Part shown: positions 1 to 64,000 of the stretch, piece by piece
Layout of the letters: each line of letters opens with the position of its first letter
Position numbering within the stretch: the first letter of the stretch is position 1
Origin: Atriophallophorus winterbourni
Lineage: Eukaryota > Platyhelminthes > Trematoda > Plagiorchiida > Microphallidae
DNA length: 64,000 bases
Assembly: GCA_013407085.1 (NCBI GenBank)
Contig: JACCGJ010001865.1
Span: 86,039-150,038 of the forward strand
Direction of reading: 5' to 3'
Position numbers and translations under genes: made by a program
The notes under the pieces: generated by a model
Seen by the model: only the letters and a program-made list of their open reading frames with translations
What the model was told of the DNA's origin: nothing
The model's database searches: none

Positions 1-385
1 TTAACCTTGAACAGCATGAACTCACCAGCAACGTGACAAACTCTCACGCTCAACATTTGATCTGTCACTGGTCCATAATACACAACTGTCCTCTGTGTGC
101 TCATCGCACGATTATAACTGGAATTTAAAAAAGTGATCCGTTCGGTTTCAATTTTACGTGTCGATTGGAATTTGTGAACGGAATTTGAGACACCTGCGAT
201 GCGTGCACTTCATGCATATGCGTCTCATTCCATGCTCAGAGGCGACTATCGATCGTGTTTCCGTGCACATTGAGAATTAGTTCTCGTGTGTTAAACTGTG
301 CTCAAATCAATCCATGACTTTCGTTGCACGAACCTATTTGATAAGCAGTTACCGAAGCTTAGTTATCAAAATTCTGAGAGTGTGG

Positions 386-482
386 GAAATTCGAGCAACT
401 TAAGTTCAAGATTTACGTTTGAAAAAACAATTAACTTTACAATAACCACAGAGTCAAAATACTGGTACAAGTGTTGTTGTTG
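386..482 (-). mobile_element. LINE-E 3' end fragment
   Basis: Reverse-complement of a LINE 3' terminus. It reads as an AT-rich tract followed by a short tail resembling the ATTCTTG/AATCTTG tails at 15,108-15,135, 38,765-38,790, 45,215-45,235 and 63,940-64,000. It is separated from the matching coding remnant at 667-960 by a fragment of a different LINE, so it looks like the distal part of one interrupted element. Confidence 0.5.
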
Positions 483-665
483 ACCTCCTTCGGTCGATGT
501 CGACCAGGGATGTACATTACAATCGCAACTTCCTGATTGCAACTCACCATAGAGTAGATCTTTCGGAATACGATCATTTTCCATTCTGTAGCCGTGGTAA
601 AGCCAACGCAGGCGGGGCAGTCGTAGTAGGGTGAACATGCTCTGTAGACCAGCTTTTGAAAGCAC
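483..665 (-). mobile_element. LINE-C 3' fragment inserted in LINE-E
   Basis: On the minus strand this encodes a C-terminal LINE segment (LSKAGLQSMFTLLR, then RLRWLYHGYRMENDRIPKDL) that matches the better copy at 16,450-16,600. It then jumps by an internal deletion to the same 3' UTR end, containing a GGTCGACATCGACC-like palindrome, that is seen at 16,925-16,975. No open frame of useful length remains. Confidence 0.75.
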
Positions 666-666
666 T

Positions 667-960
667 TATGACTAGGATAGTTTATTAATATTGGGAGAAT
701 CAGGATTAGCTCTCATATAGTTGTCAACTTTTGATATGAATGTAGCTAAACTGTTTGAGTTTGCTAAATCGGGGAGTAGGGAATTCCAAACAAAACACAC
801 GTTTCGTTTGGAGTATGGTATTTGTAGCATGCAACCATGACCTTCAGTTCTGCTAGAAGCTCGAATTGGGAATAATTTTCCCAAGGGTGGGAAACAGTAG
901 TGAGAAATTTGTATGCAATGATGAGATCACCTCGCATTCTCCTTTATGAAATCTGATGTC
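667..960 (-). mobile_element. LINE-E C-terminal coding remnant
   Basis: The minus-strand translation shows the usual end of CR1/Jockey-like reverse transcriptase ORFs: an arginine-rich RGDLI stretch near 950, then SKRNVCFVWNSLLPDLANS and a final FISKVDNYM segment. Several frames are needed to read it, so it is a dead fragment. LINE-E 3' UTR sequence resumes at 386-482, beyond the LINE-C insert. Confidence 0.6.
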
Positions 961-1084
961 GACAGTTTTTCGTTATTTTGGTATTAAATTTGTAGTGAAC
1001 ATAATGTAATTGCTGAAAACTCGTGTACACGTATAAAGCCATTCTGTTTTTAGCCAAATGTCCATTTTACCTAGAAACAAATCA

Positions 1085-1200
1085 ATACATATTGTGGTGC
1101 TCACATCCCATCCCTTCATACTACTACTACCTGTTTCTGGTAGAGACAGTAATATCAGATTCAGTGAGCCTTGAAATGATAAACCAATCGTTATTTACTA
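1085..1200 (-). repeat. Damaged A-type hammerhead repeat unit
   Basis: The reverse complement of this stretch follows the A-type unit: a CACTGAATCTGATATTACTGTC-like lead-in, then CAGAAACAGGTAGTAG and a GGGATGTGAG tail. The CTGATGA core and stem II are deleted, so no ribozyme can form. Recognised by comparison with 17,160-17,250 and 51,780-51,880. Confidence 0.6.
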
Positions 1201-2436
1201 TTTCTAATTAGCGTGATCCTCGCACTGTACGCCGAAGGTCGGCCAAGTCCTAGACATCCTAATCCATCGTTGAACAACAATCACAAACCTTCGAAATTAA
1301 TGTTTTTCTCTTTTTTCATATCCTAGTGCTGTAACGGGTTGACGTTTCACATTTCAATCACAATTCCTGGAATCCTTTATCCAATTTGTATTCCATAGAG
1401 CAAGAAATATCCGTGAACGTGGTATAACTCCCGAGACACACAAACTGGCGTTTGGTAACTATCAAATTTTTGTCGAATAATCCAGTTAAGTTAAAGGCTT
1501 TCCGGTTGTTTAATAATCTCACAAAAACCACCTAAGTATACCGCCAACGTGGACAATCAATTCTAAATTTTAACTCTATAATCTTTCATTTGCAGTGCAA
1601 TCTATTTTCGAAGTTGGGTGTAACTCTCTTGTTCTCAACACGTGGAAATTTTACAAATCCGTTCCCCCATATGAGCTGTAATTAGTCATCAACTAAAAGC
1701 TAATTGCGATGATTTAATCAATCGTACTACATCCGGTTCCATGGCTTAGTACTCGACATGCAACAAATTGACAACAGTTCAAACCTGAATTGAACCGTTT
1801 GTTTTGTCGCGTATTTGTTTTGGCGCACGCTCAAAACGAAAACATGTTTAGTCAACTCACAAACTGTCAACAAAAACAAAGATAACACATACGAAATCGA
1901 ATAAGGTCAGTGGATCACTGTTTGCATTCGGGGTGTTCAAAATAAACTATTTCTCACCGATACAAGGAGCTTGAAGTTGGACGTTTTCTTTGTGCATCGC
2001 GTAGCTTTTAATTTACTCCCCCTCGTTTGATTAAAAATTACGTCATCTTAGAGTCGTATCTTGATTCTTGTATAGCCTATTTACACCGACTCAACCAAAC
2101 GGCTATTTAATGAGGTAAGTGTAAGAGTGTTGTAGTTCAAACGCAATTCCTTATTGAATTTGCGTTTACTAGTTCGCTGTAACAATGTCTTCAGATCAAG
2201 TCATCGCACACCCACAATTCTCACAATTCTACTTTGTGTAGACTTCAAATCAATCAAATTCAAAATATGCTATTTGTTTGGAGACCACATCAGATGTTGC
2301 TTCACTACTGGTCGGACACAACGATACTCAAATGTGCCAGGCTCACAAAAGATTTGGTATTACTTAATCGTGATGAGTGGGACGGAGGAAGGCAGACTAC
2401 AATGATCGGGAATTCAGAACAAACCCCAACCAAAAA
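1201..2436. other. No recognisable gene
   Basis: AT-rich sequence with only short open frames and no protein family I recognise. A TTGATTCTTG motif near 2,060 resembles the LINE-E tail but has no coding remnant beside it. Confidence 0.4.
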
Positions 2437-2437
2437 T

Positions 2438-2518
2438 ATACACTGATGACGGTCTCAAAGAAGGGCGAAGCTAGGGTTCACTGATTTCACCCTTGACCGT
2501 CGTGATCAGCCTGTGTAT
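2438..2518. repeat. Imperfect hairpin upstream of Penelope-like element
   Basis: The arms at about 2,438-2,471 and 2,486-2,518 pair through ATACAC/GTGTAT, CTGAT/ATCAG, GACGGTC/GACCGTC and GGGCGAA/TTCACCC blocks, with small bulges. The hairpin lies about 160 nt upstream of the first Penelope-like open frame and may be part of its leader. Confidence 0.55.
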
Positions 2519-2570
2519 ATTTCGAAGAATCGTCTAATCATGAGTAATCCAGAATAAATAAATTTCATTT

Positions 2571-2675
2571 ATGCAAAGAACTTAGAGTGCAATCGGTTAG
2601 ACGAAGCTTCTGTGTCAGAAGTGAAACGTTACCCAAAAAACTGCTATGACCGATTGCACTCAAATTTCTTTGCAT
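2571..2675. repeat. Inverted repeat, 27-nt arms at 25/27 identity
   Basis: The left arm 2,571-2,597 and right arm 2,649-2,675 are reverse complements at 25 of 27 positions by eye. The 51-nt spacer contains a smaller hairpin (CGAAGCTTCTG/CAGAAGTG). The right arm ends immediately before the ATG at 2,677 that opens the Penelope-like ORF, so this is probably a structural element of that retroelement. Confidence 0.75.
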
Positions 2676-2676
2676 T

Positions 2677-4685
2677 ATGAATACACGATCGGTCCCAAAC
2701 ATATTACAAAAGATTGCTGACTCTTACGAGCCCCGTGTTCAAAAATTACCCAGTGAGTTGGTGAGAACAGCGGGATATGAAGCTAGATGGGTGAACCACC
2801 GCATCTTTAACCTTCGTTGCAAGCAGCGCGGCGTAATACCAAGGGATCTGGTGGTAAAACCTCCGGATAATTCCCACAAATCGACAAAGGCAGCCGCGAG
2901 CGATTCCAAAGTGTTTTTGAAACAAAGGATCCACCGGGTCAATGAAACCCTATTGGTCGCTCGATCGAAAGCCTCGAGAATGATGTCTAAACTGCGATTC
3001 AAATTATCCGAAGCTGATTTCTGCAGGATTTGCGGAAAACACGCGCAGTTTCTAGCCACACAGGCGGAGCGAATAGGAGAAAGACAAAACCGTAAGTTCA
3101 ACAAGTCATTAGAGTTTCATAATAAACGTTGATCAGATTAATCTAATAAGTCATTATCTACCAACTAGTATTCTAGTGTTTCGAATTTATCTAATCGAAA
3201 ACTTTCGCAAGCTGAACAAAGATTGTTGGAGAAGGGCTTAAATTTCTGCATACGTAAGAGCTTTATGAAAGCTGAGGATCTTATTCCCTTTATTGAAGGG
3301 TCATTAAAAGCACTTCCCAATGAACAGGCAGACGCGGTAAGAAACCAAGAACAAGGCGATGCAAACCTTGATTCACACGAAAGACAAGCACTTTTTATGG
3401 TGAAACAAGATTCGAATATAGTCATTACTAAGGCTAAAAAAGGTAAAGTAACGGTAATTTTGAACAAAAGCGGTTATTTAGACAACATTGGGGTACACTT
3501 ATTCGATGGCCCTTATGAACGGATAGATAATGGTAAACTGAAAATGTAATGAATAACAGCAAAATTGTTGTCTATAGGTACTTGCGTGGTTTAACCTGTA
3601 TCCCAAGTTTACTATAACTCCTAGGTTCTACAGCCTACCTAAAACACATGTAGAAGGCATTCCTGTAAGACATATCGTCGACGGTATCGGATCACCTTCG
3701 CACGAGTTAGCATGACATTCGGCTTATTTGTTGAAACCTTTAGTCGGCAATACAGCCTCGTTCATCAAGAACGCATATGACTTTGTAGCACGCTTACAGT
3801 CGGTAGAAATTGATGACAATGGTTAGCTTTGATGTGAGCGCTTTGTTTACCAAAGTCGATACAACAAGTGCGTTACAACTAGCCAGACGGGTCTTGGAAT
3901 CGGATGCCATCTTGTCAGATCGCACAAACTTGAGCGTCCAGCAAATTATCAACAGTGTATCGATCTGCTTAAGCATGAAGCACTTCATATTTAATGAGCA
4001 ATTATATAGACAAAAAGAAGGGTTGGCAATGGGTTCACCGATATCCCCAGTACTTGCGAACATGTATATGGAGCATTTCGAGAACAAAGCCCTTAACAAT
4101 GAAGGGCTCAAGCCAACATTGTGGTGGCGCTATGTTGATGACACATTTGTTATCATCAAGCGAGATCAGTTAGAGGCCTTCTTCAAATATTTAAATGAAA
4201 TAGTCCCATATATTACTGTCACAAAGGAAGTGGAATCCTGTACAGGCACTCTTCCATTTTTAGAAAGTTTAGCAGAAAATTTAGATGGGAAAATAAAAAC
4301 TTCTGTCTATCGGAAACCTATCGAAACAGATGCTGTACTATGATACACTTCCGTTCATCCATGAAAGGTTTTCAGTTCCATAGCTTGTTATATTTTCAAT
4401 AAAATGGAACACCCATGCAGCGACGAAAGGGAGCGAATACATGCGCACCGCGAATGCTCGTAGACCACGGTTATCCAAAATGTTTTGTAAAACGCCAATT
4501 GATGAAGGGAAAATACCCGTCCGAAAAATCGAAGAAAAATTGGCGAGATACATTTTGTATAACGTATGCAAAATGCACCTCTGAAGCAATACGTAGAATC
4601 TTGAACCAGGCGGCCATACGTGTAACTTATCAGAAAAGGAAAACTATCCTTTCGGTTCTGATGCACCTCAATGATAAGACACGGG
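2677..4685 (+). mobile_element. Penelope-like retroelement, 3'-truncated and inactive
   Basis: Retroelement of the Penelope class, which encodes a telomerase-related reverse transcriptase followed by a GIY-YIG endonuclease. An N-terminal basic region is at 2,677-3,132 (CRICGKHAQFL near 3,020-3,060). The RT begins around 3,200 (RLLEKGLNF). After frame breaks, its catalytic part lies in the 3,810-4,343 frame: a YRQKEGLAMGSPISPVLANM block, WWRYVDDTF with the catalytic aspartates, then a TLPFLE and a KTSVYRKP block. A connecting region follows at 4,415-4,680. The GIY-YIG domain is missing: the copy ends where gypsy sequence starts near 4,690. Stops at 3,133 and 3,547 and a shifted frame at 3,550-3,810 make it inactive. 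It matches the copy at 53,825-54,915, which keeps GIY-YIG. Confidence 0.88.
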
Positions 4686-4689
4686 AATT

Positions 4690-5919
4690 TACACCGTTCA
4701 ACAACTAAACTCATCACAGACCTCTATGTTTGGCATGGCATGCGGAACTACATTCGTTGTTGGGCACAACAGTGCCTTGCCTGCCAACATAGTAAGGTAC
4801 ATCGCCATTCCCGCTCTATCCCAGGAAAATTCCCACTTCCAGATGGACGTTTTCGGCATGTACATATCGATCTGGTTGGACCATTACCCTCATCCCGTGG
4901 GTGCACTCATCTTTTGACGTGCATCGATAGATTCATACGCTGGCCCCAAGCGTGCCCACTAACGGATACATCTGCGGAAACCGTAGCTCGCACCTTTATC
5001 TCAGGTTGAATTGCGAATTACGGTGTCCCATCCCAGATCACCACAGACAGCGGAACCCAGTTCACGTCCCACCACTTCGCAGAACTAAATCATCTCCTGG
5101 GATGCAAACATTTTCGGACGATGGCTTACGATCCAGCCGCGAACGGTCTCGTTGAACGATTTCATCGTCAATTAAAGGCTGCGCTCGTCGCCACCGAATC
5201 CAGCGCGTCCTGGGTTGACAAACTGCCACTGGTTCTGCTCGGAATCCGCAATACCGCATAAGAGGACATCGGTTGCACATCAGCCAATATGGTTTACGGA
5301 ACAACTCTGCGACTCCCCGCCGAAAAGATGACCGCATCCACACCCCTGACTGTGATTGAAACGGCTCCGTATGTCTCCCGGCTCCGAACCTTCATGAGAG
5401 AAATACGTGCGCCGCCTACCCGTGTAACTTCCTGTACGAGTCACGTCGACAATTACCTTCTGGCGTGCCCGTACGTATTCACGCGGGTAGACCGTGTAAA
5501 ACGGCCCCTCAAAGCACCAGCAGTGCATATTACTTCGTCATCGAACGCAACAGCCTCCCGGATTCTGTCAGCATTGATTGATTGAAACCTGCGTACATGG
5601 AATCGAATACAGACCGAGGTTCCCCTACGATTGTGACTATCCCTTCACAGCCAGTCCCCATTGTTTCGTTTCCCTCGTCTCCCTTTTTGTCGACTCCAGA
5701 TACGCAGCCGATGCGCGAGGACTTGAGCATTTCACCCCCATCCACGCCAGCAACTCAACCCATGATGGAAACCACGCTGCATTCACGGACAGCGGTGACA
5801 ACCGACGACACGGACACCCCGCGCATATGCACTGGCCGTATCGTGGCACGACCCCGTCGGTACACACCATAGATGGATGTCGAGCATGGCTGAACAGCCA
5901 CCGCTCTAAGGGGGAGTTA
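4690..5919 (+). pseudogene. Ty3/Gypsy (CsRn1-like) integrase fragment
   Basis: Remnant of a gypsy pol gene. It starts in the zinc-binding region (HRSTTKLI, then CLACQHSKVHRHS) and runs through the integrase core. The catalytic D,D,E are visible: VHIDLVGPLP near 4,860, TTDSGTQF near 5,040 and NGLVERFHR near 5,140. The frame is continuous from 4,671 to about 5,530 except for two stops: a TGA at 5,007 where family members have Trp, and a TAA near 5,260. A frameshift near 5,525 leads to a proline/threonine-rich tail ending at 5,872. A purine tract (AAGGGGGAG, about 5,909-5,917) precedes the LTR. Gag, protease, RT, RNase H and the 5' LTR are absent. CsRn1 affinity is from memory of trematode gypsy elements. 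Confidence 0.85.
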
Positions 5920-6381
5920 TGTAGGAATTATTCCCATTTGATATAATTCCTTAATAATTCCAAAAGTAAGTTTATTTCCATAAACTTTTTCCATCATGAT
6001 GCCGTGTGTCGTTTTGTTTAAATCAACACACATTTGCGCTTCCTACAGAGTGAACGTCTAATAACTTACGTGGTGCCGAACCACTATTTAATTGTTTCAG
6101 ATTACTGACTCAGCATATTTCTTCCGTTTTCGGTTATTCACTGCTTGTTTCATCTACGACGAGCAATTATCCCGGTGAAGAAATAACACGGGTCAAATAT
6201 ATTGTTAGCAATAATCCGAGTGAAACACATAATGATTTCGTAAGTCTGTTGTTGATACTCAGTGTATTCTTTTCTTACATAAATATAATTATATATATTT
6301 ATACATAATTTCACACACTTAGAATAATTCACAACACTTAGAACAATTCTTATTTACATAACGCTCGGCTTATCCGCTACA
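5920..6381 (+). mobile_element. 3' LTR of the gypsy element
   Basis: The 462-nt segment begins TGTAGGAATT after a polypurine tract and ends CGCTACA, giving the TG...CA ends expected of an LTR. The right edge is independently fixed, because LINE-A sequence resumes exactly at 6,382 (compare 20,094 onward). No second LTR is in the window to compare with. Confidence 0.8.
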
Positions 6382-6985
6382 GATCAACAAAAACATACAT
6401 TAACTTCAGGATCAATTCTATGCTCTCGTATTCGTTGTCAAAAAGGGTAAACCTAAATGTTGGTAAGCCTCAGTCTCCGGTAGCGTACGTCACCGCGAAG
6501 CAAGATGGTTGTGCTACAAGGTTGCACCCTCTTGTGGGACTTTGATCCGTTAAAAATGAAGAGCGAATCATCGCTGTTCCTATGATACGTGATGCAAAGT
6601 TCACTTTCGAAACGATACTTGCCCAAGATTCAAATACTTGTCCGAAACGATACTACAGCTATGTTTAATCTGAAGTCTCAACGCAGAGAAAAGTCGGTAC
6701 CTTGTGAAGAGACGATGGCTCTGTTTTCATTGCAAGGATAAAACACGATCACTGGTTTTCATTGCATTTCCAAAGCGTGCAACGTGGAGATAATAACTCA
6801 AACTTCTCTGAGCCATCACTTCGCTGTGCACTTACTAAACGCCTTCTTTTCAGCGAGCTTACATTCGAGGTAACATCGATAACATCGAGCCATGAATGAT
6901 CAGATTGCTATGTCTTAGATTAGCGGCGCCGATCACAAAATATTTTTGAAAATCCCTCAGACAGGGCAACCTTCATTTTGGCAGG
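6382..6985 (+). mobile_element. LINE-A fragment, left part of a split copy
   Basis: Nucleotide-level relative of 20,094-20,745 (the endonuclease-RT linker of the LINE-A copy): shared runs such as AACTTCAGGATC, GGTAAACCT and GCGTACGTCAC appear in the same order. All frames are broken. The element continues at 8,761 after an insertion of about 1.8 kb. Confidence 0.8.
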
Positions 6986-9930
<2,945 letters not shown>

Positions 9931-10059
9931 ACTATCAAGAAATAGTGGAAATATTATGAAAATCTTTATGCAACACAAACAGTTTTTCTTTTCCATTTTT
10001 CGTTTTGGTCGGAATTCACTGCTCTCCATGGTCTTTTCATGAATGTGGGGAATCGAGTA

Positions 10060-10850
10060 GAGTTCACATATCACATAGGTTCGCATGTCCTTGAAAATTG
10101 CAGTGAAGAAAAAGATTTGGGTGTCGGATATGCTCCAGTTTAAAAACATCACTTCAAACTAACAGTGCCTTTAAAAAAGCAACACGTGTTCTAAATCTAC
10201 TCAAACGTGTATTTGGGAATTTTCGCCCAAGATATTCCCAAGGATCATGAATACATACTTGAGACCAGTCATGGAATACGGTGTGCAGTCATGGTCTCCG
10301 TGGCTCAAGAGGGATGTGGAACTTATGCAGCGAATCTATCACCGCTCAACGAAACTAGTTCTCAGCATCCGAAACAAACCATATAAAGAAAGGATAGCTC
10401 AACTGAATCTGTTCGATTTTCCCTATCGACGAATCAGAGGAGACCTTATCTTACTTTACAAAACATTCCATACCCCGAACCATCCCTTACAGGATTTATT
10501 CACGCGAAGGGATACGAGGAATTATCGGACCCATGAATATGTGCTGGTCGTACCCCATTCCCGCCTGAACTGTAGAAGGTATTTTTACTCTGTCCGTGTC
10601 TGTTTTACTTGGAACAGTTTACCTTCAACCGTTGCTCACGCCACTAACTTGCATGACTTTAAAACGAAATTAGACGAATTTTTATTGCATTATTCGTTTC
10701 CAGAACACTTATATACTATTTAATCTATGTTCTTATATGGTTTTTTACAATTAAATTCCAATTTTTACCATCCTATGGTTGTTGTTAAGCTTGTTGCTTT
10801 CTAGACCATTAAAAACCTTGAATTACCTTGAATTACCTTGAATTCGATTG
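10060..10850 (+). mobile_element. LINE-D C-terminal fragment with tandem 3' tail
   Basis: The 10,247-10,723 frame encodes 158 residues typical of the C-terminal region of CR1-like LINE ORF2 proteins. It shows LRPVMEYGVQSWSPWLKRD, then RRIRGDLILLYKTF, then FYSVRVCFTWNSLPSTV and a final LDEFLLHY. An EKDLGV-like motif lies just upstream near 10,110. The element ends at a short tandem of CTTGAATTAC (about 10,815-10,848), a typical simple-repeat LINE tail. The RT core is absent: 5'-truncated copy. Confidence 0.85.
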
Positions 10851-12765
10851 TACGTGCTGGAGACATCTGGATATATTCTTCTCTGCGGTCGGATGTTTTT
10901 GTTTTGACGCTTTTAGATACATCTTCGCCGAATCTGCTTAGATTTATACCTTTCCAAGAATCATGTATTACTTATGACAATTGATATCGGATTTCTTTGT
11001 TTTGTTCTTGTCATCTTATCCACCGAAAAGTTACCGTTTTGATGTAAATATGTTAGTTTCCTCACTCGTGCAAACTTTTTATCACCGCTAATGAAGAAAT
11101 CACACTTTCCAGAGCAGCCACATCAAACAGTCCACCAAACACCTATTACATAGCCGAACAACCAACTTCGGGATACTAAGATGTGTTACCGCATAACGAA
11201 ATCCAAAATACAGACAAAAAATCGATCAATCAAGTTGTGATTGTTCACTCGACAGCGACATACAACCAACTTAACCTCTTTGCCAAGGGCCTGGATCCGC
11301 TAAACGCAACAATGATATGACGCATCTTAACACGCAGAATTGTCCCGAGGTCACGTGCAAGCATGTAAACAATTGGTGAGTCCAAAGGCTAGTCAAGTTA
11401 TGACGTCTTTACAGTATGGGTAAAATCAATGGTAAATGTGACCGTACTTTAGCCCCGATTCGATAGAATTATTAAATGATGAAAAGGTTCCAGGCGCCTG
11501 CTATGTCTTTGTTCTTTGCATAGCTTAATCTTTGCACGATGTCAATACTCTTGAAGACAAAATAAGGAAAGGAATGGCCAGTTTTGAGTTGAGCCATCGA
11601 TGTGTGGATTAAATATTGGTAAATTATGTGAGTACGCAAGTGATCACTAATGGAAACCATCTACTAATTACAACCATATCGAAAACACCACTGAAGAAAT
11701 CCAAGACTATGACTATTGATGTGACAAAAAAGACAAAATGCAGGGTTAACCGTTTCTTGCAATAAAATAAACCGACCATGGCCGTAGAAAATTCTCACGC
11801 TGATGTGCTGTTAAGGTCGACTTCAGTAGTGCAATCTAAAGCTGCTGACCAAACTCACAAAGTCAAGCTAAAATGGTTGAAATTCTAAAGAGTCTGACTT
11901 TCCCAAACGTAATGAAAACACATCATACGCACGAAGCGTAATATGTACCAACGTTAGTGAGTGTTCAGAAAGGCTGTTTAATGGCAATCAGAAACACGAC
12001 ATCTGGAAATGTTCCCAACTTGACACCTAATGCAAATAGTACATGTAATCCCAGACTAATTGAATTATCTTAATCGCAACTCAACTTCAGCTAATATTGG
12101 TCAAGCTTGCTTGTTAAGGGTCAAAATAAAATTTGATTGTGAATCAGAGAACGTTCTGTTGAATGCGTTACGACTCAAGACAGACCCGATTCAAACAGCC
12201 GCATATATCCCGATGAACTATGGTGGGGAAGGAAGGTTAGTTTGAACGTCATGAAATAAAGGGTGTCACACATTATAATTCGACTTGGTGTACCAGTAAA
12301 TACTCCTCGAGCATCGATTCTGGGAACCGTAGAGCACGGGGTCAAGCAGTGGTGATACATTCCGTGTTCTCTTGATATTTCTTTTTTTCGTCGTGGAAAC
12401 ATTTTTGGAATGAAAACGAGAAAGACGAACAATCCCCAATGATGTTAGACTTAACCCACACTAACCCAATGTAATATCTCAAACACTACTTCGTCTGCAA
12501 ACAGCGAATAGCAGCGTTTACATCCAAATGGAAGAAATCAATACACCAAATACGTCGTAGGTCTGGCTCAAATAGAGTCAGACAGTGCAATATACACCGA
12601 GACGTAATTGTCGAACCATAGGACAAATAAAAAGTTCACATGTTTCATCATCTAGGTAAATAACTATTCAGTGGGATCCAGGATCACATTGTTTGAGGCC
12701 TCATCACATACCACATGATTATTCACTACATAATGTAATATCGATTAAATGTGTTTATACAAATG
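10851..12765. other. No recognisable gene
   Basis: Short open frames only. No family motif, long repeat or RNA gene was recognised on either strand. Confidence 0.4.
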
Positions 12766-12769
12766 CTCA

Positions 12770-15135
12770 ATGTTTAGTCAAAAAGTTGGCGAAACTGATT
12801 AATATCTGTGTAGAGTGAGTAGTGAGTGTGTGAGACAATTCCTCGGGTATTATTGCTGCGACTGAAACTTGGCATAACACCGACAATGAACCGTTACTTG
12901 TGGCATTGCGTTGTATTGTCACAAGCGAGTAAAGATAAATATCATCCAAGATACTGATATTTCACGTACTGACACCATGTAGTGCTAACTTGATCTGGAA
13001 TCTGGTGACGGCTCTAAAATTGGGGTCGTATACCGCTCACCAACATTCGCCACAGAATACAATAATTTGCAAGTTAAATGACTTCGGAGATTCAATGCTT
13101 GACAGCACGCTTAAATGATAATAATCGGGGACTTCAATCTATCGCATATCGAATCAAACGCCAACGAAGCTCCATTAGGGCGGAGTGACCATGTCCAGCT
13201 CGCGTTCGATTATGTCTGCAGTGCTATGAGAAACAGCGACGAGACGAAGGTCATCTGTAGAGTCGACATTTTGGGGCTCAAAAAAGCACTCTGTGAACTA
13301 GACTAGGTCCAGCATGATTTCAGTTACTCACATACACGGTACAATTCATTGCTTAAATACTTTCAGATTTAAATTGAATCAAACTCTCAATTTATTCTCA
13401 GCAAAGATGTCCGGACCTTTTGATTCACTGTTCGCAGTAGAAGCAGACGATGGATTTCATTGAAAATACGAGCCTGGGCAATTAATTGTGATCTTTATAC
13501 ATCTGCAACTTGGTTTAAATTTTTCGAATACGGAACAGAATGACCACCCTCGTTCGACAAGACAAACAACATTTTCAGCAACGCCTAGTTGCAAAAATGG
13601 AATATAATACAAAATTACTGTACAAAATTGTGAATGAAAGAACAAAAGTGAAACCAGGTGTTTTCCCCTCATGACAGAATATAGTAGGAATACTACAGTT
13701 CAAGAGAGACCGAATGCTATTGCGAGCCTTTACTCCTTATTATTACACCCAAAACAGCTATTATTGCATCAAGGTTTATTTAACTCATCAGAACCTCTAA
13801 CTGAACCAAGAATTAAGAGAAATCGTTGGGTAACAACACCTACGGCGAATAAATATGTGGAAATCCCCTAATGGTGACAACATTACCCCAGCTATTCCAC
13901 TTGCAAGTTATAGACAGCTTTCAAACAGTCAAGCGGAGGTTTTTATCCGTAGTCTTAGCGACGTTTGCGCACAATCGGAATGTAAAGGTGTTGTAATAAC
14001 ACCAATTTACAAGGGTGGTTGTCGTTCTGATGTTGCAAATTACTGGCCTGTTGCGCTGCTCCCCGTAATTCGAAAATTATGGAGTGCATCCTTTTGGGTC
14101 ACCTTGAAACTAAAGGACTTTTATCTGCAGCGAAACAGATCCTGTGTGCAAATTTATTCATTATTATGGAATATCGGACAAACTTACTTCGCCCAGGATA
14201 ATCCGTTCATGTCTGTTATATTGATGTATCAAAGGAAAAGCAAATCCGATCGATTGACGATTGCTTGACGCTGCAATAGGATTTCCATGCTCTGTATCAC
14301 TTGTCCCGACTAAATCAGATGACTTCAAACATACGTAGATGCAAAATATTAAAACTTGGCGGGAAATACGAGCATACATATAATCTTGGTGAACAAAACG
14401 TGACTTGAACCAGCACTGAGTATGATCTCAGTAACATGATTACTTATAACCTGGAACCTAATTGACTGAAAGTATTCAACAGGGCAAGCTGATTCTTGAA
14501 AATGTTGTGGAGAATATTAGGGCTGTTCTCTCCTACAACGGTACACCGCATTATAATTACTTACATCAATCCAACCATATAGTTCATCCTTGTTTGGGCA
14601 CCGTTGCTGCGTAATGACGTTGAATTGCTGGATAATATTGACCACCGAGAGACGAAATTAGTTGATCGGATGCAGCACATCCCATACTAAAATCGAATGG
14701 CCATATTGGGATTTACCGCTTTAACATAATGGAGAGTAAGAAGCGATATGATCCTAACATATCAAATAATGCGGATGGAAAATCACCCTTCTCTTGATTT
14801 GATAAAAATCAGTTCCCTTGAGAATACACGGAGTCATTCAAGTTGTCTCGTTGTAGCGCAATCAATACTCCATTGTAGACATCATTTTTCTCAATTTGCT
14901 TCTGTTGAATTCACTATCACTGCATATTGTGAACGCCCCTACGATCCGTGAATTCAAATAGAAACTGGATGCTTATATCAAAGAGCACAGTAAATTGACC
15001 TCAGATTAAACCACACAAACCACCAAACCTCAATAGAATTTCGATTGCATATTCTATTTATTTTTAGCTGTCATCCAATTGTACATGTTACGCGATTGCT
15101 CCTTTCACCATTAAATCTTGATTCTTGATTCTTAC
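12770..15135 (+). mobile_element. LINE-E, old near full-length copy, heavily mutated
   Basis: An ordered set of LINE landmarks across shifting frames. An APE-type endonuclease start (IIAATETWHN) is near 12,850 and GDFNLSHIE near 13,120. A linker with RNRWVTTPTANKY is near 13,830. An RT start (GVVITPIYKGGCRSDVANYW) lies near 13,990-14,045. C-terminal segments follow near 14,590-14,680 and RVRSDMILTYQIM near 14,740. The 3' end is an ATTCTTG tandem at 15,108-15,135. The RT catalytic box is not readable. Probably the same family as the 3' ends at 386, 38,660, 45,100 and 63,940. Confidence 0.75.
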
Positions 15136-15335
15136 AAATCCATCAACTCTCTCATATGTCAGTGATGAGACCTCTCCCATTTTCCATTCACTGCTACAAG
15201 CGGATTTGCTCCCTGCGAATCAATTCTGGTACTCGCGTGTGTTTTTAAGCACACCTCCGAAGAATCTGGTCACTCGTTTCGAGTCGTTCAACCATTGCCC
15301 TGTGATACAGATACTGATGCTGATACTGACACAAC
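15136..15335 (+). mobile_element. LINE-A 3' UTR fragment
   Basis: Matches 22,210-22,412 run for run (CAACTCTCTCA, GATGAGACCTCTCCCAT, AGCACACCTCCGAA) and ends in the same GATACTGATACTG-type tail. It contains no coding sequence. Confidence 0.8.
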
Positions 15336-15589
15336 ATACATTTGTTACGCATTTTATTGTATTGTTTTCAAAATCGAAAACATCTCACCTGCTGGTGGAG
15401 CGAACACCTACCTTACTTTTCAGATATCCGAAAATAAGAACGTGTGAAACATAAGAACTCTATACTCAATATATAAGTGCTGGGTGTTAACCCGCATACC
15501 GTCGAAGGAAATCTGGGCGCTTGATTGGCTTATAGCTACTTTAGCACTGTGCAACTTGAACTTGAACGGAACTCAGTGAAATAAATTTT

Positions 15590-15960
15590 TGTCAGCGACT
15601 ACGGAGTGATAAAATAGAAATCTCTAAAATCCTAAAATGTCTAGGCGATGAGGGTGGACAAAACCTGTTCTCTCGAGCAATCAACCCTTCAACTATAGGG
15701 CATACATTACAGCTCGCGAAAAATCACAATTGTTTGAATCTTAAGCAACATATCTTCAGTGAAAGAGATTTAGGTTTCTTGAATAAGCTGTCTGAGAAAC
15801 TAATCGCTTGCATATCGGTAGATTCGTTCAAATAAGATTTGGATGACTCGTAGCATGAGCTTCTCCCTGACTTCTTTCCATGAATATGCATGTCGCCTGT
15901 CGATCGAATTTGCTCAAAAATCTTTTTCATTTTAAATTTATACGGCTTTTACCACGATTA
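15590..15960 (+). mobile_element. LINE-B 3' fragment
   Basis: Matches 19,030-19,350 of the longer LINE-B copy, including ATCAACCCTTCAACTA, GCTCGCGAAAAA and GCATGAGCTT runs. It covers the last part of the ORF and the 3' UTR. Frames are broken. Confidence 0.8.
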
Positions 15961-15964
15961 AAAT

Positions 15965-16985
15965 AATACAAATACTACCGTTGCCGACGATGCAGCATTT
16001 ATTGCTTACTCCCAAGAGAACCTACAGTCGCTAATGGACTGTTTTTCATCGGCATGCAAAGACGATGGTCTAACAATCAGCATGAGCAAGACCAAAGTCC
16101 TTGGTTAAGGGACTGTATCGCCACCAATCATCACTGTCGGAAACTATCAGCTTGAACCAGTACATCGTTTCACATATCTTGGTTCAACCATTGCGGATAA
16201 CCTCTCGCTAGACACGGAGATTGATAAGCGGATTGGCAGAGCAGCTGTCATTCTGTCCCGATTGAACTCTCGTGTTTGGGGTAACCGCAAGCTGTCTGTA
16301 AAGACAAACATGATGGTATGCAGCGCGTGTATACTAAATGCTTTACTATACGGCAGCGAAACCTGGACCACTCACACAAGACACGAACGGAAGCTGAATG
16401 CTTTCCATCTACGAAGCATCCGTCGTATCTTGAACATATCATGGATGGACAGAGTGACTAACGCTGAAGTGCTTTCAAAAGCTGGTCTACAGAGCATGTT
16501 CGCCCTATTACGTAAGCGCCGACTGCGGTGGCTTAATCATGTCTATAGAATGGAAAATGGTCGTATTCCGAAAGATCTACTCTATGGTAAGTTGCAATTA
16601 GGAAGTCGAAAATTGGGCAGACCGCACTTGCGGTACAAAGATGTTTGCAAAAGAGATATGAAAGCTCTTGACATTGACTTCGCGAGCTGGGAAGAACTTG
16701 CTATTGACCGCGTACTTTGGAGGCACTGAGTAGAGCGTCGTCTGCAAGCCGGGGAGGAGCAGATACAGCTCTTGGCTGCTGAATGCAGATCACGCCGCCG
16801 GCGTGCAACTGATGCATTACAACAGAGTTCTGACTATCTTTGCAAGCGGTGCAGGATATATTGTTCCTCCCGAATCGGACTGTTTAGTAATTCAAAGAGC
16901 AGCAAAACATGAAATTCATGCGATTGTGATGTACATCCATGGTCGACATCGACCGACGGAGGCCGACAACCAATCCTACCGTCCC
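15965..16985 (+). mobile_element. LINE-C, RT C-terminal half and 3' UTR
   Basis: Late RT and C-terminal region of another non-LTR retrotransposon. Thumb-like sequence (FTYLGSTIADNLSLDTEID, read near 16,170-16,230) leads into a 155-residue frame at 16,262-16,729. That frame contains LLYGSETWTTHTRHERKL, LRSIRRILNISWMDRVTN, RRLRWLNHVYRMENGRIP and GRPHLRYKDVCKRDMKAL. This ending is widespread among LINE polymerases. The part upstream of the RT active site is missing. The 3' UTR has a GGTCGACATCGACC palindrome near 16,945 and runs directly into a hammerhead motif at 16,983. Copies of this 3' end occur at 483-665 and 37,605-37,680 on the minus strand. Confidence 0.88.
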
Positions 16986-17024
16986 TACCTGATGAGTGCG
17001 AACAGCACGAAACCGGTTGTGGCG
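16983..17024 (+). ncRNA. Hammerhead ribozyme motif, B type, intact core
   Basis: Complete type I hammerhead layout. The stem I strand CCCTAC (16,983-16,988) precedes core CTGATGA (16,989-16,995). Stem II is GTGC (16,996-16,999) with GCAC (17,005-17,008), closing loop GAACA. Core GAAA is at 17,009-17,012. The minimal self-complementary stem III CCGG is followed by TT, placing cleavage after U at 17,018. The returning stem I strand starts GTGG and pairs with CTAC through one wobble. All core nucleotides I can check are present. It lies directly after the LINE-C 3' UTR and heads a short tandem with the motifs at 17,191 and 17,432. Confidence 0.85.
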
Positions 17025-17190
17025 TGTTTGTGTGTGAAAGAGATGTATGCAAATGAGCTTCCTTATGTAATATCTCGTTTTAATTTATTACGTTTTTACC
17101 ACGATATGTAAAAATGCAAAAAAAGCAAATTACATTATGTTTACCGCTTTTCTGCTGTTTCAAGGTACACTGAACCTGATCATACTGTTT

Positions 17191-17228
17191 CCACCTGATG
17201 ACGGCAAACAGCCAGAAACCGGTAGTGG
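17191..17228 (+). ncRNA. Hammerhead ribozyme motif, A type
   Basis: CCAC (17,191-17,194), core CTGATGA, stem II CGGC/GCCA around loop AAACA, core GAAA, stem III CCGG, then TA with predicted cleavage after A at 17,224, then GTGG pairing perfectly with CCAC. Stem II has one C-A mismatch next to the core; a copy at 51,790-51,827 has T in that place and a perfect TGGC/GCCA stem, suggesting TG-to-CG drift. The next unit begins 241 nt downstream. Confidence 0.8.
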
Positions 17229-17470
17229 TGTGTGAAGGATGGGGATGTGAGCACCACAATACATTGGTCTTTTATATGTACCTCGACCGCTTAGACAGGA
17301 ATCACTTTGTTATTCTGTATTTGAACAACGTAGTTCTTTTTAAGAACCCTATATAACAGTGGCATACAAGTTTAAATTTGTTTACCGCTTTTCCACTGTT
17401 TCAAGTCTCACTGAACCTGATCTTACTGTATCCACATGATGACGGCAAAAAGCCAGAAACTGGTAGTTGT
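17225..17470 (+). repeat. Complete A-type unit with second, damaged hammerhead
   Basis: One 241-nt A-type monomer from the cleavage point at 17,224 to the corresponding place in the next motif (17,432-17,469). That second motif has ATGATGA instead of CTGATGA, losing the essential C3, and CTGG in stem III. The monomer body has the landmarks shared by the family: GAACCCTATATAACAGTGGC, TACAAGTTTA and CCACTGTTTCAAG. Confidence 0.75.
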
Positions 17471-17499
17471 GTGGAAATGTGAGCCCTACAATACATTTG

Positions 17500-19440
17500 T
17501 ATATAATATCTCCTTTTAAATGTCATATTTTAAGTGTTTGCACGAATTTTTCTCTAGCCTAACTCTCATCCATTTACAGTCCTGTGTCGACTGAACTAAA
17601 AAGAAACCTAAGAAGTATTTTAGTTATGTTCAGTCGAAGGGTGAGACAAGGAAGCACATATCTTCCCTAATATTAGACAATAGCGAGAAATCAATTTCTG
17701 ACCCCGAAAAGGCAGCAGCTTCGGATTATTTTCAAAGCGTACATAGAATTGATGGCGGGGCTGCGATTCACTCAGTCCCAAAGCTTTGTACGGAAATGAA
17801 TGCCTCTCTAAACGAAGCAGTTTTATGCACCGATGATGTCGATCGTGTTCTAAAGAATCTAGACGGAAATAAATTCGCTGGACCTGACGATGTGCATCCT
17901 AAAATTGTAAAGGAAATATCTAAAGTACTAGTAGAGCCTCTCTGTAAGTTATACAACGAATCGCTCTGCAAAGGCATCCTACCAGATGACTGGGAGAAAG
18001 ACATTGTCGTACCTATTTCAAAGGGAGGTTGTGCAAACCTGATCAAGAATTTCCGACTGGTGATCTTGACTAGTGTTGTATGTAAAACCTTGGAGAGACT
18101 TATCAGCGATCGCTTATGCAGACACATGGCTTTCAACATGGCTTTATTAAAAAAGGTCGTGTCTCTCGAATCTTTTATGATTTTTTATAGAGTTTTCAAG
18201 ACACTCGATGAAGGCGGACGAGTAGAGGTCTTTTACTTAGACTTTAGTAAGGCATTTGAATCGGTTAGACACAGTTTCCCAGGTATAAAGCTCGCGGCCA
18301 AAGACATATCTGGTAAGCTTCACGACTGGATAAACAGTTTTCTTCGTGATAGATCCTTCCAGGCGATAATACCTCTAAATTCGCAACAGTTACCGGTGGT
18401 GTCACACAAGGTTCAGTAAGAGGCCAATTACTCTTTCTGATCTTCATCGATTATCTAGCATCGCAGTTGTCATGTTCCTGCTACATGTTTGCTGACGATG
18501 TCATATTCACCGGATCCGGTAACCACGGTGATTTGTTGAGAGATATCAAAAAGGTCTTTAAATGGTCGCAGGATTGTGATCTTCCTCTGAACTATAGTAA
18601 ATATCATCTGTTTTCTGCGGCAGTCGACAGAATTACAGAAATTGCGAAGAACGGTAGGATCGAATTTAAATCTATTCAGATGGTTGAGGATTTTGGTATA
18701 GTCGTAACAACAGACTTCAAATGGGCAGCGCAATGTGCCTCAGCTGTAGAAAGAGCTAGAGGGGAACTGATTAGGCTTAAATCCGTGCTGACATATAGAA
18801 CGCCGGAAGTGGTTATACCTTTATATACGGCGATTGTCAGGTCGCATTTAGAATACTGTGTGCAAGCCTGGAGCCTCTTCTTTCAAAAAGACATTACTAT
18901 TAGAAAGAGTCCAACGCCTGACTACCAAAATGGTCGGAGGTATGTTTAGGAAACCCTACGAAGAACGTCTGATTTCTTCAGGTCTCTTCTTTCTTCGGCG
19001 TCGGCGTCTACGGGGTGACCTCATAGAAACTTTCAAAATCCTGAAAGGCTTAGACGACGAGGGTTGTCAAATCCTGTTCTCTCAAGTGATCAACCCTTCA
19101 ACTAGAGGACATGCACTAAAGCTCGCGAAAAACGACAGCTGTCTGAATCTTAGGCAACACTTTTTCAGTGAAAGTGTTATAAGCTGCCTGAGGAACTAAT
19201 CGCTCGCACACCAGTAGGTGCATTAAAATGGGTTTAGATGCCTTGTGGCATGAGCTTTTCCTAGACATTTTCCGATGAATATACAGGTCGCCTGTCGACA
19301 TAATTGTCCATTTTTTGTTCATTTTGAATTTATGTGATCCATACCACGGATTAATAAATCCTATTATGTAATGCCTCGTTTTAAATATCATGTTTTAAAT
19401 GTACGCACCCATTTTTCATAGCTAATCTCTCACCGGCTTG
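17500..19440 (+). mobile_element. LINE-B, RT and C-terminal region, frameshifted
   Basis: Non-LTR reverse transcriptase in at least three frames. 17,796-18,419 (207 aa) has KFAGPDDVHPKIVKEI, PISKGGC, then EVFYLDFSKAFESV (RT palm, first catalytic Asp) and LHDWINSFLRDRSF. 18,467-18,949 has CYMFADDVIF (the FADD catalytic pair), DFKWAAQCASAVERARGEL and SHLEYCVQAWS. 18,858-19,199 ends with VQRLTTKMVGGM and RRRRLRGDLIETFKILKG. A stop between the first two frames falls where the GSVLGPLLF motif should be. No endonuclease is seen. Similar AT-rich stretches flank it (17,505-17,590 and 19,370-19,440), possibly a target duplication or tail reuse. Confidence 0.88.
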
Positions 19441-19679
19441 GTGAAGAGAAGCCCTTTTCGTTTTTCTCAGTCGCATCTACAAATTCTGGGACCGAAGGAC
19501 GGCCTGGAAAACACCGGACGTACCATCGCAAACGACGAGGATACCAAAGAAGAAGGAAACAACTTTGGCAGTGGTGGGCGCTCCTTCGAAGCTTTACACC
19601 GACAGAAATTCTGGACGCTCGATTGAATTATCAGCCATTTACAGTCCTATGCCAACTAAAGTGAACTATACTGTACTCT

Positions 19680-22412
19680 TTTAGCCGTAGCACCACGTGT
19701 TGTAATCTTCGGCGATTTTAATCTACCCGAATTAAACTGGGAGTACCAAACCTCACATGCCCCAGGAGTCGCGAACGATTTTCTGGACTGGCTACACTCC
19801 CATGCACTTTACCAACACGTAAACGAACCAACTAGATTCCGAGAGGGTCAGTCTTTGTCTATTCTTGACCTATTTATTTCAACTTTTGGAAGCGGTATAC
19901 AAAATTTGGTCTTACTGCCACCACTAGGAAAGAGCGACCACGTAGTGTTAACCTGCGGGTTACTTCTGTCATTTGGTAACCCCCCACTGAAGATGTTTCG
20001 AAGCATCCATAGGATCGACCCTGCTTCATTACTACAGGCAGCAGCGCTACTCCCATGGCAAAACATTGACCATGTGGATAGAATGTGGAGACAGATCAAG
20101 AAAAACATCCTTCAACTTCAGGATCGATTTGCTCCTTTCTTACCCGTTCGCAAAAAAGGTAAACCTCAATGGTGATCAGCCTTAGTTTCCATTAGCGTAC
20201 GTCACTGCGACGCAAAATGGAGGCGTTATAAGCTTACTCCCTCATGTGGGACTTGGGCCCGTTACAATGAAACGCAAAACATAGCTGTTTCCAAGATACG
20301 TGCAGCAAAGATTTCTTTCGAAATGAGACTCGCTCAAGAGGCCCATACTCATCCGAAACGTTACTACAGCTACGTTCAATCTTAAAGATCAACACGAAAA
20401 GATGTAGGTACCTTGAGAAGGGACGATGGCTCAGCCGTCATTGCAAGCACTGAAAAAGTTTAATTGTTTTCCTCGCATTTTCAAGGCGTACAACGCCGAG
20501 ATTATAACTCGAACGTCTCTGCGCCATCACTTCAATGTGTACTCGCTGATCGCCCCCTCTGCACTGACCTTACATTCGAGGTACACAATGTCGAGAATAT
20601 ATTGGCCAGCCTAGCTTACAACAAGTCGGCAGGGCCCAATAGCATCATTTACGAATGATCAGACTGCTAGCCCCTAAATTAGCTGTGCCGATCACAGAAC
20701 TTTTCACATCATCCCTCAGTCAGGGTACCCGTCCTTTGGACTGGAGAACAGCCGTTGTAGTGCCTACCATAAGGGAGGAGCTTCCTCGGCGGTCAAAAAT
20801 TACCGCCCGGTTAGCCTCACTAGTGTACTATGTAAGTTTATGGAAAGATTGATCCGCGATAAAATATGTGGATATCTAACCAAACACTCTCTTTTGAATG
20901 GCGCACAACACGGCTTCCTAAAAAGTAGGTCATGTCTGACAAATTTGTTGAGCTTTCTTAACGAGGTTACTAAGAGGATGGATGATGGTATAGCTGTAGA
21001 AGTCTTCTATCTTGACTTTAGTAAGGCTTTTGATTCAGTCAACCATAGGCTCTTGCTTCTCAAACTCTCAGCCATAGGAGTATCAGGGAACCTTCTGGGC
21101 TGGATTCGAGCATTCCTTAGCGACCGTTCCTTTACTGTCAGGGTAGATGATACTTACTCCGCAAGTGCGCATGTAACGAGTGGGGTTCCCCAGGGCTCAG
21201 TCTTGGGGCCGTTGCTGTTCCTCATCTTCATTGACGATCTAGCCAGCCAACTGCGCTCACCCTGTTATATGTTTGCTGACGACGTTAAAATTGTCGGTAG
21301 GTCGGATAACTCCGATCTGATAAGTGACGTGAAAGCTGTAACAGCATGGGCGGGCAAGTGGGACCTTCCCCTTAACCTAGATAAGAGTCACTTGCTCTCT
21401 AAACTGGCAGGCAACATGATTGTGTCTACGCACTCAGCTCACACGGAGTTCCGTAGGGTAAAGTCTACTAAGGACCTAGGAATCGTAGTCTCCGCAAACT
21501 TTAAGTGGGCTGACCAATGCGCTGCTGCAGCTCAAAGGGCCAGGAGGGAACTCTTTCGACTACGTTCAGCCCTCACTTGCAGAAAAGCTGAGGTGCTATT
21601 GCCCCTCTACAAGGCAATAGTAAGCCCACATTTAGAATACTGTATCCAGGCTTGGAAGCCGTATTACCAGAAGGATATAGTGCAGCTAGAAAAGGTACAG
21701 AAGCTGGCCACTCGCATGATCGAGGGGTTAGCACACACCAATTATGAAAATCGTCTATTAGCACTAGGACTTTTCTCACTTAGGAGGAGGCAACTTAGGG
21801 GGGATCTTATAGAGACCTTTAAGGTTGTCAAAGGATTAAGTTGTCTAGAATTCGATGACTTCTTTCGGTTCTCTCCTTTGGTTGGTACACGAGGGCACAG
21901 TCTTAAGCTAAGTAAACAGCACACCAGGCTCGAATCCAGAACGCACTTCTTTAGCATCCGTATAGTGAACGCGTGGAACTCACTTTCCGCAGAACTAATC
22001 ATGGCAACTTCAGTAATTGCGTTCAAACATGGGCTGGACGAACGGTGACAGGTGCTCTTTTCGGAGCATTACCCTTAAGACTAAATCCCTCCATATTTAT
22101 GATAAAAAACACAAAAATATTCGAAAAACATTGAAACACAAAAATGAGTTTCTTTTTCATTTTTTCGTATTTGTGGAAATAAACTGCTGTCCATCGTCTT
22201 TTCATTCGATTGGACATGCAACATGCATAACTCTCTCACCTTTCGGTGATGAGACCTCTCCCATCTTCCATTCACAGTTACACACGCCTGTGTTACTTAC
22301 GAATCAATCCTGGTAGTGGTGGGTGTTTTCAAGCACACCTCCGAAAGAATCTGGGCACTCGTTTCGACTTGGTCGACTATCGCCCTGTGATACTGATACT
22401 GATACTGATACG
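19680..22412 (+). mobile_element. LINE-A, endonuclease C-part plus RT, best-preserved copy
   Basis: Jockey/CR1-group non-LTR retrotransposon. The end of an APE-type endonuclease is at about 19,690-20,175: VVIFGDFNLPELNW, then SILDLFISTFGSG and GKSDHVVL. A linker at 20,175-20,650 is frameshifted. RT begins near 20,655. The uninterrupted 402-residue frame 20,840-22,048 carries GAQHGFLKSRSC, EVFYLDFSKAFDSVNH, GVPQGSVLGPLLFLIFIDDL, CYMFADDVKIV (catalytic DD), STKDLGIVVS, SPHLEYCIQAWKPYYQKDI and RRRQLRGDLIETFKVVKG. The 3' UTR ends in GATACTGATACTGATAC near 22,390-22,412. The 5' end of the endonuclease is missing and stops remain in the linker, so this copy is not autonomous, but it is much younger than the copy at 6,382-9,930. 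Confidence 0.93.
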
Positions 22413-23500
22413 TTTTTTAATCATATGTAGGTTGTCAGCCTTAAGATAAACAGCGCGTCATTTAACAGACATTTTAATAATCGCAACTACAGAGATTCTT
22501 GTTTTTAGTTTGCAGAAGGTTAATGAGAGTTTTAATAAGCTATTTCTATCCAAATTTAATTTTATAATCTAAATTTCATGCTTTTTAAGGCTGGTTCTAT
22601 GTAATTGATATACATATCAATGGAATTATAGTGACAGTTTATTTCAATCCATTTCCGTTAACTTCGTTTATGAAAACATTATAATGGAATGAAGAGAAGC
22701 ACTTTTATATAACAACTGTGTGTAGATACAGAATTCCGTCTCTGTGCTGATAGGACATTCAGCTAGAATTTGTCGAAAGTGTTTAATGAGTGTTATATCA
22801 TCGGTATTTCGAAGCCAAATGTTTGACACCTAGTTTGTCTATGCTCAAGGTTTTAGCATAAGGAAACGTTTTTACACTTGTCGTCTGTCAGTTGTCCTAA
22901 TACGGCACAACAGTGATTTGAGAAACCTAAATCTTCAGCGTTAGCTTCGCTCTGCTATCCGTCAAGATGTTAGATAGCGATCTGGGAATAATGTAGTTGA
23001 TCTTGACTGCTTCAAAGGTCTCCAGTGCTTTCATTGTTAAGGCCAAGTTCTTAAGCCATACCCGACGAAAATCAGTGAATTTTTAGTATTTGCCTGTGTA
23101 ATTTATCCACAAAGCTGAGAAAAAGTGAAATGCATAAAATCACACAAGTCTGATTTAGCAAATTGTCGCAAAATAAATACTGTACGTGGGCCAAAATACT
23201 GTCAGACTACAAAGGCCTATACAGTTATGCGAATGAAATTAGAAAATGAAGTTAGAAAATTAACGAGGAGATATCAAAATCGGTTATAAAAATTGTCATG
23301 TGCATCTGCAACTCTGAAACAGCTATCGATTGATTAACCATGTATCGTGCCATTTAAGGGCAAAAGAGTTTCTGAATTTATTAATTCTTGAATATGGAAT
23401 AAAATATTAGTTTCGGGTTGAGGAAAAAGATTTACAGGCAACGATGCTCTTGTTCAGTGGATGTGAACTATCAGAAGAAATGTTTTTGATCAACCTTTTT
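22413..23500. other. No recognisable gene
   Basis: AT-rich sequence with no convincing frame, repeat or RNA gene seen on either strand. Confidence 0.4.
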
Positions 23501-23503
23501 TAT

Positions 23504-25760
23504 TCACGGTAGTGACGATCGACAAAAGTATCTCGAATTAAATCCGCGGAGACTGCTCACTCTTGGGATAGCCTTAATGCCTCTTCTGATTAGCATAAAA
23601 TTCTTTTTCCATGAGACCAGGAAAAATAACAGGGGATGAGTAAAGCAAGTGTGAAACGATGCAAGAAAAAAAACAAAGAGTTGAATTACATTGGGTAGGA
23701 TGGAGAAAGGACGGAGGCGAAGGGCATAGAATGACACCCGGCGAACTTTCAGGAATTGTAGGATCACATGATTGGTCCAGCTAAGACTGTCGGATATTGT
23801 AATACTAAGGTACTTAAAGCTAATACATCTTCAAAACACCGAGCCATTAAATAAAACACGAGGAATGTTTTTATGCAGAGCTAAACGTCGCTGTCCAGAA
23901 AATACCATTTCGTTGCACTTTTAGTGATTCAATGATAAACCGAGTGTGGATGACCATTGACCAATGCTTATAATCATTGATTATAAAGCATGTTGATCGA
24001 CTCGAGTATTGTGGTTCAATGCAACGAAAAGGTCGTCAACGTATTTAATAGTAAGTGCAGAAGGGTTACAAGGAAGATTATAAATGTAAATAAAAAATAA
24101 AAATGGGGACAGCATTGCACCATGCAGGACACCACGCGGAATCGTTATCGCACGGCTGGTTTTGCCATTTACGACCATAGATTAAAGACGATCCAATCCA
24201 ATTAATAATGATTGATGGAACACCACATTCAGATAGTTTTCGAGGTAAGGAATTTCGTACAACACTGTTAAACGCATTAGTATAATCCAGAAAACAAAGT
24301 TGTACAGCTTTCGAATTACTGTCAAGAGAACGTGAAAAATGATACTTACGCGAAGCGAAAGCATCAACTATTGAACGATTATTACAGTAGGCAAACTGCT
24401 AAGCATCATGTGCCTGACAACTAGAAGCCATTTGTCGCAACACAATGCTTTCAAGTACTTTAAGCAACTACCACGTGCACGCGAACGGGTTGTATTTACC
24501 GAGATCTTTCTTAGGAATCGGGGTTATACAGACAGATTTCGAACAGACAGGCATAATTGCTGTTGCCGAAAGTACACCAGCGCTGTTCTTTAATACAATG
24601 GCTGAGACTTTATCTGGTCCAGCAGCCTTGAAGCTTGGAACAGACGAAAGTACACAAAAGACCTCAGGTACGTCGGTGAAGATGAATTGGAGAAACAAGA
24701 TTGGGGCCGGAGGACGTTCTGTTGACTGTCATTATCAGCTATTCGGGGCACGAAAGATTCATTCAAGGAATTAGTTTCGGAAATATATGGAGATTTTTCA
24801 TTTTCTTTTCCGCAAAGTGGCGACTGTCTTTGATGGCAAAAAGTGTATTCGTATACATCATCTAGAGACTTCGAGATTAAAGCCTAATTGACTGGGAAAG
24901 TTGCGAAACAGCATTTCGATCATGTTTTTTGAAAGCTTTCTCTTTCATTCTGCGTAGACGCTTCAGGTAGCAGGAAGGAAATCGATGAGGACTAACAAAA
25001 TTAGTTTCTTTTGGACAACAAACGTCGAGACAACAATTGAGATAGTATGTTACAACATCACATTCATGAAAAACTTCGAAATCAGTGGTATCAAGCATGT
25101 CTTTGAGGGCTAAAATATTGTCATGTTCACAGGCTGTAGTAGTCACATTTCTGCCATAGCTGTGGGTTATGTATTTGTGCCCAGTACCTCCATAAATTTT
25201 ATGGAGCAGTTTGATAACACAGTGGTCCGAATTACCGATGAGAGCAAACTTGCGAGCATGACACATTTTGGGTGCGTTATTGAAAGCGAAATTCAGACTG
25301 GCTTCAAAACGTGTTGATAAATGAACAATAATTCGAAAGACAAGGGAGAAAACATAGATAAATTGGAATTATTGAGATCACCAACAAATAGAATCAAAGA
25401 AGTTTGAAAAAGAGTAAGCATTATAAGGAGTTCATCAATAAATGTAGGAAAATTGTCAGATTGACAATTGGGAAGGACATAAGTATTTATCAAAATAAGG
25501 GATTCAAAATCGAAAACATGACGAGGTTTACACTTGAAAGCTAGGAGAGATATATCAGGCTTATCAAAAGTAAAATTCTGTTTGCTATAAAAGCACCAGT
25601 TACTTCGAATACAAGGTTTCTTGAAACATAGAGACGCCGGCATGCAGTGAACATTTCGAAGTGAGTAGTTGTGGAATTTCAGCATACTTAGACCATAAAG
25701 AACGAATATTACACAAATATTAAACAACATTACACCGGTAACAATTAACAAGTGCGCGAC
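23504..25760 (-). mobile_element. Decayed LINE on the minus strand, endonuclease to RT
   Basis: Read from high to low coordinates. An endonuclease-like segment (VLPNCQSDNFPTFIDEL and LFVGDLNNSNLS) is at 25,293-25,751. A linker with FALIGNSDHCVI (the SDH-like endonuclease end) is at 24,877-25,266. An RT start with FKAAGPDKVSAIVLKN is at 24,468-24,698. TIPRGVLHGAMLSPFLFFIY and YVDDLFVALNHN (the Y/F-x-D-D catalytic pair) are at 23,981-24,178. A C-terminal trace is at 23,504-23,767. It appears nearly collinear but with many frame breaks. This family differs from LINE-A and LINE-B. Confidence 0.8.
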
Positions 25761-27415
25761 GGCTGATGCACTATGGAATTGGAGTTATTTGTAATTGTCA
25801 TGATGGTATGTGGGCTGGGATACTGCCAGAGAGCCCCTGCCTAGACAGGAGATCAGTTAGGGATCTCGACCGAAGTTTTCGGTTAAAGAGTCTCACCAAC
25901 AAGGCAATGGGCTGAGACCGAGTTCGTCTGATCTCTATCCATCGACCTTCCTGGTTTGAGTAACTCTGCTTGTAACAAAAGGGCACCACCCAGTATAGCA
26001 CGATAAGTCACGGAAGTACACAAACCATCGCACCACGTTAAGGTCCAGTCTCCGCGCGATGGGTCTACTAGATATGAGGAGCGGGATACCTGTCGTAAAC
26101 TATGGTCTTGTTAAGTCCTCTGTGCTTACCGCATGGCATCCAGGCGTTTGATTTCTTAGAAATCACATGTATTGGCGATTATCATTTGATATTAGATGGA
26201 CACAGTCGCTCGAATTCTACCTTGGCGGCACTGATATTTTCTGATGACGAGCGTGGTAGTTTAGAGTTCGTGGGCCGAACGGTGGCCAAGATGTGATATT
26301 AGATTTCGTTTCGACTAACTGCATGGTTAGAGGCTGGTATACTCTTTTCATAATGGTGATCTGGGTGGGTTGGTGAAAAGAAAAAAAAGCCGTATACAAC
26401 ACATGACCATGCTGTAGTAGCTTGATTGTACCTACAAAGCTGTTAATAGAAATTTGTGGGGGCTTGTAAATATTATGTCGCGGCGGTGCTTTTGGTAGCT
26501 GCCCATGGGTTCTATAAGTCTCTTTGACGTTTTGGATTTTCACAGTCAGATGCTAAAACTTCTCCTTCTAGGCGTGCTATAGGAGAGATCAAAGGAATTA
26601 TTTGGTTGGATACGGTGAGTGCCTAGCACTTTTGGAATTCATTCGCACTGAAAGTTAAGCGAGGTGTTAGTGTCGTACAACAGGATAATGACTTTGCCAT
26701 TGGCCGGAAGTGAATTCATTATTTTCAGAAAGATATACAGTGTTAACTCAAAACTAATAATTTATAACAAATGTGTTTTTTCTTCATATTGTTTGTGCAA
26801 TGCGTATCGAAGTAGAGTAATTTTTTCGAAATAAAGAAAGAATGAGAATCAGTAAGTACTACACGATGCGGTACGTTCACGCATTGCTAGTGCAAATGTA
26901 TGATTCAAACAAAACGACACACGACAAAATGATGGAAAAATTTTGTGTTTGAAGTTATTACGAAATTAGTTGTTAAAAATGTAATATGGTGAATTACGTA
27001 ATAAGCATTTCATGCTCAAACAATTTCCGTGAAAAACGTCTATGAGAACCAGATAACTTGTTATTGAAATCTAAATTCTCAATGCTATTCTGTTGTCACA
27101 TTGGCTCGTAAACATTTGTTTTGTGATCGATTTTCTTTTAATTTTATTCGACACGATTTCAATCAAAATCACGAACAAGATCGTGTTGAATATTTTACTG
27201 CTTATACTTTATATAAAATTGTATTTAATTTTATTACATCTTTGAACAGAAACAATCTCGGGAATCTATTAAAACGTTAATATATTTTGATCCTTTTATT
27301 GTAAGTTACTTGTCATTCTGTATAACGAAAAGGCAACATTTATGCGTATCAGATAATGTTTTTACCAGCAAAATCCTTTGCTTCTATATTTCTATTGTGA
27401 ATTTCTATCTGAAAG
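25761..27415. other. No recognisable gene
   Basis: No gene recognised. 25,800-26,100 is noticeably richer in G+C than its surroundings and could be part of a dispersed repeat, but no second copy lies in this window. The rest is AT-rich. Confidence 0.35.
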
Positions 27416-27419
27416 TGAA

Positions 27420-27845
27420 CCACTTCGCCTCAGGATCTAAACTATATATAGATATTTGTAAAGCTTTTGACATAGCGATCATCGGTTGCTCCAACAAAAC
27501 TGATGCATTTAAGAATCTGTAATTCACTTCTCTCGTGGTTGTGTGACTAGTTGTCAAATCGCGACGAAAGCGTTAGGGTAAATGGAGTTTTATCAAACAT
27601 GTTTAACCACCAGCTAAGTACAACAACGATTTGTGAATTGTTCGCTTCTTTTTCTCCTACACATAAGCGAATTACCTCCACTCATATCATTAAAAATGGT
27701 TCTGTTCGGGGATGATATGCAAGTTTTGACGAAAGTCAGTTCTTCCGCAGATTTTGAAAAACTGCGAAGCGATTTGGATACCGTGCTAACTTTAGCGGAA
27801 GATAATGATATGTCAGTTAACACACACAAGCAAAATGCTCCATCT
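27420..27845 (+). mobile_element. LINE RT fragment running into the assembly gap
   Basis: Two short RT motifs in order: LYIDICKAFDIAIIG at about 27,440-27,480, matching the palm motif with its catalytic Asp, and LFGDDMQVL at about 27,700-27,730, matching the F-x-D-D box followed by a spacer like FEKLRSDLDTVL. It is cut by the N run, so its end is unknown. Confidence 0.7.
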
Positions 27846-28845
27846 NNNNNNNNNNNNNNNNNNNNNNNNNNNNNNNNNNNNNNNNNNNNNNNNNNNNNNN
27901 NNNNNNNNNNNNNNNNNNNNNNNNNNNNNNNNNNNNNNNNNNNNNNNNNNNNNNNNNNNNNNNNNNNNNNNNNNNNNNNNNNNNNNNNNNNNNNNNNNNN
28001 NNNNNNNNNNNNNNNNNNNNNNNNNNNNNNNNNNNNNNNNNNNNNNNNNNNNNNNNNNNNNNNNNNNNNNNNNNNNNNNNNNNNNNNNNNNNNNNNNNNN
28101 NNNNNNNNNNNNNNNNNNNNNNNNNNNNNNNNNNNNNNNNNNNNNNNNNNNNNNNNNNNNNNNNNNNNNNNNNNNNNNNNNNNNNNNNNNNNNNNNNNNN
28201 NNNNNNNNNNNNNNNNNNNNNNNNNNNNNNNNNNNNNNNNNNNNNNNNNNNNNNNNNNNNNNNNNNNNNNNNNNNNNNNNNNNNNNNNNNNNNNNNNNNN
28301 NNNNNNNNNNNNNNNNNNNNNNNNNNNNNNNNNNNNNNNNNNNNNNNNNNNNNNNNNNNNNNNNNNNNNNNNNNNNNNNNNNNNNNNNNNNNNNNNNNNN
28401 NNNNNNNNNNNNNNNNNNNNNNNNNNNNNNNNNNNNNNNNNNNNNNNNNNNNNNNNNNNNNNNNNNNNNNNNNNNNNNNNNNNNNNNNNNNNNNNNNNNN
28501 NNNNNNNNNNNNNNNNNNNNNNNNNNNNNNNNNNNNNNNNNNNNNNNNNNNNNNNNNNNNNNNNNNNNNNNNNNNNNNNNNNNNNNNNNNNNNNNNNNNN
28601 NNNNNNNNNNNNNNNNNNNNNNNNNNNNNNNNNNNNNNNNNNNNNNNNNNNNNNNNNNNNNNNNNNNNNNNNNNNNNNNNNNNNNNNNNNNNNNNNNNNN
28701 NNNNNNNNNNNNNNNNNNNNNNNNNNNNNNNNNNNNNNNNNNNNNNNNNNNNNNNNNNNNNNNNNNNNNNNNNNNNNNNNNNNNNNNNNNNNNNNNNNNN
28801 NNNNNNNNNNNNNNNNNNNNNNNNNNNNNNNNNNNNNNNNNNNNN
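27846..28845. other. Assembly gap (1,000 Ns)
   Basis: Exactly 1,000 unknown bases, probably a scaffolding gap of nominal size. The missing first exons of alpha-catenin could lie here or upstream of the window. Confidence 0.99.
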
Positions 28846-29198
28846 CTGACCGTTCTTTGGCTAGCATGCAGCATATATGACTAAACTCCTCACGATTGAC
28901 TTGAATTAGGGTTGCATTTTATTAGCAGATATCAGCGCAGTTATTTGCGAATTCGAGCATAAATCCACATTTGAAAATTGAAATTTAGCTAAGTCCCACA
29001 ATCGATGCAATGCAGCACCGGTAACTCTTTGGAATATTCTTCAACATTCCAATATTCCAAAACAGTTGCATGCACCGATGGGGGGCCTTAGGCTAAATTT
29101 CAATTTACAAATGAGGATCATCCTCGAATTCGGAAAATAATTGCGTTCAGCACAAATTCAGATCGGCGTTCGGAATATCAGGTCTCGGATACGCATAC

Positions 29199-29235
29199 CT
29201 GATGAGCGACAAACAACCGTGAAAACCGGTCGTGT
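29199..29235 (+). ncRNA. Degenerate B-type hammerhead
   Basis: CTGATGA at 29,199-29,205 is followed by a weak stem II around a CAAACA loop, then GAAA, ACCGGTC and GTGTCC. The order of parts matches the family, but stem II pairs poorly (GCGA against CCGT) and stem I is weak. Likely a dead isolated copy. Confidence 0.5.
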
Positions 29236-29968
29236 CCTTTCGTCCTGCTTTTAGAACGTCATATACTTACTTATTAATAAAAAATCTGGCTTCAAACAAA
29301 ATAACTCAGAGTCATTGATAAATAACTGCTCTGTTGTTTAAAATCTTGTATGAATGAAATTTGTTATCCACAAATTTTGATATCGGCATTTGTTGCCTCG
29401 AGTGTAACGCTACTGATTTGTGTTATTGATATACGAGTTATCTTGTGTCCACATTTATATGTTGATCAGTTTATTCCTTCGTGATTAGGTTTTATTTATT
29501 CGTTTAAATACCCATTCGGTTATCAAACCAAGTGATTAAAATGTTCGAAGCCGATGATGGACTATAGGTACAATGGATGTGATAAGGTTGGGAGTCAAGT
29601 GCAATTTTCTCAGTGATGTGTGACTGATTTATTATCATGTGTATTCTTTTCGCCTTCATAGCCTATGGAAAGCCTTGTTTTAAAAATGTTGCCACCTTTC
29701 CTTTTTCATGCATTTGTTTCAAGTAAAAACATGCTTCACTCTTTAATTCATCATCTATATGAACAAACATAACATTACATCAATTAAACCTTTAAATTGC
29801 ATATACTGCATAGCCAACTCTCGATAACGCATCAATGTTTGCTTTTCTACCCTTAGTGGACCGTAACTTCCTGGCTTCCTTCCGTACAAATGGGCATTCT
29901 GGATATTGAATTGAATATTCATTTTTGTGTTTGAATCTAAAAGAGATATTATTTTCCACATCTCTCAG

Positions 29969-30133
29969 GAACTTTCAAATGAATGGAATCAGTTCCAGAA
30001 ACATATCCGGAAGCTCGTTTGTTTCTTAGAAGAAAGCACCGCTGATTCCCCGAAAAAAGGATTTAGGGAAAACCTTGACCGCTCTCATTACATACTTTCT
30101 AACAACACACCTCTGTTGCTTTCAGCATGCAAG
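29969..30133 (+). CDS. CTNNA: alpha-catenin, exon (N-terminal bundle, partial gene)
   Basis: Alpha-catenin links cadherin/beta-catenin complexes at adherens junctions to actin. Eleven plus-strand exons (29,969-49,926) join with consistent phase into 758 residues plus stop, against roughly 900 in animal family members. The missing part is the beta-catenin-binding N-terminus. This exon encodes 55 residues after a CTCTCAG acceptor, starting ELSNEWNQFQKHIRKLV and ending ILSNNTPLLLSACK before GTAAGA. The end aligns with the family's N-terminal helical region (compare NVPILYTASQACLQHPD in vertebrates). Phase 0 at both ends. No upstream exon was found between the N gap and here. Confidence 0.85.
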
Positions 30134-31144
30134 GTAAGAGCTTTATTGGGCCAGAATTTTGTGTTTTATTGTTTTCGTGGTGAGATACTCAAGTCAGATG
30201 ATGACATTTCCCATCCCTGTCGCCGACTTTGGATGATAATGGTGTAATATGTTATTCATTATGCTTTATTCGTGACCTCGAGTCTTTGTGTCCACGACTG
30301 GATTGTCACAGTTTTGTATTGAGTTCAGATAGGCATCCTACAATAATTACCATTTCCTCCAAACCTGAATGTGGATTGTATGCCCTTTGATGAAAACCAT
30401 TGTTTGCGGAATAGATGAATGAATCTATTATTCAGTTAATGTGATTGTTAAAGGTTGGGCTGCCTTTAATTGTAATTTAAACATTACCATATCCCAATTA
30501 TTACCTATGAGCGCTTGAGAACCTAACTTCGATTGGTGATCATGTTTTTGAGATAGATACTATGATGACCCTAAACACGTCCTCTAAATACAACACCGAT
30601 AAACCGAATTTCCAGGTGGCAACCATTGGCATTCGAAAGTCACTGAAATGTTGCTGAAACATCAATCCCCATTCTTCTAAACCTAAATATCGGCGGCTTG
30701 CTAATTGCAATTATCCGGTTGCTACCGTGGGGTCGGTTTCCTTGAGCCTTTTCATGTTAGCTGCAAATAAGAGTCATCCGATGGAAGGCAAATAGCTTAA
30801 TGATACTAAAAGTGGGTATACGTGTTCATGAAATCATGCATCGTCCTCGTTGCTACAAGTACTGGATTTCATAGAGATATTTAGTTGGTAATCTTGTGTC
30901 TTTAATCATCATGCTAATCAACTATAACGTGGTTATCCTTTAAATATTCAGCTACCAGTCATCAATAATCAACTTGAAATTGTTAACTATAGCCGAAAAT
31001 GCACTTTCACTTACCTGCTTTTAACCTATCGGTTGGATAATTTGACCTCATTTGCGTTGCTTAAATGTTATTATTTTGGTGCTACGGTTCGGACCATGTG
31101 ACCTACTCACTGGCACTTGCCAATATCATCCCATCTTGTTCCAG

Positions 31145-31318
31145 GCTCACCTCCATCACCCAGATCTTGCATCTACCCATTCGAACAAGGAGTTCGCATG
31201 CAAATCTGTCTCACATGCCTTCAATCTGATTCGAACGTTACTGGGCGAAGAGCAGAAGCGAGATGTACTACGTCTACCGGCATGCGGGACACTGTTGACT
31301 GAACTTGAATCTTTCGAG
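31145..31318 (+). CDS. CTNNA: alpha-catenin, exon 2 of those seen
   Basis: Acceptor TTGTTCCAG, donor GTAACG; 58 residues, phase 0 to 0. It begins AHLHHPDLASTHSNKEFAC, continuing directly from the previous exon's SACK to give the family pattern S-x-x-C-L-x-H-P-D. It ends GTLLTELESFE, equivalent to the vertebrate ELAYALNNFD stretch. A helical linker between the N-terminal and modulatory regions. Confidence 0.88.
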
Positions 31319-32825
31319 GTAACGTGTTTCGCGTTTCACCCGTTTTCACAATAATAGCGTTTCTTCATTTTCGAAATAAACAGTGCTCCATATATCAGTT
31401 ACCTTTGGATAGTGATTTTTATTGTCTGGGTTTGCGGCAGTTTGAAGAACAGCATGCATTGTGAGGTCATATTCAAGTGTGCTTCTGGGTGTGCTGCGAC
31501 GGATTTTCAGAAACTTATTGCCTACAATGATGAAAACCTAAATAGTTTTAACCACGGAACACGAACCACAAGCTTGGACTTCCTAGTCAGAGATAGGTAT
31601 ACTGTTGCTTGATAAAATATACAATTGTGCAACTAAACTCGTAAGTGATTTCCGGAACGGTTGTAAATTCTGAGACTCCTCACGTCCCATTCAAAGCAGC
31701 CTTCGGAGTGATGTGATACTTACATACAAAATATTACATTCCACATATCATCCTTTAAAACATTAATTCGAATACCATGGTCGAGGTCACAACATCACGC
31801 AGGCCACTCGCGTCCCGCCGCTACAAATCCCAATTACGGTATTAACTGTCACCCAGCGTCGAAACTTTCATTCGAAATTTGTTGGCGTAACGATTTGAGG
31901 ACACCGGTATAACTCAATGTGAAGTATCAATGGGACTATACGTGATATTACGTGATCAATTGTTGCAGGATCGAATTAATCACTAGGGTTAATATGAAGC
32001 TATGTGCTGTGTGACCATAATTCTTGAATGTTGTATCATAACCATTCGAAAATGAGATCACATTTGATAATAATTAACTAGTGATTGAAAAGCGCGTCGT
32101 AGTATCCTCGAGCGCGTCTAAATTGGGTTTCACTTTACTAGGATTTAACCTACCGGCTCGGATAAATTCTTCAATCTCTAAAGTCTGATTTTGAGTACAA
32201 TCGTTCGTAACTAGCAAGATGCAAATTTACGTGAAAGAAATAACGGTAGCTAAATCACTTCTTGATTTGCATGGCATCTATGTGATTTTCTTTCCGAATT
32301 TCAAGTGAAACAAACTAAACAATTGTACGTCATGTTCAACTACATTTTCAGGCAAAGGCATTGTGTTCGTATTTTTACCATTTTTCATCATGTGTGCTTC
32401 ATTGCTGTTTGTTCTCTTCGAGTAGAACCGCGCTTAGCTTTGTGGTGTCACCCAGTGATGTTTGGTCCACGTTCGTTCGCTTAGGTAGCCCAATAATCAA
32501 AATACTACAACAAAAGTTTTTGTTACAAACGAAGAACGGTGAACAAAAAACAAACTTATTGTTTTGTCCAGTTCGGTTTCTCGGGCACTACACTTCAATT
32601 ATTAGCGGGTTTCGTTCCTTAATTTTAGTGACGCCAAAATAATGGCTTTATTGACAAATTATTAGCAAAGCACTGACAGGAACAGATTCAAAATGCTAAT
32701 CACCAAATAAAAGCTACAAACAAAATCCATGTTGTCTAAATTAACTAGCTAACTATCTAAACATGATACAATCCACCAATACTAGCAAACGTCTCCACCA
32801 CAACTGATGACACTCCGTTTTATAG

Positions 32826-33035
32826 ACCGCTACCGTGACAAATTTCACTGATTTCGACAAGACCGAATACCAAACCCGGGTCAACGATCAGTGGAAGCGT
32901 TTGGTTCCTTTGGTTAAAAAGACTATGGCAAGCCCACGATGGATCTCAAACGAAGAAGATGTTAACGCCGCCTCTGTTGCGTGTGAACAACTGGACCAAT
33001 CCGTGTCGGTGTTGTTAAATGAGTGCAATCGAACC
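32826..33035 (+). CDS. CTNNA: alpha-catenin, exon 3 of those seen (modulatory region)
   Basis: Acceptor TTTTATAG; 70 residues starting TATVTNFTDFDKTEYQ and ending VLLNECNRT before donor GTGAGT. It covers the start of the modulatory region (family pattern ...FDKQI...ERLESII...ECNAVRQALQDLL). The reading frame stays open across the following 75-nt intron, so a naive ORF would wrongly fuse this exon with the next one and add 25 hydrophobic residues. Confidence 0.88.
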
Positions 33036-33110
33036 GTGAGTTCATTTGCCACCAACCCCAATTGTCGGATGCGTACGAGATTCATTGTTCTCTTGATCTT
33101 TCTTGTGCAG

Positions 33111-33311
33111 CTCCTCGATCGTTCCGCGTTGACTACTGCGTCGAAAACTCTGTTGGACGACACGGGCAAATTGAAACAACTTCTGCTCAGGCTTGCAATC
33201 TCACGGGCGATGAATGTATTGATGGTTGGTGAACAACCTTTGATGTCACTCAGCGACGCCACCAAGTTCGGCAATGAAAAGAAAATGGAAAGCGCTTTGG
33301 ACGATTTCCAG
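33111..33311 (+). CDS. CTNNA: alpha-catenin, exon 4 of those seen (modulatory region)
   Basis: Follows a TTCTTGTGCAG acceptor; 67 residues from LLDRSALTTASKTLLDDTGK to KFGNEKKMESALDDFQ, with donor GTTTTG. The NGNEKEV-type motif of alpha-catenins is recognisable as FGNEKKM. Phase 0 at both ends. Confidence 0.9.
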
Positions 33312-34377
33312 GTTTTGTCTATTTTAAGATATCGTTGCTGGAACTTCTGTTTCATAATCGTAGAACTTTCAAATTTTGCAGATCACTAGGGATAAATGGT
33401 TGCATGTTTACTTTTTATATCCACAATTCTTCGCAACCTAACGGTATCCTGACCCACGTAAGTCTCTGACTGTACGTATTTCGGAGATTACACGTTAATT
33501 GGGGAAAACCTTTGCTTTAAACTGAATAATTTTTTCCCTGTGAATCAGATATGACTTATTTGCCAGTATTCCGGTTTGTTGAATCTGGGCACGCTATCTT
33601 TAGGTATGCTCACTCCAAAAACTTTGGGTATCCCCGTATATTCCAGTGTAACATATTGCCCGCCTCACCAAATCGGACTGAACATTTTCAACAGCAATCT
33701 GCTGTTAGTTCTAGGGGACTCAGTAATCCTTGTTTTGACATCAACGGCTTGATTTTCTGAACGGTGTAAAACAGTGTACACGTGGTTTCAATGGACTGGT
33801 TCATGGTGAATACTCAAGTCGTTTTTATATCACCGTGCTGTTTCAGTTACACTTAAAATGGATCAATCTAGTGCCTATCTACTATCATACCATCTTCATG
33901 TCTCATGCAATATTTTATTGTTCGACGCTGCTACAAAAATGGTGACAATCTGTTTGCTTTAACACTGACAATGTCAGGCTAATTTTTCATCTATCCAATG
34001 GTATTTTGATAGTCTTAAACCATATATAAAGCCTGTAAGATTTAGCCACACGCTGTTGAGATTAGGCTTGTATTTTTACGTGTGATGTGAATAGCAATCG
34101 GTAGAGCCTTTTCCTTTCTTACCAGGTCCTGGGGGCGAAAATGCTTACGACAGGCCGATCGAGGCAAAATCGCGTTCTTTGCTCTTACGTCTTTTAAGTT
34201 GTCTGCCCAGCCTTCAGGACACATACTTCCAACATTAACCACATCAACCCCACTTGTCGATTGCGTACTGATCCATCCCTGAGATCACCCTTTCCAAAGT
34301 TAATCATTACGTGCACACACGAATCCTACAACACAAGAGAAAGACAATCCGATAAACGCTTTTGGTAAAAAAGGTTA

Positions 34378-34622
34378 TACTTGTATGCCTTTAATCCACT
34401 GTTTCAAGGCTCACTGAACCTGATCTTACTGTCTCCACCTGACGACGGCAAACAGCCAGAAACCGGCAGTGGTGTGTAGGGATAGGGGATGTGAGCAAAC
34501 ACATTACTTTGGTCTCTCCATAAGCGCCTTGAGTGCTTTGACCAAGAATCACTTTGTGATTCTGTGTCTGAACATCGGGGTTCGTTGTACGAACCCTATA
34601 TAACAGTTGGCATACAAGTATA
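34378..34622 (+). repeat. A-type hammerhead repeat unit in alpha-catenin intron
   Basis: A full A-type unit in the sense direction of the gene. The motif at 34,435-34,472 reads CCAC, CTGACGA (allowed, since the fifth core base is variable), CGGC/GCCA, GAAA, CCGG, then CA instead of TA. Losing U16.1 should block cleavage. A perfect hairpin GGGTTCGT-TGT-ACGAACCC lies at 34,578-34,596 in the unit body. Confidence 0.8.
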
Positions 34623-36913
34623 ACCTTGGAATATGCGAAGTTTTCATGCAACGTTGTCCTTATTAGGACAAGTGTGATGATCGTTTTATTTCCTCACAAT
34701 TGTTATCACGAATAAAGGAATGACCAGCATGTCGTTTGACCTCTCGACTCTAAATAACACTTTTGACAGCTGCCTTAAAATGTCGTAAAAGCGAAGCGAA
34801 GACCTTTCAATATCGGTTGACCCCGATTTAAGCACATTGAATATGTGGATTATTTGTCTCTCGACCATTTTAATAGATTTTCGTAATGAAGTCAATTGAA
34901 TTTGTATCGATAATCAACCTTGTTTTTTTACTCTTCTTGCATTTTTGTCTGTCATAGAAGTAGCGAATATTGCTTTGTATGACCACAACATTCCTCCCGC
35001 AAGCAGTAACATTTCATGTACTATGCACAGAGATACGCTTATTTAACCGTCTTGATAATCTGCACTCAGCAGCTAACATCAATACTCGCCCTTCTCCGAA
35101 TTGAAGCACGCGCAATTTCTCATGTTGATTTCATTTTGCAAATGGAGATAAAATCGTTTTTGGCCTCTTGAGGCTAGCCGTCCGCCAAACCAACGGGTCC
35201 ACACTTCAAGTTTAGATTGCAGAATGTGATTTTCATCAAATGAACAAATAAATATTGCGACAGCAAAGCCCATTTTCTATTACACGACGTGGCTAAAATT
35301 CAAATAACTCATCTCCCATTTCGGACCAACGTATTGTCATGTGTTTCACACGTAAATTCCTGAATTCTTCTGCAAGAGTGTACGCCCAATAGACACGGAA
35401 TTAGGACTCGGTAATGATTGATTTTTCAACATACTTGCGTTACATCTATTACCACACTTATATACTCAAAGGTACGCTGCAGAAGTGCATCTGGCTATTT
35501 AGTTTTGGCGGCCGTCCCTGGTAATACTCTGTCTTGGTTGATACCTAGTTTACATCTTGGTTTATTGAGAGCTGTTTAGGAGCGGTTGTAACGAACGTGC
35601 GGAGTGAGTTTGATCCCGACACTGAAATCGGATTCAACCTTTGTTCCCATCATTCGCACGTGCAAAATTGGCACCGAAAATAATCGGGAATATATCGGTG
35701 ACTACGTAACACCGCTACGCGATATTATTTAACTTGTATCGCTTCGCATAACAGAAATCGGAGTTAAGTAACAGACCACGGGGCTGTAGTGACCTGGTGA
35801 TAAGAAACGAAACCATGGTGGGACATTACAGCTAAATATTTTCCAGCAGAGCTGGGCTGTGATGTGCTGTGATTAGTGCTCTCTCAAATGAAAGAGGCGC
35901 GCAAACTGCTGTATTGCCCGGTCATTATAATGTTCGAAATCGCTTTTTAAAACGCCGAGTTATGTATTTGTTTTTGGGCAGTCTAATCTATAGATTATGC
36001 ATGTTGGAAAAATGAGACCAATGTTCTATGCAAACACGAACTCTTGGTACTGGCGTTGAGGAAGAACGCCGTTGATGTCATTTTAGGTCTAAATAATGGA
36101 ACTATCTAGATTAAGCTCTTTGCTTGAATGTTTATTTAACTAAGCAGACTATTATGAAGTGTCTTAAAACTTCGAGTCGATTTTTCTGCATTGGTTTTGG
36201 CCACACCCAACTCCGCATGACCTGAAATTCACGAATGGTGTCCTCGTATTGATCTGGATATCTAATGGAAAACCGTTACGAGTGAACTATCTATAAACGA
36301 CACGTATCGTATTACTAGATTAGATTGTTTGTTAGGATATGCATTTATTTAATTTAATCAATTTTTCAGGCAATACTTTTGATTATTTAACAGTTTTGTA
36401 ATAATTGACGAGGCGAGGCCACATAACCGTAAAATCCACGTCGTGAAAGTCTTACACAAAACTTCTATGAATCCACATGAAAAGTTTAAATGTTACAAGT
36501 CAGTCTGTTTGTTTCCATAAACATTTTTACTTCTTGCTACTTATGTTCATATAATGACTTTATCTTGATTCATAATCGTTATGGGCACCGATGGCTGGTT
36601 TCCCTGGGTATTAAAGTGTAGCACACGTGTAATCACTTAACTTCTCGCTTATGAACGCGGCTGATTCCACCTTGTTCGTATCATGTGTTGGTACTTTGGT
36701 GCTTCTGTGACTTTGAGTATTCCATGAATATTAAATTCTCGTGTTTCTATTCGACATGTAAAATACATTGAAGTCTTTCAATTCACAACTGCTCAATCGT
36801 GGAAAGTTTTATGTTCACACTTGCCACGGTTTTCTCAACTTAAACCTAAACTATCCCACCTGATTAAAGATCATTCATACGACTCGTACATTTGATCTGC
36901 GTCCTCGTTTCAG

Positions 36914-37075
36914 AACCATTCAACCGCCATGGCCGTTGCGGCCTACCAGCTCTGCTCACTGACCTCGAACGCATTAAGTGCAGAGCGTGTGCACCTCGTT
37001 TGTGAACAGTTGGAGCAACTTTGTCCACAGGTGGTTGGCGCGGCGTACACACTGTTCCAACATCCGCAGTCGCGA
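36914..37075 (+). CDS. CTNNA: alpha-catenin, exon 5 of those seen
   Basis: Acceptor CGTTTCAG, donor GTAAGT; 54 residues, phase 0. NHSTAMAVAAYQLCSLTSN corresponds to the family's HANKLIEVANLACSISNN, and QLEQLCPQVVGAAYTLF to QLEALCPQVINAALAL, a very characteristic alpha-catenin stretch in the modulatory domain. Confidence 0.95.
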
Positions 37076-37384
37076 GTAAGTGAAATGCGGGCGGTGTGTG
37101 TGGTTGCGCGCTAGCAACGATACCGCTCTGTTTTCGATCAGTTTGCAAATACCCACCGTTTACCTGGTTAGACCGTTGCTTGTAAGAGCACATTGTTTTC
37201 GTTCATCACGTGATAGCGTTGAGTTGGTTCAACTCAGTATCTGTTGCAATCGTCGGGAAATACGTGGTGAACCATCATATCATTTGAGCTAAACCGACGT
37301 TATTTTAACGACAGGGATTTTGGCTGCAGGAAGTAAATAGTCACCAAGTACCAAAGTACGAACAATTATCAAAAAATCATTCAT

Positions 37385-37600
37385 TAAATTCAATGGTATG
37401 GTATGAGAGCACAAGCCTGATCCAGGCAAAGTGCCGCACAGTAAGAGACTGCACGTGGGCGATATTACTGTCAGGTTTCCCAGGCCTGGACTGATACGAG
37501 GAAGAAAAGAGAACAGCAGATAGTAGTGAGACTCCTGTCTGTTTCAGCATGCAGCTCACTACCTCTGGCCAATCAATTTAGCACGTTGTTAGCCCAGTGT
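37385..37600. repeat. Dispersed repeat R1, copy 1
   Basis: Shares ordered runs with 40,740-41,000 and 49,265-49,345, notably AGCACAAGCCTGATCCAGGC, AAAGTGCCGCACAG, and further on GTGAGACTCC and TTTAGCACG. A reverse-strand scrap may lie at 45,525-45,580. No coding capacity recognised; family unknown. Confidence 0.6.
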
Positions 37601-37604
37601 CTCT

Positions 37605-37680
37605 TGTTGGTCTCCTTCGGTCGATATCGACCATAGGTGTACATCACAAGCGCATGATGATTTAATGCTCCACATCGTTT
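37605..37680 (-). mobile_element. LINE-C 3' end fragment
   Basis: The reverse complement carries the LINE-C terminal sequence with TTGTGATGTACA and the perfect palindrome GGTCGATATCGACC, as at 16,925-16,975 and 483-545. No coding sequence is retained. Confidence 0.65.
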
Positions 37681-38659
37681 CGATGACTAAACAACCGAAA
37701 GCCTGTAATACCTATTTTCGTATCAGGTCGCTATACCCAATTGGGCCGTTCTCGTATCATCAAGCAGTGACGCAATTTCACCCACGAGATATAGTACTAA
37801 GCTGCCGAATATATTTTTCTGACCTTTGTTTGTACAGTGAGCAGGAAAAGTTTATCTATCGCACATAATCTTACCAGGTTCTCACATTCTGCGCTAAGGT
37901 GCTTATCGATCGATCTCACGTGCCGTATTATGTAAATCAGCACAAACTTGTCCTTGTACTAACGTTTCACTAACCCTTGCTCTTTTATTTTGAAGAATAA
38001 ATAGATATACCTTCGCAGTGAAATCGAGTACATCTACGCAGTCAAATAATATTAAAATCACGAGAAACAATTTCTCTATGATCATCAGTTAAGCGTTAGT
38101 GATGTCGTTCTCTCGGGTCACTGAACTGCACCTATTACTCTACCAACCCGCTTTCTTTTCAGCTATCGCTTCAAACAACTTAACGGCGAGGAGAGTAAAA
38201 ACACGATGGTTCTAAAGTCAAACAAGTGCACATTCAGTGTATAGGTTTCGGACCGCGCAACTAGCCGAATAATAAATTTAAATTCTTCAAAACAATTCAA
38301 GAATAGCAAAACCAAGATTTTATTGTGATCCCGGATCTTTTCTGGGCATTGAAAGCTGGACACGTGTTTTATCTTCTCATGACAACAAGTTGTCATCTGT
38401 AGGCCATCTACGAGCAGACAGAAACTGTGCATGTCAATTATAGCTTTTTAGATTATACATGTTACTACTCATGGCTATATCGGGTACAGCCAGTTACAAC
38501 CGAATTTAAAGTGATCCGTTGGCCCACGGCGATGTTCACTTATACGTCGAACAATATCAACACTGCTCAAAGTTAATCCAGGTTAATGATCCATTTCGTC
38601 AGAAATTAACTTTTTTTAAATCTATCATGAATTTTCCCATCTCCATGTCATAATTGGAA

Positions 38660-38790
38660 TTACATTTGAAGCACATGTGATCGCAAACATGAGAGTGCGA
38701 TTTGTCCTACTCTTATACGTATATCCTATGGTGTTGTACAGCTGTTTGCTTTTTTCACCATAAATCTTGAATCTTGATGGTATGAGTAAT
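38660..38790 (+). mobile_element. LINE-E 3' end fragment
   Basis: TTTGCTTTTTTCACCATAAA followed by TCTTGAATCTTGATGG, the same terminus as at 45,190-45,235 and, on the minus strand, 63,940-64,000. Only 3' UTR is present. Confidence 0.55.
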
Positions 38791-39059
38791 TTATTTCCAC
38801 ATACCTGGCACTCAGTTCGGGACTGTTGGGGCAAAATTGGTTAAAAGCCTATCTCTAAAAGGATCTACATTCCGGCCATCATTATCTTCCGTTCGCCACC
38901 TTTACTTGGTCGTCAAAATTCCACAGTTTCATTTGACAATCTAGCGTTCAAGTTGACTTGTCTGCGGTTACTCTCGTAAACACATTGTGAAGGATGCAGC
39001 ATTTGTTTTAAAATATCTAACTTTTAAAAGTGCTTGATTTAAAGTCATATGTTGCCCAC

Positions 39060-39520
39060 ATCACCCAAAATTACATTCCACTACCGGTTTCTGGCTGTTT
39101 GTCGTCATCAGGTGGAGACAGTAAGATTAGGTTCAGTGAGCCTTAAAACATATCACTTTGGTAATCCATAAGCGCCTTGAGTGCTTGACTACGAGTCACT
39201 ATGTGATTCTGTGTTTGAACATCGTGTTTCGTTGTACGAACCCTATGCAACAGTAGCATTCAAGTATAACCTTGTTTAACATTTATCCACTGTTTCAAGG
39301 CCTACTGGGCCTAATCTTACTGTTTCCACCTGATGACGGCAAACAGCCAGAAACCGGTAGTTGAGTGTAATTTCAAGGAATGTGATCAACACATCACTTT
39401 GGTCATTCATAAGTGCCTTGAGTGCTTGACCACGAGTCATTGTGTGATTCGGTGGTTGAACATCGTTGTTCGATGTACGAACCTATGCAACAGTGGCATT
39501 CAAGTATACCATTGCTTCAT
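39060..39520. repeat. Inverted pair of A-type hammerhead units in alpha-catenin intron
   Basis: A minus-strand motif at 39,078-39,115 (core CTGATGA at 39,111-39,105, GAAA, CCGG, TA, GTGG against CCAC intact; stem II weak, CGAC/GCCA) is followed by plus-strand unit sequence. That unit has its own motif at 39,326-39,364 (CTGATGA, CGGC/GCCA, GAAA, CCGG, TA; stem I weakened to CCAC/GTTG). The plus unit body continues to about 39,515. The two motifs could base-pair with each other in a long transcript. Confidence 0.8.
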
Positions 39521-39826
39521 TTAAATTTTTTACATTCAAAATTTAAGTACATAATAAATTAAATAATGATTGATTCGAGAAGCTATTGAATTTCAACAGA
39601 GAGGGAGCATGAGAATGCAAAATCTTTATTCGAAATTTCAGCTCGACTACAATGTTTAACCAAAAGCGCCACACGTTTATGGGGAGACATCATAATAAAA
39701 TATAACTCAAAGTATCAATGAGCTAACTGTTGTTCTCTGGGATTCTGCATCTGCCCTTCTTAAAAACTATTTACCTCTTAGAAAATTTTGATTATTACAT
39801 CTCTCCACAATTTCTTTCACTTTCAG

Positions 39827-39985
39827 TCTGTCGAAAGCAATTTCGAAGCATTCCGTGAGGCGTACAGCCACGCCACAGATTCCATGTATGCCGCGGTATC
39901 TGATTTAATCAAACTGCAAGATCTTTTACCAATCGCAGATTACCAGATAAAACAAGATTTAAAGGATGCTTTAAACGCTATAAAC
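39827..39985 (+). CDS. CTNNA: alpha-catenin, exon 6 of those seen
   Basis: Acceptor CACTTTCAG, donor GTAAGT; 53 residues, phase 0. SVESNFEAFREAYSHATDSM through LIKLQDLLPIADYQI to LKDALNAIN fits the vertebrate stretch NMDLFKEQWEKQVRVLTDAV...ITSIDDFLAVSENHI, the third modulatory bundle. Confidence 0.92.
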
Positions 39986-40147
39986 GTAAGTTATCTTTTG
40001 AACCGTTTCTTTATCAATCTGGCTCGTTCATCCTGTAGCAAATCGCTAAACCAAATAGGAAACATCGAAGCTCGCGAATTTCCCATCTATGCAACTCGAC
40101 CTTTTGTTCGTGTTCAATTGTGATTTGTTTTCCCCGTTTTGTGTTAG

Positions 40148-40303
40148 GATAAGAAAGAAGACGAACTACACGAAGCCACAGCGGCAATGCAATATCGTTC
40201 TACATTTGTTTGTAACGTAACATCAAGAAAATTACACTTGGAAGAAATTGATCCACAGTGTGTTGCTGGGTTAGAGGAAAAGCTCAATCTCTTGCGGAAC
40301 GAA
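40148..40303 (+). CDS. CTNNA: alpha-catenin, exon 7 of those seen
   Basis: Acceptor TTGTGTTAG, donor GTGAGT; 52 residues, phase 0. It begins DKKEDELHEATAAMQYRS and ends VAGLEEKLNLLRNE, equivalent to the family's EKDVDGLDRTAGAIRGRA... and ...TEKVLEATKLLSN. It has no long open frame of its own beyond the exon, so ORF-length filters miss it. Confidence 0.9.
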
Positions 40304-40739
40304 GTGAGTCTAGCCTCGGGTGTGTGAACTTCTTTTTCTAGAGTGCTATCGTGCTGAAATTCAATTCGAGTATCAACTTCCCTTGGATTATTTCAGATGA
40401 GACAATAGAAAAATGTTTTCTAAATAAAGTCAAACTTTTGTAAGCACATTGTCGTGTACGAAATAGGGAATTCGCAAATATTCTTATAAATCTAATCACA
40501 TTGATAGCATATGCAACCATGTCATCATAGTTTTTCGGAAAGTCGACAGTTTATCCCATTGGAGTGGTGCTCAAACTTTTACAAATTCTACACGTTTTTT
40601 ATATTCAACCCTCCTCAACAATTTGGATTTTGTACCATCCTTGTTTATCAGTTAAGCTTTCTTTCGTGCTTTAAATACTGTCGCTGATGATGCTATGTTA
40701 AAATGTCAAAATGGAATTCCACTGCATTCAGTTGATTTA

Positions 40740-41000
40740 TTTTAAATATGGGTCAGTGTATGAGAGCATAACACCTTGTGCAGTTTGTTCTATGTATGGA
40801 GGATGCATGGAAGCACAAGTCTGATCCAGACAAACTGCCGCGCAGTCATAGACTGTCAGGACGCCCAAGTCTAGACAGATATGAGGAACGAAAATAAAAT
40901 AGAAATAGCCGTGAGACTCCAGCGTGCTTTCGCCTGCCATTTTGGCATTCAGTTTAGCACGGTTAGCTGCACAGCACAAAACTGCTGCACAATTTCACCT
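40740..41000. repeat. Dispersed repeat R1, copy 2
   Basis: Second copy of the repeat described at 37,385: GAAGCACAAGTCTGATCCAG, AACTGCCGCGCAGT, then GTGAGACTCC and TTTAGCACGG in the same order. It lies in the alpha-catenin intron. Confidence 0.6.
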
Positions 41001-41479
41001 CCGTGTTATATGACGCATGATAATATGAAAAAGAGATGCAGAAATTTTTGGCCAGAACCCCATCAAGTTTATCGATTTTAAAAAGTTTTTATTTGATCAA
41101 ATGGGAATTCAGCCACATGTGCTGCTCAAATCCTTGTCGAAGGAAAAATGTGACATTAGAAATTTGTAATCGGGAATCGACTTCTTTGGCTTAATCATGT
41201 TTTTTTGCGTAACCGGTTGGAACGTCTCGTTAACTCCACTCAACCGGTCGTTTCCAATTGATGATGAGCTGCTTTCTGCCTAGATGGTAAGAGTTCACGC
41301 TGATCACTTTCTTCATTTTGCAATATGCGGCACTGACGGGCCGTTTTAAATACAGAAAATAATAGGATTTTCAGCTTAGATTTGGACAGATGCACTCAAG
41401 TATCATCGAAATAAAAAACCCGACATGAATATTCAGTTAAATTTTATAATCACATTTCGGATTTCGAAGATTTTCGATA

Positions 41480-41775
41480 CGTGTTTTTAAATCGTGAAAT
41501 GGAAGCGTGTAACCAAAGCATTGGGTTTGTTTCGTGTTCGCGAGGGTTCCTGAAACCGAACGTTGGCTGGATAAACGGAAAGTGGCTCCGGGTTACATCC
41601 TGGTGCTTGCAACACTTTTTGACGCACTTGACTCTCACCGCTTCGATGAGAGGAAGATTCACAAAACCGTCCTTGTCTGGAATTCCGATTTCTCACGATT
41701 CGCTCGAAGGGAAAGATTTGTTTTCCCTTCGCGCAGCCTCTGGGAGCATCATAATATTGGGCTGATCTGTAAATG
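41480..41775. other. GC-rich block with overlapping open frames
   Basis: About 300 nt of clearly higher G+C than its AT-rich intron. Three or more frames stay open over both strands (for example 41,481-41,765 and 41,534-41,776 on plus, 41,487-41,696 on minus). I recognise no domain. It is probably an unannotated repeat rather than an exon, since neighbouring alpha-catenin exons join in phase without it. Confidence 0.4.
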
Positions 41776-42447
41776 AAATTCTTCTGTTGTTTCGGCCAAT
41801 AATGCGCTGTTGATTTTGAAAATTTGTGAAACAGAATAATGGAAACTTCCTAATTTCAATTTGATCTGCAATAACACTGTGGTAAAAAATTCCCGCGGCT
41901 GCCAATACGGATGACGTATTGCTCTTTTCGAAATCTTGGCATGTATACTCCGGATAGCAACACTAATTATCGCCTATGCTACTCTGCCATCAGGACTTCA
42001 CCATTTCTATATCTCGTTTGCAGTGATTTTTCCCCATTTTCCCTTTACCCATGTTGCACGAAGATTTGGTTTTCAATAAATGTTAGCCTATTTATCATAA
42101 TGTGCAACTGCAGCAAATTCGAGATTGTGTGCAAGTGCTAAATAAGAGTGACTAATGCATATAAAATTTACCGTAAACCTTCCAGAGTGCATCGTTAAAT
42201 TTAATTAGATTCGTTTACACGGCAGAGGGTTGAACACTTCCTAAATTTAATTTTAATGTTTTTCTGGGGTTGCATCATTATGTTGCTCATGTGCAGTTAG
42301 ATTTATGCAAAAACAACTTCACGCGAAGGTGATTTCAGGACGGTGTCACTGAACATGCATTTACAAACACATCTTCACCACTGCGTAGGCTCTGTCTCTT
42401 CGTTGCAACTTATTTTGAATTCTTTCTCTTATTCTTATGCTTAAAAG

Positions 42448-42694
42448 TTTCTGCCAACATTCACCGAGATTTCTCGAGATACCTACAGTCTTGTCGCGGC
42501 AAGGAAAACCGTACCAGTCGGTCGGTTCAGCATCGCCGCAAACAACCTCTACTCCGTCATCAACGGGCTACGTAATGAAGTGTTCTGGATGTATCAGATT
42601 TCCCCGGAATCTCAGGGTGTATTTTATGAGGATCAGTTGGACGAAGAAGTAGTTTCAACCGATAAAGTGTCCACCGATCGCGAAAAGGAGGAAG
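42448..42694 (+). CDS. CTNNA: alpha-catenin, exon 8 of those seen
   Basis: Acceptor ATGCTTAAAAG, unusual GTTGTA donor; 247 nt, phase 0 to 1. FLPTFTEISRDTYSL matches the family's VMPRFTEQVEAA. FSIAANNLYSVINGLRNEVF then matches FIDASRLVYDGIRDIRKAVL, followed by an acidic, poorly conserved linker (YEDQLDEEVVSTDKV). This is the end of the modulatory region and the linker to the actin-binding domain. An alternative frame of this segment is also open but does not fit the family. Confidence 0.88.
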
Positions 42695-44599
42695 GTTGTA
42701 CGTTTACAAATTTCATCTTTATTATTACTTGTTTTACCTTAGAACAGCGTCTCATGAATAACTGGTTCGCGTGTTTGTATCTATCTCTTGAACTTCTCCG
42801 AAATCTAATGTGTTCTATTCAACAGATCGTAGACACTCAAATATCATTGGCTTTGATGTATTCGGATTTCTGGACACTTTCATGTTTTCAAAATCTCATA
42901 TTTTTATCTTGGAAAAGGGATTAATAGTTACTTCAAAATTGTACTGATTTATCTTCTTTGACCACAATTATTCTTAAAATTTTTCATTATTTAACGTTTT
43001 GGCACTCGAGAGATACACGATGATCCAACATGTGTGATCTTACACTGGTAATTTACATGTTTTATAGTGAGAGCTCACGTGTGCTATCTCCCTCGTGTAT
43101 TATAAACTGCGAAAATATTTAAATTGGGGTGTGTGGGCACCGAAAACGTTTGGCCCATTTTGAACCTTTCAAAGTTCGAGGCAATATCTCTTCGCGATTT
43201 TGTTTTTAAACCAAGTAGGTCCTTGTACGAACCCTATATAAAGAGTGGTTCAAAAGTCGTACTATTCTCGTACATCGCACTCAAGTGTTAACTAAGTTCC
43301 GACAATAACCTAGAAACCTCACTAGCGCAGTGCAAACCATATTTTCCCCAGCGATTCGTTACAATGGAGATTACGGTAATCACCGTCCTTGTTGACTGTG
43401 ATGCCATTACCTGGAAAAATATAACGGACACATTGCGCTACAATATCGGGGCTGTTACGGAACTTTTTATAACTCAAATATCCTAGTCTACTAAAGATTG
43501 TAGGCCGTTTGTCATCGTCAATTGGAGCCAACATTATTAGTTTCATCTTGACATGGAATGGTAAACGAAATTGTTTTGAAAGCACTCTTTGGCAGAGCTA
43601 ACATTTGGTTGAAAGATTCACACAATGTATCAAAGTCAGCTTATCAAATTCATGAAAATGCTCAGCTTTCAATGCGCTCACATTTGCTAAACGTAGGCCT
43701 TACTGCAGGTTTCGGCTGTTTCTCTTATCCAAGCATATTTTGTTTAACGAGACTTGAAACATGCACTGAGTGTGTTAGCAATAACACATTGACCAATTAG
43801 AATCGTTTTAATGCTTTACCAAGAATTTATCTTTGAACTAAATGGTTGATTTTTCGAAACATAGAAAACATTCATTTTCGCAAGTATTCTCAAGAGTAAC
43901 GTTACAGGCACCGCGAACGCTATCTCTAGTCAACCCATTATAAGCCACTTCATGAATTTTGTTTTTTACTACTGACTATGTTTCGTGTAGTGTGTTGATG
44001 AAATGTTATCACTGCATCGAAATCGTCTAAAAGTTGTTCATCTTGGACTTACGCAGTAACAAACCAGAAGATGGGATTGATGGTGGATAGATTATTTGCT
44101 TTCCTGGATGATTCAGCCGGTCTGTAAAAGTGTACTTTCTGTGTTGTACTCAAGGTTCACCCGCGTTTTGTCATTCTTTTTTCCATTCATTCATTCTTAT
44201 TGTTATCCACGATTACTTCATCGTATATCGTCGATTGTGGATCTGTTTCACTGCAAATCGTGTTGTCGTCGGAGATCAATGTTTTCATAAATACGCATAG
44301 CTATGTTTCGTTTTACTTTATGTAATTATCAACATGCTATTTCACTCACGACGGAAGTTATTGGAATTTATATACACACCAAGCTTCCAGCATTTTAATT
44401 ATTATTTTTAATGGTCTAGTTCATCCGAATTAAGGTTCATTAAATGAGAATATTTTTCGCTCGAAACTGAACGCCTCTTCGTAAGGCGATTCTTCAAAAT
44501 GCTCTTTCTTCCCTAGTCAATATCAGCTAAGATAAGTACCAACGGTTTTAATTATAATCCGCTGTTTCTTGGGGAAGACGGTCATTTCATTTATTCTCA

Positions 44600-45235
44600 C
44601 AATCTCAATTTATGTGGACGACTCACCCGGATCCGCATTCAGGGTGTGAGTGTCAGAGAAGGTGCGCCACGTCGAATGCTGTTTATTTCCTAGCACTGAG
44701 AATGAATGTTGTGAAGCGGATCGACGGAACAATTGATCACATTAACTGCAAATTGCACGATGTCAGTGTCACTGAAAATCTGCTTGCTTGGTTCACAAGT
44801 TACTTTTAAAGCAAAAGTCAGAATGGATAGCGAAATTTCCCGAACTAATGAGGCTACTAACGAGGTCCCACTAGGTTCAGTACTCCGTCCAATACTGTTC
44901 TGTTCCGTGTATGGTTTCGCTGGAACTGGAAATGGTGTCCTTGCCGAATGCAATGATTTCCAAAGAAACGTTACAATCTTTTATGTTGAATAGCACTGTT
45001 TTGGCCAAAGTTTACCATTGGTGCTTTCGTTTTACACACTTTGCAGTTGGAAAACAAATTTAGCCAAACATTCGGCTAACATTTCCTCAAACAGTGTGAA
45101 ACTTTGAATTAATTTGTTTCCTCTTTCGAACCACACGAATGAAAACATGGAAGTTGAATTTGCTTGAATTTTATAACTATAACCTATGTTTTTGTATAAC
45201 GATTTGCTTTTTCTACCATGAATCTTGAATCTTAA
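44600..45235 (+). mobile_element. LINE fragment (RT remnant plus 3' tail) in alpha-catenin intron
   Basis: Reads IDHINCKLHDVSVTENLLAW near 44,740-44,800, the degraded RT palm region. VPLGSVLRPILFCSVYG near 44,865-44,910 corresponds to the VPQGSVLGPILF motif. It ends with CCATGAATCTTGAATCTTAA near 45,220, the LINE-E type terminus. Internal deletion between the RT and the tail. Confidence 0.7.
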
Positions 45236-45748
45236 GTGAAATCGCGAACTTGTGTGTCAGCTTTGCGTATCCAAACATTGCTGCAAATCTCGTATTCACG
45301 TCATGAAATAATCGGTATTGACTGCTTGCATTTCTCTTATTTGAGGTAGATCCAATAAGGCAGATTTTCGGTAGCAAAGGATGGTTTTTCTTGTTTTACT
45401 GGTTCAATCTCAAATGCGCTGGTAAAATACGACAGTTGAGTTTGCTAGCTCATCACTCCCTGTCGCATTGATTTCACTAGCTAGATAGAACTATTCATGG
45501 TTAATACCTTCTAACTTGGCATTTTGTCTGGCTCTTTGCACTTCGTCTGGCTCCAGACTTGTGCTTCATGATGATGATGAATACCTTCAAATGTGTTCTC
45601 CTGTCATCCACACATTACTCATCTGCTGCACCTCATTCCACACTGAGTTTGTTGTTTAGTTCAATATGCCTTAGTAAATTTTGTTGTCGCTACCAAATAA
45701 AACCTCGTGGCTGTTGACTGAGCTTTCCAACGATTCTCTTCGTTTTAG

Positions 45749-46041
45749 TAACCACTCCATTTGCACGCGAAGTTGTTCCATCATTGAAAGACGAATCCAC
45801 AACCGCGGAGAATCGACAGGCGATGTATAGTGTACTGTCGAGTGCCGAGAAAGAGACTGTTTCGAAAGAGGTGGCTTCGTTTGTACAGGAACGAAAGCAA
45901 TTGATGTCAGAAGTAGGTCAGTGGGAAGAATCGGGAAATGAAGTGATTACTTTGGCAAAAAAGATGTCAATGATTATGATGGATTTAGCCGATTTCGTTT
46001 GCGAGCAAGGTCCTTTGAGCACGATGGACGATGTGCTTACG
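45749..46041 (+). CDS. CTNNA: alpha-catenin, exon 9 of those seen (actin-binding domain start)
   Basis: Acceptor CGTTTTAG, donor GTTAGT; 293 nt, phase 1 to 0. LSSAEKETVSKEVASFVQER corresponds to the vertebrate LPQEQKAKIAEQVASFQEEK. QWEESGNEVITLAKKMSMIM and MDLADFVCEQGPLSTMDDVL match WDDSGNDIIVLAKQMCMIMM and EMTDFTRGKGPLKNTSDVI. The latter is the most diagnostic stretch for alpha-catenin versus vinculin. Confidence 0.96.
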
Positions 46042-47188
46042 GTTAGTTGTATTGCGACATTTTTGATCGGAAATTATCATTGCTTTCGGTTTCAAACATT
46101 ATGTCTTTTTTCGTATTTATTAATTAATTTTCGAAGTGACCTGTATTGGGAGCGTAAACTTACCCGTTCCATGGTCGAAAGCTTTCAGTGTTTTCCTTGC
46201 TGGCTGTTATTTTTTCAATTTATCAAGGGCAGGGTCGGTTTATTTATTACTGCGATATTTTGTTATAATATTGTTTTTATTATGTGTCCATGCTTTTTAT
46301 AGCGTATGTGCAAAGTCGTATTGGAAAGGTTTTTGATTGAATCGATTTGCTCCTAGCTTATAAGGTACTTTTTAGTGATTTATTGGGACCAAAATGTGTG
46401 TGACCTTTTATTCATTAACTCAGAAGCCGTTATCCTAACTTATAAAAACAGCTCTAATCACTGATTGTATAGAAGTTTAATCTGTTTCTAAACAATAAAA
46501 ACAATCCGATTTACTGATTGGTTTGAATTCTGAAAAAATTTAAACTCCCTCCATTGATTTGAAAAGTTTCTAGAAATTATCGATCAACGCAACGCTCATT
46601 CGGTAATCGATAATCGGAAATTCCGTTTCTATTGAACGGTTGTTTCACAGTCAGTTGGCTTTTTCAACTTGCTTGAAAACTTTCCGGAGAAATTGCAACA
46701 AAACAATGTTTAACCCTTAGCCGGCAATAAGCTGTACATGCGATACGATTTCACCTACTAACCTCGATACTAGTCAGACGCCGTTATTTTTCCGAATATA
46801 TTTGGTGGCCATTTTACACTATGGGTTTGAATGCCGGCTGCCAATTTTAAGGCATGCTGTTCTTTACCATCATATCATCATAAACTCTATCCTACACACA
46901 CGCATACACCTTACACTCTGTAGACCTTGGGAGCTAGCTGTCCTGTCCACGACACTAAATTATATGGTTCAGTATCTGAGGTTAGCACTCTATAGATAGT
47001 CATGTACCTTGCTGGCGTACGGGCTTAACGCTTACATCAGCCTATACTCTGATCTCATGTATACCCGTTCCGTAAAACGACGTCACACACCTCTGAAACT
47101 GCTGTTTTCACTTATCCATACAAACGTTACGCCATCTTCAGTAATTCACCTTGTCACCGATTATTTTCTTCCATTGTCCAATCTGCAG

Positions 47189-47413
47189 GCTTGTCAACAT
47201 ATTTGTGAATTGGGTCAACGTTTGTGTGACTTGTGTAAGAAAATCGCAGTGATGTGTCCGGAATCGTCGAATCGACGAGATTTGCTTATTTACCTGGATC
47301 GCATCACGCTGTGTTGCCACCAGCTGAAAATTACTGGCCGTGTTAAAGCAGGTGTCGATGGAGCATCGCGTAAAGTGGTTAGTTCACGTCAGCTCGTTTG
47401 TCATGCAATTCCT
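47189..47413 (+). CDS. CTNNA: alpha-catenin, exon 10 of those seen (actin-binding domain)
   Basis: Acceptor CAATCTGCAG, donor GTGAGT; 75 residues, phase 0. IAVMCPESSNRRDLLIYLDR and ITLCCHQLKITGRVKAGV match the vertebrate IADHCPDSACKQDLLAYLQR and IALYCHQLNICSKVKAEV. The family's short GGELVVSG linker is replaced by DGASRKVVSSRQ. Confidence 0.96.
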
Positions 47414-47664
47414 GTGAGTATAGCTGTTAAAGTAGCATTTGAAGCGCGTAATTTTCTATCACATGTTTTTCACTTCAAGCCAACTTGAAACACTGATGCA
47501 GTTAATTTTGTTTTCTAACGTAATGGTCACCAAATGACCTAGAATGAATCTCGGAAAATCACCTGTTCAATTGCACAGATTGCACACCTGGAATTTTCTA
47601 TCAATTGCATTATAGTGCGTTATATTTATTTACATAAGAGCATTCGACCAGATTCTAGCAAATG

Positions 47665-47775
47665 AGGTTTACGCTTGAAAAAGCTCATTTGCATGCATTT
47701 CCACCACACACCCTACGACCGGTTTCGTGCTGTTTGCACTCATCAAGTCGGGGCAGTAGAATCAGGATCCGCTCA
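47665..47775 (-). repeat. B-type hammerhead repeat fragment, antisense in alpha-catenin intron
   Basis: Minus-strand motif at 47,711-47,757. Stem II GTGC/GCAC is perfect around AAACA, followed by GAAA, CCGG, TC and GTAGGG; the opposite stem I strand is CCCGAC, with one mismatch. The core reads TTGATGA, so the essential C3 is lost. Downstream (minus strand) is the B-type tail with GGAAATGCATGCAAATGAGC. Confidence 0.8.
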
Positions 47776-47827
47776 TTTTTGGTTAATCGTTAACGCTCAC
47801 TCAGTTCTGATTTCGCGAGGTGAAGAA

Positions 47828-47905
47828 AATGCTGTGGTAGTGCAGCGGTTAGGACGCGCAACATTCAGTTGACCTGCCCTGGTTCGAATCCCATCGCTTG
47901 CTAGG
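47828..47905 (+). repeat. tRNA-like sequence, probable SINE head
   Basis: Contains a good A-box-like element (TAGTGCAGCGG near 47,839) and a perfect B-box (GGTTCGAATCC near 47,881) at tRNA-like spacing. The acceptor and T stems do not pair well, so a functional tRNA is unlikely. It resembles the Pol III promoter head of a tRNA-derived SINE. It lies between two antisense hammerhead fragments. Confidence 0.5.
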
Positions 47906-47994
47906 AAATGTGTTTAACATACTCTTTACCACAAGCAGATGTGTAATGTGTACCGACGATAAATCCACATTAATATTCATTTACATCACACGCA

Positions 47995-48060
47995 CACATC
48001 CCATGAATGGCCTCGTACTGTTTGTACTCATCAGGTACTGACAGTATGGTTAGGATATGC
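47995..48060 (-). repeat. B-type hammerhead fragment with GTAC stem II
   Basis: Minus-strand core CTGATGA (48,034-48,028) is followed by GTAC, loop AAACA and GTAC, a four-base stem II that keeps pairing with different bases from the GTGC/GCAC copies. The next core is GAGG instead of GAAA, so it should be inactive. Confidence 0.7.
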
Positions 48061-48199
48061 ATGCCTTGAAACCAAATTCAGCATAATAACTGCGACATTC
48101 AAGCGCCCTGTCCAATGTGTGTATTCCTATCACCTTCGAAGTTTCTTGCTAAATAAATTGAATAGAAACACCAGTCATGTGAGGATTTAAAAAATCTCG

Positions 48200-48990
48200 C
48201 CATGATCGGTGAACTGCGATAGGATGGTACTTACTAGGTCACCAGTGCTGAGGAAAACCCCAGTTTCGACACATTTCAGTTATTACACCGCTGCAATGGG
48301 GGTGATCATTCAATTGACTTCACGGCCTACAATCACTTTTGTGTTTGCAAGGTCAGTTTTCAGCATTCTGAGAAACACTTGTTACTCCAATAATGTTGAA
48401 AAGACGAAGCAGATTTGTTACATTATAATCCAAGCGTATTGGATCTTTCTCGTGCACGGCTGCAGTTCTTATTGTGCGACCGAAAGAAGGAATAAGTTGG
48501 CCACGGATATTATACTAGTTCATGCGAAGCTTAGGTTTACATTGCTGAACCACCAAATGATAATTCTTATGAGAAGTTTGATGTTGACAGCCTTGGCTGT
48601 TGATCAGCCGAAGGAAGCACCTTAGGATACGATTAAACTTAGCAGCGCTCAGAAACCCGTACCATCGAAAGAAGCTCTTAGATGCGATTTCCGAACAATT
48701 GGATTGTAGGTTGGTTAACTTGAGCAACAGTGGTCCAGACTGAAGATCGCTAGGCAGCCTGCGCACAGGCACTGTTTCACGCCCGCGGCAAGACTTGATC
48801 ACTCAACACGACATTCGACTTTCAGACAAGAAAGAGATGCGTGATTCAGATATGTTGTGTACTGGATAATGATCTTGAATTCGTGGATAATCAAAGGGTA
48901 CAGGTTTCAGCAGATATGTGAACCTCTGATATTTACTTCGCAGATGACGTCGTTGTTCGTTGGGTAAATTTCAAAATGTTAATTAACGAA
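48200..48990 (+). mobile_element. Possible LINE remnant
   Basis: The only clear motif is DIYFADDVVVRW at about 48,930-48,965, which looks like an RT F-A-D-D box. The upstream 700 nt is moderately GC-rich with broken frames. Assignment rests on that one motif. Confidence 0.4.
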
Positions 48991-49264
48991 TAAGCGGAAT
49001 GTGAAGTGAAATAAAGAGTTTATTGTGCACTTAAAGGTTTTTCATAGGTGAAAGGTGCTCCTTGGATTAATCTCAAAACTGAACTACGTATTTAACAAGC
49101 AGCAGCGAGCCCTGCAATCTTTTGAGCGTGTACTCTATAAAATTGATCAGCACTTACGATATTCTACTTTGACTCAATACCCGCCCGTGATTCATGAGGG
49201 CTTCAAGTCAGTCATGCGATGGCTTAGTTTTAAACTGCGAAAATGATGTGACTGCGTACCATCT

Positions 49265-49345
49265 ACGGATTTTTAAGGTGGTTTGTATGAAATCGCAATC
49301 CTGATTCAGGCAAAGTGCCGCACAGCAACAGGCTGTAGTGATATT
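49265..49345. repeat. Dispersed repeat R1, copy 3 (short)
   Basis: Shares ATCCTGATTCAGGC and AAAGTGCCGCACAGCA with the R1 copies at 37,385 and 40,740. Truncated. Confidence 0.5.
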
Positions 49346-49641
49346 GCCTCTGAGTGACGCGCATGGGCTTGTGTGATTCAAGACCAATGAACCCACAAAA
49401 GTAAGGTATCGATCTAGAGATAGTTCGGATGATTTTTCCATTCAAGAACCCTCTGCAGGCAGATTCGCGATCTCACATTACAAAAAAGCTAATCTCAATG
49501 TGAAAAACTCGGTTAAAAATTATTGTTTGTCACATGCTAATCGAGTATAACATTTGCCTGTTGGTGTGCAGCGCCTACATCGAAACTAATAGATGTGTGT
49601 GATAATCACTCATACAAATTTATTCACTCTATCAAACATAG

Positions 49642-49926
49642 GCCGAAAATGCCACGACACTAATCCAAACGGCCCGAAACTTGATGCGAGCAGTGGTTTG
49701 CGCTGTTCGAGAAAGCTACATCGCGTCTACCAAATTCCTTCCTACCAAATCCCAATTGTCGGTCAACTGGAAAATGCGCTCACCAGAAATGAAACCTTTG
49801 ACAGACGAGCAGTCGGCTGAGGGAAAGGAACGGCGTCGATTACGGTCCCATCGTCAAATCACGGCGCTCGAAGCTCTGTCGCAGTTTCAAGTTAAATCAA
49901 CCAACGGTGCACAATCAAAGTTCTAA
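49642..49926 (+). CDS. CTNNA: alpha-catenin, terminal exon
   Basis: Acceptor AACATAG; 94 residues and a TAA stop at 49,924-49,926. LIQTARNLMRAVVCAVRESY and IASTKF match the vertebrate LIQAAKNLMNAVVQTVKASY and VASTKY. VNWKMRSPEMKPL matches VSWKMKAPEKKPL, followed by a basic stretch and ALEALSQFQ where vertebrates have PVQALSEF. This is the C-terminal helix of the actin-binding domain plus the tail. The tail is a few residues longer than the vertebrate one (ends NGAQSKF). Confidence 0.97.
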   Translation, partial: AENATTLIQTARNLMRAVVCAVRESYIASTKFLPTKSQLSVNWKMRSPEMKPLTDEQSAEGKERRRLRSHRQITALEALSQFQVKSTNGAQSKF

Positions 49927-50059
49927 TGATAATTTTTCTTTTATCTATTGTCCGTGTCTATTTCAATTGCATTATTTCCCATCTGTATCTTGTTTATTTT
50001 ACATTTTGATTTTGTTGAATTGAATAATTGTATTGTAACTTCTGCTAGTTTGCTCATTG

Positions 50060-50065
50060 AATAAA
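50060..50065 (+). terminator. Polyadenylation signal of alpha-catenin
   Basis: AATAAA 134 nt after the alpha-catenin stop, followed by a T-rich and TG-containing stretch (TTTTTATACG, then TGTGTTGTTT). It is the first perfect AATAAA after the stop. Confidence 0.65.
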
Positions 50066-50109
50066 TTTTTATACGTCGTTCAAACTTATTTAACTCTGTG
50101 TTGTTTCTC

Positions 50110-51770
50110 ATTGGTCATTCAAACTATTTTTTGATTGGTCTATCCCGGTATATATATACTCATATTAACAAGTTGGCCGTAATGAAATATTATGAAAGGA
50201 AATCGGAATTCGACAAGAGTATCAACAGCTCAGAATTTAAAATCGCAAAGTAGATCAGAATTCTCGCGTTGTTTCCACACATTTGGCGAAATACACTTTT
50301 CTGGTGTTGCAGATCCTTCAAAGGTTGGTTTCTTCCTCTTGATATTGTACTTTTTCTAATCTTTCATTAAATCAAACTGCGAATAGAGTCATGCATTACT
50401 TACACAAGAGAAATAAATGATTACAAAGTTATTAGCTCCTGATTCAAAAGGTCTCCGTTCAACATCCGCGTTGTTAATGAGAACCTGACAAATATTGCTT
50501 CAAAATCACCGTGGCCTTTATGCCTAGGACTAGGCGAATATAACTGAATAATGATTTATAGGATTCAAATTTCTCCACCAGAACCCAATCCAACTGTTTC
50601 CACCCGATGATTTCAAAAGATAGTATCATGTACTGAATCATATGAAACCGAAAGTTGAAAAACGAAAATCAAGTTCAGCACGATCCGACAAAACTTCGCT
50701 AGGATGGATATTATTTCGCCATTGGCAGACGCGTCAAATTTTCCTAGCTTAGCATTCTTTGAGAATAGCTTTATAAAGTGAATGGGATCCATTTATCCAT
50801 GAAGACCATTCTCGCAAGAGCCAGCCAAGTATTCGTAAGATGGTTCCTGACTTTTCATCTCGCATATGTTCGTTTGAGCCATACCACTGAAACAATCTCG
50901 CGATTGAGTTACGATTTGAAATTGCGTTTGCGTGCAATGTTTCCGGTATATAGAGGAGCCATTCTGGTATTGCACAAGTTCCGCAAATTTCACCAGTATT
51001 ATGGATAAAGTTAGCATATTATTTTCTCAAAAACTTTCGGGCGCTTTCGATATATGTCATTGGATTTCACGTCACGGTTTATAGTAGCACCCTGAGACTT
51101 GCAGAAGGATGAAGATTAATCTCGTCATCCACGGCATTAATTAATTCATTTCCACTGCGTAACCCAATTCTGATAACAATGATAGCGCAACCGTCAACGT
51201 TAGGCTATAACATTTTAGGTAACGGAAGAATAATTAGTGGTCGAAGAAAACGATTTAAAGTTACCACATGGGTCATAGAATATGCGTCTGTTTTGAATCC
51301 AAAGTAAGGAAGGTCAAATCGGCTACTTGGCCAATGGCAACTTGGCTATCGAATCGAATTAATGCGAACCTTTTTGCCGCTGGTGTGTTATTGGGTCAAG
51401 GATGAAAATCAATAGGTATTTTACGTTAACAATGAATAATTTCGTGGCTAATACGAGTGAGTTTCCTACGTATCAGTGATATGCAGAACCGAAACTTTGA
51501 AAGAACCGATAGAAAGCCAATTTCTATAGCGTGCTTGTGCTAATGTCTGCACCCCGCCAAATCAGGATTTGTCCGCATCTGCTTTTTCGAACTTGGCCGT
51601 TTAGTCACTTTGTCGTTTGACAACGTTGCGGATCAGTATCACATGATTTTTAGTCTCGTGGAAGATTATTGGACGTATGTACTGTGGTATCTAGACCTCG
51701 TTGAAAGGATCAATTTCCTTATTGCTTTTTAAATGTTTAATTAAACCTCATTATTGTATTTTGGTACTCA
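50110..51770. other. No recognisable gene
   Basis: Intergenic. A scrap near 50,575-50,630 (CCAACTGTTTCCACCCGATGA) may be a worn A-type hammerhead unit. Nothing else recognised. Confidence 0.35.
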
Positions 51771-51774
51771 CATT

Positions 51775-52110
51775 CCCATCCCTTATACACCACTACCTGT
51801 TTCTGGCTGTTTGCCATCATCAGATGGAGACAGTAAGATCAGGTTCAGTGATCCTTGAAACAGTGGAAAAGCGGTAACCAAAGTTAAACTTGTATGCCAC
51901 TGTTACATAGGGTTCTTACAAAGAGCCACGATGTTCAAATACAGAATCAAAAAGTGTTTCAAGGCTCAATAAACCTGATCTCACTGTCTCCACCTGGCAA
52001 ACAGCCAGAAACCGGTAGTGGTGTGTAAGGGATGGGGATGTGAGCAACACATCACTTTGGTCATCCATAAGCGCCTTGAGTGCTTGACCACGAATCACTA
52101 TGTGATTGTG
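51775..52110. repeat. Inverted pair of A-type hammerhead units
   Basis: The minus-strand motif at 51,790-51,827 has core CTGATGA, perfect stem II TGGC/GCCA around AAACA, GAAA, a minimal stem III CAGG, TA, and stem I CCAT/GTGG with one wobble. Its unit body runs up to about 51,950. A plus-strand unit follows at about 51,955-52,110 whose motif has lost the six bases TGATGA, leaving CCACC joined to TGGCAAACAGCC. Confidence 0.8.
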
Positions 52111-53820
52111 TATTATTGGACGTGTTTTTTCGTATTATTTACCTTTGATCATTGTAAGCATCTCACTAACAAATACCTCGATTTTTCAAACACGCGGATT
52201 ATTCGGAAATGATGATCTAGATATGTTTGTGGACTCCCATTTTTGAAATTTGGGTTATGTATTATTGCTACTTACCAATGTTTCATTTGGTCTCGTTATT
52301 TTGTGTTCCATAATTCAGTAGCCTTTTGAGAGGCAGGTTGGTCCTGTCAGCGTATGATACGTGTGCTATTGATCATTTTTCATGTTCTTCTCAGGTTATC
52401 TTTGTCAATTTGTCATTAATAGCTTCCAGTATTTAAAAATGGCTACAACCAACTTTATCATATTTTGATTTCTCTAAACTATTAGTGAACATTGGTAAAT
52501 GAGCGATAATTTCGTAAGTGGGAAAGAAACAAAATGATTGTAATCCTAATGTCGTAAAAGAATGTGAGCAAAGTGTGAATAAGTCAGTGTACGATGAAAC
52601 AAAACATCAAATGAAAGTTCCTGTAATTAATTTGATAAATTCATAAAGATGGATATATATTTCGAGTGTTTAAGCAAGGCGGGTTCAGAAGGCACTACCT
52701 GGAGTAATTAGGCTGGACCGAAAGATAACGCCATTCACGCGGGCTCGCCTCATAAACTTTTTGATATTTAAATCAATAATGAAATGTTGGCTATAGGAAC
52801 CCAAGTGGCAAATCGAAAGAGAAAACGATTTCATGCAGGAATTCACTTATGATACACCAGTCACCGTAATGTGGGCGGTAAATGTTTTCGTTATTTACTA
52901 AATTTGAAAAGGATATGGATATAATTGTCTATGTCTCCATTCCAACAATAATGAAGATTTCAGTGTGCTCTGTCATCAACCTTGCTTTGAACCAAGTTTA
53001 AGCACCGGGAACCAATAGTCCCACCGTTACAAAATGAGAGATAATAAAATGTTTCTTTGTCAATCCATAGTTCAGAATTTATATTAGGTCAAACTTATGA
53101 AGTATACAACATAGTGATGACGCAAATGACTGAAATGTTCTGAAATGTAATATTAAACCACAAAGGGAATAATTGATGTATTGGTGCTAGTGATTAACAC
53201 CTATTTTCGTGGAGGAGACATCTTCACATGTACGTTCACTTGTGATGTGAACAAAATTAATGAGAATTGTATTTACGTATTATAATTAATTGGAAATTTT
53301 CGTAACATTGAAGCCTTGACAATTGCAGTCATCTGAGTCAGTGTCGACAGAACTTGTCGGCGTTTATTTGTGTTAGATTTATATAACTACACGCTATGCT
53401 TGGCCAATGAGCTTGTCTTCGACTAAATGACTTGACCCGCTTAGCCTAATGTACGCCATTTAACGGTAAGGTTGGGTACGGATGTCGGATTGAGTGCTAC
53501 GTAAACATGTTCTGTACTGTGAGTATGACCCTTGGTTTGGAGAAAATTCTGCGTCTAAATCGGAGCGCTACCCAAACTACTAATACCAATTGTCATCTAC
53601 ATTAATTTAAGATAAGATACACACATGTACGTATTATGGGACTAATTTTGAAAAAAGAGTATTTGGAATACATGTATATGCGTGTCAATATCCAGACGAT
53701 AGTTATGTGCTGCGATTCAATTTTGCTGTTTTATAGATATCTTATACCGTACATGCGGTGTCTGACTGATGGTTTTATTTATCGTATTCAGCTGTCTAGA
53801 GGGGGTATTTAAAATGTAAC
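52111..53820. other. No recognisable gene
   Basis: AT-rich intergenic DNA without convincing frames, repeats or RNA genes. Confidence 0.35.
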
Positions 53821-53824
53821 ACTG

Positions 53825-54915
53825 ATGTGTAAATGAAATGTTTGTCCAAAGTAGCATTACACTTATCCGAAGGCCCGTATGAATCATCAGATTATAGCAA
53901 ACAAAAACGAATTATTGATAACTGCAAAATGTTTGTTTGTGTTACTTACATGGATTGTGGTATAACATATACCCAAGATCCAACTACATGTTAAGGTTTT
54001 ACGGTTTACCAAAGATACACAAAGAGGGCATTCTTCTTCGAATAATCGTCGATGGGAAGAGTTACCCTCCATATGATTTTGCTAGGTATCTCGCTCGTTT
54101 GCTGACACCGTTAGTCGGAAATACGGACTCATTCGGTAAGAAAGCCTTCGACTTCGCGACACACTTAAGGACCGTATCGACAGAACACGACGAACTTGTA
54201 GTTAGCTTTGACATGAGCGCTTTCTTTTACAAAAGTTGACGCAACCAGTGCGTTACAAATCGCTAGAAGGGCGCTGGAAGCAGACGCCAGTTTGCAAGAT
54301 CGCACACATTTAAGCGTTCAGCAAATTATTAACGGCACTTCACTTTGCTTGAACATGAACTACTTCCTGGCAAGTGGACAGTTATATAGACAGAAAACAT
54401 GATTGTCAATGGGTTCGTCTATATCCACAGTTTCAGCAAATATGTATATGGAGTACTTTGAAACTAAAGCACTGGGCATTGGAAAGATTAAGCCCGAGGT
54501 GTGGTGGCGTTATGTTGATGACACATTTGTCATCAACAAATCAATACGGGTGACATATAAGAAAATTAGAAATCTTTGCTCGGCCTTGGTACACCTCAAG
54601 AGTAGCTCAACAGATTGTGTTTATAGGATCGAGTGCAAGGATTGCTGTGGTGTGTACATAGGACAGACATCCGGGGATCTTTATACCATGATCGAAGAGC
54701 ACAAGAATCGCTTAAAGAAACGGCCACAAAATGAGACAGCTTATCAGTCTCTAATCAAATTACTCAGTTTTAGCTGAACGTGTGTTGAACACCGACCACA
54801 ATGTGGACCTAGAAAACGTAGATGTGCTGAGACGTAGCATTAGGCCTTATGTGAAACGCCTGTATGGAGAATCAGTGGAAATCACAAAGGCTGGTAGAAT
54901 GCAGTCAACAAAGTA
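53825..54915 (+). mobile_element. Penelope-like retroelement fragment with GIY-YIG endonuclease
   Basis: Second copy of the element at 2,677-4,685. It enters within the RT (LSEGPYE near 53,870) and continues RFYGLPKIHKEGILLRIIVD (near 53,995-54,050), then a frameshift near 54,235. MGSSISTVSANMYMEYFE and WWRYVDDTFVI (catalytic pair) follow at 54,406-54,540. The sequence then jumps from just after YVDD to RVTYKKIRNL, an internal deletion of the RT thumb. The endonuclease is clear: CVYRIECKDCCGVYIGQTSG and EEHKNRL at about 54,615-54,710, including the Cys-containing segment just before G-V-Y-I-G that is typical of the class. A TGA at 54,402 and frame breaks inactivate it. Confidence 0.9.
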
Positions 54916-55299
54916 GATGAGGCAGAGATCTCCACGATATGGCTCACGGCACCAAAACGGACATTTTAAGTTGAATTTATGTTTATATTTAATAATATTT
55001 GCTACTCAAATTAGTCACGTTTTGCAACACACGTTTAATAGTGCACATGTGGGCGAGTATCAATTGATCTTGACCGAATTCACGCCTCGCTGGGTACGTA
55101 GGCAAACCGATCCGGTGTTTTTTTACATGTCTTGACATCCATAGGATTTCAATAGGCTGTTCAGTAGTGTGATCATTTAGAGGTGATGGATGTAGTGATA
55201 TTTAATTAGGTTCTCTCTTCTGACTTGGTCTGACTAAGCTTCTCTGTCAGTGAATTTATACATATACAGTAATATAGGAAATTCTTTGTTAATAAAACA

Positions 55300-55530
55300 T
55301 TGAGCTTGAAAAATTGTTATTTGCATACATTTCCATCAAACGTGTGTCCACATGCGATTAAACAGGTTAGTTGTGCCAGCCTAATCCAAAAGTGAATTAA
55401 AATTTCACACTTTTATTTACCACTTCTCCCCTGTTTCAAAGCATTCGGATGTTGATCGTACCGTTCCCATCAGATGGGTACAAGCAGCACGAAACCGTTC
55501 TTGGCGTGTGTGTGTAATAGAAATGCACGC
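55300..55530. repeat. Rearranged B-type hammerhead repeat
   Basis: A short antisense piece (TTTGCATACATTTCCATCA, near 55,322-55,341) joins a sense unit body. The sense motif at 55,465-55,505 reads CAGATGG, GTAC/GCAC, GAAA, CCGTTC. The core is damaged at two positions. It lies about 400 nt downstream of the Penelope-like fragment. Confidence 0.65.
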
Positions 55531-56870
55531 AAAAATGGATTTTGAATTAAGGTTTGTTGTTCAAAATATTGTTCGTTTATGTATAAGTGATCCTCGCATT
55601 TGAAAATTCAAAAAGGGGGCATCAACGTTTCCAATTTCATCTAGAACAGTTTTTTTTCGTCTTTGAGTTCCTAATTCACTAATCATAATTCACTCCTCTA
55701 GTAGTCGGCAGAAAATTATTCGTTTATTCCTATGAAACTAAAATCCTTCCGCGTCAACAGAATATTTTGTGATCTATAAACTTTTAATAAAACTTTCACA
55801 TACCTGTCAATAAAGTTGTGTGAACAAGGCTGGATCGATCAACGCTGATGAAAAATTTATAAAATCAAATTTTCCACCTTACTCGTGAAAGCTAATAAAA
55901 CCAGATACCCTCATACCATGACAACGCATAGCTAATGAAAATCCAAGAGCCGTGATTTTTTGTGTTTCCGGTTAGTTTATGTTGGTAACTTTTGTGCCTT
56001 GGCCGGAACTCTCCTGAGAATGGGTGTGTCCGTGTTATGCATCAGTGAAAATTGTATTTTTTTAAATATTGTTGTAGAATTTGAGCAGCATTTTTAAATT
56101 GGAATATATTGAGTAGAAAATCATAGTCAACGCATCCAGAGAGAGGCTCTGATTGCATTTTACAAATACCACGAGGTAAATGTTTATGGATTTCATAATT
56201 TGATGGGTTTTTCGCGATGCGAGGCAGGAAACCGTACCGTCGTTGAAATTTTATACCCACGAGGGCTGCTAAATATCATGTTAAATTGACGATATAATGT
56301 GCCGAACGTAATTGGAGGTGGAATACATTATACTTTGATGAGTGATTTTGACAGAGTAAATTTCCACAGAATACCTAAAACCTACCATGCGTTGCTTCGA
56401 ATATCTGTGCTAGCCATGATATTAGCTGGATCTTAATATAAAACATTAAACTCAATTTGCCTAGTATTCGACTGATATTTTGACACCTATCGCTTGCACC
56501 ATCAAAACGAATGCAATAAATAACGCATGAGCTGAAAATTGAATGCTTTAAGCTTTCATTGACTCGAAAGGTTCACATACCCAAACAGGCATTATTCCAA
56601 TCAGCCGCTCGTATTGTGTATCAGACAGTTTTCATGCCTTTCGAACGGCCTTGAATATCGTCGGTATGACGGTGTTCAAGGCTCACTGAAACTATTCATA
56701 CTGTCTTCACTCTTAAAATGATCTAACGTGTGTGTTGCTTCTTCATATAACACCACATTAAATTTATTTGATTATTTTACAATTAAGTGAAATCAATAAA
56801 TATCGAACTAAGATCACTTTACCGTCACATGACTCCTCACCGTTTTCATGCATACATACATATACATCAA
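55531..56870. other. No recognisable gene
   Basis: No gene seen. 56,670-56,720 (CAAGGCTCACTGAAAC, TACTGTCTTCAC) is a scrap of the A-type unit without its ribozyme core. Confidence 0.35.
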
Positions 56871-56881
56871 GCCAAAGTCCA

Positions 56882-57240
56882 TTAAAATAAGCTACTCGAG
56901 AATACTGCTGCCTGTTCCATGTTGTCCAAGTTATCCCGATTGTCCTTTATTGCCTTGCCAAAGTAGTTGGTCAGTGTTTTAATTTTTTCATCAGTCAATT
57001 TGCCATGCCCACCGATTGGCTTGCCTGCTGCTTTGACTGATTCTGCAAGATTTCTCAATGCAGTGCTCATTCTTTTTGTTACATGGTTCACACACTCGAT
57101 TTTTTCAACACGAGTATCGCCATAGGGTGCAGAAGAGCTGACGGCAGCGTGGGATTTGGCATCTCCGTCGCCCAGCATGCTGGTGTTTCAAAACAGTCCT
57201 TCAAAAACTCCTTTATTTTCACACAAATAAGTATTTTTAG
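56882..57240 (-). pseudogene. DNA-transposon transposase fragment (Mutator-like domain)
   Basis: The 98-residue minus-strand frame (57,178-56,882) starts LGDGDAKSHAAV, then APYGDTRVEKIECVNHVTKR, MSTALRNL, GKLTDEKIKTLTNYFGKAI and DNLDNMEQA. This order (GDGDSK, PYG, VxKxECVxHVxKRMG, LTDxxIxxLxxYYGxAI) is one I know from the transposase-like domain found in many invertebrate DNA elements and annotated as Mutator-like. It ends with a TAA and has no upstream continuation in frame. Fragment of a dead element; superfamily naming is tentative. Confidence 0.7.
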
Positions 57241-57349
57241 ACAAAATAATTTATGGTACCGGATAAAATAGACATGAAAGTTTCGTTTTCTGACAAAAAC
57301 CCAAAGCACATTTTTTGAAGAAAATACCATGCCGTTAGCCACCTTGAAT

Positions 57350-58185
57350 AATATTTAAAAATATTATTCAACACCTTCCAACGCGAATCTCACACTATCC
57401 AACAATACCAAATTCAACAATGAAGTCATGTTCAGAACTTGCGTGCTACAGACTTGCGAACAACAAATACTGCGACAGAAATTTTGATCACGAAAAACTG
57501 TTAGTTTTGGTTAGCTGCGTCGCGCCTAATTTGAACTATATGCGATACCACAGCAGTGATGTTGTCTGAATGTTATTGATGTATTGAATGAACCATGGAA
57601 AAATTACAAAGCAAATCAAATCACTTGGAGCAAGTCCCCCAAAAGATTAGTTTAAAGTTACGCTTATTTTAGAATAATGTTAGAGAATGGATCTATTAAT
57701 ACGATGTAAAGTTTTGTCTGCTCAATCAAAATTGTTCACGCTATCCTTATAAAAATAAGTAAATAACTGCAAACAAAATATTGTGACCGTATCACATCAT
57801 TTCATAAAGTTCCTGTACAGAGTCATCTGGCAGTTAATCACGAATGCTTTTTCAATGCGATATTAGAATGCATAATTTTCGGAAATTCCGTAGCAATATG
57901 CGGTTTATGATTAGTCAGAACTGTTCATCTGCTGGTACCTCACATTAGTAACGATTTGAACATTCTATTTAAAGTGTGACCAGCGCTTATGTTTAACAAA
58001 AATGTCCTTCTCCAGCAAGTTGCTGCCCATCATAAATAGTCTTTGATCATACACAGCAGGTTCGAAGAACCAACTTGAACACAACAAATTGAATGAAAAT
58101 TGCATGCTCTGAATAAAAATTTAATGAATACATTTCTTGAAACAGCATGAAACTCGGGGTAGGATAAGTGATGCAAATGCACAGA
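57350..58185. other. No recognisable gene
   Basis: AT-rich intergenic sequence between the transposase fragment and the hammerhead array. Confidence 0.35.
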
Positions 58186-58337
58186 AATACGATTTTTCCT
58201 TTCACGCTATTGGTTTGACTCGATCAACTCTTAATTGGTTTGCTCGTGCCAGTATTTTCCAACAGTGCCATAAAAATTCACGCATTTTTTTACAATTCTT
58301 CCACTGATTCAAGGCATTCTGATCCTGATCGTACCTT

Positions 58338-58379
58338 CCCTAACTGATGAGTGCAAACTCCACGAAACCGGTCGTTGGG
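58338..58379 (+). ncRNA. Array hammerhead 1
   Basis: CCCTAA, CTGATGA (58,344-58,350), GTG/CAC stem II with enlarged loop, GAAA, CCGG, TC, then GTTGGG. Cores intact; stem I has three G-C pairs with internal mismatches. Confidence 0.75.
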
Positions 58380-58569
58380 TGTGTCATGGAAATACCTGCA
58401 AATGAGCTTTTTCGTTCAGGGTCACGGGTTTAAACCATGTCTATATATGAGTATGTCTCATATGATTGAACAGCCTGGTCGTACCAACTTTATCCAACAG
58501 TGGCATACTAGCACAACTTGTTTACCATTCTTCCACTGTTTCAAGGCATCTTTATCCTGATCCTACTGT

Positions 58570-58611
58570 CCTTACCTGATGAGTGCAAACGGCGCGAAAC
58601 TGGTCGGTGGG
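58570..58611 (+). ncRNA. Array hammerhead 2
   Basis: CTGATGA (58,576-58,582), stem II GTGC/GCGC (one U-G wobble) around AAACG, GAAA, CTGG (wobble in stem III), TC with cleavage after 58,605. Both cores intact; stem I CCTTAC/GGTGGG is partly paired. Confidence 0.75.
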
Positions 58612-58808
58612 TGAGTGTGATGAAAATGCATGCAAATGAGCTTTTTGAGCTTTGTTGGTCATGGATTTAAACCCAATCTACATGAGTGTGGGCTCATGTA
58701 ATTGGACAGGCTGGTCGTACCAACTTTATCCAACAGTGGCATACAAGCAAAAATTATGTTTAACCTTCTTCCACTGTTTCAAGCGTATGCGGATCCTGAT
58801 CCTACTGT

Positions 58809-58850
58809 CCTTACCTGATGAACGCGAACAGCACAAAACTGTTCGGGGGA
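58809..58850 (+). ncRNA. Array hammerhead 3 (damaged)
   Basis: CTGATGA (58,815-58,821), ACGC/GCAC with two mismatches, then AAAA instead of GAAA and CTGTTC. Losing the first G of the second core should abolish activity. Confidence 0.65.
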
Positions 58851-58993
58851 AGTGTGTGATGGTAATGCATGCAAATTAGCATTTTTGTTCATGGTTATGG
58901 GTCGTACCAACCTTATCCAACAGTGATATACAAGCGCAACGTATTTACCATTATTCCACTGTTTCAGGCGCATGCGGATCCTCACCCTACTCT

Positions 58994-59035
58994 CCCTACC
59001 TGATGAACGCAAACAGCACGAAATCGGTCCTGGTG
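58994..59035 (+). ncRNA. Array hammerhead 4
   Basis: CCCTAC, CTGATGA (59,000-59,006), ACGC/GCAC weak stem II, GAAA, TCGG, TC. Cores intact; stem II retains two pairs. The preceding unit is the short 185-nt one. Confidence 0.65.
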
Positions 59036-59223
59036 TGTATTTGTGATGGAAATGTATGCAAATAAGCATTTTTGTTCCCGAACATGTGTTTCAAATTATC
59101 ATGTTTGGGCACATTGGGTTGAACAGGTTTGTCGTATCAACCTTATCCATCAGTGTCACAGAAGCTCAACATGATTTCCATTCTTCCACTGTTTCAAGCT
59201 CATGCGGATCCTAATCCAACTGT

Positions 59224-59265
59224 CCCTACCTGATGAGTACAAACAGCGCAAAACCGGTCGGTGGG
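59224..59265 (+). ncRNA. Array hammerhead 5 (damaged)
   Basis: CCCTAC, CTGATGA (59,230-59,236), GTAC/GCGC, then AAAA in place of GAAA, CCGG, TC, GGTGGG. The last unit ends near 59,310. Confidence 0.65.
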
Positions 59266-59310
59266 TGGGTGCGATAAAAATGCATGCGAATACAGATTTT
59301 TGTATTGAAC

Positions 59311-60282
59311 ACATTTGAAGTTTTTGCCTACTCCTATTTGGGAACGCTCCCGGTTTTAAGCGCTAGTAAATGGTGGATAAATTGTTCAAAAATAATACAC
59401 CGCTGCGTTACTTAAACTTAGTATTTGTTTTCTAATAGAGGAATTTAGCGAACCTCATGATGTTCGCTCGATAACTTTCTGCTGTAAAAAGAAAAAAAAC
59501 GAAACAATTAATCTGGTTATCCAGATATTACGTTTTAATTAATCTCAAATAGAATGATGGCTTCGAATGTGGCCAATCATAATTTTTTTAGTTCGCTCGA
59601 TGCTATAACGATAATAATAAAATTATTCTAGGAAATTTATATTTATCGAAAGCTGATTGTACGCACTCATGGTTTATTTGATCTTATTTTAATATCGAAC
59701 CACAGAATTTTCAATTGAGGCTTTTTCGTTTGTGCAATACTCGCTGCATTCAACATGATCGCCATATTTAGTTTTCAAAAACCCTGTTTATCATTAAAAA
59801 AAGTTGTTGTTTCTTTACCAAAAGTTAAGATAGCTAACTGAATTTTTAGTGTACTGTTGCGTACTTCCAGTTCATTCCGATAGCCTCATTCATAGCACAT
59901 TAACTTGAGTCGAGCTCACAACATTGATTTTTTTCAATTTGATTATTTAATAAATTTTCTTGGAAATGTGTCACTGCTTTTTGAAAAGTTTTCATCGGTT
60001 CAAAGATAAATGACGAACTCAGGAATCTTTTTTGGTCATTAGATAAGTTACGCGCAGAAAGCCTGCCTTTCCGACTCCGCATCTCGAATGAAAATTACTG
60101 TTTAACTGCATAACAGTCGGAAATCTTGGACACTTTTTTGTGAACTGGATCATATTTGGACATTTTACCCATTTCGATTGAAAAACTCTTATTTTGACCA
60201 AAATTACATAATCATTCTACTGATACAATGTGTAGAAATGTCATATTCCATATCAAAAATTTATTTCTTTTAAACTTTATAG
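59311..60282. other. No recognisable gene
   Basis: AT-rich. Upstream TRPM exons could be hidden here, but none was recognised. Confidence 0.35.
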
Positions 60283-60457
60283 TTCACGCGGGTTGGAGCA
60301 AGAGCGAGTTCGCAGCTATGTTATCAGTTATTAACAGAAAAATGGAATCTAAAGCCACCAACGTTGATCATCAGTGTGATCGGATCCAGAGCTCAGATTA
60401 GCAAACGGTTCCGAAACACACTGAAAAATGGTCTGTGGAAGGCCGCTGAAAGTGCAG
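60283..60457 (+). CDS. TRPM-type cation channel, N-terminal exon (partial gene)
   Basis: TRPM channels are tetrameric cation channels with a large cytosolic N-terminal melastatin homology region (MHR, including a SLOG fold that binds nucleotides in TRPM2-like members), six membrane segments and a C-terminal coil. Six exons between 60,283 and 63,562 join in phase to 393 residues of that N-terminal region; membrane segments lie outside the window. This exon (acceptor CTTTATAG, donor GTAAGT, 175 nt) encodes FTRVGARASSQLCYQLLTEK, then WNLKPPTLIISVIGSRAQ and LKNGLWKAAESA. It matches the family pattern L-Y-x-L-L-x-x-W-x-L-x-x-P-x-L-L-I-S-V-T-G-G-A...G-L-x-x-A-A. The usual GGA is GSRA here. Upstream exons were not found. 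Confidence 0.9.
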
Positions 60458-60651
60458 GTAAGTTTTTTCTCCTAACCACCTATTATTCTAACGAAATTCT
60501 TCGGAAGCTTGGCATCCTCTAAGGATATTTTATAACAGTAAATATTGTGAATATCATAAAAAACATAAATCTTCCATGTATTATATGTGAATAGTAATTT
60601 GCGTCAACTTCTTAATGTTTATTTATCTCCCATCCTGTTATTTTCACACAG

Positions 60652-60818
60652 GTTGCTGGATAATCTCGGATGGTTTTGACCGGGGCCTGGCCAAGATTGC
60701 AGGCGAAGCTGTACGAGATTACACTGAGGCGTACGGATTGGACCGAATGATCATGTTCGGTGTAGCCCCTTATGAGAAGATTTGTTATCAAGAGTTATTC
60801 GATTCTATCGCGAAACAA
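60652..60818 (+). CDS. TRPM channel, exon 2 of those seen (MHR/SLOG)
   Basis: Acceptor TTCACACAG, donor GTAAAT; 167 nt. The split Gly codon gives GCWIISDGFDRGLAKIAGEA, the family's G-A-W-I-I-T-G-G-x-x-x-G-V-x-x-x-V-G-E-A. It continues LDRMIMFGVAPYEKI, the G-I-A-P-W-G motif. The double Gly is replaced by S-D-G, so nucleotide binding may be altered. Confidence 0.93.
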
Positions 60819-62002
60819 GTAAATTCCATTTGTAAATCACTGTGGGTGTTTATTTCCGGTTTAGCGAATAATAAGTGGCATGGTTGAGGTTGTAACACAC
60901 CAAAAGTATATTCAAGATTCATCCTAGCCCTCATTTTACTATATACATATATGAATATATTGGGAAGCACTTTTTGTCGTTGGTCATAATCCGTATAATT
61001 AATTGATTAAATGTAAATGGAATATTGTCAAGGAGTAAACTTGCATTTATATTTAGATTTCTTTTATATCTTACTGGAAGATATATGTTGATATTTATTT
61101 ATAACCATTTTTTATTTATGTTATTTGGCGCACATTTAATAGTGTAATGGTTAAATTTATTGATTTGTTTGAATTATTTCTTATTCATCAACTCCCTTAT
61201 TTTCCTCATTCATCTATGCGTTAGTTTGCCATCTGCCGTTAGTTCGTTCTATAATAAGCCAAATGCAATCTGGGATGACAATATAACAAAATTCTAATTT
61301 AATGCGACAAATATTTGCACAATGCAACGCTTTATTCTAAACCGTTCGATCGTTTTACTTCAAAAACTTAATAAAATCAAACGCTTATCTTTCGCCGTTT
61401 CATTTAGATTGAATCGAATATAATTTTACTTCCACTTCATGCATTAAGCAATGGCTTTTTAAAAATTTATGCGCCCAAAAATCCGTATGTATCCACTCAT
61501 ATTCTCAGGTTCACCAAAACATTCCTTTTTCAGCCACAGCACAAATTTAATAATGACATGCATAGTGAAAACCAACTTAATGAGGCTGCCACAAAAAGTA
61601 CCGTTAAAGTCATTATGCAACACTTTCGATTTCGCAAGGGTTTCTTGAAAGTCAGAAATTGCACTGATTGAAAAGTTTGGACACACGAATTTTAATTATG
61701 CATCTAAACTTTAGGTTCAGGTGATTTGGCATTAGCAGGTATGATGGTTTATATAGTGCCTTGTAGAAATTCTAAGCAAACCGACCTAGTAAAGCGTATA
61801 ATCAATTGAGATGTTTTCTGCAATATGTTTTTCAAGTTTTAGTGTATTTTGTGTAAAAAGTGAACATGCGTCACCACTACAAACCAGCATATTGTAATCC
61901 CCTCATTTCATTGATGAACAGGAATAATTCATCAGTATTATTCATCATTAATTGTCATACAACCTCGCCAAATAAATATTTCCTTTTATCGTTTTTTCTA
62001 AG

Positions 62003-62287
62003 TCGACTGGACGCGATGTGAAAGCGATTATACGCTATCCAGATCGTTATTCCGATGACGAGGGTGATGATGAGTTGATCAGTGTTCAGTCTTCGTTAAA
62101 CTTACCCTACTGGCCGGAAGAAGACAAGTCCAAGTTGGACAAACATATGAAAAGCCGTTTTCGATTGAACGAGAATCATCAGTATTTGATACTCTGTGAT
62201 CAAGTTCGCGGGGAACGGGATGCACAGAGCGCGCGATATATGGAAACTCGTGTTTTATTTGAAAGAACCATAGTGACGTGGGCAAAG
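62003..62287 (+). CDS. TRPM channel, exon 3 of those seen
   Basis: Acceptor TTTTTCTAAG, donor GTAATA; 95 codons, phase 0. An acidic insert (YSDDEGDDELISVQSSL) precedes FRLNENHQYLILCDQVRGE, which matches the family's LDPNHSHFILVDDGTxG. The preceding 1.2 kb intron has no recognisable feature except AT-rich sequence. Confidence 0.88.
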
Positions 62288-62299
62288 GTAATATATCAT

Positions 62300-62715
62300 C
62301 TTTGGCTTACTAATCATAGCACCACAAACGCTTGTATGCCAATGTTGTGTAAGTTTGGTACGACCAACCTGTTCAATCGCATGAGCCCCACTCATGTAGA
62401 CTGGGTTTAAAACCCACGACCATGAATATCAAAGCTCATTTGCATGCACTTCCATCACACACACACCACGACTGGTTTCGTGCTTTTTCACTCATCTGGT
62501 AGGGACAGTACGATCAGGATTCACGTGGGCTTGAAACAGTAGAAGAATGGTAAACAAAGGCGTGAACTTGCATGCCACTGTTGGAAAATACTGGCACGAG
62601 CAAACCAATTCCGAGTTGATGGGGTCAAACCAATAGCGTGAAAGGAAAAACCGTATTTCTGTGTATTTACATCACATATCCTACGACGAGTTTCGTGCAT
62701 TACAAACACTATATT
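62300..62715 (-). repeat. B-type hammerhead unit in a TRPM intron, antisense
   Basis: Minus-strand motif at about 62,466-62,507: CAGATGA (one core change from CTGATGA), a shortened stem II, GAAA, CCAG, TC, and GTGG. A second, partial motif lies near 62,685-62,700 (GCACGAAACTCGTCGTAGG on the minus strand), so one whole monomer of about 215-220 nt is flanked by hammerhead halves. The plus-strand body includes the reverse complements of GGCATACAAGC and CATGAGTGGGGCTCATG-type landmarks. It fills most of the 599-nt intron between TRPM exons ending 62,287 and starting 62,887. Confidence 0.82.
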
Positions 62716-62886
62716 ATAAACTATTGCATCCATAATATATTTACAATCTTTGTTCTCAGTGTTTTTACGTGAATCTGGGTCAAGTAGTTCAACTTATTTT
62801 TGGTGTCTCTGCTCGAGGGAATTTCGTCAAAGAATTATATTTGTTGAATGTATAATGTATTATTTTTATGCCACTTACTTTTTCAG

Positions 62887-62991
62887 CCTGCAACAAAGTC
62901 CGCGACTACGAGCACCACTTCTAAAACTACATCAAAAATTGCCACAACCAGTAAAACTGGCATGGTACAAAATGCGGGCAGAAAATCAAAG
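62887..62991 (+). CDS. TRPM channel, exon 4 of those seen (Thr/Ser/Lys-rich linker)
   Basis: Acceptor CTTTTTCAG, donor GTATGT; 35 codons, phase 0. It reads PATKSATTSTTSKTTSKIAT and continues to AGRKSK, a low-complexity linker with no counterpart I recall in vertebrate TRPMs. It is accepted because splice sites and phase fit on both sides. Confidence 0.7.
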
Positions 62992-63028
62992 GTATGTGCA
63001 ATAAAATTTGCTAACTAGCTTTGTTTAG

Positions 63029-63373
63029 TTATTTTTGGGCGTAAAATCGGATTTTCTATCGAAACACCGGGCCTCAATGGCGTTGCCAACGTTAGAAGTT
63101 GGAGTTTTTGGTAACATATCACGGAGGACAACTGTGCTCAATGCGGAACAGGGGGCCCTGGATAAATTTCTCACTGGGACCAGGGCCACGAATATCAAAA
63201 ATGAGGAAGAAAGTGACACGAAATATCATCCCGGAAGTGTTTCAAACTCTAGCCAGAATGAGGCGGTTGCTAGGGTTCCGATATGCGCGATTGTAGCCGG
63301 TGGTGGAGCGAAAACTATTGAACAGATTTATGCATCTGTGGTGTGCAACAGGTGTCCAATGGTGATAGTTCGG
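63029..63373 (+). CDS. TRPM channel, exon 5 of those seen
   Basis: Acceptor CTTTGTTTAG after a 37-nt intron, donor GTTAGT; 115 codons, phase 0. Its end, VPICAIVAGGGAKTIEQIYA followed by CPMVIVR, matches the family's V-P-V-V-x-L-V-x-E-G-G-x-x-T-I-x-x-V and P-V-V-V-V. The first half (FLSKHRASMALPTLEVGVFG) is divergent; if the 37-nt intron is wrong, the start could be further downstream. Confidence 0.82.
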
Positions 63374-63458
63374 GTTAGTGCATTTGTCGTTCAATCTTTT
63401 AATGAAATCTGGTAAAAGTTGAAGAAAATCATCGATTGATTAAATATCTTCGTATCAG

Positions 63459-63562
63459 GGGACCGGTGGTGTTGCGGACGTCTTCGCTAATGTTATTGAC
63501 TTCATGGCATTCAAAGAAACGTTGGAGGAAAATGCTCTGACGTACGATGAAGTGAACCTGAA
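63459..63562 (+). CDS. TRPM channel, exon 6 of those seen
   Basis: Acceptor CGTATCAG after an 85-nt intron, donor GTAAGC; 104 nt, ending in phase 2. GTGGVADVFANVIDFMAFKE continues CPMVIVR to give the family's P-V-V-V-C-x-G-S-G-R-A-A-D-L-L-A-F motif, with T-G-G in place of S-G-R. The gene continues beyond the window. Confidence 0.88.
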
Positions 63563-63939
63563 GTAAGCTCGCATTGGCTGGTTAAGCATTTTATTAACAC
63601 AACTATTTTTTTCTATGCGTGTATGTATTATCGAGTGAATTGAATGAACGCAAAGGATTCGTCAATGATTGATAAAAACGGTACCCAATTAGATTGAATG
63701 TTCAATGAAAAATATTACACAATCACCGAGATACAAGCTCGCCCAATTATTCAATTAGGCAAAATTATTTCGAAGCTAAATGGTCGAAGGATCGCCGAGT
63801 TAGTGAAATGAAATATGCTTCGATATCGCAGTCGATGGTGTCTGGGATTCAACAATTTTATTGTGAAGTGTGCGAGATAAATCAGCGAGTATATTATTTA
63901 TCAGTCGATCACAAGAAATAAGTTTTATTTTAAAATACT

Positions 63940-64000
63940 TTTCACGATTCAAGATTCAAGATCCAAGATTTATGGTTGAAAAAGCAATTAACTTTACAAT
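63940..64000 (-). mobile_element. LINE-E 3' end at window edge
   Basis: Reverse complement of the LINE-E terminus: CACGATTCAAGATTCAAGAT on the plus strand, then ATTTATGGTTGAAAAAGC. The AATTAACTTTACAAT run is shared with 425-445. It continues off the window. Confidence 0.6.

Follow-up and report, generated by a model that had tools for sequence, protein, structure and literature searches.

The window analysed here, a 64,000-nt stretch of an Atriophallophorus winterbourni contig (JACCGJ010001865.1), holds exons of a vinculin-family gene on the plus strand (45718-46302 and 47000-47488), which we take to be alpha-catenin-like, together with an integrase zinc-binding piece of an LTR element (4662-5009, plus strand), a perfect (GTA)34 repeat (8660-8761) and a run of 1,000 N (27846-28845). 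Two remnants of Penelope-like elements lie on the plus strand, one with N-terminal, middle and reverse transcriptase pieces (2650..4343), the other with a reverse transcriptase fragment and a weak GIY-YIG endonuclease match (53858..54990; 16.9 bits, under the Pfam cutoff of 22.6). Near the end of the window, at about 58145-59305 on the plus strand, we found a degenerate tandem array of five same-strand hammerhead-like motifs, which starts inside a ribozyme (GCATGAAAC) and stops about 44 nt beyond the last predicted cut.

A block of 99 nt occurs five times in this array (starts at 58286, 58518, 58757, 58942 and 59172). The spacings derived from it are 232, 239, 185 and 230 nt, and they bear out the five tandem motifs described in an earlier note on this DNA; the bounds given there, 58190..59310, are corrected to those above. 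The motifs start at 58344, 58576, 58815, 59000 and 59230, with cuts predicted after 58373, 58605, 58844, 59029 and 59259, and each copy is laid out as a stem I strand, CUGAUGA, stem II, (G/A)AAA, four nucleotides and UC. No open reading frame of 110 aa or more is present within the array, and the G+C content here is 43-46%. The pattern CTGATGANNNNNAACNNCNCRAAA, with at most two mismatches allowed, matches the window 12 times where 0.18 matches are expected, and a strict descriptor (core, fully paired stem II, GAAA, four nucleotides, UH) finds four loci in the window, two of them inside the array, against 0.03 expected from 60 Markov-resampled sequences. Because the expected counts are only 0.18 and 0.03, a chance origin of the array is ruled out, and the five motifs are one homologous family rather than independent events.

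The motifs were scored with a covariance model, R1, built from 45 ribozymes from other loci of the same genome and none from the window. Motif 1 (58344..58373, plus strand) has an intact core, four of six stem I pairs, three of four stem II pairs and the sequence ACCGGU (60.9 bits, E = 2e-16). The core is also intact in motif 2 (58576..58605, plus strand; stem I 4/6, stem II 4/4, ACUGGU; 53.9 bits, E = 3e-14) and motif 4 (59000..59029, plus strand; stem I 4/6, stem II 2/4, AUCGGU; 51.3 bits, E = 2e-13). In motif 3 (58815..58844, plus strand; stem I 4/6, stem II 2/4; 34.0 bits, E = 4.4e-8) and motif 5 (59230..59259, plus strand; stem I 4/6, stem II 3/4; 54.2 bits, E = 2.5e-14), GAAA is replaced by AAAA; the guanine lost is presumably the catalytic G12, and both motifs are probably dead. 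None of the five has the full 6-bp stem I, all five carry stem mismatches, and their predicted minimum folds are, by inspection, not hammerheads. The array looks like a decayed relic that is mostly dead. With two of the five cores mutated and the stems and folds in this state, it is very likely that the window motifs are now inactive and form a neutral relic whatever the rest of the family does, but the core letters are kept in three of them (motifs 1, 2 and 4) and dimer formation might rescue some. The earlier reading of a ribozyme array was right in kind but missed this relic state, the probable need for a partner copy and the connection to Penelope. As that note did, we infer that the array may yield self-cleaved monomers or small circular RNAs.

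Recognition of the motifs by Rfam, the check that the earlier note proposed, failed: there are no matches at the gathering threshold in the whole window, and lax mode reports only two of the five array motifs, at 15.4 bits (the best in the window) against the Hammerhead_1 cutoff of 34. Hammerhead_1 (RF00163) comes closer on well-kept relatives, with 14 matches in loci L014 and L018 (32.9 bits, E = 4.3e-5), just under the cutoff, which no member of the array's family reaches in L012, L014, L016 and L018. The stem III loop region of these relatives is 2 nt shorter than in the Rfam model. R1 recovers all five array motifs (E from 4e-8 to 2e-16) and finds 17 places with E below 1e-6 in the whole window; it leans on sequence likeness, and hence shows kinship more than fold. 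As for membership in the type I hammerheads, the family has the core CUGAUGA, GAAA and UH together with stems I and II. A further hammerhead-like motif on the plus strand (CTGATGAGCGACAAACAACCGTGAAAACCGGTC; 29191-29239), scoring 24.8 bits with R1, is possibly a distant family member. On the minus strand of L016 is a canonical type I hammerhead that belongs to another family (3509-3553; 36.4 bits, above the Rfam cutoff).

The whole genome (537 Mb in 15,840 contigs) was searched for relatives. Used as a query, the array finds at least 106 places, while two motif types are far more numerous: the A-type motif, with at most two mismatches, has 12,084 matches and the B-type motif (CGGC AAACA GCCA, CCGGTA) 11,878, each with a reversed-pattern control of 0. 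The exact motif pattern has no match in viral contigs. A well-kept A-type unit reads CCCTAC CTGATGA GTGC AAACA GCAC GAAA CCGGTC GTGGGG across the ribozyme. Long arrays that were fetched have a period of 237 or about 233 nt and contain many near-perfect ribozymes, and TRF counts 42 copies over 10 kb of L009. The unit, for which we use the term retrozyme, is a repeat of about 233-237 nt with one predicted minimal type I hammerhead ribozyme each. Copies of the family are very numerous and scattered through the genome, some of them in tandem, and to judge from their letters the good ones hold the full core and stems I and II; among these many thousands of repeats the window array appears ordinary and not special. 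The earlier assignment to the satellite or retrozyme kind, as a type I hammerhead repeat, is confirmed by a genome full of such repeats.

The long arrays score equally for the single and the double period (237 and 473), which is what unequal crossing over could give, and the array might accordingly be seen as ordinary satellite DNA grown in this way, with no part of the ribozyme in its spread. We consider this improbable, since thousands of matches over many contigs, as well as the preferred ends and target duplications described below, need a copying step. Crossing over may lengthen arrays even so.

Conservation of the ribozyme was assessed in 105 non-redundant copies. In these the 13 catalytic columns are conserved at 0.916 against 0.859 for the rest of the unit (25 of 10,000 random draws as high), while stems I and II, at 0.816, fall below the latter value, and the complete ribozyme stretch of 42 nt comes 64th among 203 windows. 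A single stem II pair differs between subfamilies in both of its bases (U-A in 66 copies, G-C in 15; paired 0.87 against 0.64 expected), and most other ribozyme pairs do no better than independent columns. On 45 sequences the covariation is modest, with 82.9% of cells paired against 80.6% after shuffling (0 of 500 shuffles as high), and the other four measures were matched by 29 to 434 of 500 shuffles. Covariation adds little beyond stem II. At its base, stem II of the B-type ribozyme has a C opposite an A (CGGC...GCCA; 13 of 99 alignment rows), which is odd for so abundant a motif.

The "CCGG-like stem III" of the earlier note holds for its letters and not for a hairpin: stem III consists of the bare palindrome ACCGGU, decayed in some copies, in which a single closing pair would leave a four-base loop that is itself palindromic. 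A pair of 42-nt cores is predicted to fold together as a nested dimeric hammerhead in which every stem forms, at -32.3 kcal/mol (the cofold minimum); a single core constrained to the cis hammerhead fold reaches -11.5 kcal/mol. Once 4-6 nt of flank are included, the best cofolds deviate from the exact dimeric hammerhead, the B-type consensus cofold did not give one, and circular folds of six units show no unusual stability (z from -1.56 to +0.35). Because the palindrome is too short to close on itself, the predicted ribozyme would work in pairs, and it is probably of the dimer type that needs a partner copy. The accessible text on amphibian retrozymes, which have a weak helix III and a palindromic loop, describes them as cleaving best as dimers (PMC7229834), and invertebrate retrozymes are described as mostly having a stable helix III (PMC7761336), a tendency from which the present family departs.

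The nucleotide profile of the family marks 18 pieces in the window. A dispersed A-type copy on the minus strand (62326..62698) matches 58145-58512 at 82% and has the same 5' start, and its other end falls into the second (tail) class of ends treated below. The array start at 58145 and this copy at 62698 thus share a start point inside the ribozyme within different flanks, which may reflect a truncated source common to both or a local duplication. A degenerate A-type copy on the plus strand (55309..55556) lies directly 3' of the second-named Penelope-like remnant and a decayed pseudo-LTR hammerhead (about 55225, by eye). Two A-type fragments are on the minus strand: one (47678..47785) reads TTGATGA...GAAACCGGTC, with the first core base changed, and ends 42 nt beyond the cut, and the other (47965..48075) is decayed and was found by the profile and by R1. 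Between them, at 47831-47895 on the plus strand, is a tRNA-like stretch with GGTTCGAATCCC that is perhaps a tRNA-derived SINE; ARAGORN with bacterial settings reported no tRNA in the window. B-type copies include two tandem units (17138..17476, plus strand) adjoining an A-type motif at 16989, a copy with its end in the tail class (34379..34628, plus strand) and two head-to-head inverted pairs. The first of these pairs (39041..39523) consists of a minus piece (39041-39149) and a plus piece (39150-39523), with a 7-bp ATTTAAA repeat at the ends (control 16 of 300); the second (51767..52114) is likewise arranged minus then plus.

Insertion boundaries were studied in 30 inserts (14 paired, 16 single), which were hand-picked from 52 hit groups together with the window array and L046-L053. 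The list excludes duplicates, groups longer than 900 nt, groups truncated at a locus end and numerous short fragments; many of its loci had been chosen as array flanks, and L046, L047 and L048 for their inverted neighbours. Of 44 outer 3' ends, 36 fall into two intervals measured from the cut, 23 at +35..52 against about 3.4 expected if uniform and 13 at +130..161 against about 6 (expectations computed by hand, for intervals set post hoc). Eight ends lie outside both intervals, and one is within 10 nt of the cut. Among all 50 uncut ends of the hit groups, a set positioned by hand in which two insertions are counted twice, 17 are at +35..62, 15 at +130..165 and 2 at most 10 nt from the cut. Six of the 50 are found at +8 to +15, mostly in B-type or old copies aligned to the A-type model, and may be an end class of their own or the result of broken alignments. 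The plus pieces of five A-type copies, picked from the first twelve places listed, all end at +42 to +47, and the window array ends at +44. Insertions tend to stop at one of two preferred positions, about 43 and 150 nt downstream of the cut. Where an insert runs through the cut and stops 43 nt further on, this implies that its RNA template was either a circle closed by ligation or a multimer left uncut, and not a free cleaved monomer.

Nearly half of the listed inserts (14 of 30) are head-to-head inverted pairs, abutting or near-abutting, and all 14 run minus then plus. One end of each class is present in ten of the 14 pairs and two ends of the same class in none; in L033, L040, L048 and the pair at 51k of the window the end classes are unclear or intermediate. 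The inverted piece of L049 is only 17 nt, read by eye. Opposite-strand retrozyme neighbours within 1 kb are also arranged minus then plus, in 4 of 4 cases among the matches listed (by eye). Flush direct repeats of 9-13 bp, the putative target duplications, border the inserts in six of eight small fetches (by eye, L046 12 bp, L047 9 bp and L050 12 bp; by script, L048 9 bp, L051 13 bp and L052 9 bp), and L049 and L053 have no clear one. Non-flush repeats of 8-10 bp also occur in the same small-fetch stretches. Neither the window array nor most other window copies show a clear target duplication. In a test of 16 inserts, including one of Penelope described below, only the Penelope insert and the window copy at 39041 have flush repeats that fewer than 20 of 300 random placements equal; two inserts in L035 have longer repeats that are not flush.

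Head-to-head inverted inserts also arise with LINEs, by twin priming. The repeats might therefore be SINE-like and moved by a LINE, with the inverted copies made by this known route and the likeness to Penelope coincidental, and other reverse transcriptases do exist, one of them (Pfam RVT_1) in the window at 20678-22048 on the plus strand. We regard this as unlikely, given that there are two preferred ends, of which ten of the 14 inverted inserts combine one each and none has two of a class, that no A run longer than about 5 is present at 31 insert ends, and that insertions occur in or beside Penelope pseudo-LTRs (pLTRs), as shown below.

The Penelope-like element of this genome has 150 scored reverse transcriptase matches with frames open up to 837 aa, and its tandem copies are spaced about 2,840 bp apart in four contigs. 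The pLTRs of the tandem copies L044 and L045 contain a hammerhead-like motif of their own (GGTCTGACGAAGC...GAAACGTTACC, by eye), whose pattern GGTCTGACGAAGCTTCTG...GAAACGTTACC has 4,950 genome matches; Rfam in lax mode did not report it. Published Penelope pLTRs carry type I hammerheads, according to the accessible parts of PMC11167929 and PMC7761336, and the copy at 55309 comes after a Penelope remnant, so the array repeats could be solo or tandem pLTRs of the Penelope-like element itself. This candidate was dropped as very improbable: the tandem pLTRs of L044 and L045 hold a different hammerhead-like motif and have no sequence in common with the retrozyme unit.

A single Penelope insert was resolved completely. 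It lies in L041, within a retrozyme copy, and is itself head to head, with ends at two sites 42 nt apart (positions 854 and 896 of L044) and the duplication CAATCTAC of 8-11 bp, 11 letters matching in all (control 4 of 300). Penelope copies in L038 and L039 end at 855 and 858, and L039 also at 896; that region has 18 Penelope hit ends, of which 3 fall at 854-858, 5 at 896-904 and the other 10 at neither site. Opposite-strand neighbours of the Penelope motif within 1.5 kb run minus then plus in 4 of 5 cases among the matches listed (C280 is reversed), by eye. The retrozyme end classes are about 105 nt apart, compared with 42 nt for Penelope, and the end sequences are unlike. When the flanks of 28 retrozyme inserts were joined into empty sites, five were in or beside Penelope pLTR or ORF-start sequence, the left bound of L047 being inaccurate in this test. 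Penelope sequence flanks both sides in L047, L050 and L051 and one side in L036 (at 1240) and at 55300 of the window, against a background, in 231,516 sampled bases, of 1.28% pLTR and 5.7% any Penelope piece. The arrays of L024 and L029 both begin at a junction, 91.6% identical between the two, that contains an (AT)n run as well as an inverted Penelope copy; this neighbourhood was therefore duplicated.

Published Penelope inserts are described with head-to-head inverted pLTRs, target duplications of 8-10 bp and a 31-bp tail on one end (PMC3846280, accessible part), and in vitro a purified Penelope protein starts at two internal sites of the RNA and extends both strands (PMC11167929, likewise). 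Retrozyme and Penelope insertions seem to have one architecture in common, and the scars support, short of proof, mobilisation by the Penelope enzyme. We think it likely, from these sequence traces, that the window array is a decayed member of a large non-coding family of non-LTR retrozymes that a Penelope reverse transcriptase copies in trans. Tandem transcripts would cut themselves at GUC, acting as pairs, and the resulting pieces of about 233 nt would be closed into circles by ligation or would stay multimeric. This RNA would be copied in trans by the reverse transcriptase/endonuclease of the genome's own Penelope-like element, which would nick both DNA strands about 9-13 bp apart and prime internally at two places, about 43 and 150 nt beyond the cut. 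The two cDNAs would be joined head to head, and travel of the enzyme round a circle or along a multimer would generate tandem arrays. Retrozymes may thus stand to Penelope as SINEs stand to LINEs, with trans copying that starts at two fixed sites in the RNA, one for each nicked strand, and runs across a healed or uncut ribozyme site, and with a tendency to home to Penelope pLTRs; for this fuller scheme we see the chances as evenly balanced.

Insertion scars such as these offer a physical test of what mobilises animal retrozymes: wherever a genome has retrozymes as well as Penelope elements, one can tally where inserts end, their target duplications and head-to-head joints, and how often pLTRs are hit. 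Penelope has been proposed as the mobiliser from its co-occurrence with retrozymes and from the type I hammerheads in both (PMC7229834 and PMC7761336, in their accessible parts). Among the titles and abstracts found in our literature search, which covered few subscription papers, none reports these retrozyme insertion scars. New here are the retrozyme end sites, the head-to-head pairs, the 9-13 bp duplications and the Penelope pLTR neighbourhood, and the tie to Penelope is the part worth following.

Several known systems resemble the repeats of A. winterbourni. The accessible text of Cervera and de la Pena 2020 (PMC7229834) places platyhelminths among the retrozyme hosts and names Penelope as candidate helper, but does not mention an insertion architecture like the one seen here. 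The metazoan non-LTR retrozymes described there likewise have a type I hammerhead in tandem repeats of 150-450 bp, a low G+C content (<50%), arrays from dimers to dozens of units and Penelope elements in the same genome, all as here, and target duplications of more than 4 bp, a criterion for them, correspond to the 9-13 bp repeats in six of eight small fetches. Most invertebrate retrozymes reportedly have a stable helix III, which is a tendency and not a definition, whereas the present family has the bare, shorter ACCGGU palindrome. In this respect the family is closer to the amphibian satellite and axolotl retrozymes (PMC7229834, accessible text), which also combine a weak helix III with a palindromic loop and cleave better as dimers; these are longer, about 330-350 bp, and stem III here looks shorter still (by inspection, the two being likened by description). 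Minimal or absent helix III and possible dimer cleavage are also ascribed to Penelope pLTR hammerheads (Cervera 2014 and Lunse 2017, as cited in the accessible parts of PMC7761336 and PMC11167929). The schistosome hammerhead repeats and W-elements (PMC8490949, likewise), likened by description only, are hammerhead-bearing satellite-like repeats, some with autosomal copies. Penelope-like elements themselves seem to have their insertion architecture in common with the retrozyme described here, but they encode an ORF with reverse transcriptase and GIY-YIG domains, whereas the retrozyme unit has no ORF, a different hammerhead and no relation to the pLTR.
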